Part shown: positions 1 to 38,558 of the stretch, piece by piece
Position numbering within the stretch: position 1 is the stretch's first letter
Layout of the letters: each line of letters begins with the position of its first letter
IMG/VR virus record: IMGVR_UViG_3300042908_000287
Location: 1 to 38,558 of that record
DNA length: 38,558 nucleotides
DNA from: a virus
Direction: 5' to 3' (one strand)
Made by a program: the position numbers and the translations under genes
The notes under the pieces: model-generated
What the model was told of the DNA's origin: nothing
Databases searched by the model: none
The model's input: only the letters and a program-made list of their open reading frames with translations

Positions 1-362
1 AAACTACAATTAGACTTTCAGCGCAAGCTGCTGTGGCTAGTGGCGGAATGGAAAAGTTGGGCATGAAAACTAATTTGACAGGCTTAGGGTTGATTACATT
101 TTCTGATTCCTTAACTCGTGCATTTGGCGGGTTAAAAGAATTTAAAGCAGGCATTGATAGTTTATATGAAGCATTTACAAGCGACCCTCAAAAATTAATT
201 GATTCTAAAAAACAAGTAGCCGATTTTTTAACAGAATTAAAAGCGTCTGCTAGTGCTAAATTGCCAGCTGAAATAACAAGCAAAGCAGATGCTGCTAAAG
301 TTAGAGATTATTTGTTAAAAACACAGGCAGGTATAGCGGATTTAGCTGGACAGGTCGGGTTA
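1..362. repeat. Left copy of imperfect 362-bp terminal direct repeat
   Basis: Aligns without indels to 38197-38558. Bases 1-127 are identical. Nine mismatches fall at 128, 146, 158, 161, 182, 188, 234, 246 and 283. Bases 284-362 are again identical. Six changes are synonymous in the tape measure frame, three are not (E/K, S/P, K/T). Most simply this is the overlap of a circular assembly in which two strain variants were present. Confidence 0.95.
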
Positions 363-2513
363 GCGAGTAATGTAAAACCAGATTCAATGGCAGTAAAAAA
401 ATTGTTTAGTGATTTGACATCTTCAGATAGCCTAAAAGCATCAACAAAAACAATGATAAAAAACGCTGGAATTGAAAATATCACAAAAGATATTATTGTT
501 GAAGCATTAAAATTATCTAAACGCTCAATTAGCGGTGAAGATGGATTGGCAATATCAAAAAGATATGACCCTTTAATAAAATACGCTACAGAAAACGCAA
601 ACTTCTTTGATTCAAGCAAAAACTTAACAAAAATAAAAGCGGATAAAGTATTAGAAAAAAGTTTAACAGATTTAGGCAAAGCAATGCCAACAACTACAGC
701 AGAAGCTGCAAAACTTTCTGAAGAGCTAACTAAATTATCAGACGAGGCAGCAATACAAGTTTCAACTTTTGAAGGCTTAACTAAAGCAACTTTAAATGTT
801 ATTTCTTCACAAGAAAAATTAGCTGAGGCCGGTAAATACGTCACTGACTTTTCAAAATCCATATCAGCGTGGATTAAAAATGTTCGCGCAACAACAGGGT
901 CGCCTGTGAATCAACTAGGCATGGCTAAAGCTAATTTTGAGGAGCAACTAAAACTAGCTAAGTTTGGCGCAACAGCAGAAGAAAAACGCTCAGCATTAAG
1001 CGGAATTACCGGCTATGCTGATACTTACATGAACGCGATTAAATCTTATTACGCAACAAGCGAAGAAGGTCAAAAAGCAATTGAAGATATTATGTCGCAA
1101 GTTAGCGGATTAGGGCAGTCAGTAGACGTACAAGAATTACAGCTTGGCGCATTGCAAGATATTAAAGATGCTATTGATTTTAGCACTATTGAAATCCCTA
1201 GAGGTATTAGTGAAGCTAATGCAGATCTATTTCAAAAACTAATTGATGCTACAAAAGCGGCAGGCGTTACAGCGTTAAAAGACCCAACAACTGATAATTT
1301 ATTAAATTATAACGCTCTTGCTAAAATTGTTTTATTGATTGATAAATCTGCGCAACAAGGTGCTAATGCTGCTTTCCTTGATGCGTTAATCTCAAGCGTT
1401 GCGGGAGAATCTGGACTTCAGGCAGGAATTGAATTAATTATTGATAATGTGGATTTTGAAGCAGCCAAAAAAGAACAGATTATTGCTAACGTATTATCGT
1501 CATTTAATGAAAAACGATTAACGCTAACTAATTTTGAGTTTGACGTGCAGGCGGCTATTGACGCGGCAAAAGAAAATGTTTTAGCAAGTTGGGGCGAGCA
1601 AAAATTAAATGTAACAACTGCTGACGCTATTAAAAACATTAATGAAGTAAAAGATTTAAGCGGCACGCTTACAACAGAGATAGGCACAGAAAAAGCATTA
1701 AACGTTAGCGCAAATACTGCAATAGATAATATGCTTGAAGTTCGACATTTAACGGCTAACATTGAAGGTGGTATTATTGCTGATAGAGCATTAAATATTA
1801 ATACAGATACAGCAAATCAAAAGCTAACTGATTCAATATTATTATCAGGAGAATTTACAGCAGCAGCAGAGTTTGTGCCTGTAATGGATGTTAACACTAC
1901 AACAGTCATTGCAAAAATTAATGAAGTTACAAGCGCGGCAGCAAGTGCAACTGCGGCTTTATCAGCGTTAAGCGGTCAAAATCCAACTCAACAAGGAAAC
2001 TCTTTTTTAGAAAGGGACGCAACTAATCTAGGTTATCAAGGTGATTTGACAGATATCGCAGCTATGCTGAGTTTTATAACCGCTGCTAAAGTTGCTGATG
2101 CAGCTAAAGTTGCTGATGCGGCTAAACTAGCTGAAAATAAACAATCATCTGGACAAGATATTATACCGATTTGGAAAATTTTTGGGTTTGACAATCAAGA
2201 TGAATTTTATTATCAACATTTTGCAAAGGGAGGAATTGCAAACACACCATCAATATTTGGTGAAGCAGGCGCAGAGGCGGCTGTACCATTGCCTGATGGG
2301 CGATCAATTCCTGTCACGTTATATAATTCAGCAAATGATTCAAGTGTTAGCAGTGAAGAAACCATTGCAGAACTCAAAGCGCAAAATAACAAACTTGAAG
2401 TGCTTGTTAATACTTTAATGGCAACATCAAAAGCAGAACGCGAAAAAACACAGGAGCTAATTGACGCAATGAACGGATTACGCTCAGATACACGATTAGC
2501 GGCAAGGGGTTAA
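1..2513 (+). CDS. Tail tape measure protein, C-terminal part (5' end lies at the right end of the window)
   Basis: This frame is open from the first base and has no start of its own; it continues the gene that begins at 35355. Joining 35355-38196 to 1-2513 gives one frame of 1,784 codons. The protein sets tail length and sits inside the tail tube. What shows it: long alanine/lysine-rich helical sequence, and near the C terminus FAKGGIANTPSIFGEAGAEA followed by PLPDG, a signature common at the end of tape measure proteins. About three degenerate repeats (LNV..T..AI..I.EV..L) occupy roughly nt 1600-1850, and an 18-bp tandem duplication encoding AKVADA lies at 2085-2120. The tail-tip gene follows after 2 nt. 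A GTG at 33 is not a credible start. Confidence 0.9.
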   Translation, partial: TTIRLSAQAAVASGGMEKLGMKTNLTGLGLITFSDSLTRAFGGLKEFKAGIDSLYEAFTSDPQKLIDSKKQVADFLTELKASASAKLPAEITSKADAAKVRDYLLKTQAGIADLAGQVGLASNVKPDSMAVKKLFSDLTSSDSLKASTKTMIKNAGIENITKDIIVEALKLSKRSISGEDGLAISKRYDPLIKYATENANFFDSSKNLTKIKADKVLEKSLTDLGKAMPTTTAEAAKLSEELTKLSDEAAIQVSTFEGLTKATLNVISSQEKLAEAGKYVTDFSKSISAWIKNVRATTGSPVNQLGMAKANFEEQLKLAKFGATAEEKRSALSGITGYADTYMNAIKSYYATSEEGQKAIEDIMSQVSGLGQSVDVQELQLGALQDIKDAIDFSTIEIPRGISEANADLFQKLIDATKAAGVTALKDPTTDNLLNYNALAKIVLLIDKSAQQGANAAFLDALISSVAGESGLQAGIELIIDNVDFEAAKKEQIIANVLSSFNEKRLTLTNFEFDVQAAIDAAKENVLASWGEQKLNVTTADAIKNINEVKDLSGTLTTEIGTEKALNVSANTAIDNMLEVRHLTANIEGGIIADRALNINTDTANQKLTDSILLSGEFTAAAEFVPVMDVNTTTVIAKINEVTSAAASATAALSALSGQNPTQQGNSFLERDATNLGYQGDLTDIAAMLSFITAAKVADAAKVADAAKLAENKQSSGQDIIPIWKIFGFDNQDEFYYQHFAKGGIANTPSIFGEAGAEAAVPLPDGRSIPVTLYNSANDSSVSSEETIAELKAQNNKLEVLVNTLMATSKAEREKTQELIDAMNGLRSDTRLAARG

Positions 2514-2515
2514 TC

Positions 2516-3988
2516 ATGTCTATATGGATTGCAACGATTGGCGCGTTAGACGGCTCAAACACGTCAAAAACGCTATATTTTAGTGACGTATCGTATATTG
2601 ATAATGATGGGAATTATTTTGAAAACCGAATGTTGCAACCGGCATTGATAAAAGTTAGTCCTGACGATGGCGGAACATTTAAAATATTTTCAACGCCTTC
2701 AATCGGTGAGATTCAGCTAATCAATAAAGACGGTGGTTTAAATTATTTAATGGATTATGCGTTAGACAATGGCAGTATTTCATTATCGCTTGTTGTTGAT
2801 AATGGCACAAAAAACGATTATTTAACAGGCAAAATTGAATCAATGCGATTTAGTGGCGATGCTGTTTATTTAACCGTGCGATCAATGTCTGAAGTATTAA
2901 CACGCAACCACGTTAATAATAAATTTTTAGGCAATAATGCTTTGCCAAATGGCGTGGAAGGTGTTGCTGATGACATTAAAGGCAACGTTAAACCTCGTGT
3001 GTTTGGTAGTGTTCTTAATGCAACGCCTGTGCTTGTCAATACTTCACAATTAATTTATCAGTTTTCTGACAGAACGACAGCAACCATTAGCGCAATTTAT
3101 GATAAAGGTGTTGCGCTAACATTGCATCAATCTTACACATGGGCTAACTTTGCATCGTTTATGGCTCATACAAGCATTGCAAGTGGTAGATATATAATTT
3201 GTGCTGGATATGTAAAGTTAGGCACAACACCAGCAGGAACGGTGACGGGCGACTGTGCTGATTCATTAACGCTTGCGGGTGACGTATTTGAAGCAATACT
3301 AGCTGAAGAATCGCTAACACTTAACGCAACAAGCAAAACCACGTTAAACGCAATTGGCGCAGTAGGAATTTACGTTACTGGTGAAATAACCACTACGCAA
3401 TTACTTAATCAGATAGCGCAATCATGCGGGGCGTATTGGTACTTTCTGCAAAATGTCGTTTATGCAAAATTACTTGCGCTTGCTACTACATCAACACTTA
3501 GTCTAACCAATAGTGAGTTAATCACCATTGATATTGTAAATACAGGCTTGGGTGAGAATGGATTGCCAGTTGAATCAATTTCTTTTAATTACGATCATAT
3601 TGAAACCGTGCAAAAAGAAACCGACTTAGCCGGAGCTGTAACCGTTGCGCGTAAAGCAGTGTTGTCAAACCAGTATCGAAGTAAATTTATTAATGACGCA
3701 GCAGTAAAAACACGACACCCACTTGCGCCTGCAATTAAAATTGATAGTTGTCTTCGCCTTGAGGCTAACGCAACAACTGTAGCCACTACGCTATTAAACT
3801 TATCAAAAGTGCGTGTTGATACCGTAAACATTACAGCGGTGGTTGATGAGATACCATCGCTACAATTAGGCGATGGCGTCATGGTATTTTCAGATAAGTT
3901 AAGTTATGATTACGGTAAATTATTGACGATCATTGGATTTCAAATTGATGCAAAAAGAAAAGAAATTGTTTTGGAGTGCATTGGATGA
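2516..3988 (+). CDS. Tail tip / baseplate-type structural protein
   Basis: 490 aa, starting 2 nt after the tape measure stop, with an AAGGGG ribosome site. The middle (about residues 155-240) carries KGNVKPRVFGSVLN, then YQFSDR and a YDKGVALT segment. This arrangement (KP-x-x-FG...N-x-x-P-x-L...YQ...YD-x-G) is one I associate with a conserved tail protein found directly downstream of tape measure genes in siphoviruses of Proteobacteria. The position, between tape measure and fibre genes, argues for a distal tail or hub component. The protein is beta-rich with no transmembrane segment. The exact role (distal tail protein or hub) cannot be told from sequence alone. Confidence 0.7.
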   Translation: MSIWIATIGALDGSNTSKTLYFSDVSYIDNDGNYFENRMLQPALIKVSPDDGGTFKIFSTPSIGEIQLINKDGGLNYLMDYALDNGSISLSLVVDNGTKNDYLTGKIESMRFSGDAVYLTVRSMSEVLTRNHVNNKFLGNNALPNGVEGVADDIKGNVKPRVFGSVLNATPVLVNTSQLIYQFSDRTTATISAIYDKGVALTLHQSYTWANFASFMAHTSIASGRYIICAGYVKLGTTPAGTVTGDCADSLTLAGDVFEAILAEESLTLNATSKTTLNAIGAVGIYVTGEITTTQLLNQIAQSCGAYWYFLQNVVYAKLLALATTSTLSLTNSELITIDIVNTGLGENGLPVESISFNYDHIETVQKETDLAGAVTVARKAVLSNQYRSKFINDAAVKTRHPLAPAIKIDSCLRLEANATTVATTLLNLSKVRVDTVNITAVVDEIPSLQLGDGVMVFSDKLSYDYGKLLTIIGFQIDAKRKEIVLECIG

Positions 3989-5145
3989 CAAGTAATATTT
4001 CTTTAAGTTATCCAAACCGGATAGACGAATGCACAATTACAGAAACTACTGCAACCACGTGGAACGCATTGCTACCACTTAGCAACATTCAAAACCCTGT
4101 TATAAAGCGTGTTGCACGATCAACCATTGGCGATAGAACATCAACGCTTAAAGTTAACCTTCCTTATGAGCCGCGCAGTATTGGCGTGGTGTCGTTAATT
4201 AATCATAATTTAACCACTAATGCAAAGATCAGATACATTGGCTATAGTGGTTTAAATTTTACAGGCGACGTGCGATTTGATAGTGGTGCTGATTTTCGCG
4301 CATGGACGATTCTTTATCCAATTTATAGTGAAAATACAGCTGGCACAAAATACCCTTGGGAATCGCGTAACTGGTGGCTAGGTTCAATTGAAGAAGATCA
4401 GCGCAAAAGCTACACATCAATGGGAACATATTATCCTGACGATAACGCAATGGTGCGCTCAGTAAAGATTATTATTGATGATACACCATCCGTTTCAGCA
4501 ACTAGCACAACCAGCGTAACCGTAGGTACAGGCGAAAAATCCTTTACAGTAGGCACTAACCTAAGTTTTATTGCTGGGCAAGAAATAACCATTTATAAAA
4601 CTGGTACAATAACCACGTTTGTTGCGGGAACAGTGCAATATTACGCGCCATCAACAGGCGCATTAGTGTTAAACTCTACCGCTTATGGCGGTACAGGTTC
4701 GCACAGCGCGTGGTCTGTAATCAACGGTGAAAACTTTATTGAAATAGGTCGTGTATTTTTAGGTCGCACAATTGAGCCTAGCATAAATCCTGCTTATGGT
4801 GATATTCAGCAAGGCTACACTGATTTAACAGAAATACAACGCTCGGTTGATAATACAAAATATTATTATATTAAGCCAAAAATGCGCACGTTAGCGTGTA
4901 TTTTAAAACACATTACCCAAGATGAAGCATTTAGCGGATTTTACGATGCACAACGCGAAGTTGGGTTAAGCGGTGAAATGCTTTATAGTTATTCAAAACC
5001 AGATTACATTGGCAGTATTAATATGACGGTTGATAAGAATTTTTACGCCCGCACATTTTTATGTAATTTTTCAGAATTAAGCCCAATTGAAAACCCATTT
5101 GTTAATGGATTTCAAACGGCATTAAAATTAGAGGAAATAGTTTAA
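3985..5145 (+). CDS. Tail-associated structural protein of unknown exact role
   Basis: 386 aa if started at the ATG at 3985, which overlaps the upstream stop as ATGA and has GGAG about 9 nt upstream; a GTG at 3976 is less likely. The N-terminal part (LSYPNRID, then LPLSNIQNPVIKRVARS and GVVSLINHNL) matches a layout known from the second gene after the tape measure in many siphoviruses, where a discoidin-like beta-sandwich is often predicted. Beta-rich throughout, with no catalytic motif seen. It sits in a run of overlapping tail genes, so a tail-tip component is likely. I cannot name a function. Confidence 0.65.
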   Translation: MTSNISLSYPNRIDECTITETTATTWNALLPLSNIQNPVIKRVARSTIGDRTSTLKVNLPYEPRSIGVVSLINHNLTTNAKIRYIGYSGLNFTGDVRFDSGADFRAWTILYPIYSENTAGTKYPWESRNWWLGSIEEDQRKSYTSMGTYYPDDNAMVRSVKIIIDDTPSVSATSTTSVTVGTGEKSFTVGTNLSFIAGQEITIYKTGTITTFVAGTVQYYAPSTGALVLNSTAYGGTGSHSAWSVINGENFIEIGRVFLGRTIEPSINPAYGDIQQGYTDLTEIQRSVDNTKYYYIKPKMRTLACILKHITQDEAFSGFYDAQREVGLSGEMLYSYSKPDYIGSINMTVDKNFYARTFLCNFSELSPIENPFVNGFQTALKLEEIV

Positions 5146-6035
5146 TGAGTTCAGTCACTTTTAGTACAACAGTAGGCGGTGACGGTTCAACTGTTACCGA
5201 TGATGATAATGCCACAACAGGTCTTGGTAACGGTGGTGCGTTAATACGTCTTGTGCCAATGATGCAACAGGTTGTAAACGTTGCTTCTTACGTTGTTTCA
5301 GTTGGTGGTGCGGCAAGCAATGATGCTATTGCAGCAGCAGCAAGCGCGTCAGCAGCTTCATCTAGCGCAACAGCCGCAGCGGCTAGTTATGACTCGTTTG
5401 ATGATCGTTATTTAGGTGCAAAATCGTCTAATCCAACGGTGGATAATGATGGTAATGCGTTGCTTACCGGTGCGCTCTATTGGAACACAACAAGTAGCGA
5501 AATGCGTGTTTATAGTGGTAGTGCATGGATAACTTCTTACTTGCCTGCATCGGCATATTTAGCGTTAGCGGGCGGCACGATGACGGGTGCAATTACGTTT
5601 GCGGCTGGTCAATCTTTTACGGGTACTTTGCCTTTAGCTGGCGGCACGATGACGGGTGCGATTACGTTTTCGGCTGGTCAAACCGTTGATGGTACGAACG
5701 GAATAGGTTATATCAATATCCCTCAAAATAGCCAGTCTGCCGCCTATACACTTGTTGCTGCGGATGCTGGAAAACATATTTTTCATCCATCAACTGACGC
5801 TAATGCTCGGACATTTACTATTCCTGCAAATGGTTCAGTGGCGTACCCAATCGGTACAGCAATTTCGTTTGTTAATATGACTTCTCAAGTGGTCAGTATT
5901 GCAATCACAACTGACACGATGTATTTAGCTGGTACAGGCACAACAGGAACTCGCTCACTTGCGCAGTATGGTACAGCCACAGCACTTAAAATGACATCGA
6001 CAACTTGGATTATTTCCGGTGCGGGGTTGACCTAA
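5145..6035 (+). CDS. Tail fibre protein with AGGTMTGAI repeats
   Basis: 296 aa, start overlapping the previous stop by one base (TAATG). About residues 60-85 form an alanine/serine-rich helix, followed by SFDDRYLGAKSSNPTVDNDG and a GALYWNTTS segment that is standard in phage tail fibres. Two copies of LAGGTMTGAITF follow (about residues 142-180), a repeat found in trimeric fibre shafts. The C-terminal part is beta-rich with no recognisable tip domain. It presumably forms a shaft at the tail tip. The lectin-like protein encoded immediately downstream could be its receptor-binding partner; that pairing is inference. Confidence 0.75.
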   Translation: MSSVTFSTTVGGDGSTVTDDDNATTGLGNGGALIRLVPMMQQVVNVASYVVSVGGAASNDAIAAAASASAASSSATAAAASYDSFDDRYLGAKSSNPTVDNDGNALLTGALYWNTTSSEMRVYSGSAWITSYLPASAYLALAGGTMTGAITFAAGQSFTGTLPLAGGTMTGAITFSAGQTVDGTNGIGYINIPQNSQSAAYTLVAADAGKHIFHPSTDANARTFTIPANGSVAYPIGTAISFVNMTSQVVSIAITTDTMYLAGTGTTGTRSLAQYGTATALKMTSTTWIISGAGLT

Positions 6036-6688
6036 TGAGTGGGATTCAACAAATGTTAACGGGTGGGACTTATAAAGCACCGATACCTTATGGATGGCCT
6101 GCAAACATTGGTGATGCGTATGGAGGTGGTTTTTTTGCTGGTCAAATAAACGTATCTGGAACTAAATATAATTTAGTTGTTGCCCCTAAAGCATCTGGAG
6201 AATCTTTAAAAACATGGGGACCATATGATGTTTCAACGTTTCAACGATCAGCGATTAATGGTCCTGTTAATTCCGCTGGTGAAGCAGCATTAGGCGCGGC
6301 ATATCAAGCAGCAACTTTTTGCGAAGGTTTAACAATTGGCGGGTATAGTGATTGGTATTTACCTGCCAAAAATGAGCTAGAAGTGCTGTATTATTTTTTA
6401 AAGCCGACTACTAACGCCAATGATACTTCTTCAGGCTCAAACGCTAATGCAGCATCACCACCAGAGCCTGTTAGCACAAACTATACAAGTGGCTCACCTG
6501 CTCAAACAGGCGCGGGTATTGGCTTTAGAACTGGTGAAACAGATGCGTTTGCCTCTTATCCTTATTGGTCTTCTACTGAGGACACTGCTGAATTTGCATG
6601 GTATCAGAATTTTAATAATGGAAGTCAAGCATTTAATTATAAGAACCCTAGTATTTACGTTAGAGCTGTTCGAAGAATTGCTGTGTAA
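6035..6688 (+). CDS. C-type-lectin-like (DUF1566/Lcl type) receptor-binding protein
   Basis: 217 aa from the ATG at 6035, which overlaps the fibre stop as TAATG; an upstream TTG at 6005 is not needed. The second half has the hallmarks of the Lcl/DUF1566 fold: GGYSDWYLPAKNELEVLY (about residues 106-123), YWSSTE (about 180), then an asparagine-rich stretch ending in YVRAVRRI. Folds of this type are used by phages as variable receptor-binding domains. The N-terminal half holds GDAYGGGFFAG, a typical entry to this domain. Likely the tail-tip adhesin that contacts the host surface. No reverse transcriptase or template repeat was found, so there is no sign of a diversity-generating retroelement. 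Confidence 0.75.
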   Translation: MSGIQQMLTGGTYKAPIPYGWPANIGDAYGGGFFAGQINVSGTKYNLVVAPKASGESLKTWGPYDVSTFQRSAINGPVNSAGEAALGAAYQAATFCEGLTIGGYSDWYLPAKNELEVLYYFLKPTTNANDTSSGSNANAASPPEPVSTNYTSGSPAQTGAGIGFRTGETDAFASYPYWSSTEDTAEFAWYQNFNNGSQAFNYKNPSIYVRAVRRIAV

Positions 6689-6702
6689 CTTAGGAAAATA
6701 TC

Positions 6703-7128
6703 ATGTACATACAACTAACAAACATCGACGCAGACACAGGTATTCTTTGCACAGAAGCACCAATGCGTACAGGACCGGCACTCCCAAATGTAAAGGGATT
6801 TCAGTTTATCTTTCAAAACGAATCTGACTTCCCTATTGCTTCAAATGCCGATGGTTCACTTAGTACAGCACCACTGCTTTATGGAACGTGTGATGATGAT
6901 GCAGATACAAACCTTGTGGGTGTTTTAAAAATATTATCACAAGCTGAATTTGACGCAGATAAACAAGCAGAACATCAAGCTAGAAAGCCATACCCTTCAT
7001 GGGTTGGTGACATTAACACCATGTTATGGCAAGCACCTGTAGCGTATCCACAAGACAATAAACAGTATTACTGGAATGAACCAACTGTATCTTGGAAAGA
7101 ATTTACACCTGTGGTTCAACTTCCATGA
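6703..7128 (+). CDS. Small fibre-associated protein with PSW...W..P..YP..Y.W motif
   Basis: 141 aa, preceded by a TTAGGAAA ribosome site. The C-terminal 45 residues contain YPSWVGD, LWQAPVAYPQD, YYWNE and SWKEF. This tryptophan/tyrosine pattern is one I associate with small proteins near tail fibre genes of aquatic phages. The N-terminal half (residues 1-75) is beta-rich. No catalytic motif is visible. Lying between the lectin-like protein and the cupin protein in a tightly packed run, it probably helps fibre assembly or is a minor fibre component, but that rests on position. Confidence 0.5.
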   Translation: MYIQLTNIDADTGILCTEAPMRTGPALPNVKGFQFIFQNESDFPIASNADGSLSTAPLLYGTCDDDADTNLVGVLKILSQAEFDADKQAEHQARKPYPSWVGDINTMLWQAPVAYPQDNKQYYWNEPTVSWKEFTPVVQLP

Positions 7129-7499
7129 AAACTGCTGAATTAGGGTACTTTGGTAATATCTGGGTTAAGCAGAACGTATTAGAACTTGCTGGTGAAACAC
7201 ACGGTGGGCATGAGCATAAGTTTGACCATGTGACTTTATTAGTATCTGGTAAGGTGCGTGTTGAAATTGAAGGTCATAAACCTAAAGAATTTACTGCACC
7301 AACTTTTATTGTTATCCGAAAAGAACATCAACACAAAATTACAGCAGTTGAAGATGGTACGGTTTATTACTGTGTTTATGCTTTGCGTAATATGGACGGT
7401 GAGCCAATTGAAGATATTTACGGTGAGCAACATGACCCAGAATCAGCCAGTGCTAGAGATGATGGGTACTGGGATAAAGTAAATAAAATAGATAAGTGA
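7125..7499 (+). CDS. Single-domain cupin protein
   Basis: 124 aa from the ATG at 7125 (ATGA overlap with the upstream stop). The first cupin motif is clear: H26, H29 and H31 in GETHGGHEHKFDHV, then the LLVSGKVRVEIEG turn. The second motif is represented by the APTFIVIRKEHQH region (H68, H70). The fold is a small beta-barrel that normally binds a metal through these histidines; substrates vary too widely to guess. It is encoded among fibre and lysis genes, so roles in fibre or capsid decoration, or in modifying a host surface compound, are both possible. Its asparagine/aspartate-rich tail (about residues 95-124) lies outside the barrel. Confidence 0.75.
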   Translation: MKTAELGYFGNIWVKQNVLELAGETHGGHEHKFDHVTLLVSGKVRVEIEGHKPKEFTAPTFIVIRKEHQHKITAVEDGTVYYCVYALRNMDGEPIEDIYGEQHDPESASARDDGYWDKVNKIDK

Positions 7500-7506
7500 G
7501 AATAAA

Positions 7507-7719
7507 ATGCCTGATGAAGCCTGCCGCCTTGCTAAAGTAGAGCAACGAATTGAAAGCCTCGAAGAAATATTTGAAGACAGAGGAAGAAAGCTAGATGCTA
7601 TCATAGCCGCGCTTGAGGAAATGAAAAACGAACAAACGCGCTATAAAGGATTTATTGGCGGCATTGTCTTCACCATTGGAGCATTGTTTTCGTTTATTGC
7701 TTGGTGGACAAGTAAATAA
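7507..7719 (+). CDS. Small coiled-coil protein with C-terminal membrane segment (holin candidate)
   Basis: 70 aa. Residues 5-47 are charged and heptad-like (LAKVEQRIESLEEIFEDRGR), and residues 48-67 (FIGGIVFTIGALFSFIAWW) form one membrane span. This resembles XhlA-type phage lysis accessory proteins. It starts a set of three membrane proteins that ends with the lysozyme. Its stop overlaps the next start (TAATGG). It could be the holin or an accessory to it; sequence alone does not decide which of the three proteins forms the hole. Confidence 0.6.
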   Translation: MPDEACRLAKVEQRIESLEEIFEDRGRKLDAIIAALEEMKNEQTRYKGFIGGIVFTIGALFSFIAWWTSK

Positions 7720-7997
7720 TGGAATTCCTACAGTTTGCAACGGATGTAGGTTTCCCCATTGCCGCTGCGTGTGTGGGAATGTACTTTGTATTTCTGACCA
7801 TTAAATTCCTGCTTGATAGTGTACTTGAAAAGATTAAAAGCCTTATTGGTATCATTAAACAACTCGATAAGCGTGTCACGGCTATGTCAGAGGATATTGT
7901 AAAAATAGATGTATTGATGACAGAAACGCTTGATATGCCTATTGAGAAAGAAAAAGTGGCACGTTTTAATAACCCACAAGAAAAGAGAATTGATTAA
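7719..7997 (+). CDS. Membrane protein of the lysis cassette, paralogue of the next gene
   Basis: 92 aa with one N-terminal membrane span (about residues 10-32, GFPIAAACVGMYFVFLTIKF) and a charged, helical C-terminal part. The GFPI motif and overall plan recur in the protein encoded at 7997, so the two genes look like a tandem duplication. Translationally coupled to both neighbours through one-base overlaps. A holin/antiholin pair is a reasonable guess given that the lysozyme gene follows. Confidence 0.55.
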   Translation: MEFLQFATDVGFPIAAACVGMYFVFLTIKFLLDSVLEKIKSLIGIIKQLDKRVTAMSEDIVKIDVLMTETLDMPIEKEKVARFNNPQEKRID

Positions 7998-8239
7998 TGG
8001 ATGTTGACGCATTAGCTAAATATATCAACCAATACGGTTTTCCAATTATTGCATCAAGTAGCATGGGTTATATTGTCTATTTCGTGTGGATATGGGTAAC
8101 AACGATTGTTAAGCCAATCCTTACCGAAACAACAGACGCGCTGATTGAATTAATCGACCAAATACGCTTACTTGATAACGACATGATTCGCTTAACACAA
8201 AAATTAATTACGGTACTTTCTATGAGATCACGAAAATGA
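7997..8239 (+). CDS. Membrane protein of the lysis cassette, second paralogue
   Basis: 80 aa. Begins MDVDALAKYINQYGFPIIAS, followed by a span through about residue 38 (MGYIVYFVWIWVTTIV). The C-terminal half is amphipathic and ends in RSRK, which suggests a cytoplasmic, basic C terminus. Shares GFPI and the helical tail with the protein at 7719. Its stop overlaps the lysozyme start (ATGA), the arrangement usual for holin-endolysin pairs, so this is the best positional candidate for the holin. Confidence 0.55.
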   Translation: MDVDALAKYINQYGFPIIASSSMGYIVYFVWIWVTTIVKPILTETTDALIELIDQIRLLDNDMIRLTQKLITVLSMRSRK

Positions 8240-8682
8240 AAACAGGCGAACGCGGTTTAAAATTAATTAAAGAATTTGAAGGTTGTAAACTCAAGGCGTA
8301 CCAATGCCCTGCGGGAATTTGGACTATTGGCATTGGCTCAACACATTATGGTGATGGCACACCAGTTACTAAAAATAGAACGTTGCCTAATGAAGGGGCG
8401 GCAATCGCTTTATTAGCCGCAACAATTGGGAAATATGAGAAAGCGGTAAATGATGTGGGCGTTGAATTAACACAAAATGAATATGATGCACTTGTTTGTT
8501 TATGCTACAACATTGGCGCAGGTAACTTTTTTAAATCAACACTTGTTAAAATGTTAAAAGCCGGTGACGACAAGGCAGAAATAGCAAAACAGTTTTTGCG
8601 TTGGGATAAAGCAGGTGGAAAACCGCTTGCTGGATTAACGCGCAGGCGCAATGCTGAAGCAGAATTGTTTTTAAGCAAATAA
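8236..8682 (+). CDS. Phage lysozyme (glycoside hydrolase family 24, muramidase)
   Basis: 148 aa, full length for T4/P22-type lysozymes. The catalytic pattern E-8-C-5-T is exact: E15 in KEFEG, C24 in QCPAG and T30 in WTIGIG. The second position is C here rather than the more frequent D, an accepted variant of the family. It hydrolyses the MurNAc-GlcNAc bonds of peptidoglycan at the end of infection. There is no signal peptide or signal-anchor helix, so it should accumulate in the cytoplasm and depend on a holin, which fits the membrane proteins encoded just upstream. It is the last gene of the rightward block. Confidence 0.93.
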   Translation: MKTGERGLKLIKEFEGCKLKAYQCPAGIWTIGIGSTHYGDGTPVTKNRTLPNEGAAIALLAATIGKYEKAVNDVGVELTQNEYDALVCLCYNIGAGNFFKSTLVKMLKAGDDKAEIAKQFLRWDKAGGKPLAGLTRRRNAEAELFLSK

Positions 8683-8686
8683 TTAA

Positions 8687-8709
8687 AAAGCCGCTTACTC
8701 AGCGGCTTT
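8687..8709. terminator. Bidirectional intrinsic terminator between converging blocks
   Basis: Nine-base-pair stem AAAGCCGCT / AGCGGCTTT with a 5-nt loop (TACTC). A TTTATTTTT run follows on the plus strand and CTTTTTAATT on the minus strand. It lies where the rightward lysis genes meet the leftward early genes, so it can stop both. The stop codon of the minus-strand gene at 8695-8823 lies inside the hairpin. Confidence 0.85.
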
Positions 8710-8823
8710 ATTTTTACTTATCCATTTTTGATAGGCTTGCTCAGGTGTTGAACCAGTGCAAACTATGGTTGTTTGTGTATAGCATAACCATAAATTGCCT
8801 AGTTTTTTTAAACGTGGTTTCAT
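8695..8823 (-). CDS. 42-aa conserved-type small phage protein
   Basis: Begins MKPRLKKLGNLWLCYT and contains GSTPEQAYQKW. Short proteins with a basic start, an LW-x-C strand and a TP-x-x-AY-x-x-W motif are familiar from other phages of Proteobacteria, without known function. The ATG overlaps the upstream stop as ATGA, and the stop lies within the terminator stem. It is the last gene of the leftward block. Confidence 0.6.
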   Translation of the reverse strand: MKPRLKKLGNLWLCYTQTTIVCTGSTPEQAYQKWISKNKAAE

Positions 8824-8951
8824 TGACTTCGTTCACTTATAAACACGGGTTGCATGGGGTTATCTGCAAACCATTTTAATTTTATTAAATAATCGCGCAT
8901 GGCTTGATAACGCAAGCCGCCTGATGGTTTACCACTTTTAAATTCATACAT
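8820..8951 (-). CDS. 43-aa hypothetical protein
   Basis: Reads MYEFKSGKPSGGLRYQAMRD and continues to SERSQ. The start overlaps the stop of the DUF3310 gene by one base (TAATG), and its own stop overlaps the next start (ATGA), so it lies in a translationally coupled chain. This linkage is the main evidence that it is real. Basic, soluble, no motif recognised. Confidence 0.5.
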   Translation of the reverse strand: MYEFKSGKPSGGLRYQAMRDYLIKLKWFADNPMQPVFISERSQ

Positions 8952-9418
8952 TACACGCCCTCTTTTTCTTTTAACTTATCAAAATACCACTGCGCCTTTT
9001 TTAAATCCTCAGCACCGTTTTTTTGCTTATAACGCCATTGATATTTTAATATGTTCCCGCGTAAAAATCCGATAAATTCTTCTTTGGTTAGCATAGATTC
9101 AATTGCGTCAATACATTCAACATTGCCGCTGTTATAGTGCGCTGGTGAGTTTACGGTTTCTTTTTGCTTGTTTAGGTGTTTGATGACATTATCCAATCGA
9201 ACAGGTGAACATTCAACAGGTGGCGGCAATTCTTCATAGCTTGTCAATGTGTACAAATACGCATTGTCTATTCTATCAGCAGATTTATGCACAATGCCCT
9301 CCTTGATTAACTTTTGAACCTTAAATTCCACTTGATGTTGTTTTAAATCTGTTAGCTCGGTTATTTCGCGCATTGTCATGCCTTGACGGTTTCCGAGCTG
9401 AAGAATTTGCTGAATCAT
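8951..9418 (-). CDS. DUF3310 protein with N-terminal winged-helix-like segment
   Basis: 155 aa. The C-terminal 65 residues are a clear DUF3310 domain: VNSPAHYNSGNVECIDAIE, EFIGFLRGN, KYQWRYK and DLKKAQWY. The N-terminal 55 residues (MREITELTDLKQHQVEFKVQ, then LIKEGIV) look like a small winged helix. DUF3310 proteins are common early phage proteins, sometimes annotated as nucleotide kinases without proof. The HTH fusion suggests a nucleic-acid-binding role, which is inference. Coupled to the upstream gene by ATGA. Confidence 0.75.
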   Translation of the reverse strand: MIQQILQLGNRQGMTMREITELTDLKQHQVEFKVQKLIKEGIVHKSADRIDNAYLYTLTSYEELPPPVECSPVRLDNVIKHLNKQKETVNSPAHYNSGNVECIDAIESMLTKEEFIGFLRGNILKYQWRYKQKNGAEDLKKAQWYFDKLKEKEGV

Positions 9419-9615
9419 TTTTTGATCTCATTAAGTTGATATGGGTGGCAAGTTAGATTCCATCTACCTGCAAACTGCAAATTTTTAAACGCAAAATCCT
9501 GTCTAACTGCCGCGCTTTCACACGAAGCCTTATTTGCAAATTCGATTGTTGATTGTGTAAGCTCACCGTGAGTTGTTACAGCGATAATTAAAATATAAGC
9601 TGTTGTTGCGATCAT
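9415..9615 (-). CDS. Small exported or membrane-anchored protein
   Basis: 66 aa. Residues 1-14 (MIATTAYILIIAVT) are hydrophobic and could be a signal or anchor. The rest contains two cysteines (C33 in KASCESAA, C56 in LTCHPYQ) that could form a disulfide if exported. The plan resembles the protein at 11766-12014 (hydrophobic start, A-C-x-x-A segment, later cysteine), so the two may be distant paralogues. Overlaps both neighbours by ATGA. Function unknown. Confidence 0.6.
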   Translation of the reverse strand: MIATTAYILIIAVTTHGELTQSTIEFANKASCESAAVRQDFAFKNLQFAGRWNLTCHPYQLNEIKK

Positions 9616-10046
9616 TTCCCTGTACTCCCAAAACCATCAACACCGCGCTCAGTTACTGCGCTAAATTCCTTAACTTCTTCAAATATTGGACGCAATACAG
9701 GCACGAAAAACATTTGAGCAATGCGTTCGTTAGGTTGAATTCGATAACTATCACCATGTGTCATACGCAACTTAACCATAATTTCGCCTTGATAATCACT
9801 GTCAATTACGCCAACCGTGTTCATCAAACCAACGCCATAATTAAAACCCAGCCCACTACGCGGAACAATCAAGCCAACAACAGACTTGTCAGCAATATGT
9901 ATTGCAATGCCTGTATGAATTAGCACGGGCGTTTCTGGCGTTAAAAGCATGGTTTCTTCAATACAAGCGCATAAATCAATAGCGGCTGCGCCTTCGGTTT
10001 GGAATTGCGGAATGATTGCGTTTGGTCTTACTTTTTTTATCTGCAT
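9612..10046 (-). CDS. dut: dUTPase (deoxyuridine 5'-triphosphate nucleotidohydrolase), trimeric type
   Basis: 144 aa from the ATG at 10046, chosen because GGGAGAT lies about 8 nt upstream; a longer frame to 10085 lacks that support. All five motifs of the trimeric family are present in order: GAAAIDL (19-25), PRSG (62-65), GVIDSDYQG (79-87, with the catalytic Asp), ERIAQ (107-111) and RGVDGFGSTGK (134-144). It converts dUTP to dUMP and pyrophosphate, keeping uracil out of phage DNA and supplying dTMP precursor. Length is normal. It overlaps the upstream gene by 10 nt. Confidence 0.95.
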   Translation of the reverse strand: MQIKKVRPNAIIPQFQTEGAAAIDLCACIEETMLLTPETPVLIHTGIAIHIADKSVVGLIVPRSGLGFNYGVGLMNTVGVIDSDYQGEIMVKLRMTHGDSYRIQPNERIAQMFFVPVLRPIFEEVKEFSAVTERGVDGFGSTGK

Positions 10047-10678
10047 AATGTCATCTCCCATTTTGTTGGCATATCGCAAATCCAAGTTTTTAAAAATTCC
10101 CGTGCGGTTTTATTTCCGCGCTGGCTTTCTGATAAATTAATGCGCTTAATTTGTATATGCTCGATTCCTTCATCATCAACAACCAACCTTCTACCAATCA
10201 GATCACCGCAGTATTTCGCAAACTCTTTTTTATCATAAAAAAACACTCTCCAGTTTTTTACAATGCGCTCAAATCGTATTGCATTTCTCATGCGATAATT
10301 AACCGTTTGTGGTGATAAACCATGCTCAGTAGCGAAGTCTAAAACGGTCTGTTCATCTTCGTTTGGATGGCAAACAACGATGTTATTAATTCTAAAATTA
10401 TAATTATCACCGTCTTTAAAAATAACAGCATCCTCAAAACTTGGATAATAACCATGTGAAAAAAAAACAGCCATGCGCCATGCGGTAAAGTATTTTTTAC
10501 CATTTTCTTTTTTAACGCAAATGGTGGCTTGCCGATTTGCGTAGTTAAAAGTCAATGGCTTGTCAGGCGTTCTTTTTCGGTAAAATGCGCCTGTTCCACC
10601 GCAATAAATAATATTTTCTTTTATACTTTCCAACTCTTTAAGCGAAACTTTTAAATCTCTTTTTATTGGTTGCACCAT
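10037..10678 (-). CDS. HNH-endonuclease-like protein with degenerate active site
   Basis: 213 aa from the ATG at 10678 (AAAGG 8 nt upstream). Residues about 30-105 follow the plan of AP2/HNH homing-type proteins: GTGAFYRKRTPDKP, NYANRQATICVKK, a FTAWRMAVFFSHGYYPS segment and FKDGDNYNFRINNI. The expected histidines (AHR and DH of the beta-beta-alpha-metal site) are replaced by AWR and FKDG, so nuclease activity is doubtful. The C-terminal half has a helix-turn-helix-like segment (LDFATEHGLSPQTVNYRMRN). It may be a DNA-binding protein derived from a mobile nuclease. Identity is moderately sure; function is open. Confidence 0.55.
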   Translation of the reverse strand: MVQPIKRDLKVSLKELESIKENIIYCGGTGAFYRKRTPDKPLTFNYANRQATICVKKENGKKYFTAWRMAVFFSHGYYPSFEDAVIFKDGDNYNFRINNIVVCHPNEDEQTVLDFATEHGLSPQTVNYRMRNAIRFERIVKNWRVFFYDKKEFAKYCGDLIGRRLVVDDEGIEHIQIKRINLSESQRGNKTAREFLKTWICDMPTKWEMTLCR

Positions 10679-10682
10679 GCTA

Positions 10683-10844
10683 TTACCTTTGATGTTCAAT
10701 TTTTAAATCAAAAATAGGGCGTATTTCATGACAACGATCACACTCCCTAATTCCTCTGCTTACATATTGCCGCCATGTTTTATGCTGGCAGTTTGTTGTG
10801 CTTGGCGTTGGTGTTACCTTCTCAACTGGTTTAATTAATGCCAT
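10683..10844 (-). CDS. 53-aa protein with a putative zinc-binding CxH...CxxC motif
   Basis: Too short for a standard ORF cut-off. From the ATG at 10844 (GGGG 8 nt upstream; a second ATG at 10850 is too close to it) it reads MALIKPVEKVTPTPSTTNCQ, then HKTWRQY, GIRECDRCHEIRP and IEHQR. C19-x-H21 and C35-x-x-C38 could bind one zinc. It overlaps the tiny membrane gene upstream and is followed after 4 nt by the HNH-like gene. Function unknown. Confidence 0.6.
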   Translation of the reverse strand: MALIKPVEKVTPTPSTTNCQHKTWRQYVSRGIRECDRCHEIRPIFDLKIEHQR

Positions 10845-10912
10845 AGCCATATCCCCGCTAATATGAGTGCTAATACATAGAATATTAATGCTGCAATGTC
10901 GTCAATCTCCAC
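10835..10912 (-). CDS. 25-aa single-span membrane microprotein (GTG start)
   Basis: Reads MEIDDIAALIFYVLALILAG then IWLWH. A GTG start with GGAG 7 nt upstream lies inside the end of the preceding gene (11-nt overlap). Acidic N terminus followed by an unbroken hydrophobic helix of about 19 residues. It sits in a cluster of similar tiny membrane genes. Confidence 0.45.
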   Translation of the reverse strand: MEIDDIAALIFYVLALILAGIWLWH

Positions 10913-10979
10913 GCGCGTACTCCACCATAAAACAAACTATCAAAACAAAAATGCCAGTCCAAAAAATTAACTCAGCCAT
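10902..10979 (-). CDS. 25-aa single-span membrane microprotein
   Basis: Reads MAELIFWTGIFVLIVCFMVE then YARGD. The ATG has a good GAGAGGA ribosome site 8 nt upstream and overlaps the previous gene by 8 nt. One hydrophobic span (residues 4-19) with a short charged C terminus. No homologue recognised; the support is the ribosome site and its place in a coupled chain. Confidence 0.5.
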   Translation of the reverse strand: MAELIFWTGIFVLIVCFMVEYARGD

Positions 10980-11130
10980 GCTTACGTTCCTCTCTAAATT
11001 TTGCTAAAATAAATTGAATATCAATGGTTTCTTTAATGCTGCGCAGTTTTTGACGCTTCAGGCTTTTGCGTTCTTCTTTAAGATCGTTAAGCCGGTTAAG
11101 CAAGTGTTCTTCAAGTGCTATTTGTTTCAT
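10972..11130 (-). CDS. 52-aa basic helical protein
   Basis: Reads MKQIALEEHLLNRLNDLKEE, RKSLKRQKLR and so on to REERKHG. Almost wholly charged and helical, probably a coiled coil. The start overlaps the previous stop as ATGA. Could bind nucleic acid or a partner protein; no family recognised. Confidence 0.55.
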   Translation of the reverse strand: MKQIALEEHLLNRLNDLKEERKSLKRQKLRSIKETIDIQFILAKFREERKHG

Positions 11131-11327
11131 CTCGCTACCATATCCCCAGCAACATTGCGTTGCATCTCGTAAACAGTAAAAATCTTGCCATCTTTTAAAA
11201 CAAACTCTCCGATGTTTGTTTTAATGATTTCATAATGATGTCTGTGTGTTGCTGCTATTGTAATAAAGCAAAGCAATGCACCTATTAAGAATGAACAAAT
11301 AGCCACCCAAATTAAATCGTTTTTCAT
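11127..11327 (-). CDS. Small single-span membrane protein
   Basis: 66 aa from the ATG at 11327, which has GGAG 7 nt upstream; the in-frame codons further upstream are not needed. Residues 5-27 (LIWVAICSFLIGALLCFITI) form one membrane span, followed by a soluble part with GEFVLKDGKIFTVYEM. The N terminus MKND is short, so the soluble domain is probably on one fixed side of the inner membrane. Unknown function. Confidence 0.6.
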   Translation of the reverse strand: MKNDLIWVAICSFLIGALLCFITIAATHRHHYEIIKTNIGEFVLKDGKIFTVYEMQRNVAGDMVAR

Positions 11328-11328
11328 T

Positions 11329-11769
11329 TTATTCTCCAATGCCATGTGCTTTTTCTATTGCCCTGACAAACTTAAAATATGGATTATTATCAATGTAACC
11401 ATACTCGTTTAAAAATCCATAGGCGGAACAATCATCATCATCATTTTCAACATGGTCAAGAGCAAATCCTGCATTATATGCAATGTTGAAAATTTCATCA
11501 TCATTCAAAGGCTCACGTTTTTGTGGTGTTAGGTAGACAGGAGTAACATCTGTAACGTTATGCCATCTTATGTAAGGCTTATCAACTTTAAATACTGTTT
11601 GAATATCTCCGTAACAATCTTCCTGCTTGTATAGATAACCAACATTGTTATGTTTATGCTCAATTTTTTCTAGTTCAGCTTGTATGTCCCAATAAAGGTC
11701 ATAGTGGGTTTCTTCTAATCCGCGCAATACATCTCGCATTCTTTTTAATAATTCTTTTTCTATGCTCAT
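11329..11769 (-). CDS. Hypothetical early phage protein ending in RAIEKAHGIGE
   Basis: 146 aa. The N-terminal 35 residues are helical (LLKRMRDVLRGLEETHYDLY). The middle has VYLTPQKREPLNDDEIFNIA, and the end FVRAIEKAHGIGE. The pairing of a PL-x-D-x-E-I segment with a C-terminal RAIE-x-AHGI is widespread in early phage proteins of Proteobacteria, where it serves as a shared module of unknown role. An acidic run (ENDDDDCS) lies between them. Coupled to the upstream gene by ATGA. Confidence 0.7.
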   Translation of the reverse strand: MSIEKELLKRMRDVLRGLEETHYDLYWDIQAELEKIEHKHNNVGYLYKQEDCYGDIQTVFKVDKPYIRWHNVTDVTPVYLTPQKREPLNDDEIFNIAYNAGFALDHVENDDDDCSAYGFLNEYGYIDNNPYFKFVRAIEKAHGIGE

Positions 11770-12014
11770 TCTACCACTCCCGTTGCGCTGTCATTGCAGA
11801 CCGCCATAATCACCCGTGCTGGGCGTTTTGACATCTGGTAAGCACCAACAGTAAGATTCCATTCTTCTTTGGCGTTAGCGCATGCTTGGCGCGTGTCATA
11901 AACAATACTGGTTGTTGTGTACGCAATGCGTTCTTGTTGTGTCGTGCGTCCGCGCTTGTCGATTGTGGTATCGACTGTTAAGAAACTTAAAGTTAAAACC
12001 AATGTTGCACTCAT
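11766..12014 (-). CDS. Small exported-like hypothetical protein
   Basis: 82 aa, ATG with GGAG 7 nt upstream. Residues 1-14 (MSATLVLTLSFLTV) are hydrophobic but weak as a signal peptide. The remainder has TTTSIVYDTRQACANAKEEW and a second cysteine in MAVCNDSA, a spacing that would allow a disulfide in the periplasm. Similar plan to the protein at 9415. Unknown function. Confidence 0.55.
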   Translation of the reverse strand: MSATLVLTLSFLTVDTTIDKRGRTTQQERIAYTTTSIVYDTRQACANAKEEWNLTVGAYQMSKRPARVIMAVCNDSATGVVE

Positions 12015-12015
12015 G

Positions 12016-12177
12016 TTAATTCTCCAATACAGTTTTACGAAGTAATGCGCGTAGTCTTTTGTTCTCTTTAGCTACGGTGTGGTGCATCATAGCCATCACA
12101 ATAAAGCACAATATCATTAGTATGTACGCCATATCTGACGTGTCTAACCATGTTAAAAATATAATTAAATCGTTCAT
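12016..12177 (-). CDS. 53-aa single-span membrane protein
   Basis: Reads MNDLIIFLTWLDTSDMAYIL, then MILCFIVMAMMHH and a basic tail (KENKRLRALLRKTVLEN). AAGGTGA lies just upstream of the ATG. Methionine-rich hydrophobic core from about residue 17 to 31 and a positively charged coiled C terminus, so the C terminus should be cytoplasmic. First gene after the terminator at 12194. Confidence 0.6.
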   Translation of the reverse strand: MNDLIIFLTWLDTSDMAYILMILCFIVMAMMHHTVAKENKRLRALLRKTVLEN

Positions 12178-12193
12178 AAATCACCTTTGTATT

Positions 12194-12218
12194 AAAAAAA
12201 GCCACTTGTCTTAGCGGC
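12194..12218 (-). terminator. Intrinsic terminator inside the leftward block
   Basis: Read on the minus strand: GCCGCT, loop AAGACA, AGTGGC (one G-U pair), then seven T. It separates the genes at 12237-12815 from the small-gene run below 12177, and is probably partial because no clear promoter follows. Confidence 0.7.
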
Positions 12219-12236
12219 AGAGGTAGGAGTTGTTTG

Positions 12237-12557
12237 TTATTGCATTAATGCCGCGTAATCGTGATCGCTTTTAAAATCGTTTAAGTAAATTTCATCAACG
12301 CCTTTTTCTGCTTTATTAAAAATATTAACTAAATTATCGTCAATATGCTCATAAGTAATTTCAGTTAGTTTTTCAGAGTTCATTTCTTCGCCATTTTCAT
12401 CAAATAAATTAACTTCTGTTACATCAATTTCTCTATTATCTTCAATGTCATGGTGAAAGTCTGCTGGAATATATGAACCAGATAACATTGCAGTAGCACC
12501 AACGCCAATTGTTACACCATCGTTTGATACGATGTCGAAGTAAAGTTGTATTTCCAT
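12237..12557 (-). CDS. Acidic hypothetical protein
   Basis: 106 aa, AGGAG 6-7 nt before the ATG. Strongly acidic: DIEDNREIDVTEVNLFDENG and later HIDDNLVNIF, AEKGVDEIYL. The opening MEIQLYFDIVSNDG and GVGATAMLSGSY suggest beta strands. The charge pattern would suit a DNA mimic or an inhibitor of a host protein, but nothing proves that. It shares a transcription unit with the gene at 12603. Confidence 0.6.
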   Translation of the reverse strand: MEIQLYFDIVSNDGVTIGVGATAMLSGSYIPADFHHDIEDNREIDVTEVNLFDENGEEMNSEKLTEITYEHIDDNLVNIFNKAEKGVDEIYLNDFKSDHDYAALMQ

Positions 12558-12573
12558 TTTGTTCTCCTAAAAT

Positions 12574-12591
12574 GCGCGGCTTGCACCGCGC
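12574..12591 (-). other. GC-rich hairpin between two leftward genes
   Basis: Stem GCGCGG / CCGCGC with a 6-nt loop, followed on the minus strand by ATTTT and then the AGGAG of the gene at 12557. It may weaken transcription or protect the downstream message. The T-run is too short for a confident terminator. Confidence 0.4.
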
Positions 12592-12602
12592 TTTGTTGTT
12601 AT

Positions 12603-12815
12603 TTATGCTGTAATGATCGGACACATTGAATAAGAGCCCCAAGGCTTTACGGTTTCGTTATCAGCCCATAATTTAATTCTTAGTGTTTTTTCTACGCCAT
12701 CAACTAAGGCTTTGATACTTTTTTCTGTTCTTGAAATAACAGTAATTTCAAAAAACATATCGCTGTCACAAATTGATCTGCATTTGTAGATTTTGTTTGG
12801 TTCAAATTTACTCAT
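12603..12815 (-). CDS. Small conserved-type phage protein (YSMCPIITA ending)
   Basis: 70 aa, AGGAG 6 nt before the ATG. Opens KFEPNKIYKCRSICDSDMFF and has EITVISRTEKSIK, ending in PWGSYSMCPIITA. Proteins with this plan (F-x-PG-K-x-Y...RSICD...S-RT-KS...G-YSM-PII-A) are common in mobile elements and phages but have no assigned role. First gene downstream of the operator at 12892. Confidence 0.7.
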   Translation of the reverse strand: MSKFEPNKIYKCRSICDSDMFFEITVISRTEKSIKALVDGVEKTLRIKLWADNETVKPWGSYSMCPIITA

Positions 12816-12891
12816 GTTGCTCTCCTAAATTATTTTATTATTGTTTCGCCTTCTTGAAAGCGTGGTTATATATTAAATGTTCTTTTTAATC

Positions 12892-12911
12892 TTGTAAATT
12901 ATAATTTACAA
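12892..12911. promoter_or_regulatory. Operator palindrome, perfect 20-bp copy
   Basis: TTGTAAATTATAATTTACAA is a perfect palindrome, the best of four copies in the window. On the minus strand it contains TATAAT (12903-12898), placed to serve the gene at 12815; the -35 is poor (TTTTTA or TTTTAT). A short hairpin (12847-12862) lies in the predicted leader. About 125 bp around it hold no gene. Confidence 0.75.
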
Positions 12912-12940
12912 AATAAATAAATAAAAAAGTAAAAGTTAAA

Positions 12941-14263
12941 TTATTTCAATGAGTTAAAAACAGCATCTTGTACCTTTTCTTTATTTTTTAACGCGGCAAG
13001 CACTGCCGAATCTATTGTTTTATCGGCTAAAATGTAGTGAATAAACACCGTTTTTGTTTGTCCCTGCCTGTGAATTCTCGCGTTAGCTTGCTCAAACAAC
13101 TCAAGAGAATGCGTTAACCCGTACCACACAACCACATTGCCGCCCTGCTGCAAGTTTAATCCATGCCCAGCACTAGCAGGATGACATGCAAGCAATGGGA
13201 TTTTACCTGCGTTCCAGTCTTTTACTTTTTGCTCTGAATTGTCCTGAAGCGTTTGCACATAAGCAAACCGTGATTTTATCTTTTCTAAATCAGCTTTAAA
13301 TGTGTAAAACAAAAGAATAGGCGCGTTGGTTTCACTTATGATTGATTCAAGAGCATCAATCTTTGCATCGTGTAAATGTAGCGCGTTTTTGTTTTCATCA
13401 TAAAGAAAGCCGTTTGCGATCTGAATGCACTTTCCAACAAGCACAGCCGCGTTAGCAACAGCAATCGTCTCTTTGCCAACTTCAACAATCAACTCTTTGC
13501 GGATCTCTTTATACGTTGCGTGAGCTGCTGGCGACATATCAACCATTACTTCATTGTGAACAACGGGCGGCATATCTAAATAATCAGCGGCTTTCATTGA
13601 TAAGCATATATCATCAATTTTGGCTGTTATTTCGCTCATGGCGGATGGTTTAGGCTTAAACGTGTACTGATTATAGCCAACGTCAAACCATTGCAATCTA
13701 AACGCGCTAACGGTCTTAAATAGACGCGCACCACCATCAAGCAAAAAAAGTTGCGACCATAAATCATGAACCGAGTTTGCAGCGGGTGAACCTGTCAACC
13801 CAACCACGCGCTCAATGTTTTTGCATAATGCTTTAGAGGCTTTAAAACGTTGGCTTGAATGGCTTTTTAAAAGGCTAAATTCGTCAAATATCACCATGTC
13901 GTATTTACGCTTTATTGCACTATCTTTAACAAGCCAAGACAAACAATCAATATTGATAACGTGAATTTGTGCATCACTTTGCAACGCGCTTAACCGTTGC
14001 GCTGGTGTACCAACACAAATGCTAAACGTGAGATGCTGGAGATGCGCCCATTTTTGCGCTTCATTGTGCCAAACCGTTTTGGCAACACGCAAAGGCGCAA
14101 CAATTAAAACCCGTTGCGGGTTTATGTCAGCAATAGCCGTTAACGCGCTTACAGTCTTACCTAAGCCGCATTGTTGAAATAATGCGCACTTAGGCGTTGA
14201 TTTTATTTTATCAACGCTTGTGACTTGATATGCGTGCATTTGTGAGCGCGTTAACGTTTTCAT
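12941..14263 (-). CDS. SNF2-like superfamily 2 DNA helicase/translocase
   Basis: 440 aa. Helicase motifs are in order: CGLGKT Walker A (32-37), APLRVAKTVW motif Ia (56-65), DEFS in place of DEAH (127-130), GLTGSP motif III (155-160), GHGLNLQQG motif V and QANARIHRQGQ motif VI near residue 395. It couples ATP hydrolysis to movement on DNA, and in phages sits beside VRR-NUC nucleases and DUF2815/DUF2800 proteins, as here. Length is usual for the minimal phage form. It starts 1 nt after the stop of the gene at 14265. Likely used in replication or recombination; the substrate cannot be read from sequence. Confidence 0.9.
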   Translation of the reverse strand: MKTLTRSQMHAYQVTSVDKIKSTPKCALFQQCGLGKTVSALTAIADINPQRVLIVAPLRVAKTVWHNEAQKWAHLQHLTFSICVGTPAQRLSALQSDAQIHVINIDCLSWLVKDSAIKRKYDMVIFDEFSLLKSHSSQRFKASKALCKNIERVVGLTGSPAANSVHDLWSQLFLLDGGARLFKTVSAFRLQWFDVGYNQYTFKPKPSAMSEITAKIDDICLSMKAADYLDMPPVVHNEVMVDMSPAAHATYKEIRKELIVEVGKETIAVANAAVLVGKCIQIANGFLYDENKNALHLHDAKIDALESIISETNAPILLFYTFKADLEKIKSRFAYVQTLQDNSEQKVKDWNAGKIPLLACHPASAGHGLNLQQGGNVVVWYGLTHSLELFEQANARIHRQGQTKTVFIHYILADKTIDSAVLAALKNKEKVQDAVFNSLK

Positions 14264-14264
14264 A

Positions 14265-14522
14265 TTATTGATTAAAAAATAAATTGAAGATTGGGTTTAG
14301 TGCTTTGTTAAACGTGTAATTTTCTAAATCATGTTTTGATCTAAAAATAACTTTAAATCCATCTTCATCATTAACTTTAACTTGCAGCACTTGGGTTGCT
14401 CCTTTGCCTTCTCGATGCTCAATTCCTTTTTGATCTAAAAATTGAACAAAGTCATCAAATAAAAAAACAGGAAAAAGATTAGTGTCGTAAAAATAATTTT
14501 TAAAACTTTCATCAATTTTCAT
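14265..14522 (-). CDS. Hypothetical protein between nuclease and helicase
   Basis: 85 aa from the ATG at 14522, which overlaps the VRR-NUC gene by 11 nt and has AGGAG upstream; a longer frame to 14546 has no ribosome site. Sequence is mixed alpha/beta: FPVFLFDDFVQFLDQKGIEH, REGKGATQVL, DGFKVIFRSK. No motif recognised. Its place between a nuclease and a helicase gene, with overlaps on both sides, suggests it works with them. Confidence 0.6.
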   Translation of the reverse strand: MKIDESFKNYFYDTNLFPVFLFDDFVQFLDQKGIEHREGKGATQVLQVKVNDEDGFKVIFRSKHDLENYTFNKALNPIFNLFFNQ

Positions 14523-14808
14523 GGTCAATGAACTCCTTGCAATCAAAAATAAATTTATCTACTTCATCTTTAGATGATAAAACATTTACCTGCACACCTA
14601 ATTTAAATCTTGTTGCGTGGTCATGTAGTTGAGCTTTTGTTGGTGATTCGCCATTGGCTTTTAATTCAACAAGCAACATCAACCCATGCGGTAGTGTGAC
14701 TAATCTATCAGGCACACTACGATTAGCCGGTGACGTAAACTTTTCACACAAGCCACCGATCTCTTTTACTTGTTTGCACAAGTATTGTTCAATTTCTTTT
14801 TCTAACAT
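14512..14808 (-). CDS. VRR-NUC domain nuclease
   Basis: 98 aa, the normal size of stand-alone phage VRR-NUC proteins. Key residues of this PD-(D/E)XK-type fold are visible: E6 in EIEQYL, GG at 18-19, VPDR (32-35) with the catalytic Asp, VELK (47-50) and Q60 in KAQLHDH. Such nucleases are proposed to cut structured DNA such as Holliday junctions. It heads a three-gene run with the protein at 14265 and the SNF2-like helicase, an arrangement repeated in many phages. Confidence 0.88.
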   Translation of the reverse strand: MLEKEIEQYLCKQVKEIGGLCEKFTSPANRSVPDRLVTLPHGLMLLVELKANGESPTKAQLHDHATRFKLGVQVNVLSSKDEVDKFIFDCKEFIDHEN

Positions 14809-14825
14809 ATCAATCCTTTAAAACT

Positions 14826-14862
14826 AAAAAACCAACTATCAAGGATTACTTGACAGTTGGTT
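14826..14862 (-). terminator. Strong intrinsic terminator after the DUF2815 gene
   Basis: On the minus strand: AACCAACTGTCAAG, loop TAATC, CTTGATAGTTGGTT (14 pairs including one G-U), then a run of T. With the promoter at 15482-15511 it makes the DUF2815 gene a one-gene unit. Confidence 0.85.
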
Positions 14863-14892
14863 AAAATCAAATAACCATCAAATAAACATCAA

Positions 14893-15417
14893 TTAAAAAT
14901 CATCGTCATTTTCATCATAAGAATCAAAGTCATCAACCGACGCATCACCACCGCCAAACCGTTCACCTTGTTTAAATAACTGCACTGCGATCAAATTACA
15001 ATTAATGCGTTTGCCATATGAGTTATCTTGAAACCAAAAGTCAATTTTAACATTGACATAATCACCGCTAAAAATGCGTTCATCTTCTTTTGTGAGTGTG
15101 ACCTTTTGTTGGTCAATGACAATGGGGCGTTTTTTAGTTGACCCTTTAATGCTCATGCAACCTGCATAACCGTCATAATCTTGCATATCACCGTCCATTA
15201 ACGGCTGTTTGTAAAGTTTAGGCACTTTACCTGCGCCAAACTTTTCAACGGCAAAATCAGCAATTGTTTTTTCAATCAATTTAATGGTGTCAGCGTGTTG
15301 AGATTTATCGAGGAGAAACGTTGCGGCATATTTGCCAGTGCTTTCTTGGTTGTATTCTTCATGTTCAAAGAGTGAAGCAAAAGAAAGACGAACGTTTTTT
15401 AACATAATTGCAGCCAT
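14893..15417 (-). CDS. DUF2815 single-stranded-DNA-binding protein
   Basis: 174 aa. Opens MLKNVRLSFASLFE and contains KYAATFLLDK, the DGDMQDYDGYAG stretch and SGDYVNVKIDFWF, all typical of the DUF2815 family, which has an OB-like fold related to T7 gp2.5. The last 20 residues are very acidic (DDFDSYDENDDDF), as in SSB proteins that recruit partners through their tails. It should coat single-stranded phage DNA during replication and recombination. It has its own operator-controlled promoter and its own terminator, so its dose appears to be set separately from its neighbours. Confidence 0.88.
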   Translation of the reverse strand: MAAIMLKNVRLSFASLFEHEEYNQESTGKYAATFLLDKSQHADTIKLIEKTIADFAVEKFGAGKVPKLYKQPLMDGDMQDYDGYAGCMSIKGSTKKRPIVIDQQKVTLTKEDERIFSGDYVNVKIDFWFQDNSYGKRINCNLIAVQLFKQGERFGGGDASVDDFDSYDENDDDF

Positions 15418-15459
15418 GATATTTTTCCTTTTATGAATTTAGAAATTTAAGAATTTATT

Positions 15460-15475
15460 GCCTTACTGTTAAGGC
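15460..15475 (-). other. Hairpin at the predicted 5' end of the DUF2815 message
   Basis: GCCTTA / TAAGGC with a 4-nt loop (ACAG on the minus strand). The transcript from the promoter at 15482-15511 should start close to 15475, so the hairpin would form the extreme 5' end of the mRNA, where stem-loops often slow decay. Confidence 0.5.
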
Positions 15476-15476
15476 G

Positions 15477-15511
15477 TGTAAATTATAATTTACATCAATC
15501 AAAATCGTCAA
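15477..15511 (-). promoter_or_regulatory. Leftward promoter with overlapping operator palindrome
   Basis: On the minus strand TTGACG (15511-15506), an 18-bp spacer and TATAAT (15487-15482) form a near-consensus sigma-70 promoter for DUF2815. The perfect palindrome TGTAAATTATAATTTACA (15477-15494) covers the -10 box, so a bound regulator would block RNA polymerase. The stop codon of the upstream gene at 15495 lies inside the promoter. Confidence 0.78.
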
Positions 15512-16616
15512 GCACATTTTTTAATGCTGGGCGTTTATCGTCAATAGTTGCAAGTGTTGGACTTCCTGCTAGTGTTGCGTAAAGGTTTGAAAACATTGGC
15601 TTATCTTCTTTGCTGATTAGTTTTTCAGCCTGCGCAACACTAATTAATTCGCTTTTAATTGGGTTGATATTCATAGCAGTTAATGCGCTTTTAATTGCAT
15701 CATCGTCAGCGTTCCACTTGCGTGAGTTTCTGCCGGCTACCAGTTTATAGCCTTTGAGCTGATCTGCATTAGCCAAATCATAAGCGTGTTCTTTTACGCT
15801 CTTAATCCATGATTCAATCAATGGCAAATTAGGGAGTATTTGCGCAATCTGCTCAGGCGTTAAACTCTCAACCGCAAGTAATTGCGGTTCATTTGTTATT
15901 TCAAAATCAGACGTGACAACCTCAAACGTTTTTTGTGCTAATGCTGCGCAAGTGGGTTTAGCTGCGCACCACATACAACCCTTTTCAGTCGGATTAAATG
16001 GCGCATTAACATCAAGTGTTGCTTCAGCTCGTAGTTTTACTTCATCTCCAAACGCAAGCAATTCATCAACTGTAATTTCCCAACTCGTTACGTTATCAAT
16101 GCGTGGCTGGTGAATGTGCATTTTTATAAATTCAATATCATAGATATGAGCAAATAAATCATATGCACCCAGCGCGTAAAGTTGCGCCTGTGTGTTATTC
16201 CGTGCATACACAGCAACGCCTTTGCCATATTTTAAGTCGATAACATGAATTGTTTTATTATCTTCATCAATAACAATCGCGTCAGCCGTTCCAAATCCTT
16301 CATGCACCCAACGGCTAAAGTCCACACGTTGCTCAAATAGCAACACGCCACCAACGGCATTGACATAATCAACGTATTTTTGAACGTGCATAGCCATGTC
16401 ATCTGTTACGACAAAACCATTAAATTTTAATCCAAAATAATGCGCTGCGGGTTTAGCTGTCATTAAGCATTTTTCGGAAAGCTCATGCGCAGCTGTTCCT
16501 TCAGCAGCAAATGTAGACGAGGTGTTTGGCAGGTTCTCACACATACGAACTGACGCTGGGCAGTTAATCCAGCGTTCACTTGATGATGCGCCTAATTTTG
16601 CGTGTTTAGTTGTCAT
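15495..16616 (-). CDS. DUF2800 protein, RecB/Cas4-like nuclease
   Basis: 373 aa. The N terminus has the family signature HAKLGASSSERWINCPASVR and AAEGTAAHELSEKCL. A PD-(D/E)XK core is seen as GTADAIVIDED followed by HVIDLKYGKG. Near residue 215 the cysteine set CMWCAAKPTC resembles the iron-sulfur cluster of Cas4/AddB-type nucleases. It is probably a DNA exonuclease acting with the DUF2815 protein in recombination, much as lambda Exo works with Beta; that partnership is inference from recurrent linkage. It starts 11 nt inside the end of the upstream gene. Confidence 0.82.
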   Translation of the reverse strand: MTTKHAKLGASSSERWINCPASVRMCENLPNTSSTFAAEGTAAHELSEKCLMTAKPAAHYFGLKFNGFVVTDDMAMHVQKYVDYVNAVGGVLLFEQRVDFSRWVHEGFGTADAIVIDEDNKTIHVIDLKYGKGVAVYARNNTQAQLYALGAYDLFAHIYDIEFIKMHIHQPRIDNVTSWEITVDELLAFGDEVKLRAEATLDVNAPFNPTEKGCMWCAAKPTCAALAQKTFEVVTSDFEITNEPQLLAVESLTPEQIAQILPNLPLIESWIKSVKEHAYDLANADQLKGYKLVAGRNSRKWNADDDAIKSALTAMNINPIKSELISVAQAEKLISKEDKPMFSNLYATLAGSPTLATIDDKRPALKNVLDDFD

Positions 16617-17043
16617 TTTTTTTAGCCTTTAGCATTTCGTTTAAAGCTTCAACTGCCATCGTGCAAACTCTGCCATAATCACGCGGATCTAAATCAACCG
16701 TTTTTTCAACGTTAAACTTGCGTAATATTTCCAGTGATATTTTACGGCTGTTTGTTTTAATGCTCAGTTGCTTCAGGCAATCTTTTACGCCTTCTAGCGT
16801 TTCTTTACTTTCAACTGCTACCTGTTCACGTTTTTGCGTTTGCGGCTGTGGTGGCGTATTATCCACCGCCACAACATCAACGCCCAAATGCTCCTCAATA
16901 GTCGGATTGTTAATTGATTCAAGCGCAAAACGCTCTTTAACAATCAACGTTTGCAGAAACTCTGCTTTAATGATTAGTTGGTCATGCTCAAGCTGCAAGC
17001 GCAATATTGACGCGGTTCTGATTGATAATTCTTCTTTGTTCAT
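16606..17043 (-). CDS. Hypothetical protein, first gene of the leftward block
   Basis: 145 aa, GGAG 7 nt before the ATG. Residues 1-45 are helical (ASILRLQLEHDQLIIKAEFL). A low-complexity linker follows (TPPQPQTQKREQ), and the C-terminal 60 residues form another helical region (LEILRKFNVEKTVDLDPRDY, GRVCTMAVEALNEML). No family recognised. Its overlap with the DUF2800 gene suggests the two products cooperate, perhaps with this one as a small accessory subunit. It is transcribed away from the operator at 17081. Confidence 0.65.
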   Translation of the reverse strand: MNKEELSIRTASILRLQLEHDQLIIKAEFLQTLIVKERFALESINNPTIEEHLGVDVVAVDNTPPQPQTQKREQVAVESKETLEGVKDCLKQLSIKTNSRKISLEILRKFNVEKTVDLDPRDYGRVCTMAVEALNEMLKAKKNDN

Positions 17044-17072
17044 AAAATAACTCCGTTGCTTTTAAAAAAGTT

Positions 17073-17098
17073 TGTTATAATGTAAAATATAATTTACA
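17073..17098 (+). promoter_or_regulatory. Divergent control region: extended -10 promoter and operator copy
   Basis: TGTTATAAT (17073-17081) is a full extended -10 element for the rightward block; no good -35 is seen, as is usual for such promoters. The operator copy TGTAAAATATAATTTACA (17081-17098, one base off the palindrome) starts at the last base of the -10 and covers the expected start site. A leftward start for the gene at 17043 probably lies here too (TATATT, minus strand 17091-17086) but is weaker. Confidence 0.65.
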
Positions 17099-17125
17099 AC
17101 ATAAACAACAAAAGGTAAAGAAAAA

Positions 17126-17311
17126 ATGCAAGATTTTATAAATGAGCTTCAAGACTTACTCAAACAGCATGACGGGATAGCATTGCGCAAGATAGCTGCG
17201 CTATGTCATGTCAGTTTTATGACGATCTACAACATCAAGAACGGCAAAACCGACAACGTGACGCTATTTACCTATAACAAAATTAAAAAAGGATTAAAAA
17301 ATGTTAAGTAG
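17126..17311 (+). CDS. Small Cro-like helix-turn-helix regulator
   Basis: 61 aa, AAAGG before the ATG. Residues 18-45 make a compact HTH: GIALRKIAALCHVSFMTIYN followed by IKNGKTDNV, with the usual small residue and hydrophobics at core positions; a last helix is YNKIKKGLK. No dimer or effector domain, so it resembles Cro rather than CI. It lies immediately downstream of an operator copy and is the only dedicated transcription factor I can recognise in the genome. It is therefore the likely ligand of the four palindromes (inference). The next gene starts inside its 3' end. Confidence 0.78.
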   Translation: MQDFINELQDLLKQHDGIALRKIAALCHVSFMTIYNIKNGKTDNVTLFTYNKIKKGLKNVK

Positions 17312-19763
17312 CGTTTATGATGATTTAGATAGAAACGGTTACACCATTACGCCCGCAAATGGTAAGCGACCACTTGGTAACGGTTGGCAACATCGAGAAA
17401 ATGACCCGTCTTGGAAGAAATATGCGGCTGATAAAAATGTCGGTATCGTGCTGGGTGATCGTTTAATCGCTATTGATATTGATATATTAAACGAGGACAT
17501 GGCTAAAAGCGTTCTGGCTAGTGCGCAATCGGCTTTTGGCTTTGCGCCTGTTCGGTTTGGCAATAAGCCTAAATGCTTAATGCTGATTAGAATTAATGAA
17601 GCAATGACTAAGCACAAAATAAAATTTAAGTTTGATGGACTGGAAAATCCAGCCATTGAGATTCTTGCAAACGGTCAACAGTTTATTGCGTATGGCACAC
17701 ACCCAGATACTAAAAAGCCTTATGTATGGGATTTAAACGCAGGTGACGAGCCAATCAACACCACAATTGATGAATTGCCAAGCGTTAATGTTGAGCAGGT
17801 TCGTGCGTGGCTTGTGTCGCTTAAGCCGATGCTTGAGCAATTCGGGGCGCATGATGTGACGTTTGATGGGTTTACGCCTGACAACGTGCAGAAAGTATTG
17901 CCGGTAAACGTTGGTGTTATTGACAATGATGACCCGTTTGCTGGTGTTTATGCTGAAATTGGTAATGATGAAATTGCAGAAATGCGTGAAAAGTTGCGTA
18001 TTCAAAAAAGATTTAATGCGGATGATTATGACGATTGGATAAAGGTAGGTTTAGCGTTAAAAGATTTTCACGCGGTTGTTGGACTTGAATTGTGGAAAGA
18101 ATGGTCAAGCACTGGAAGTTATGACGGCAGTGAATGTGACGCAAAATGGCATGGGTTTAAAAACAACGGTGGCGCAAAGATTACAACAGGCTCTATTGTT
18201 TACGCGGCTAAAGAAGTCGAAAGCAAGCAGGCATCACAAACGCTTTCACAACTGATTGCAAATTGCACGGATGTTTCAGATATGCAAGGAAGCGTTGCAG
18301 ATGCAATAAGGAGCGATATTAGCCTTTCAGATATTGCACGAGCAACTATTATTGGCGAATGGCGAACACGTTATAAGATTTTAGCAAACGTGGGTATTTC
18401 AATTAGTGATGCTCGAAAATTATTAACGCCTTCAAGAAATAGCCAATTAGTTGAAAATGCACCCGCGTTTTGCAAACATTGGATATGGCTTAATGATCGT
18501 GATCGTTTTTATAATGTGGATACAAAAGAGGAAATAACAAAGCAATCGTTTGATGCAAACTTTACGCGAAAAATTATGGGGGATGATGCAGAAAGTGGAA
18601 ATATTGGAGCTGCTAATTTTGCGTTAAATAATAATCATATCCCTTGCTTTAGCCGAGCAGTGTATATGCCGCAAAATCAGCAGTTTTTTGAGCTTGATGG
18701 GGTTCAATGCGTTAACTCATTTTCGGTCAATAGTTTACCAGAAACGCCAAATAAAATCACGCCTGAAGCAATGCAGGAAATACAGCCAGTCATTGACCAT
18801 ATAGCCAATTTATGCGGAAAACGTGAGAAGGAAACGCAATGGTTAATGGATTTTATTGCGTATAGCACACAGAACATAGGAAAAAAAATTAAACACTCAC
18901 CATTAATACAAGGTTTTGAAGGCGATGGCAAAAGCACCATAGCCGATGTTATCGCGTGTTGCCTTGGTGGGCGTAACGTGAAGCCGCTGCCGCCTACAGC
19001 ACTTCAAGACAAGTTTACCGGATGGGCAGAAGGTAGTTGCATGGTAGTGCTTGAGGAATTGCGCGTTGCTGGGCATAACCGTTTTGATGTACTTGATACC
19101 ATTAAGCCAATGATAACCAACGACACCATCGACATTCGCAGAATGAACCGTGATAACTATTCGATTGTGAACGTAACTAATTATATTGCTTTTACTAATC
19201 ACCGCGACGCATTGCCGTTAAACGATCATGATAGACGCTGGGGGATAATCTTTTCACCTTACACTGACATTCATGACATGTCGCGTGATGTGGGCGACAT
19301 TTACGAATATTTCGGAAAGATACGAAACGCTATATCAAATTTTGGCGGTGATATTAGACGGTTTTTTCTTGATTTTAAAATTAGCGATGATTTTAAAGCG
19401 TATGGACATGCGCCAATAACCGATGAAAAACGCTCAATGATTGCAGCAGAAAAAGGCAGTGAGCTTTTAGACTTAATTGAGTTTATTAAAAAAGGTGGTT
19501 ATGGCTACAGCACAAGCATTATTTCAAGCTCGCTTTTAACAAAGGCAATCGAAAATAATTCGTTTTCAGATTATGAATTTCCAGAAATAAACCACAAGAA
19601 TATGCGGAGGATTTTTGAAAATATGGGTTATATGAAAGTGGATAAGCGAGTTAAATGGAATGGAATCCCTCATCGGGTGTGGGTAAAAAAAGCAGCGGAT
19701 TTTGATAATGACCGATGCCGTCAACTTTTAAATGAAACTTTATCTGTTGATGATGACTTTTAA
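17301..19763 (+). CDS. Primase-polymerase fused to SF3 (P4/D5-type) helicase
   Basis: 820 aa, overlapping the HTH gene by 11 nt, AAGGA upstream. Domain order: Prim-Pol (residues 1-190) with metal-binding D59-x-D61 in AIDID, RFGNKPK (85-91) and the QQFIAYGTHPDTKKP segment; a PriCT-2-like domain around 230-310 (DDYDDWIKVGLALKDFH, LWKEWS, KWHGF); and an SF3 helicase with Walker A GFEGDGKST (538-546), a Walker B-like VVLEEL near 583 and NHRDALPLNDHDRRW around 635-648. It primes DNA synthesis and unwinds the template, so it is the central replication protein. No phage DNA polymerase gene is present; the host enzyme is presumably used. Iterons follow directly downstream. Confidence 0.92.
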   Translation: MLSSVYDDLDRNGYTITPANGKRPLGNGWQHRENDPSWKKYAADKNVGIVLGDRLIAIDIDILNEDMAKSVLASAQSAFGFAPVRFGNKPKCLMLIRINEAMTKHKIKFKFDGLENPAIEILANGQQFIAYGTHPDTKKPYVWDLNAGDEPINTTIDELPSVNVEQVRAWLVSLKPMLEQFGAHDVTFDGFTPDNVQKVLPVNVGVIDNDDPFAGVYAEIGNDEIAEMREKLRIQKRFNADDYDDWIKVGLALKDFHAVVGLELWKEWSSTGSYDGSECDAKWHGFKNNGGAKITTGSIVYAAKEVESKQASQTLSQLIANCTDVSDMQGSVADAIRSDISLSDIARATIIGEWRTRYKILANVGISISDARKLLTPSRNSQLVENAPAFCKHWIWLNDRDRFYNVDTKEEITKQSFDANFTRKIMGDDAESGNIGAANFALNNNHIPCFSRAVYMPQNQQFFELDGVQCVNSFSVNSLPETPNKITPEAMQEIQPVIDHIANLCGKREKETQWLMDFIAYSTQNIGKKIKHSPLIQGFEGDGKSTIADVIACCLGGRNVKPLPPTALQDKFTGWAEGSCMVVLEELRVAGHNRFDVLDTIKPMITNDTIDIRRMNRDNYSIVNVTNYIAFTNHRDALPLNDHDRRWGIIFSPYTDIHDMSRDVGDIYEYFGKIRNAISNFGGDIRRFFLDFKISDDFKAYGHAPITDEKRSMIAAEKGSELLDLIEFIKKGGYGYSTSIISSSLLTKAIENNSFSDYEFPEINHKNMRRIFENMGYMKVDKRVKWNGIPHRVWVKKAADFDNDRCRQLLNETLSVDDDF

Positions 19764-19772
19764 TTGCTTAAA

Positions 19773-20038
19773 GGTACCAGTAAAAAAGTTGGGTACCGGT
19801 AAAATAATTTTACTGGTACCTAATCAATGCCTTGTATTATCTATATTTCTACCCTAAAGGTACCAAGTACCAGTAAATATAGAATTAAAAAGAATAAATA
19901 ATAAAAATAAAAAATTTTATAATAGGGAATAGGGTTTTAAAAAAACCGGTACCTGTTTTTTACCGGTACCTTTGCCGTCAAACACTAATAATCATGCAGG
20001 ATGCAGAGGTACCAGTAAATGTGACCTTTACTGGTACC
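19773..20038. repeat. GGTACC-x-GTAAA iteron array, candidate replication origin
   Basis: At least seven copies of a 12-bp unit, GGTACC(A/G)GTAAA, occur in both directions. Direct: 19773-19784, 19792-19803, 19866-19877 (AGTACC variant, preceded by GGTACC at 19859), 20008-20019. Inverted: 19809-19820, 19959-19970, 20027-20038, plus a partial at 19943-19953. Two pairs form large palindromes (19792-19820 and 20008-20038). Between the clusters, 19878-19940 is almost pure A/T. Iterons beside an AT-rich stretch and next to a P4-type primase-helicase gene are what an origin bound by that protein should look like. No gene lies in 19764-20265. Confidence 0.65.
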
Positions 20039-20058
20039 TTTTGATTTTGTATTAATAA

Positions 20059-20087
20059 TTGACAATTATAATTTACAAAGTTATCAT
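20059..20087 (+). promoter_or_regulatory. Rightward promoter with operator copy in its spacer
   Basis: Consensus -35 TTGACA (20059-20064), 17-bp spacer, TATCAT (20082-20087). The operator variant TTGACAATTATAATTTACAA (20059-20078, two changes from the perfect palindrome) spans the -35 and most of the spacer. It should drive the terminase/head operon from a start near 20094. Confidence 0.75.
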
Positions 20088-20093
20088 TTAATT

Positions 20094-20262
20094 AACCAAC
20101 CAACTCAGAAATCACTTTATGGCGATTTATCAATAACTGGGTTGGTTGGTTTTAACCATGAAGAATTAAACCCTAACGCGTGTCCTCTTGCACGAAAAAA
20201 AGACGGGAGCAGTTTTACCGCAGCATTTCTGATAATTTTGCAATGCGGGGTTATGGTTTAAT
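20094..20262 (+). other. Structured, apparently untranslated leader of the late operon
   Basis: The predicted transcript starts at a 15-bp inverted repeat, AACCAACCAACTCAG (20094-20108) with CTGGGTTGGTTGGTT (20137-20151), one G-U pair and a 28-nt loop. A second hairpin pairs CC..GCATT (20218-20227) with AATGCGG (20242-20248). A reading frame without ATG is open from about 20025 to 20261 and gives protein-like text (ELNPNACPLARKKDG), but no ribosome site supports it. It may be a regulatory RNA or attenuator. I see no tRNA. Confidence 0.4.
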
Positions 20263-20292
20263 TACTTGATGGTTAACTTAACAGGAACAAGA

Positions 20293-20517
20293 ATGAAAAA
20301 CACACTAACAGATTTAAACAATCATTTATTTGCTCAAATGGAAAGATTGAGCGAAGAATCATTAAGCGTTGAACAACTGGCTTTTGAAGCAGAACGCTCA
20401 AAAAGTTTGACGATTATTGCGCGTACAATTGTGGATAATGCGCGTTTAGTCCTTGATGCACAAACACGCATTAATGATATTCCAGAACGCAAAGAGCTGC
20501 CTGCTATTTTAAAATGA
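20293..20517 (+). CDS. Small conserved-type phage helical protein
   Basis: 74 aa from the ATG at 20293, chosen for ACAGGA 7 nt upstream; an in-frame upstream ATG at 20269 lacks one. Plan: TDLNNHLFAQMERLSE, then FEAERSKSLTIIARTIVDNA and an alanine/leucine helix. Proteins with L-x-x-HLF...L...E-x-x-R-x-x-x-I-x-x-x-A-x-x-I-x-x-x-A are frequent just upstream of HNH and terminase genes in phages; function unknown. Overlaps the HNH gene by ATGA. Confidence 0.75.
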   Translation: MKNTLTDLNNHLFAQMERLSEESLSVEQLAFEAERSKSLTIIARTIVDNARLVLDAQTRINDIPERKELPAILK

Positions 20518-20951
20518 ACAGCGGGCAGTTTGAAAAAGGGTTTACGCCTTGGAATAAAGGATTAAAAGGCGTCAATGGGGAATCGGAAAGCAGATTTAAA
20601 AAAGGAAATGAAACATGGAACACTCGACCATTAGGTGATGAGCATGTTGATAATGATGGGTATATTCGTGTTAAAGTGGCTGAAACAGGAACAAAAAGAG
20701 AACGTTGGAAATTAAAGCATCGTTTGATTTATGAGCAGCATTATGGCGAAATATCGCCAAGCATAATTATTAGGTTTTATGATAATAATAAACAAAATTT
20801 TAATATTGAAAATTTATATGCGGTAACAAAAGGCGAAAATGCTGTTTTAAATCGTTTAAAATTTGCAAATGAACCACTTGAATTAAAACCGACAATATTA
20901 GCAATGGTTAGAATGTGCTTAAAAGCTAAAATACCTTATAGGATTACTTGA
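20514..20951 (+). CDS. HNH endonuclease
   Basis: 145 aa. The N terminus has the family's tandem F-x-KG-x-x-P-x-NKG and F-KKGN-x-x-W-N motifs (FEKGFTPWNKGLKG, FKKGNETWNT), then DNDGYIRVKV, KLKHRLIYEQHYG and IRFYDNNKQNFNIENL. H and N of the beta-beta-alpha-metal site are present (KHR, NNKQNF, ENL), though the DH pair is reduced to IRF. HNH proteins beside terminase genes often nick DNA to assist packaging; others are homing nucleases. Tight overlaps with both neighbours favour a phage role over a recent insertion. Confidence 0.75.
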   Translation: MNSGQFEKGFTPWNKGLKGVNGESESRFKKGNETWNTRPLGDEHVDNDGYIRVKVAETGTKRERWKLKHRLIYEQHYGEISPSIIIRFYDNNKQNFNIENLYAVTKGENAVLNRLKFANEPLELKPTILAMVRMCLKAKIPYRIT

Positions 20952-21457
20952 TGCAAATCACACAACGTAAAACTGCGGATTTAATACCGTATGTGAACAA
21001 CGCACGAACACACAGCGAACAACAAGTGTTGCAGATCGCGGCAAGTATAAAAGAGTTTGGTTTTAATTCGCCCGTGCTGGTTGACGGGGAAAACGGCATT
21101 ATTGCAGGTCATGGGCGCGTGTTGGCGGCTAAAAAGTTAAATCTTGATGAAGTCCCAACCATTGAGCTTAAACACCTCACCAAGACGCAAAAGAAGGCAT
21201 ATATCCTTGCAGATAATCGTTTGGCGTTGAATAGTGGATGGGATAATGATTTGTTGGCGTTAGAGCTGGGTGAATTGTCTGATGACGAGTTTGATTTGGA
21301 TTTGCTTGGGTTTGATGATACTGAATTAAACAAATTTGATAATGAAATAAACTTTGATGCAGGAAATGAAGAAGATCAAGGGAAATTAGATAAATTAGAT
21401 CCAAAATACATAAATTGTCCACATTGTGGAAAAGAGTTTGATAGTCGTGAAGCATGA
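20951..21457 (+). CDS. ParB-like N-domain protein with C-terminal CPHC knuckle
   Basis: 168 aa from the ATG at 20951 (one-base overlap with the HNH stop). ParB/Srx-like features: NNARTHSEQQ (16-25), SIKEFGFNSPVLVD and GIIAGHGRVLAA (49-60), the GxxR segment that binds nucleotide in this fold, then ADNRLALNSGWD. The acidic middle ends in KYINCPHCGKEFDSREA, half of a zinc ribbon. In other phages this domain is fused to, or next to, a DNA methylase; here the DNA modification gene follows instead. It may guide or regulate that enzyme. A role in partition is unlikely without ParA or parS. Confidence 0.8.
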   Translation: MQITQRKTADLIPYVNNARTHSEQQVLQIAASIKEFGFNSPVLVDGENGIIAGHGRVLAAKKLNLDEVPTIELKHLTKTQKKAYILADNRLALNSGWDNDLLALELGELSDDEFDLDLLGFDDTELNKFDNEINFDAGNEEDQGKLDKLDPKYINCPHCGKEFDSREA

Positions 21458-22136
21458 ATTAAAAATAGATTTTGCTACTCATGAAGCCGCAAAATATGCG
21501 TGTGAAAATTGGCATTACAGCAAATGTATTCCAGTTGGCAAACTTGTAAAAATTGGCGCATGGGAAAATGGTAAATTTATAGGCGTTGTTATTTTTGGAC
21601 GTGGCGCAAATAAAGATGTTGGAAAACCTTACGATTGCGATCAAACAGAATGTGTTGAATTAGTAAGAATTGCATTAAAAAATCATTTAACTCCAGTTAG
21701 TAAAATTATGATGATAGCAATTAAATTTTTAAAAAAAACAAATGAAAATATAAAGTTAATTGTTTCATTTGCAGATCAAGAACAAGGACATCATGGCGGA
21801 ATATATCAAGCAACTAATTGGATTTATACTGGAACAACAACGCCAGCAGAAGAATATTTTTATAATGGAAAACGTTATCATGGAAGAGCCTTTAGAAAAC
21901 AACACGGAAGTCATAAAAATTATTTAAATAAAGGCTTAAAAATTATCATGGGATCATCAAAACATAGATATTTAATGCCATTAAATGATAATATAAAACA
22001 AAAATTAATGTTATTATCAAAACCTTATCCAAAGCGTGGCACAAAGGCTATTTCTAGCGACCAGTTAGAAAGCGGAGGTGCAATCCCTACCGCCACGCTC
22101 CAATCATTAGGAGAACCAAATGGCTCTCACACCTAA
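21447..22136 (+). CDS. mom: Mom-like DNA adenine modification protein
   Basis: 229 aa from a GTG at 21447 overlapping the ParB stop; no ATG is available near the N terminus. The sequence carries the pattern I know from Mu Mom homologues: NWHYSKCIPVGKLVKIGAWE, IFGRGAN, ECVELVRIAL, VSFADQEQGHHGGIYQATNW and KHRYLMPL, ending in PYPKR and a tail with GGAIPT. Mom has a GNAT-like fold and converts adenine in DNA to an N6-acetamido/carbamoylmethyl form, which blocks many restriction enzymes. Length fits. Likely expressed with the packaging genes so that DNA is protected before it is packaged. A Mu-like Com activator gene is not seen. Confidence 0.85.
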   Translation: MKHELKIDFATHEAAKYACENWHYSKCIPVGKLVKIGAWENGKFIGVVIFGRGANKDVGKPYDCDQTECVELVRIALKNHLTPVSKIMMIAIKFLKKTNENIKLIVSFADQEQGHHGGIYQATNWIYTGTTTPAEEYFYNGKRYHGRAFRKQHGSHKNYLNKGLKIIMGSSKHRYLMPLNDNIKQKLMLLSKPYPKRGTKAISSDQLESGGAIPTATLQSLGEPNGSHT

Positions 22137-22539
22137 ACAAGAACGCTTTGCACAACTCGTTGCAGAAGGCAAAACACAGGCTGATGCTTATCGTGGGGCG
22201 TTTGATACTAAGCCAACAACTAAGCCTGAAACGATCATTGCTAACGCGTCACGGCTAATGGCTGACAGCAATATTTCAGCAATGGTTGACGAGCTACGCA
22301 AACCAATCATTGAAGCCGTTGGCATTACGCTTGAATCGCATTTAAAAGACTTAATGACGTTGCGCAACCTTGCTGTAAAAAACAATCAAATTAACGCGGC
22401 AATTACGGCTGAAATTGCCAGAGGTAAAGCAGCAGGCGTATCAACAGATCGTGTTGAAGCAACTATAAAAACAGCCTCAATAAAGAAATTTGAGTTTATT
22501 GAGGATGACGGATTAGATGACGATGACGACGAAGATTAG
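22120..22539 (+). CDS. terS: Terminase small subunit
   Basis: 139 aa, AGGAG 6 nt before the ATG, overlapping mom by 17 nt. N-terminal HTH typical of TerS: LTPKQERFAQLVAEGKTQAD, AYRGAF, then ASRLMADSNISAMVDEL. The middle is a helical oligomerisation region, and the C terminus is acidic (DDGLDDDDDED). It recognises the packaging site on concatemeric DNA and hands it to TerL. The large-subunit gene starts within its last codons. Confidence 0.9.
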   Translation: MALTPKQERFAQLVAEGKTQADAYRGAFDTKPTTKPETIIANASRLMADSNISAMVDELRKPIIEAVGITLESHLKDLMTLRNLAVKNNQINAAITAEIARGKAAGVSTDRVEATIKTASIKKFEFIEDDGLDDDDDED

Positions 22540-23770
22540 AGTAAGCATTCCGCAAAAAAAGTTCATTAATTCAAAATCAACACATCCAGCAATGGTTGCA
22601 GGATATGGAGCGGGAAAAAGTCACGCGGCAGTGTTAAGGATTATTAAACTTGCATTACAATATCCAGCAATGGATTTTGGTTTTATTGAGCCGACATACG
22701 ATTTAATTAGATTGATTGCGTTTCCACGCTTTGAAGAAATACTGCAAAAACTTGAGATAGAATATAAATTAAATCGAAGTGATGCGACCATCAAACTAGA
22801 GAACGGTTCACAGATAATATTTAGATCGGCTGACAACCCAGAGCGTTTGGTTGGGTTTGAAGTTGCTGACGCGGTGATAGATGAAGCTGATACGCTACGC
22901 ATAGACCAAGCAAGAACAGTATGGGTTAAAATGCTTGGAAGATGCAGACAAAAGAAACCAGACGGGAGAAAAAACACTCTTGCGGCAGTATCAACACCAG
23001 AAGGTTTTGGTTTTATGTATGAGACTTGGGGAAAAGAAAAGCGCAAAGGATATAAGCTAATCAAAGCTCCAACAAGCTCAAACAAAAGGCTTCCTGCTGG
23101 ATATGTTGACCAATTAAAGGCAACCTATTCAAGCGCACAATTATCCGCGTATCTTGATGGCAATTTTGTTAATTTAAATGCAGGAAGTGTTTACCATGAA
23201 TTTGACAGAAATCTTAATTCATCCATTGAAGTTATTAATTCAGACGATGTTTTGCATGTTGGGTTGGATTTTAACGTTTCCAATATGTCTGCTGTTATTC
23301 ATGTATTGCGCGGTGACAGCGTTCATGTTGTTAATGAGCTCACTGGCGTGTTCGATACGCCAACAATGGCGCGGTTATTAAAAGAACGCTACCCAACGCA
23401 CAGGATTTTAATTTATCCTGACGCAAGCGGTAACGCTCGAAAATCAAACAACGCAAGCGAATCAGATCACAGCATTTTGCGCTCGTATGGGTTGCAAGTG
23501 TTGGTTAATTCACGCAATCCATTCATTAAAGATCGCGTGTTATCAGTTAACGCCATGATTCACAATTTAGGCGCAAGACGTTATTTTGTTAATGCGCAGT
23601 ATTGTCCAATGCTGGTTGAATCACTTGAAAAGCAATGCTATGCAAAAACGGGTGAGCCTGACAAAGCTGGTGGGTTTGACCACGTTGTTGATGCAACAGG
23701 TTATTTTATTGCGTATAGATACCCGCTAGTGAATAATAGGCCAACATTTGCAGCAATTACAGGAATTTAA
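22517..23770 (+). CDS. terL: Terminase large subunit (packaging ATPase and nuclease)
   Basis: 417 aa. ATPase: Walker A GYGAGKS (29-35) and Walker B VIDEAD (121-126). RNase H-like nuclease: D252 in HVGLDFN, D303 in YPDASG and the FDHVVDA segment (389-393). Length is usual for the compact form of the family. It pumps DNA into the prohead through the portal and cuts the concatemer. The start lies inside terS (23-nt overlap), so the two are probably translated together. Confidence 0.95.
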   Translation: MTMTTKIRVSIPQKKFINSKSTHPAMVAGYGAGKSHAAVLRIIKLALQYPAMDFGFIEPTYDLIRLIAFPRFEEILQKLEIEYKLNRSDATIKLENGSQIIFRSADNPERLVGFEVADAVIDEADTLRIDQARTVWVKMLGRCRQKKPDGRKNTLAAVSTPEGFGFMYETWGKEKRKGYKLIKAPTSSNKRLPAGYVDQLKATYSSAQLSAYLDGNFVNLNAGSVYHEFDRNLNSSIEVINSDDVLHVGLDFNVSNMSAVIHVLRGDSVHVVNELTGVFDTPTMARLLKERYPTHRILIYPDASGNARKSNNASESDHSILRSYGLQVLVNSRNPFIKDRVLSVNAMIHNLGARRYFVNAQYCPMLVESLEKQCYAKTGEPDKAGGFDHVVDATGYFIAYRYPLVNNRPTFAAITGI

Positions 23771-23772
23771 AA

Positions 23773-25164
23773 ATGGCAGTAGACACTAAACATTCTGAAT
23801 ATTTAGAATATAAAAACCAATGGGATAGATGCGAAGATGTTGTAGAAGGACAAGACGAAATACATAAAGAAGGCATTGAATATTTACCGCGTCTTAGTGG
23901 GCAAACTGATGCTGAATATTATGCTTATAAAAAAAGAGCAATGCTATATAACGCGACTGCTAGAACGGTAAATGGATTGACTGGTTTATTATTCCTTAAA
24001 CCCGAAGTCATCACAGCACCTGCAGCAATGGATAATATTATTGCAGACGTGACAATGGGTGGGTTATCGTTGCATCAATTTGCTGAAATGGTAGCAGAAG
24101 AAGTTATTACTATCGGACGTTGTGCCGTGCTTGTCGATTACCCACCTATTGTTAACGCGGTAACACTTGCACAAGCACAGGCACAAGGCGCAAGACCTTA
24201 CGCGACCATGTACGATGCAGAATCAATCATTAACTGGAAAACGGGGCGCATTAACAACGTTGAACAGTTAACGCTTGTTGTGCTTGAAGAAGAACACGAG
24301 ATTGCAGTTGATGAGTTTGAATCTAAATGTGAACCGCAATGGCGCGTTCTTGATTTAGGCGATGGTGGAATTTATCGTCAACGTGTTTTCCGCAAAGACA
24401 AACGCGGTGAATTTATTTTAGTGGATGAAATTTATCCACAAATTAACGGCAAAGCATTAAACAAAATACCGTTTGAGTTTTTTGGCGTGCGTGACAATTC
24501 ACCATGTGTGGATAAACCTCCATTGCTTGACCTTGTTGACGTTAATTTATCTCATTACAGAACCACAGCCGATTATGAACATGGCTTGCACTTTACTGGA
24601 CTACCAACACCTGTAGTCACTGGTTATTATTCAGACGATAAAAGCGCGTCACTTCGTATCGGTAGCGGAACGGCATGGTTATTGCCAGACCCGCAATCAA
24701 AAGCATTTTATCTTGAATTTACAGGGCAAGGCTTAGGCGAACTGCGCGAGGCATTGCGCTCAAAAGAGGCAATGATGGCAACACTTGGGGCGCGTATTTT
24801 AGCACCAGAAAAACGCGCAGCAGAATCAGCGCAAACGGCTAATATTCACAGATCAAGTGAAAACAGTGTACTTGCTTCAATTTCACAATCAATCAGTATC
24901 GGATTAACGCACGTCATGGAGTATTTGCGCGATTGGTCAGGCGTAACTGGTGATGTTAAGGTTGAGTTAAACCGTGATTTTATTCCAAACTCAATGACAG
25001 CTCAGGACTTGGATAGTTTAGTTAAGGCTTGGCAAAGCGGTTCAATCTCACATCAAACTCTATTCGATAACCTTGTCGCTGGTGACATTATCATGCAGGA
25101 CGTATCGTTTGACGATGAGATGGAGCGCATTGCAGTTATGCCTGCTACTGGTGGGATGTTGTAA
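23773..25164 (+). CDS. Portal protein (DUF4055 family)
   Basis: 463 aa. The start (HSEYLEYKNQWDRCEDVVEG, YLPRLSG, YKKRAMLYNATARTVNGLTG) and the GRCAVLVDYP segment near residue 117 are characteristic of DUF4055, a family that occupies the portal position between TerL and the head morphogenesis gene in many phages. Expected to form the dodecameric DNA channel at one capsid vertex. It begins 2 nt after terL and overlaps the next gene by one base. Confidence 0.88.
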   Translation: MAVDTKHSEYLEYKNQWDRCEDVVEGQDEIHKEGIEYLPRLSGQTDAEYYAYKKRAMLYNATARTVNGLTGLLFLKPEVITAPAAMDNIIADVTMGGLSLHQFAEMVAEEVITIGRCAVLVDYPPIVNAVTLAQAQAQGARPYATMYDAESIINWKTGRINNVEQLTLVVLEEEHEIAVDEFESKCEPQWRVLDLGDGGIYRQRVFRKDKRGEFILVDEIYPQINGKALNKIPFEFFGVRDNSPCVDKPPLLDLVDVNLSHYRTTADYEHGLHFTGLPTPVVTGYYSDDKSASLRIGSGTAWLLPDPQSKAFYLEFTGQGLGELREALRSKEAMMATLGARILAPEKRAAESAQTANIHRSSENSVLASISQSISIGLTHVMEYLRDWSGVTGDVKVELNRDFIPNSMTAQDLDSLVKAWQSGSISHQTLFDNLVAGDIIMQDVSFDDEMERIAVMPATGGML

Positions 25165-26192
25165 TGGAAGAATCAGCTAACACGCAACTACGCGATAAAA
25201 CGATTGCACATGAAATTTATTTGCAGCGATATTATTCATCAACAAGTAAAAAGGTCATGGACTTGTTGCGTGTTGTTGAAAAAGATTTGGTTAAACAATT
25301 AAAAACGCTAGACCTTGATAGCCAAATGACAATTCCACAGATTGACGCGCGTTTGGAATCAGTGCGGGCGATTTTAAATGAAGGTTATGATTTAGCCGGT
25401 AAAGAGTTAATCAGTAACATGAAAGACGCAGCAGAGTATGAGCAAGAATGGCAAATCAAAGCCATTGATGATTCAACGCCTGTTGTGCTTGATATGGTAG
25501 CGGTTGCGCCCGTGACGTTATTTGCTGCGATTGAATCAAAACCATTGCAGGGAAAACTGATTAAAGAATGGATTGATAAATTAGATCAAGATAGTTACAC
25601 GCGCATACAGGACGCGGTTAGGATTGGCTTAGTTGAAGGGCAATCTTATAGTGACGTGGTTAAACGCATTACAGGCACGAAAGCATTGCAATACACTGAT
25701 GGCATTAACTCACTTAACGCACGTCAAACGCAGGCATTGGTATCAACTGCAATGTCACACGCAACCAATGTAGCAAGCGAAGAATTTTATAAAGCCAACG
25801 ACGATTTAATAAAAGGCTGGCAATTTTTAGCTACGCTTGATTTTAAAACAACAACCCTGTGCAAATCATACGATGGTCAAAAGTTTGATTTAGGTAAAGG
25901 TCCATATCCACCTGTCCACGTTAGATGCAGATCAAGCACCGTTCCTGTTTTAAAATCGTGGAAAGAAATGGGAATGAAAGACCCACCACCAGGAACAAGA
26001 TCATCACTTGATGGGCAAATTAGCGAAACAATCAATTATGATGAATGGTTGCGTAAACAATCACATGAAAAGCAAGATGAAGCACTAGGAAAAGGAAAAG
26101 CTGAAATATTTAGATCGGGCGTAAAGCTGGAACGATTTGTTGAAAATGGGAAAGAATTAACGCTTGAGCAATTGAAAAAAATTGAAAAATAA
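25164..26192 (+). CDS. Minor head / head morphogenesis protein (SPP1 gp7, Mu gpF type)
   Basis: 342 aa. The diagnostic C-terminal region is present: NARQTQALVSTAMSHATNVA, FLATLDFKTTTLCKSYDGQ and PYPPVHVRCRSSTVPVL (about residues 190-260). This domain binds near the portal and takes part in early capsid assembly and DNA delivery. The N-terminal half is helical. It overlaps the portal gene by one base (TAATGG), as is usual for the pair. Confidence 0.9.
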   Translation: MEESANTQLRDKTIAHEIYLQRYYSSTSKKVMDLLRVVEKDLVKQLKTLDLDSQMTIPQIDARLESVRAILNEGYDLAGKELISNMKDAAEYEQEWQIKAIDDSTPVVLDMVAVAPVTLFAAIESKPLQGKLIKEWIDKLDQDSYTRIQDAVRIGLVEGQSYSDVVKRITGTKALQYTDGINSLNARQTQALVSTAMSHATNVASEEFYKANDDLIKGWQFLATLDFKTTTLCKSYDGQKFDLGKGPYPPVHVRCRSSTVPVLKSWKEMGMKDPPPGTRSSLDGQISETINYDEWLRKQSHEKQDEALGKGKAEIFRSGVKLERFVENGKELTLEQLKKIEK

Positions 26193-26282
26193 ATGTTTAT
26201 GCTGTATAAATGCGACAAACACTCGCCATGTGTTTACTATAGTGTCGTTGGTGTTACACCTTTCATCAACGGCACACCCTAA
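26193..26282 (+). CDS. Possible 29-aa protein
   Basis: ATG directly abuts the previous stop (TAA-ATG). It would read MFMLYKCDKHSPCVYYSVVG then VTPFINGTP, with two cysteines seven residues apart. No ribosome site is evident, so this may be only leader sequence before the gene at 26300. Confidence 0.3.
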   Translation: MFMLYKCDKHSPCVYYSVVGVTPFINGTP

Positions 26283-26299
26283 TTTGCAAGGAAATAGTC

Positions 26300-26482
26300 A
26301 TGTCATTTTTTGATAATATTGTTCATAAGGTTTCAGACGGTGCTAAAAAAGCAGTCGATGAAGCAACAAGTGCAGTTGATGATATTTCACACGGTGACAT
26401 TATCGGTGCGGCAGAACACGTTGAAAATATCCGTGAAATCCCACAAGATACAGCGATTGAAATTATTAAAGACGCAATTTAG
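26300..26482 (+). CDS. 60-aa hypothetical head-region protein
   Basis: AAGGA 7 nt before the ATG. Helical and amphipathic: MSFFDNIVHKVSDGAKKAVD, then EATSAVDDISHGDIIGAAEH. The segment AVDEATS recurs at residues 13-19 of the scaffold protein encoded next, and the DNA there is nearly the same. It may be a small capsid-assembly factor. No family recognised. Confidence 0.6.
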   Translation: MSFFDNIVHKVSDGAKKAVDEATSAVDDISHGDIIGAAEHVENIREIPQDTAIEIIKDAI

Positions 26483-26529
26483 ATTTTATTAACGATGGCA
26501 GAGCCGTCAACCACAACCCAGAGGGTTAT

Positions 26530-27147
26530 ATGTCAGAAGAATTAAGTATTGCAGAGCAAATTAAAGCCGCAGTTGATGAAGCAACAAGCGGACTTGCAAA
26601 GAAAAACGGTGAACTTTTAGCAGAGCTGAAAGAGGCACGAAAAGGAAAGCAAATAGATCCAGCGGAATTGGATAAACTACAAAATAAAATTGATGAGTTA
26701 GAAAACAATCTAACGGCATCACAAAAAACAATCAAAGATCAGCAAAAAGCATTTGAGCAAACTAAAGCCGCATTAGATTCAGAAAGTGGGTTTACATCTA
26801 AATTACTTTTAGATAATGGTTTGACAGACGCATTAGTTAAGGCTGGTGTTGCCACACCATTTTTACCTGCGGTAAAAGCTATGTTATCATCACAGGCGAA
26901 AATCGCTATTGATGGCGACACACGCAAGGCAGTTATAGGCGACAAAGATTTAAGCGCGTTCGTAACAGAATGGGCGACCAGTGATGACGGCAAACATTAT
27001 ATTGCAGCACCACAGAATAACGGTGGTGGGGCAAGTGGTGGAAGTGGTAGCACTGGACAACAAGTTGTAAGCCGTTCAACGTTTGACAATATGTCACACC
27101 CAGAGCGGGCAAGTTTTGCAAAAAGTGGCGGCAAAGTTACAGATTAA
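26530..27147 (+). CDS. Capsid scaffolding protein
   Basis: 205 aa, directly upstream of the coat gene. Residues 1-85 are charged and coiled-coil-like (AKKNGELLAELKEARKGKQ, LDKLQNKIDELENN). Then come a hydrophobic LLDNGLTDALVKAG segment, a glycine-rich linker (NNGGGASGGSGSTG) and a C-terminal STFDNMSHPERASFAKSG. This layout, in particular the last motif, is frequent in phage scaffolds. It would assemble the coat into proheads and then leave. No protease gene is seen, so exit intact, as in P22, is likely. Confidence 0.82.
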   Translation: MSEELSIAEQIKAAVDEATSGLAKKNGELLAELKEARKGKQIDPAELDKLQNKIDELENNLTASQKTIKDQQKAFEQTKAALDSESGFTSKLLLDNGLTDALVKAGVATPFLPAVKAMLSSQAKIAIDGDTRKAVIGDKDLSAFVTEWATSDDGKHYIAAPQNNGGGASGGSGSTGQQVVSRSTFDNMSHPERASFAKSGGKVTD

Positions 27148-27162
27148 TTTTTATCCTGTTTC

Positions 27163-27202
27163 GATTGCCGTCTAATATTTATTTTTATTTTAGAAGGCAA
27201 TC
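27163..27202 (+). promoter_or_regulatory. Hairpin that buries the coat gene ribosome site
   Basis: GATTGCC (27163-27169) pairs with GGCAATC (27196-27202), and TCTAA (27171-27175) with TTAGA (27190-27194), separated by one mismatch; the loop is AT-rich. The Shine-Dalgarno AGAAGG (27192-27197) is inside the stem and the ATG is at 27206, so the structure could tune coat synthesis. Confidence 0.55.
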
Positions 27203-27205
27203 AAG

Positions 27206-28354
27206 ATGGCAAACGTTCTCAGCAATTTAGCTAGTGACATATACAAAGCGGCAGATGTAGTAGGTCGTGAATTAGTTGGTTTTATTCCCTCAGCCACCAT
27301 TAACGGTGATGCAACAGATCGCGCTGCAAAAGGCGACACAATCCGTGCGGCATTTACTCGCACACCAAGCGTTAACACTTCATTTGCGCCTTCAATGACA
27401 ATTCCCGAAGGTACAGATCAAACCGTTGACAACAAAACAATGACGCTTGATTCTTATGCTTCAGTTCAGATTCCTTGGACGGGTGAAGATATTAAACACG
27501 TCAACAACGGTGCAGGCTATGAAACCATTTATGGCGATCAAATTGCCCAAGCAATCCGCGCATTGTGCAACAAAATCGAGCAAGATTTATTCTCAGCTGC
27601 TTACAAAGGCGCATCACGCGCTGTTGGTTCAGCAGGCACTACACCATTCGCGTCTAACTTCGACACTATTGCGCAAGTGCGTCAAATCTTAGTTGATAAT
27701 GGTTGCCCAACTGATAATCAAATTTCATTGATTATGAACACAGCAGCAGGCGTAAAATTGCGTAACTTGGCGCAATTGCAACAAGTTAACACAGCAGGCA
27801 ATGAGGCATTATTGCGTCAAGGCACACTGCTTGATTTGCAAGGCATCATGGTTAAAGAATCTGCTGGTATTACTTCGCACACAAAAGGAAGTGGTACTTC
27901 TTACGTTACTTCTGGCTCAACTGCTGTTGGTGTTACTGACATTGCATTGGTAACAGGTAGCGGCACAGTATTAGCGGGTGACGTTGTAACATTTGCGGCA
28001 GATACTGCAAACAAATATGTTGTTGGCACTGGTGTTGCGGCTGCTGGTACTATTTCATTAAATGCACCAGGCGCACAAAAAGTCATTGCTACAGCAAACG
28101 CTTTAACAGTTGGCGACTCTTACACACCAAGCGTTGCGTTTCATAAATCAGCAGTCGAGTTAGGCATGCGCCCACCTGCTATGCCAAACGGTGGCGATTC
28201 TGCTGCTGACGTGATGACAGTACAAGACCCAACAAGCGGTTTAGTATTTGAAATTGCAGTTTATAAAGGTTACATGAAAACTATGCTTGAAGTACGTTGT
28301 TTATATGGCGTAAAAGTATGGAAACCAAACCACGTTGCTACGTTGCTAGGTTAA
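27206..28354 (+). CDS. Major capsid protein, P22 coat-like
   Basis: 382 aa. The opening MANVLSNLASDIYKAADVVG and RELVGFIPSATIN, the VQIPWTGEDIKHV segment and the final VKVWKPNHVATLLG are typical of the P22 gp5 coat group within the HK97 fold. Residues about 215-310 (rich in VTSGSTAVGVTDIALVTGSG and similar short strands) look like the inserted domain that stabilises P22-type coats. It forms the icosahedral shell. Preceded by a hairpin over its ribosome site and followed by a hairpin at 28363. Confidence 0.93.
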   Translation: MANVLSNLASDIYKAADVVGRELVGFIPSATINGDATDRAAKGDTIRAAFTRTPSVNTSFAPSMTIPEGTDQTVDNKTMTLDSYASVQIPWTGEDIKHVNNGAGYETIYGDQIAQAIRALCNKIEQDLFSAAYKGASRAVGSAGTTPFASNFDTIAQVRQILVDNGCPTDNQISLIMNTAAGVKLRNLAQLQQVNTAGNEALLRQGTLLDLQGIMVKESAGITSHTKGSGTSYVTSGSTAVGVTDIALVTGSGTVLAGDVVTFAADTANKYVVGTGVAAAGTISLNAPGAQKVIATANALTVGDSYTPSVAFHKSAVELGMRPPAMPNGGDSAADVMTVQDPTSGLVFEIAVYKGYMKTMLEVRCLYGVKVWKPNHVATLLG

Positions 28355-28362
28355 TTTTTTCA

Positions 28363-28396
28363 GGGGGTTCGCGTTCGTTCCTGTTCGCGTTCCCCC
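28363..28396 (+). terminator. Hairpin after the coat gene, probable partial terminator
   Basis: GGGGG (28363-28367) pairs with CCCCC (28392-28396), and CGCG with CGCG inside, separated by a TT/TT bulge. Followed by GCCTTTATTTA. The T-run is broken, so read-through into the fibre cassette is expected; the element would lower its expression relative to coat. Confidence 0.6.
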
Positions 28397-28423
28397 GCCT
28401 TTATTTATGTTAAGGATTAGGTT

Positions 28424-28807
28424 ATGGCGTTATTTTTAGAAGATGTTAGGCAGGGTGACGATTATAGTGTTGAGTTAATTGTAAAAAATGCTAGTGGTGG
28501 CGTTCAAAATATCACTGGTTATAAATTCTGGTTAACGTTTATGTCATCGCTTGATTTAACATACGAACAAGCTGAATTAAAATACATTAAAGAAGCTGGC
28601 GATGATGAAAATGACGATGTAGCAAATGGAATATGTTATATTTATATACCAGCATCAACTACTCAAAATATTCCACTTGGCTCATATTATTATGCTTTGC
28701 AGCAAAAAGCTGGCGTTACAGGTGGCGTTGGGACTATATTGCCGTCAATTGAATCATACAAAGATAAAATTAAAGTATTAGCTGGCATTAAGAGACCTGC
28801 AACATGA
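28424..28807 (+). CDS. Beta-rich structural protein, first gene of the adhesin cassette
   Basis: 127 aa, TTAGG before the ATG. The sequence VRQGDDYSVELIVKNASGGV, then NITGYKFWLTF, GICYIYIPASTTQ and GSYYYALQQKAG follows a plan seen in phage baseplate or fibre N-terminal modules (RGD-type strand, TG-x-x-F, S-x-x-T, G-x-Y-x-Y). It may anchor the following proteins to the virion. No enzyme motif. Overlaps the next gene as ATGA. Confidence 0.6.
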   Translation: MALFLEDVRQGDDYSVELIVKNASGGVQNITGYKFWLTFMSSLDLTYEQAELKYIKEAGDDENDDVANGICYIYIPASTTQNIPLGSYYYALQQKAGVTGGVGTILPSIESYKDKIKVLAGIKRPAT

Positions 28808-29016
28808 GCATAACAATTACATTAGAAAATAATATAATTGAAGTTAATCCAGTAACACGAAATATTGTTCAAGCGTTACCGGCTGGATTAAAAAGTAATG
28901 ATGGAGATTATTTTAATACTGCAAATTTGTTTTCAGAATTAAATAATTCAACAAAAAAAACACAGGCTCGACAAAATTTAGAGCTGCAATATATTGACTG
29001 CGGAGAATTTAACTAA
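28804..29016 (+). CDS. Small fibre-like protein ending in DCGEFN
   Basis: 70 aa. Starts MSITITLENNIIEVNPVTRN and ends with NSTKKTQARQNLELQYIDCG-EFN. The TQARQNL helix is a frequent element of tail fibre proteins. The C-terminal DCGxF also closes the next protein. Coupled by ATGA upstream and TAATG downstream. Confidence 0.55.
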   Translation: MSITITLENNIIEVNPVTRNIVQALPAGLKSNDGDYFNTANLFSELNNSTKKTQARQNLELQYIDCGEFN

Positions 29017-29468
29017 TGCCAAGAATACAGATAAAACGTGGATTAAAAGCTAACTTACCAACAAGTTCAATGCTTGCTGGTGAGCAACACTTCTCAACAG
29101 ATAGAGGAACGCTTCATATTGCAACAGCGGCAACAACATCAATGCCAGTTGTTCCGCCCATTGATGATCTTACTACGTTAGCAAGTGTTGACGGAACATC
29201 AGATTTATTATTGATTCATGACGCAAGCGCAACAGGCGTAAAAGAAAAAAAGATTACTTTTGACGCATTTAAAACCGCGTTAAATATTCCAACTGGTTCA
29301 GGCGATGAAAAAGTTGCTGTCGTTTCTGGCGGTACTGCCGGTTATATTTTTGGAACAGATGGTACTGATGGTGTAATAAGATTAAACACATCATTATCAT
29401 GGACAAAAGATTCAGGTAACGGATTTGTTACTATTGCAGTCAATACGGTTGATTGTGGTACGTTCTAA
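29016..29468 (+). CDS. Fibre-like protein with Mtd N-terminal-type domain
   Basis: 150 aa. The start MPRIQIKRGLKANLPTSSML then AGEQHFSTDRGTLHI matches the IQ-x-KRG...L-x-x-GE...TD...L-x-I module found at the N terminus of many phage receptor-binding proteins, including the major tropism determinant family. Then come SDLLLIHDASATGVKEKKIT and a short beta-rich part ending VDCGTF. No lectin domain is attached, so it may be a trimeric base for partners encoded nearby. Confidence 0.65.
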   Translation: MPRIQIKRGLKANLPTSSMLAGEQHFSTDRGTLHIATAATTSMPVVPPIDDLTTLASVDGTSDLLLIHDASATGVKEKKITFDAFKTALNIPTGSGDEKVAVVSGGTAGYIFGTDGTDGVIRLNTSLSWTKDSGNGFVTIAVNTVDCGTF

Positions 29469-29761
29469 TGCCAAAAATTTTAAATAAACGAGGCACACGA
29501 ACAGAAATAGATTCAGCAGCAACAGCTAATGGATTAAATGCTGGTGAAGTTTATTTAATTACTGATGAAGATAGAATTGCAATTGGAACATCAACAAACA
29601 CCTATGAATCTTATGCAAAAGAAAGTGAAACAGGTAATGGAACTGGTGGGACAACAATTTTAATAGATATTTCCATTGTTGATGGAGAATTGATTGCTGA
29701 TTATTTAGCTCAATTATCCCCAGCAATTGTTGATGGCGAATTTATAGTGACTATTTTATGA
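29468..29761 (+). CDS. Second copy of the Mtd-N-type module
   Basis: 97 aa from the ATG at 29468 (TAATG overlap). MPKILNKRGTRTEIDSAATA then LNAGEVYLITDEDRIAIGTS aligns by eye with the start of the protein at 29016, so the two appear to be tandem duplicates. The C-terminal part is short and acidic (IVDGELIADYLAQLSPAIVD). Overlaps the next gene by ATGA. Confidence 0.6.
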   Translation: MPKILNKRGTRTEIDSAATANGLNAGEVYLITDEDRIAIGTSTNTYESYAKESETGNGTGGTTILIDISIVDGELIADYLAQLSPAIVDGEFIVTIL

Positions 29762-30540
29762 CACAGGTTAATTTAGGCAGAATTGTTGTTGTTCCAAAAG
29801 GAAATTGGACGGCTGGAACATATAAAGCATTGGATTTGGTTAGATATAACGGGGCTAGTTACATTGCAAAATCTACAACCACTGCAACACCAACCAATAC
29901 AACATATTGGGATTTAGTAAATCAAGATGGTGCAACAGGAGCAACTGGAGCTACTGGTTCAACAGGAGCAACAGGCGCACAAGGAGCTACTGGAGCGCAA
30001 GGCGAACAAGGAATTCAAGGAATAAAAGGAGACAAAGGAGATACTGGTTCACCCGGTGCTGGCGTTACTCCACAAACTATTGGTTTTACAGCTTCTGGTG
30101 GAACAACATCAAAAACATTAACTATTGTAGAAGATGTTAATACAGTAGATTTAGCGCGAAAAGTTGGTGATGATTCTGCCTTAACTCGTCAAATGTTTCA
30201 AGATACTGGGTGGAAATATTTTAGTAGCGGCACAACAGCATCTTTAAATTATACTAACGGTTCACAGCAACGTTGGGCACCAACAGCATCAAGCAGTCCT
30301 ACACTAACAATTACAAACTGGCCTCCATCGGGTAACTTAGGTGAGCTTTTAATTGAAGGAGTTAACCTAGGTGCAGCAGGTACGATTACATGGCCGACTA
30401 TTAACTGGATTACGTCTACTGGTGTAACAACAACGACATTTTCTTCTAACGGTGTAACTTTGCAAACCTCCGGTACAGACTGGTGTTTACTTTGGACTCG
30501 TGATGCGGGCACAACCATTTATGGGAAGTTTGTGCGATGA
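29758..30540 (+). CDS. Collagen-like fibre protein with CBM5/12-type N-terminal domain
   Basis: 260 aa. Residues 12-55 (GNWTAGTYKALDLVRYNGAS, then TYWDLV) match the short chitin/carbohydrate-binding pattern GxW...Y...DxVxYNGxxY...YW. Residues about 58-102 are uninterrupted Gly-X-Y triplets (GATGATGATGSTGATGAQ, GEQGIQGIKGDKGDTGSPG) that would form a collagen triple helix. The C-terminal half is beta-rich with GTDWCLLWTRDAGTT. Likely a trimeric fibre with a sugar-binding base. Position after the coat gene suggests a head fibre, but a tail side fibre is possible. Confidence 0.75.
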   Translation: MTQVNLGRIVVVPKGNWTAGTYKALDLVRYNGASYIAKSTTTATPTNTTYWDLVNQDGATGATGATGSTGATGAQGATGAQGEQGIQGIKGDKGDTGSPGAGVTPQTIGFTASGGTTSKTLTIVEDVNTVDLARKVGDDSALTRQMFQDTGWKYFSSGTTASLNYTNGSQQRWAPTASSSPTLTITNWPPSGNLGELLIEGVNLGAAGTITWPTINWITSTGVTTTTFSSNGVTLQTSGTDWCLLWTRDAGTTIYGKFVR

Positions 30541-31205
30541 CTATGTTATCTAGATTTGCAACTACTGGTGGTGGCGGAGATCCTTATTGGAGTAGTGTAG
30601 GGCTGTTATTGACGGGTGATAGTTTGACAGATTCTTCAAATAATCATTTTACTGTAAGTGGCACTGCAACTATTGCTTCATCTCCTGTAAAATATGGTAC
30701 AGGAAGTATGAATTTTTTAGGTGGTAAATATTTGTTAACACCATCAAACACCGCAACGTATCCAGGTTCTGGCGACTTTACTCTTGAAGCATGGGTGTAC
30801 CCAACATCTTATCACCCAAACTATAGTTATATTTTTACAAATGGAAATACAGGAAGTATAGTGTTTTATGTTTTAAATCAATCGTCACTGGTAGTTAGAA
30901 CTTATAATGGTTCTGATTTACTTTTTTCATCCACAATACCAGCTTTAAATACATGGTCTTTTGTAACTGCACAAAGAAGTGGAACTACATTACAAATTTA
31001 TGTTAATGGGGCATTGACAGCCACAGGAACAAACTCAACAAATTTTTCCGCAGGAAATGTAATTATTGGTGGTGATTCTACTTCCCCAGTTGCTCCTTGG
31101 AATGGTTACATGGATGATTTACGATTTACAAAAGGTGTTGCACGATATACAGGAAGCTATACGCCACCCCCATTCCCGCCAACGTCTGCTATGCCAATAG
31201 GATAA
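30537..31205 (+). CDS. LamG/concanavalin-A-like adhesin
   Basis: 222 aa. Residues about 20-200 are a laminin-G-type jelly roll: LLLTGDSLTDSSNNHFTVSG, FTLEAWVYPTSYH, LNTWSFVTAQRSG, LQIYVNGALTATG and GYMDDLRFTKGVARYTGSY. This domain binds polysaccharide and is used by phages of aquatic bacteria as an attachment or decoration domain. The proline-rich C terminus (PPPFPPTSAMPIG) is outside the fold. Overlaps the collagen-like gene by ATGA, so the two are probably made together. Confidence 0.82.
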   Translation: MTMLSRFATTGGGGDPYWSSVGLLLTGDSLTDSSNNHFTVSGTATIASSPVKYGTGSMNFLGGKYLLTPSNTATYPGSGDFTLEAWVYPTSYHPNYSYIFTNGNTGSIVFYVLNQSSLVVRTYNGSDLLFSSTIPALNTWSFVTAQRSGTTLQIYVNGALTATGTNSTNFSAGNVIIGGDSTSPVAPWNGYMDDLRFTKGVARYTGSYTPPPFPPTSAMPIG

Positions 31206-31209
31206 AATC

Positions 31210-31644
31210 ATGAAAATAGCCATAATTGAAAATAATCAAATCCTATCTCATGGTGAGCATACAGAGGTGTTTCCTAATGTATCGTTTCCGCCTGAAGGTC
31301 TTGATTTAATGTGGGCGCAAGAGCGCAATGCGTATCAAATACAATCTGACAAAGCGCATTCACAAACAGAAAAACTCACTTCAGTTGAGCCATATATTGA
31401 AGGTGGTGTAGTGTTTGACGTGATTGTTGAAGCTAAAACACAAGGTGAGTTAGACGCTGAGAAGACACAAAAAGCCAATGAAGTACGCTATAAACGCAAC
31501 GCTTTGCTCACACAATCAGATTGGACACAATTAGCTGATGCACCTGTTGATAATTTAGCGTGGGCGGTATATAGACAAACATTGCGTGACATTACCTTGC
31601 AGGCAGGGTTTCCTTTTGATGTTATTTTTCCGGTGATTCCATGA
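31210..31644 (+). CDS. Tail assembly chaperone-like protein (Phage_tail_APC type)
   Basis: 144 aa. The C-terminal 50 residues carry the family pattern: VRYKRNALLTQSDWTQLADA, DNLAWAVYRQTLRDIT and AGFPFDVIFP. The N-terminal part (MKIAIIENNQI, GLDLMWAQERNAYQ) is a short beta-rich domain. Members usually follow fibre genes and help fibre assembly. Its place at the end of this cassette supports the view that the preceding proteins form fibres. Confidence 0.85.
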   Translation: MKIAIIENNQILSHGEHTEVFPNVSFPPEGLDLMWAQERNAYQIQSDKAHSQTEKLTSVEPYIEGGVVFDVIVEAKTQGELDAEKTQKANEVRYKRNALLTQSDWTQLADAPVDNLAWAVYRQTLRDITLQAGFPFDVIFPVIP

Positions 31645-32168
31645 CAATTATTGTTGAAGACGGAACAGGACTGGCAAATGCTGAAAGTTATGTTTCAGTA
31701 TCTGATGCAAACGCTTATCATACAAAACAAGGCAATGACGCATGGACTGATATTGATACGTCAGTAAAAGAACAATTATTGCGCAAAGCCACAGACTACA
31801 TGGTGGCGCAATATCGTTTGCAATATGCGGGTTATCGCAGATATTCAACCCAATCGCTTGATTGGCCGCGCTTATACGTTCCATTGATTGATTCATTATC
31901 GGCAAATGTTTTTCCGCAATATGTAGATTTTGACATAGTACCAACTACTGTAAAAAATGCGTGTGCTGAATTAGCGTTAAAATCTTACACAGCCATTTTA
32001 ATGCAGGATTTAACGCAGGGTGTTATCCGTGAAAAAGTAGACGTTATCGAGGTGGAATATGATAAATATTCACCACAGCAAACACGCTATGCTCAAATTG
32101 ACGCCATGTTATCCGTGTTTTTTAAACAACAGGGTAATGATATGTCGAGATCATTGGTGAGAACATGA
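31641..32168 (+). CDS. Head-tail adaptor (DnaT-like family annotation)
   Basis: 175 aa, ATGA overlap with the previous gene. Begins IIVEDGTGLANAESYVSVSD and has YHTKQGNDAWTD, KATDYMVAQY, TQSLDWPRLYVPL and VPTTVKNACAELALKSY. This is the pattern of phage proteins often labelled DnaT-like but which occupy the gp6-type adaptor slot between portal and stopper. A head-tail connector ring is therefore the likely role. Confidence 0.82.
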   Translation: MTIIVEDGTGLANAESYVSVSDANAYHTKQGNDAWTDIDTSVKEQLLRKATDYMVAQYRLQYAGYRRYSTQSLDWPRLYVPLIDSLSANVFPQYVDFDIVPTTVKNACAELALKSYTAILMQDLTQGVIREKVDVIEVEYDKYSPQQTRYAQIDAMLSVFFKQQGNDMSRSLVRT

Positions 32169-32524
32169 CAATTGATGCTCGCGCTCGCTCTACAGCAGAT
32201 AAATTGCTGGATAAGTTTGGCAAATCAATTACATTAACGTCAATTGTTGAGGGAACTTATGACCCAACAACAGGTGAGTTATCGGGCGGAACAACAACAT
32301 CAACCAATCATACTGCCGTTATTAAAGACTATAACGGAATTGATTTTATTAGCGGTGTTGTTCAAGCGGGTGATAGAAAAGTAATGATTGCGGCATTAGG
32401 CGCGCCAACGCCACAACCAGCCGATAAAGTAACCGTCGATAGTGAAGTTTATCAAGTGGTGGCGGTTCGTCATATATGGTCGGGTGAATTACCTGCCCTT
32501 TATGAAATGCAGGTGAGAAAATGA
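32165..32524 (+). CDS. Head closure / stopper protein
   Basis: 119 aa. ARSTADKLLDKFGKSITLTS, YDPTTGELSGG, then GDRKVMIAALGAPTPQPADK and YQVVAVRHIW correspond to the beta-barrel stopper proteins that close the portal after packaging. Second in the usual order adaptor, stopper, tail completion, tail terminator. Coupled on both sides by ATGA. Confidence 0.78.
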   Translation: MTIDARARSTADKLLDKFGKSITLTSIVEGTYDPTTGELSGGTTTSTNHTAVIKDYNGIDFISGVVQAGDRKVMIAALGAPTPQPADKVTVDSEVYQVVAVRHIWSGELPALYEMQVRK

Positions 32525-32877
32525 CAGGTTCAATGTCGCAAATTGTGGCGCGTGTTAATGGTCGCATTGATGACCAAATAAGAATGGCAACGCTTGGCGT
32601 ATTTATTGGAATTAGAAAAGATACACCAGTTGATACTGGACGGGCTCGCAATAATTGGCAATGCACAATCGGTGCGCCTTTTGTTGGTGAAAATGCAAGC
32701 GGTTCGGATGAGAAAATACAAAGAACTATTCCACGCAGAGCTGGAAGTGTTGTGTATTTAACCAATAACGTGCAATACATTCAGCCATTAGAATATGGAC
32801 ACAGCACAAAATCACCCAATGGCATGGTTCGAGTAAACGTTGCACGTTTTGAGGGGTTATTAAATGGCACTAGTTGA
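32521..32877 (+). CDS. Neck / tail completion protein (HK97 gp10-like)
   Basis: 118 aa. Hallmarks: KDTPVDTGRARNNWQ (residues about 38-52) and YLTNNVQYIQPLEYGHSTKS then PNGMVRV. These match the HK97 gp10/Neck1 group, which joins the finished head to the tail. Length is slightly short but normal for this subgroup. Overlaps the next gene by 14 nt. Confidence 0.82.
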   Translation: MTGSMSQIVARVNGRIDDQIRMATLGVFIGIRKDTPVDTGRARNNWQCTIGAPFVGENASGSDEKIQRTIPRRAGSVVYLTNNVQYIQPLEYGHSTKSPNGMVRVNVARFEGLLNGTS

Positions 32878-33274
32878 GATCCGTACCGCATTAGAAACAA
32901 AACTTAATGCGCTAACGCCTACACTTGCAACAGCGTGGGAAAACGTACCTTTTACGCCCGTCGTTGGCACAGCATATCAGCAAGTTAATTTAATGATTGC
33001 AGATACGCTTAATCCAACATTAGGCGGCAATCATTATCGCGTAAAAGGATTTATGCAGGTAATGTTATGTTATCCGGCTAACGTAGGCGCAAAAACAGCA
33101 GCAACCCGCGTTGATTTACTGGTTAATCATTTTAAACGCGGTACAAGTTTAACAAACGGCAGTGTAACTGTTATTATTGACAAGACACCATCAATTGCAC
33201 CGGCATTGATTGACGGGGTGCTTTATAAAATTCCGGTATCAATTTATTTTTCAGCAGATATTTATCCAACATAA
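32864..33274 (+). CDS. Tail terminator protein (DUF4128 type)
   Basis: 136 aa. EIRTALETKLNALTPTLATA, AWENVPFTPVVGTAYQQVNL, then HYRVKGFMQVMLCYP and a VDLLVNHFKRGT segment follow the DUF4128 tail terminator pattern. It caps the tail tube when the length set by the tape measure is reached. It lies exactly before the tail tube gene, as in most siphoviruses. Confidence 0.83.
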   Translation: MALVEIRTALETKLNALTPTLATAWENVPFTPVVGTAYQQVNLMIADTLNPTLGGNHYRVKGFMQVMLCYPANVGAKTAATRVDLLVNHFKRGTSLTNGSVTVIIDKTPSIAPALIDGVLYKIPVSIYFSADIYPT

Positions 33275-33286
33275 AGAGGTTACAAA

Positions 33287-34501
33287 ATGACAATTGCACA
33301 AGGCATTAGCAAAAAGATTATATACAAAAAACAATCTGGTTTAGGTTCTCCAGCAACAGGAAGTGGCGGTCAAGATTTACGCAGAACGTCTGCAACATTA
33401 AACTTGGCTAAAGAAACTTATCAATCAAATGAGATTCGACCAGATCAACAAGTTGCCGATATGCGTCACGGCACAAAACAAATCAGCGGCACAATTAGCG
33501 GTGAATTATCGTCTAAAACCTATCAAGAATTTTTTGCAGCGGTTTTGCGTAAAGATTTTGCTGCTACGTTTACAGCAATTACAGGTTTGTCATTAACGAT
33601 TGCTACAAGCGGCTCAAATTACACCATCACACGCGGCACAGGTGATTTTTTAGCAGGTGGCGTAAAAGTAGGTCAAGTTGTTAACATTACCGCAGGCAGT
33701 GTTAATGCCGCAAACTTAAACAACCGTGTTGTGGTGTTATCATTAACAACAACAGCATTAACCGTTAAACCATTAGGCGCAACTGCTTTAGTGGCGGAAG
33801 GTCCGATTGCCTCATGCACTTTATCAGACGCTGGTAAATCGTCTTATGTACCATCATCAAGTCACACTAATGATTATTTTAGTGTTGAGGCTTGGTATAG
33901 TGATTTAGCGCAATCTGAATTATTTACCGATATTAAACCAACAAACGCTCAGGTTAAAATTCCATCTAATGGCATGGCGACCGTTGATTTTCCTTTGATT
34001 GGTTTAAATTTAACCACTAATACAACTCAGCAAATTACATCAACTACAGCAACTACCACAACAGGTATTGATAGTGGTGCAAATGGTGTGTTGATTGTTA
34101 ACGGCACACCTTATGCAACTATTACATCAATTGATTTTGATGTGAATGGCAATATAGCCGCTGCTGATGGCGTAGTGGGTAGCACACTGCGTCCTGACGT
34201 ATTTAGCGGAACAGTTGCAGTTACTGGAACAATCACTGCGCATTTTGACAGCGTCACATTGCGTGATTTATTTATCAATGAATCTGAAGCAACTATTGTT
34301 GTGGCGTTAGCGGCTACTGCTGCAAAAAACACAGATTTTGTTGCGTTCACGTTGCCACGCGTTAAATTTAGCGGTGCAGACATTGATGATGTGCAAACAG
34401 GTTTAAAACGTACATTGCCTTTCACTGCAATTAAAAATGAAGTGTCTGGCACAGGTCTTGAAGTAACCACTATTGTTATTCAAGATTCGCAGGCTGCGTA
34501 G
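33287..34501 (+). CDS. Major tail tube protein
   Basis: 404 aa, AGAGG before the ATG. The N-terminal half has GISKKIIYKKQSGLGSPATG, RTSATLNLAKETYQSNEIRP and ISGTISGELSSKTYQEFFAA, the pattern of large phage tail tube proteins. Residues about 95-200 and 250-300 hold extra serine/threonine/valine-rich beta domains that probably decorate the tube surface. Polymerises around the tape measure. Followed by a strong terminator. Confidence 0.88.
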   Translation: MTIAQGISKKIIYKKQSGLGSPATGSGGQDLRRTSATLNLAKETYQSNEIRPDQQVADMRHGTKQISGTISGELSSKTYQEFFAAVLRKDFAATFTAITGLSLTIATSGSNYTITRGTGDFLAGGVKVGQVVNITAGSVNAANLNNRVVVLSLTTTALTVKPLGATALVAEGPIASCTLSDAGKSSYVPSSSHTNDYFSVEAWYSDLAQSELFTDIKPTNAQVKIPSNGMATVDFPLIGLNLTTNTTQQITSTTATTTTGIDSGANGVLIVNGTPYATITSIDFDVNGNIAAADGVVGSTLRPDVFSGTVAVTGTITAHFDSVTLRDLFINESEATIVVALAATAAKNTDFVAFTLPRVKFSGADIDDVQTGLKRTLPFTAIKNEVSGTGLEVTTIVIQDSQAA

Positions 34502-34530
34502 TGTAAATCCTGTCGGTTATGCTACAATGG

Positions 34531-34567
34531 AAACCGCTGCAATCTTTTAGGTTGTAGCGGTTTTTTT
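34531..34567 (+). terminator. Intrinsic terminator after the tail tube gene
   Basis: Stem AAACCGCTGCAATC / GGTTGTAGCGGTTT (14 pairs, two G-U), loop TTTTA, then seven T. It would give high tail tube but lower chaperone and tape measure expression. TGCTACAAT just upstream (34519-34527) resembles an extended -10, but it would start transcripts at the hairpin. Confidence 0.85.
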
Positions 34568-34588
34568 AATTTAACGACAGGTAAAAAC

Positions 34589-34993
34589 ATGAACAAAACA
34601 GAATTATTATCCATTGATGATTTAGATTTAACAGCGGCAAGTGACGCGCCTTTTGATTTAGAAGTGTTAAGCATTAAAGGCGTAAAAACTGGCATTACAA
34701 TTCAAGTATTAGGCACTGAAAGCCAAAAAGTACAAGAATGGACAAATCGTCAAGCAAACAGAATCAGAACCCAAGCAACGCAAAAAAGTGTTACTGGCAA
34801 AGATAAGGTTAGAACTGCTGAAGAAGATGACGAGTATATTATCGAAAGCGCAGCGGTTCGCATTGTTGGTTGGTCTGGTTTAAAAGATGAATTTACAAAA
34901 GACAATGCAACAAAGTTAATGGCTAGAAATGTTCATGTCAGAATGCAGGTATTGACTGCATCGAATGACTTGGGAAACTACAGCAAAGACTGA
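34589..34993 (+). CDS. Tail assembly chaperone, short form (lambda G-like)
   Basis: 134 aa, ACAGG before the ATG. Acidic helical protein: LLSIDDLDLTAASDAPFDLE, QVLGTESQKVQEWTNRQANR and AVRIVGWSGLKDEFTKDNA. It lies between tail tube and tape measure genes, the fixed position of tail chaperones, and its last codons contain a slippery heptamer leading into the following frame. It coats the tape measure before tube assembly. Confidence 0.85.
   Translation: MNKTELLSIDDLDLTAASDAPFDLEVLSIKGVKTGITIQVLGTESQKVQEWTNRQANRIRTQATQKSVTGKDKVRTAEEDDEYIIESAAVRIVGWSGLKDEFTKDNATKLMARNVHVRMQVLTASNDLGNYSKD
34972..34978 (+). promoter_or_regulatory. Programmed -1 frameshift site GGGAAAC
   Basis: In the chaperone frame the codons are TTG GGA AAC, so G-GGA-AAC fits X-XXY-YYZ; lambda uses the closely similar GGGAAAG at the same gene boundary. 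Slipping back one base gives GGG AAA and then CTA CAG, the frame that stays open to 35355. Confidence 0.88.
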
Positions 34994-35355
34994 TTCGTGA
35001 TCTTGTTGATTATGCAGTGCGCGAATTTGAGCTAACAACAAAAGATGCAAACGGAAATAGCTTAAAAGATGAAGCCGAAAGCCTTTTAAGGCAACGCGGC
35101 TATATACCACCAGAATATGAATCATTGCCGTTTCCGCATTTAGTGGGGCATATCTGGGGATGGTTTATTGAGCTAACACGCACACGCGGGAGCAATGGAT
35201 TTGGTGCTAATGCAATTAGTTACACCGAGATTGATTCATGGGCTAGGCTTACAAGGCGAAAACCAACAGCATTAGAGATTTATGCGTTAACACAACTAGA
35301 CGCTGCATATTTAGCAGAGCAATCTAAACAGTCACAAAGTAAAGGCAAAAAATAA
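34978..35355 (+). CDS. Frameshift extension of the tail chaperone (lambda T-like)
   Basis: 125 codons in the -1 frame, read after the slip at 34972-34978 to give a fusion of about 255 aa from 34589. The frame has no ATG or ribosome site of its own; the only candidate start is a GTG at 35017. The part contains LRQRGYIPPEYESLPFPHLV, GWFIELTRTRGSNG and a lysine/serine-rich end. The longer form is expected in small amounts and links the tape measure to the tail tube subunits. Its stop overlaps the tape measure start (TAATG). Confidence 0.87.
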   Translation, partial: LQQRLIRDLVDYAVREFELTTKDANGNSLKDEAESLLRQRGYIPPEYESLPFPHLVGHIWGWFIELTRTRGSNGFGANAISYTEIDSWARLTRRKPTALEIYALTQLDAAYLAEQSKQSQSKGKK

Positions 35356-38300
35356 TGGCAACCGAAGAACATAGCATTCGCGTTAGTGTTGATTCTACAG
35401 ACGTTACTCGTGCAGAGCGTAGTTTACATGGATTAACTAATGCAACAATTAGCACTGAACGAAATTTAAGTTCATTATCGTCAACAGCTAGAGCATCTTC
35501 GGCTGCCTTATCCGGTTTATCAGGTGTTCTTGGTGGGCTTAGTGTTGCACAATTTTCAAAAAGCGTTTTTGAAGTAAATAAAGAAATGCAAACGTTAAGA
35601 GTTTCACTTGAAACCGTAACGGGAAGTGCTAAAAATGCTGAAATTGCATTTCAGTCAATTCAGAAATTTGCATCAACAACACCTTATTCAGTCAAGGAAA
35701 TAACTGAAGCATTTATTAAAATGAAAGCGTTAGGGCTTGCGCCAACAGAGGCAGCATTAACGTCATTTGGTAATACTGCAAGCGCAATGGGAAAGCCGTT
35801 AAAGCAAATGATTGACGCAGTAGCAGACGCAACAACAGGAGAAATGGATAGATTAAAAGAATTTGGTATTAAAGCAAGCAAACAAGGTGACGATATTAAA
35901 TTTACGTTTAAAGGCGTTACAACAACTGTAAAAGATAATTCAGCAGATATTGTTAAATATTTAGAAAAAATAGGAAATACTGATTTTGCTGGTGGCATGG
36001 AAAGACAAGGAAAAACCATGCAAGGGACGCTTTCAAGTCTTGCTGATTCATGGGACGCTTTTCAAGATCATATTTTAAACGGGGCAGCAGAAAACTCTAT
36101 TGCTCAATGGGTAGGAAACGCAACTAATTTATTATCAAGGTTTGATGCTTGGATAAATGGTGCATTTACTAAACAAGGAAAATTAATTGAATTACGAACA
36201 GCACAAGCGTCGGCACTGGAAAAAATAACAGCAAGTGAAAAAAACGGCTTTGGGGGACGTGTTGCTGATGCTGTAGGTGAAGCAGTTTGGGGTTATAGCA
36301 TAGAAAATGAAAAGAAAAAACTTGCTGAAATTGGCAAGCAAATGGAAAACATAAAAAAAGAAATTGCTGCCGATGCAATTACGGCAACAAAAATAACCGC
36401 AGCCGCGCCAATAGATAAAAAAACAGAAGAAACTACAAAAGCAAAAAAAGGATTGAGTGACGCACAAAAAGAATTAAATCGACAACAAGATGAATATCAA
36501 CGCCTAATTGAATCCACACCTTATGGCGAATATAACGCAACTATTGATAAATTAACTATAGCGTTAAAAAATGGTGGAATAAACCAATCAACTTATTCAA
36601 CATTGCTTAATGAGGCTAACACTAGATTATTAGATTCAACTGAATATGTAAAAGAAAATACAAAAGCTATTGAAGACCAAACACAAGCAAAGCAACGCGC
36701 ATTAGAAGGAACAGCTCGCGGAAAGTTTGAAAAAGGCTATAGTGAATTAATGACGCAAAAACCTTATATGTCCGATACTGAATACTCAGCAGGGCAGGAT
36801 AAGCTAAACGCTGATTATTTAACTCAGCAGCAGGGTGTTGATTTTAAAACTCCAGCAGAGCAAGGAAAAGAGGCTTTAAAAGCATTTAACGATGAAATGG
36901 ATAATACATCAAAGGCGTTTGATAAATTAGGCAACAGCGGCTCAATGGCGTTTGATGGAATACTTGGCGGCATTAGCGCGGTAGCAGGTGCGGCTGCATC
37001 ATTTGCTACTGAAATAATAAAAATCAGCGACAAACAACAAGCGTCTCAAGAAAAATATGACGCAGTAATTAAATCAGTAGGTGTAACAGAATCAGAAAAA
37101 GCAGATGCCACAAAGAAATTTGCAGCAGATAAAATAAAATTAGACGCTCAGGCATTTTCGGCAGAAATAAGCGGAGCGCGTCAAATTGCGGGAGCTACTG
37201 CAAAATTGTTTGGCGAAAAATCAGCCGCACGCAAAGCATTTCACGCGATTGAAATGGGTATGTCGGTTATTGAAATGGCAATGGCAGCAAAGAAAATGAT
37301 TGTTGATGTTGCTGCTGGTGCTGCAAATATGTTTAAACAAGGTGGGTTTGCTGGGTTTGCTGGTGTTGCGGCAATGGCGGCTATTATGGGTGGGCTTGGT
37401 TTTGCTATGGCCGGTGGTGGCGATAAAGTCACAGATTTAACAACACCTGAAACATCAACCACTGGGAGCGTGTTAGGCTCAGACGGTGCATCAACATCAA
37501 TTAAAAACATTGTTGACACACTTAATTCAATTCATGCGAGTGAATATATTGAGTTGCAAGGAATCAATAGTAACTTTCAAAATTTAACTAAATTAACAAC
37601 AACATCATTAGCGTTAGCACTTAGAGATAGGGGCTCTTTTAATTATTCAGCAGATCAATTTAAAGGTTCAGGCGTATCTGCAATGGCAATGGTTACTGGG
37701 TATTTGGTCGCGGGTGTTGTTGGGATTTTAGGGGCAGTTTTACTAGGAGTTGGTAAAGTTAAATTTGAAGCAGTAGGCGGTGGTATTGTTAGCAAAGCTC
37801 AAAAGTTAATGCTTGATGGAATGGAAAAGCAAATTGAAGTCATGGACTATACTAAAATAAAGAAAACTGTCACCGGCTGGTTTAGCGATGATGTCACTTA
37901 CTTTGACGTGATTACCGGACCTAATAGCCAGTTAACTAAATTATTTCAACAAGTTTTTAGTAATGTAGGCACAACATTATTGCAAGCTGCTACAGATTCA
38001 TTCAAAGATACGTCGCTTTTAAATACTGATTTAACACTACCGCGAATTAAATTATCTTTAAAATCTGGCGAAAAAAACAACGCAGAAAATCAAAAGAAAA
38101 TTGAGAATGCAATCAACAAAGCAAGTGACGACATTGCAAGTCAAGCGTTTGGGCGTTACTTATCCGCATTCCAGCAAATGGGCGAGGGATTGTACGAAAC
38201 TACAATTAGACTTTCAGCGCAAGCTGCTGTGGCTAGTGGCGGAATGGAAAAGTTGGGCATGAAAACTAATTTGACAGGCTTAGGGTTGATTACATTTTCT

Positions 38301-38558
38301 GATTCCTTAACTCGTGCATTTGGTGGGTTAAAAGAATTTAAGGCAGGCATTGACAGCTTATATGAAGCATTTACAAGTGACCCGCAAAAATTAATTGATT
38401 CTAAAAAACAAGTAGCCGATTTTTTAACAAAATTAAAAGCGCCTGCTAGTGCTAAATTGCCAGCTGAAATAACAAGCACAGCAGATGCTGCTAAAGTTAG
38501 AGATTATTTGTTAAAAACACAGGCAGGTATAGCGGATTTAGCTGGACAGGTCGGGTTA
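35355..38558 (+). CDS. Tail tape measure protein, N-terminal part (continues at position 1)
   Basis: Open to the end of the window. The first 220 residues are textbook: SIRVSVDSTDVTRAERSL, then FEVNKEMQTLRVSLETVTGS, KFASTTPYSVKEITEAFIKM, NTASAMGKPLKQMIDAVADA, TTGEMDRLKEFGIKASKQGD and FAGGMERQGKTMQGTLSSL. A lysine-rich coiled region follows (about 340-420), and hydrophobic segments occur near residues 630-690 (AAMAAIMGGLGFAMAGGG) and 775-800 (YLVAGVVGILGAVLLGVG), probable membrane-interacting parts used in DNA delivery. The frame runs through the terminal repeat and joins 1-2513 to give 1,784 aa, suggesting a long tail (roughly 0.15 nm per residue, about 270 nm by the usual rule). Confidence 0.92.
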   Translation, partial: MATEEHSIRVSVDSTDVTRAERSLHGLTNATISTERNLSSLSSTARASSAALSGLSGVLGGLSVAQFSKSVFEVNKEMQTLRVSLETVTGSAKNAEIAFQSIQKFASTTPYSVKEITEAFIKMKALGLAPTEAALTSFGNTASAMGKPLKQMIDAVADATTGEMDRLKEFGIKASKQGDDIKFTFKGVTTTVKDNSADIVKYLEKIGNTDFAGGMERQGKTMQGTLSSLADSWDAFQDHILNGAAENSIAQWVGNATNLLSRFDAWINGAFTKQGKLIELRTAQASALEKITASEKNGFGGRVADAVGEAVWGYSIENEKKKLAEIGKQMENIKKEIAADAITATKITAAAPIDKKTEETTKAKKGLSDAQKELNRQQDEYQRLIESTPYGEYNATIDKLTIALKNGGINQSTYSTLLNEANTRLLDSTEYVKENTKAIEDQTQAKQRALEGTARGKFEKGYSELMTQKPYMSDTEYSAGQDKLNADYLTQQQGVDFKTPAEQGKEALKAFNDEMDNTSKAFDKLGNSGSMAFDGILGGISAVAGAAASFATEIIKISDKQQASQEKYDAVIKSVGVTESEKADATKKFAADKIKLDAQAFSAEISGARQIAGATAKLFGEKSAARKAFHAIEMGMSVIEMAMAAKKMIVDVAAGAANMFKQGGFAGFAGVAAMAAIMGGLGFAMAGGGDKVTDLTTPETSTTGSVLGSDGASTSIKNIVDTLNSIHASEYIELQGINSNFQNLTKLTTTSLALALRDRGSFNYSADQFKGSGVSAMAMVTGYLVAGVVGILGAVLLGVGKVKFEAVGGGIVSKAQKLMLDGMEKQIEVMDYTKIKKTVTGWFSDDVTYFDVITGPNSQLTKLFQQVFSNVGTTLLQAATDSFKDTSLLNTDLTLPRIKLSLKSGEKNNAENQKKIENAINKASDDIASQAFGRYLSAFQQMGEGLYETTIRLSAQAAVASGGMEKLGMKTNLTGLGLITFSDSLTRAFGGLKEFKAGIDSLYEAFTSDPQKLIDSKKQVADFLTKLKAPASAKLPAEITSTADAAKVRDYLLKTQAGIADLAGQVGL
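38197..38558. repeat. Right copy of imperfect 362-bp terminal direct repeat
   Basis: Matches 1-362 with nine substitutions and no indel. The offset (38,196) is a multiple of three, so the tape measure frame is kept. Mismatches lie only between 38324 and 38479 in this copy. Confidence 0.95.

Follow-up and report, generated by a model that had tools for sequence, protein, structure and literature searches.

The 38,558-nucleotide virus sequence analysed here (IMG/VR record IMGVR_UViG_3300042908_000287, hereafter the window) carries a perfect 20-bp palindrome and three close copies of it, which raises the question of whether the four sites are operators of one regulon and which protein would read them. 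Site S1 (12892..12911) is the 20-bp palindrome and contains the 18-mer TGTAAATTATAATTTACA exactly from position 12893. S2 (15477..15494) is an exact copy of TGTAAATTATAATTTACA and an 18-bp perfect palindrome. S3 (17081..17098), found in a divergent intergenic region, has one change from TGTAAATTATAATTTACA, and S4 (20060-20077 as an 18-mer; 20059..20078 as a 20-bp feature) has two. No strand is assigned to these sites. Our sequence scan recovered the palindrome and its three copies at the positions, and with the numbers of changes, reported in an earlier note on this DNA; TATAAT, which it attributed to each site as such or in a close form, can be read in all four.

The 20-mer has four matches with up to three mismatches in the window versus 0.03 expected, and the 18-mer at the same tolerance matches the four sites only in the whole 38,558-base record. 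In 100 shuffles that kept coding and non-coding stretches separate, 18-mer matches averaged 0.11 per shuffle (maximum 2). Copy number by itself is moderately surprising because a near-palindromic 18-mer of any sequence also reached four copies in one of the 100 shuffles and three copies in nine more, giving p ~ 0.01 for family size alone. The argument for operators is carried by position and conservation rather than by copy number. The non-coding share of the window is 5.5% according to our gene list and all four sites are inside it, at predicted promoters; the scan for equally good sites in genes found none within three mismatches, an outcome that the earlier note would count as support. The circular genome that the earlier note assumed found no confirmation, as the two ends of the record share no exact direct repeat of 15-200 nt. 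The exact 18-mer is found in 30 IMG/VR stretches, 14 from this phage group and 16 from about seven unrelated sequences. Among the loci searched, none outside the group had a relative of the candidate regulator described below (best E 0.78, L027). Six of the 16 were inspected individually: at L033/L039 the 18-mer lies directly ahead of a gene of an unrelated phage, and the remaining inspected loci have no ORF pattern around it. We take the copies outside the phage group as chance, though L033/L039 lacks an explanation.

All promoters discussed here are predicted, with transcription start assumed 7 bases downstream of the −10. The scan of positions 12000-20600 gave 24 promoter-like matches versus 26.9 expected in shuffles. 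There being no excess, only the two best matches (11 of 12 each) stand out, and these are the ones carried by S2 and S4. The central TATAAT of S2 is the −10 of the predicted promoter TTGACG-18-TATAAT (15511-15482, minus strand), ahead of the gene for an Enc34-type ssDNA-binding protein (PF10991; 14893..15417, minus strand) that is followed by a terminator-like hairpin (14862-14830). This bears out the placement of S2 over the −10 of that gene, noted earlier as DUF2815. The left half of S4, TTGACA, is the −35 of the predicted TTGACA-17-TATCAT (20059-20087, plus strand) ahead of the packaging genes, the promoter within which the site had been said to lie. The first genes downstream of S4 (20266..22136, plus strand) code for an 83-aa ORF (PHROG 2044), an HNH endonuclease, a ParB-like protein and a Mom-family protein, after which come the terminase genes (22120-23770). 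At S1 the half TTTACA (12898-12893, minus strand) provides the −35 of a predicted weaker promoter, TTTACA-17-TAATAT (12898-12870, minus strand, 9 of 12), whose first downstream gene is the 70-aa ORF at 12603..12815 (minus strand) to which the site had been assigned.

S3 separates the gene of a 61-aa, predicted Cro-like helix-turn-helix (HTH) protein (17126..17311, plus strand), proposed as the ligand of the sites, from a divergent 145-aa ORF (16606..17043, minus strand). The 3′ end of the HTH gene overlaps by 11 bp the start of the gene for a Prim-Pol/PriCT_2/DUF5906 primase-helicase (17301..19763, plus strand; family match), with which it is presumably co-transcribed. The minus-strand unit starting at 17043 includes a DUF2800/PD-(D/E)XK exonuclease gene (15495..16616, minus strand). 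The claim that S3 lies over the extended −10 of the HTH gene holds in part: the site adjoins the predicted extended −10 TGTTATAAT (17073-17081) of the HTH-primase transcript, with an overlap of one base, and spans about −7 to +11 instead of lying over the −10. No −35 is evident at S3, nor is there a convincing minus-strand promoter across it. Operator centres are estimated near −39 (S1), −11 (S2), +2 (S3) and −26 (S4). Three of the four could be classic repressor positions, while S1 and the S4 of some relatives (group B, see below) could also suit an activator. No tRNA genes were found. Among the GenBank matches listed, relatives of the terminase and of the exonuclease are spread over many hosts, all below 60% identity.

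The near-identity search of phage records gave no match. The HTH protein is encoded at 90-100% identity in 11 IMG/VR contigs, most of which are close copies and therefore represent about four independent lineages. In these 11 contigs all 38 covered site positions are occupied and there is none extra within three mismatches; the 38 matches equal the 38 positions predicted from contig coverage, so no site is missing or added. Two diverged relatives are more informative: in both, the sites are better kept than the intergenic sequence around them. L014 (86% nucleotide identity over the region) keeps 72 of 72 site bases versus 500 of 611 in the remaining intergenic sequence (Fisher p 1.3e-6). L065 (77% nucleotide identity), a contig binned in a Methylomonas MAG, has four sites and keeps 66 of 72 site bases versus 481 of 714 (p 2.8e-6); of its six site changes, five fall in S4, whose first three positions the aligner left as a gap. 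S1 is 18/18 in both L014 and L065, the S2 promoter is conserved in both, and S3 is identical in all 11 contigs and in L065. At S1 and S3, neither L014 nor L065 has a change in the inner six bases. The sequence just below S1 varies among relatives. The sites are thus found in every contig of the group with the HTH gene and coverage, including the diverged L014 and L065, which confirms the conservation expected by the earlier note. L066, a more distant tblastn match (40% identical), belongs to a bacterial MAG contig of which 20 kb were scanned at up to three mismatches; no site was present there, the sequence upstream of the match included.

S4 provides the most telling comparison. In every lineage seen it differs from the consensus at two positions, more than any other site. 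Five contigs (G003, G004, G005, G008, G009; group B) carry a 71%-identical version of the 3′ part of the primase gene and of the next intergenic region. In group B and in L065 the S4 operator reads [GA]GTAAATTATTATTTACA, whose right half TTTACA supplies the predicted −35 of TTTACA-17/18-TATAAT; the window and the other contigs use the left half, TTGACA, instead, as the −35 of TTGACA-17-TAT[CT]AT. The group B assignment is based on the registers of L012, L013 and L065 and on the alignment of L007, L008, L023, L012 and L013. Operator and predicted promoter have moved relative to each other between lineages, yet the operator still covers the −35 in both. We regard this register shift as the strongest single argument for an operator.

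Which protein would bind there? Among the products of the 55 listed genes, all scanned against Pfam and part against PHROGs and NCBIfam, only the 61-aa protein stands out clearly as a small HTH regulator. It matches PHROG 7126 (E 3.8e-7) and PHROG 13059 (E 1.8e-6), no Pfam family at 1e-3, and in NCBIfam only weakly a DeoR model (E 0.002). The AlphaFold2 model (pLDDT 89) has four helices (2-13, 17-26, 31-38, 47-58), the build of a small HTH domain (four to five helices, of which helix 3 is the recognition helix). Its structure matches are XRE/Cro proteins that include HipB, C.Esp1396I, AcrIIA15, P22 c2 and 434 Cro with middling Z scores (5-6.7), and the KL1 regulator ranks fourth in the viral structure library. 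They indicate the general HTH fold only, since their E-values are weak (best 0.2 in the PDB and 0.05 in the viral library) and Z is at most 6.7. The 55 genes, when scanned against Pfam, gave no CI-like and no integrase family. A MarR-like match of the protein at 8951-9418 is weak (E 0.008) and does not reach the cut-off. Searches with the HTH protein also matched jumbo Erwinia phages. In the open-access literature we found no account of the operator of the window and no binding test for the PHROG 7126/13059 HTH family.

Homologous 62-aa HTH proteins of the same PHROGs are encoded by Septimatrevirus (Kakheti25 gp37, phage 73, DLP1/DLP2 gp37), Kilunavirus KL1 and FtMidnight (gp33), at 29-41% identity to the window protein; a sequence search matched FtMidnight at E 4e-4 and 43% identity. 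The name “transcriptional regulator” given to DLP1/DLP2 gp37 derives from its similarity to the protein of KL1 (PMC4559383). As in the window, the HTH gene of these phages is divergent from replication genes and overlaps the primase gene by 11 bp; their recognition helix differs from that of the window protein, and their half-site is TGTCAA versus TGTAAA in the window. TGTCAA-N6-TTGACA is present upstream of the HTH gene in Kakheti25, KL1, FtMidnight, GZ35, VCLv11, Epa40, L062 and PSV3, about three independent sequences; in PSV3 it is 188 bp upstream, ahead of a partial extra copy of the HTH gene. The general form TGTNAA-N6-TTNACA is found at most 80 bp upstream of the HTH gene in nine homologous loci (L014, L056-L062, L065), and all homologous loci examined in phage DNA have such a symmetric element upstream. 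Eleven further loci have another small gene before a related primase and, in a scan of the 260 bp upstream for exact outer arms of six bases, no such element. By our reading of the sequences, this small gene probably codes for an HTH protein unrelated to the window family. The same 260-bp scan showed a few other palindromes (L077, L081, L105, L110). The TGTNAA-N6-TTNACA geometry tracks this HTH family, being present at the homologous phage loci and absent at the 11 seemingly unrelated ones; L066, on its bacterial MAG contig, lacks it. As a confounder, we read TGTCAA-N6-TTGACA in Septimatrevirus, Kilunavirus and FtMidnight also as two −35 boxes set back to back, and these could account for the element with no operator involved.

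Six genomes with the Septimatrevirus-type element, searched for dispersed copies, have one full element each, versus four sites in the window, plus three to five partial matches with two arm mismatches; no regulon emerged there, although one may exist. By annotation, intergenic partial matches number 0/3 in Kakheti25, 1/3 in KL1, 1/5 in FtMidnight and 1/3 in Epa40, so that most of the annotated ones are inside genes. One KL1 partial match, at 36282, is just 3′ of the primase gene, the same place as S4 in the window. A search for the Epa40 HTH in plasmids gave no match. Casjensviridae-type phages (BcepNazgul, JS26, IMG/VR relatives) also have a small gene directly before the primase gene and divergent from an exonuclease unit; it appears to belong to a different HTH family when the sequences are compared by eye, probably YdaS-like in our reading, and its upstream region has no matching palindrome.

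Taken together, we consider it probable, at about 0.7, that the 61-aa HTH protein is an autoregulated Cro-like dimeric repressor that binds TGTAAATTATAATTTACA at four promoters, with the weakest binding at packaging; we infer that this protein is the ligand and a dimer, as well as its sign of action and the ranking of the sites by affinity. The protein would be produced from the divergent region along with the primase. As it accumulates, its dimer would occupy the 18-bp palindrome, where it would overlap RNA polymerase at all four promoters and block it, at S3 on its own promoter, at S2 on that of the ssDNA-binding gene, at S1 on that of the accessory minus-strand unit and at S4 on that of the packaging/structural unit. 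An operator at the predicted promoter of the regulator itself, found at S3, fits autoregulation as predicted. If affinity follows the match to the consensus, S1 and S2 would be bound most tightly, then S3, and S4 most weakly; the higher number of mismatches at S4 suggests that packaging would be shut off last, or merely damped. Lambdoid Cro and other Cro/C1 (XRE) repressors share with this system the small HTH fold and the palindromic operators over core promoters, their own included. The operators of lambda stand in tandem in one switch region, versus single dispersed sites over several units in the window. Control of this type is well known, and the present example is an unusually clean and conserved one. 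Another phage Cro-type protein, PY54 Cro, is described as a lytic repressor with high operator specificity and a single operator (PMC4488713), as compared to the four sites of the window.

The position of the operators bears on the sign of regulation. The same protein might bind all four sites as a dual regulator, repressing at S2 and S3 and acting as a class II-type activator at S1 and, in group B and L065, also at S4; in these cases the right half-site is the −35 and the operator centre is near −39. We find this unlikely: S4 of the window, centred near −26, falls within the promoter, a position from which activation is improbable, orthologous promoters should share one sign, and the −10 and −35 positions that enter the calculation are themselves predictions. 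The overlap with promoters could also mean that the palindromes are promoter sequence only, with overlapping or bidirectional −10/−35 elements and incidental symmetry, as each site contains TATAAT and S1, S2 and S4 provide a predicted −10 or −35 hexamer. This is very improbable given that conservation reaches positions unneeded by a promoter and that the same 18 bases occur in differing registers (−10, left half as −35, right half as −35, start site), a variation not expected from promoter function by itself. Hardly credible, finally, is a role of the sites as partition or replication elements, bound for instance by the ParB-like protein encoded in the window (20948-21457): they are spread over 7 kb, one per promoter region, without clustering, the Pfam match of that protein is to ParB_N alone (E 9e-5, below the Pfam cut-off), and a replication role would better suit the repeat array at 19770-20041.

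The arms of the palindrome also resemble the binding site of a host regulator. NrdR, Fur, FNR, LexA and similar regulators seem unlikely readers of the palindrome, and TyrR is the best named candidate; replication and packaging would then be gated by host nutrition. For E. coli TyrR the box is given as TGTAAA-N6-TTTACA, strong at 10 or more of 12 matches and with an essential G-N14-C (PMC4374768). S1-S4 score 12, 12, 12 and 10 of 12 and the lineage variants 11-12, all with G-N14-C, and the Septimatrevirus-type elements score 10 of 12. Sites for a host regulator have a precedent in phages of Alphaproteobacteria that carry CtrA sites (PMC9437464). TyrR is a host protein; the Pfam scan found none encoded in the window, which holds five further “strong boxes” by the TyrR definition, all within ORFs. 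The host hint is weak as it comes from the binning of the 77%-identical L065 contig alone. In that Methylomonas MAG the one match to the TyrR HTH (PF18024) reaches 24.2 bits versus a cut-off of 27, in a 98-aa frame read as Fis, so no TyrR is over cut-off there. Among three Methylomonas genomes, the bin included and of completeness not given, one exceeds the cut-off (27.5 bits, 90-aa frame) and the third reaches 22.4 bits in a 451-aa frame. The bin has one chromosomal place (C45) with exact TyrR-box arms and, outside the phage contig, no copy of the 18-mer with 0-1 mismatch. At up to one mismatch the arms occur at 44 places (4 in the phage contig) versus 33 for the reversed control, thus without clear excess. 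A TyrR box leaves its inner six bases free, yet L014 and L065 keep them all at S1 and S3, and the link by family between site geometry and HTH gene counts against TyrR. As the host assignment is putative, we keep a host regulator at low odds. A combined case, in which the four operators are also strong TyrR boxes read alike by the phage repressor and the host aromatic-amino-acid regulator, is rather more doubtful still; if true, host nutrition would set the timing of release of the replication and packaging genes.

From an uncultured phage group, the repressor reading proposes an operator sequence and a likely ligand for this HTH family. The shift in register at S4 offers a natural experiment in the evolution of operator position under continued control. 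The same small gene precedes the primase gene in many phages of Pseudomonas, Stenotrophomonas and Burkholderia, and one binding result would therefore inform all of them.

The interval between the primase stop codon and the predicted packaging promoter carries an array of repeats of the AGGTACC[AG]GTAAA type in both orientations (19770-20041). Contig alignment places GGTAAC versions of these repeats at the equivalent position in some relatives, as if the copies changed together; the array is origin-like. A long hairpin with arms AACCAACCAACTCAG and CTGGGTTGGTTGGTT (20094-20151) lies directly past S4, the palindromic operator site on the packaging promoter, in the contigs aligned over that region; its left arm is kept, at least in part, in the 77%-identical contig binned with a Methylomonas MAG. 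Five contigs carry a 71%-identical replacement of the stretch 18228-20150, which comprises the C-terminal portion of the primase gene and the intergenic region after it, and a different S4 accompanies this replacement. In phage KL1, the intergenic segment directly past the primase holds a partial copy of that phage's own HTH-promoter element (36282), at a position equivalent to that of S4 in the window.

Among the genes after S4, the one at 21426-22136 codes for a Mom-family protein (PF25680, E 3e-47), a match that suggests phage DNA modification. The 83-aa ORF at 20266-20517 matches PHROG 2044, whose library label "RNA polymerase beta subunit" seems doubtful for a protein of such small size.

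The exact 18-mer core palindrome of the operators was also found in an unrelated phage (L033, 6251; L039, 4433), between a TATAAT and a gene start. No relative of the HTH protein was found in that contig, and the occurrence would reflect either chance or a shared host factor.

At operator S1, contig comparison showed that similarity to relatives ends just below the site (12558-12822) in several contigs. S1 is conserved, yet the sequence downstream of it varies between contigs; because differing sequences follow one conserved operator, the site resembles a landing platform for accessory genes.

Follow-up and report, generated by a model that had tools for sequence, protein, structure and literature searches.

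A predicted iteron-type replication origin beside a Prim-Pol/helicase gene in a tailed phage, and a possible wing-residue code for its repeats

We analyzed a stretch of DNA (the window) that makes up a virus record of 38,558 bases and contains genes for the portal, for major head and head morphogenesis proteins, and for terminase, connector, tail, and lysis proteins. Satellites are recognized by the lack of a full structural gene set; because portal, head, terminase, connector, and tail genes are all encoded, we regarded the window as a phage rather than a PICI. A gene for an 820-aa primase-helicase, the initiator candidate, occupies positions 17301..19763 on the plus strand and was identified by Pfam, phrog_1156, a PDB match, and an AlphaFold2 model. 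Pfam assigned to it a Prim-Pol domain (residues 12–160), a PriCT_2 domain (230–303), and a DUF5906 helicase-type ATPase domain (537–646), and found no Toprim domain. Residues 11–797, nearly the full length, matched phrog_1156 "DNA primase" of Casjensviridae-type phages (E 4e-84), and the PDB match was 6k9e "Primase", which we take to be the NrS-1 phage protein. The sequence-only reading of this DNA had called the gene P4-type; that label was given up, since the primase half is of the archaeo-eukaryotic kind (Prim-Pol, PriCT_2, and DUF5906) and is without Toprim. Further to the right, at 21426–22136, a Mom-like DNA modification gene lies directly 3' of HNH and ParB-like genes and 5' of the terminase small subunit gene.

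The C-terminal part of the primase-helicase was predicted to fold as a winged helix at about residues 719–800 (19455..19700, plus strand). The AlphaFold2 model of residues 640–820 (pLDDT 83) contained three successive helices followed by wing strands in this range, and its secondary structure (H126-135, E145-147, E150-152, and E154-157 in model numbering) placed the recognition helix at about 765–774 and the wing at about 783–796. The structural matches falling in the winged-helix range were winged-helix proteins, with modest Z values of 4–5.6. A Foldseek search with the C-terminal model gave no significant match, and neither a P4 nor a SaPI structure was among the matches listed; thus, kinship to the C-terminal domains of the P4 and SaPI proteins was not established by structure. 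A sequence-profile search of this domain against the PDB returned nothing useful.

The 528-bp gap 3' of the primase-helicase gene contains six exact copies of GGTACC(A/G)GTAAA and three degraded ones, in both orientations, and the first copy starts 10 bp past the stop (19763). Five copies lie to the left of an AT-rich core: copy 1 (GGTACCAGTAAA, 19773..19784, plus strand), copy 2 (GGTACCGGTAAA, 19792..19803, plus), copy 3 (GGTACCAGTAAA, 19809..19820, minus), the degraded copy 4 (GGTACCAAGTAC, 19859..19870, plus), and copy 5 (AGTACCAGTAAA, 19866..19877, plus), which was found by motif search and alignment and differs from GGTACCRGTAAA by one mismatch. The core, which we propose as the melting site, spans 19878..19941 and is about 89% AT, compared with 61% in the preceding 1.5 kb. 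Four copies lie to its right: the degraded copy 6 (GGTACCGGTTTT, 19942..19953, minus), copy 7 (GGTACCGGTAAA, 19959..19970, minus), copy 8 (GGTACCAGTAAA, 20008..20019, plus), and copy 9 (GGTACCAGTAAA, 20027..20038, minus). Exact matches to GGTACCRGTAAA therefore start at 19773, 19792, 19809, 19959, 20008, and 20027. Alignment with relatives gave the order > > < > > | < < > <, where the bar marks the core; copies 4 and 6 were recognized only through this alignment (L006, L007, L010, L011, and L112), the GGTAACAG core of the relatives being non-palindromic. Copies 2 and 3 form a 29-bp palindrome (19792–19820) and copies 8 and 9 a 31-bp palindrome (20008–20038); each is an inverted iteron pair, and they fold at −21 and −20 kcal/mol, one of them being terminator-like. 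The exact motif occurs six times in the whole record, always within the array, and its reversed control is absent. With up to two mismatches, 11 matches were found in the window (shuffled sequences: mean 3.8, maximum 8), every match with zero or one mismatch lay inside the array, and the motif scored z = 11 against Markov-resampled sequence. Most of what the sequence-only reading had described at this site was thus borne out, namely seven or more copies in both orientations, two near-perfect palindromes of 29–31 bp, a position directly after the primase-helicase gene, and a repeat absent from the coding regions read; its pure AT stretch between the clusters needed correction, since a pure-AT run does lie inside the core but the core as a whole is only AT-rich.

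To the right of the array, a promoter-like sequence, TTGACA-17-TATCAT (11/12), is followed by a 58-nt hairpin at the expected start point (20059–20151), with a minimum free energy of −25.8 kcal/mol and a z of −6.6. The same leader was found in 38 IMG/VR stretches. In most of them neither this primase nor iterons precede it, and the modules behind it vary; a conserved promoter with its 5' leader thus seems to serve as a recombination joint. In near-identical relatives, as in L006, the stretch from this hairpin to the next gene is swapped for unrelated modules of at least three types, and Rfam found no known family in these modules and no known RNA in the window. A small ORF (phrog_2044, "RNA polymerase beta subunit") opens with 67 bp (20292–20358) whose DNA is 85–88% identical to that of phages of Staphylococcus and Lysinibacillus, although nothing else around them matches.

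A downstream array is a trait of this primase family. A blind motif scan detected a significant lineage-specific array downstream of the gene in 57 of 73 non-redundant lineages (Casjensviridae-like phages). In control stretches, the same scan was positive for 5 of 66 taken upstream of the gene, for 9 of 74 from within it, and for 6 of 54 lying 1.5 kb further on. A significant array was absent in 16 of the 73 lineages; FoX4, L101, L105, L106, and some others showed no array in the stretch scanned. Within the 450 bp following the gene, the density of the core 7-mer was 86 times that found elsewhere. Among 87 arrays, which are redundant within clades and not all independent, 78 had the first copy no more than 60 bp from the stop, 85 had a largest gap whose AT content exceeded that of the gene, and 63 had inward-pointing iterons on the two sides of this gap; these relatives, among them metagenome contigs, vary the orientation and spacing of the iterons and keep the iterons themselves. 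Primases of about 30% identity (26–32%: Chi, BcepNazgul, AH2, and JS26) also precede arrays of short repeats. The iterons after the primase gene are AGGTCCGAAT in BcepNazgul and AH2, GGTTACAA in Chi, CCTACGCAAT in JS26, GGTTACAGG in Silvanus, GGTAACAAG in Psp6, GGTTCCAAG in PCA1, and AACCTGCAA in phiAxp-2.

We addressed the evolution of the array in 13 IMG/VR contigs encoding a primase-helicase 73–100% identical to that of the window. The iteron core was GGTAACAGT in relatives with 94–97% protein identity and GGTAACAGAT in the 73% group and the 76% relative, so that GGTAAC stands in both sets where the window has GGTACC. The iteron positions were conserved across both sets of relatives while the motif changed in step: position 5 is C in all nine window copies and A in those of L010, the spacing is kept almost to the base, and direct and paired copies are altered alike (9/9). 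Unequal crossing-over within the array was considered as the cause of this concerted rewriting and rejected, because the copies sit in unlike flanks. The sequence-only reading had asked whether the repeat co-varies with the C-terminal domain among relatives, and it does, nine copies having been rewritten in step with the winged helix. The 76% relative, L112, is a contig of a Methylomonas MAG, and this membership suggests Methylomonas as its host; the contig also carries an int-alpA RNA (RF02996) at 10565–10630. L006 appeared to combine two types: over all but the final ~150–300 bp its primase gene is like that of the window, this final part resembles L007 and encodes Gln783, its left half-array resembles that of L007, and its right half-array is window-like, so that three GGTACC copies stand beside a Gln783 protein. 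L006 is either a true mosaic or an assembly chimera, being represented by one contig only.

Comparison of the protein sequences singled out one residue of the winged helix. In the clade of the window, the residues that separate it from every GGTAAC relative (A5) are 384, 484, 661, 783, and 789; position 783 is Arg in the window (codon 19647..19649, plus strand, at the base of the wing) and Gln in all GGTAAC relatives of the clade. In an independent clade (L135–L146), 1 of 309 variable columns matched the four iteron types exactly, and this column was the equivalent of 783, the residue that directly precedes the second wing strand, with Val for GGTTAC, Phe for GGTCAC, Leu for GGTAAC, and Gln preceded by Arg for GGTCCC. 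Residue 783 was the only one common to both lists; the chance of one given residue surfacing twice is small by our judgment. Co-variation thus supports a putative set of pairings in which position 783 is Gln, Leu, or Ser where the iteron is GGTAAC, Val or Ala where it is GGTTAC, Phe where it is GGTCAC, and Arg or Lys where it is GGTNCC.

Two rules were derived for bases 4 and 5. The base-5 rule (basic 783 with C5, non-basic with A5) was fixed before new loci were fetched. In ten new lineages, eight motifs could be placed in register and two could not; all eight combined a non-basic residue with the predicted A5 and so cover the non-basic half of the rule only. Among independent pairs from a tree built without the winged helix, four to five of five agreed with the base-5 rule and none opposed it, a number too small to reach 0.05. 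The base-4 rule (Val, Ala, or Pro with T4; Gln, Leu, or Ser with A4), devised after looking, was followed by six of seven such pairs and opposed by none (p = 0.03). An all-column mutual information scan ranked the pair of residue 783 and base 5 fourth of 1,575, a rank that failed the family-wise permutation; thus, the case for residue 783 was built on the tree test together with the comparisons within the two clades. The iteron register was set by alignment to the family consensus, blind to the protein, and is not error-free. Several lineages departed from the pairings: clades with Ser, Pro, or Thr at 783 carry GGTTCGAG or GGAT(C/A)GAG, L139 and L144 combine Gln783 with C5, although Arg782 is present there, and L252 has Val with GGTAAC. 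On balance we lean, by a modest margin, toward a one-residue code in which residue 783 would set bases 4 and 5, so that single substitutions in the initiator and the subsequent rewriting of every iteron could produce mutually incompatible origins among near-identical phages, and recombination may move the wing codon and the adjacent half-array together, as in L006.

From the DNA layout and the co-variation, we consider it highly probable that the array is the replication origin of a tailed phage, PICI/SaPI-like in its arrangement and read by the C-terminal winged helix of the primase-helicase. The sequence-only reading had proposed a candidate origin bound by the adjacent protein, and the array across the family, the co-variation, and the proven layout of PICI origins (PMC6092414) all speak for it. 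Cumulative GC skew, which that reading had named as a check, pointed neither way: the minimum near 17 kb sits at the switch in gene direction, and the skew is uninformative as an origin marker because coding bias explains this minimum. As for mechanism, we infer that the C-terminal winged helices would bind the iterons, that copies on both sides of the core would let two helicase rings assemble face to face, and that the rings would then melt the AT core, where the Prim-Pol domain could lay primers on the exposed strands. In the lineage of the window, Gln783 would have changed to Arg as base 5 changed from A to C in nine of nine copies.

Other functions could be imagined for such repeats. They might be operators through which a transcription factor of the repressor or Cro-like kind controls the rightward operon, a reading encouraged by the promoter-like sequence just right of the array (20059–20087) and by the small regulator gene that stands before the primase in Casjensviridae relatives. 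Most of the array, however, lies 90–290 bp upstream of that promoter, the window proteins scanned include no HTH or repressor family (several small ORFs being without match), and in two clades it is a residue of the primase-helicase that varies with the iteron type; we therefore hold an operator function to be unlikely. Slightly less probable again is that the inverted pairs matter as stem-loops, forming a pRN1-like origin or a terminator in which the iteron sequence is secondary. Both palindromes do fold well, one of them like a terminator, and a stem-loop downstream of a Prim-Pol/helicase gene has been proposed as the origin of pRN1 and BIP-1 (PMC4234260). The concerted change of direct as well as paired copies nevertheless argues against it, as do the relatives that retain iterons in differing orientation and spacing; a further counterargument is BPP-1, whose two plus two inward copies of AAACGAGGCAA around a core would themselves form a stem-loop.

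A third possibility, that neutral or dispersed sequences from host or phage came to lie here by chance, would accord with the frequency of short repeats in intergenic DNA and with the roughly 10% of control stretches that scored in the scan. We give this very little credence, since the motif is confined to the site, is 86-fold enriched there, and keeps its positions in relatives while its sequence changes in step. An origin read by the primase-helicase thus stays our preferred interpretation.

With this interpretation, a large group of tailed phages, comprising Chi, Nazgul, and their relatives, would gain a predicted origin; the open-access literature that we searched contained no earlier description of one. 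The proposed residue–base code, and this predicted origin layout in full-size tailed phages, are new. A layout that has been called unique to PICIs is also present in full-size phages, and the findings argue against extending the stem-loop model to the Prim-Pol/helicase phages. When an initiator takes on a new specificity, every iteron copy of a multi-copy origin must follow, which makes their joint change a classic question; natural data sets on it are rare, and the residue-to-base table is one of them. Since natural variants differing by few residues exist, the code can be tested directly.

The closest arrangement is that of the PICI/SaPI origins, where the ori likewise adjoins the 3' end of a pri-rep gene that is often fused and two sets of iterons surround an AT-rich region, the initiator having its own helicase (PMC6092414, PMC7581432). 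A plasmid with a PICI initiator gene and ori replicates, and removal of either abolishes replication (PMC6092414); the C-terminal domain of Cch2 binds direct repeats (iterons) downstream of its own gene (PMC7581432). The present case differs in belonging to a full-size tailed phage with capsid, terminase, and tail genes, in the iteron sequences, and in the wing-residue code proposed here. The P4 alpha protein also unites primase and helicase with a C-terminal winged helix, through which it binds the repeats of its origin (summarized in PMC4234260), as is predicted here; however, its primase is a bacterial Toprim enzyme (PMC4234260), compared with Prim-Pol/PriCT_2 in the window, and P4 alpha is thus a functional analogue whose primase domain is of another kind. 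The proteins of pRN1 (ORF904) and of BIP-1/BPP-1 share the combination of Prim-Pol, SF3-type helicase, and winged helix, and an essential origin downstream of the gene (PMC4234260). The pRN1 origin requires a 100-bp stem-loop and is without iterons (PMC4234260), whereas the window has iterons and its hairpins are inverted iterons. For phages such as BIP-1, a stem-loop, not iterons, was proposed as the assembly site of the Prim-Pol/helicase/winged-helix protein, and the published analysis of BIP-1, to which BPP-1 is nearly identical, found no origin-like iterons (PMC4234260). In BPP-1 (L257), two inward-facing pairs of AAACGAGGCAA lie around a core ~450–600 bp after the primase gene. Finally, the Casjensviridae primases of Chi, BcepNazgul, AH2, and JS26 share with the window the protein family, the neighboring exonuclease and ssDNA-annealing protein genes, and an array directly downstream, and they differ from it in their iterons (AGGTCCGAAT in Nazgul and AH2, GGTTACAA in Chi, and CCTACGCAAT in JS26).
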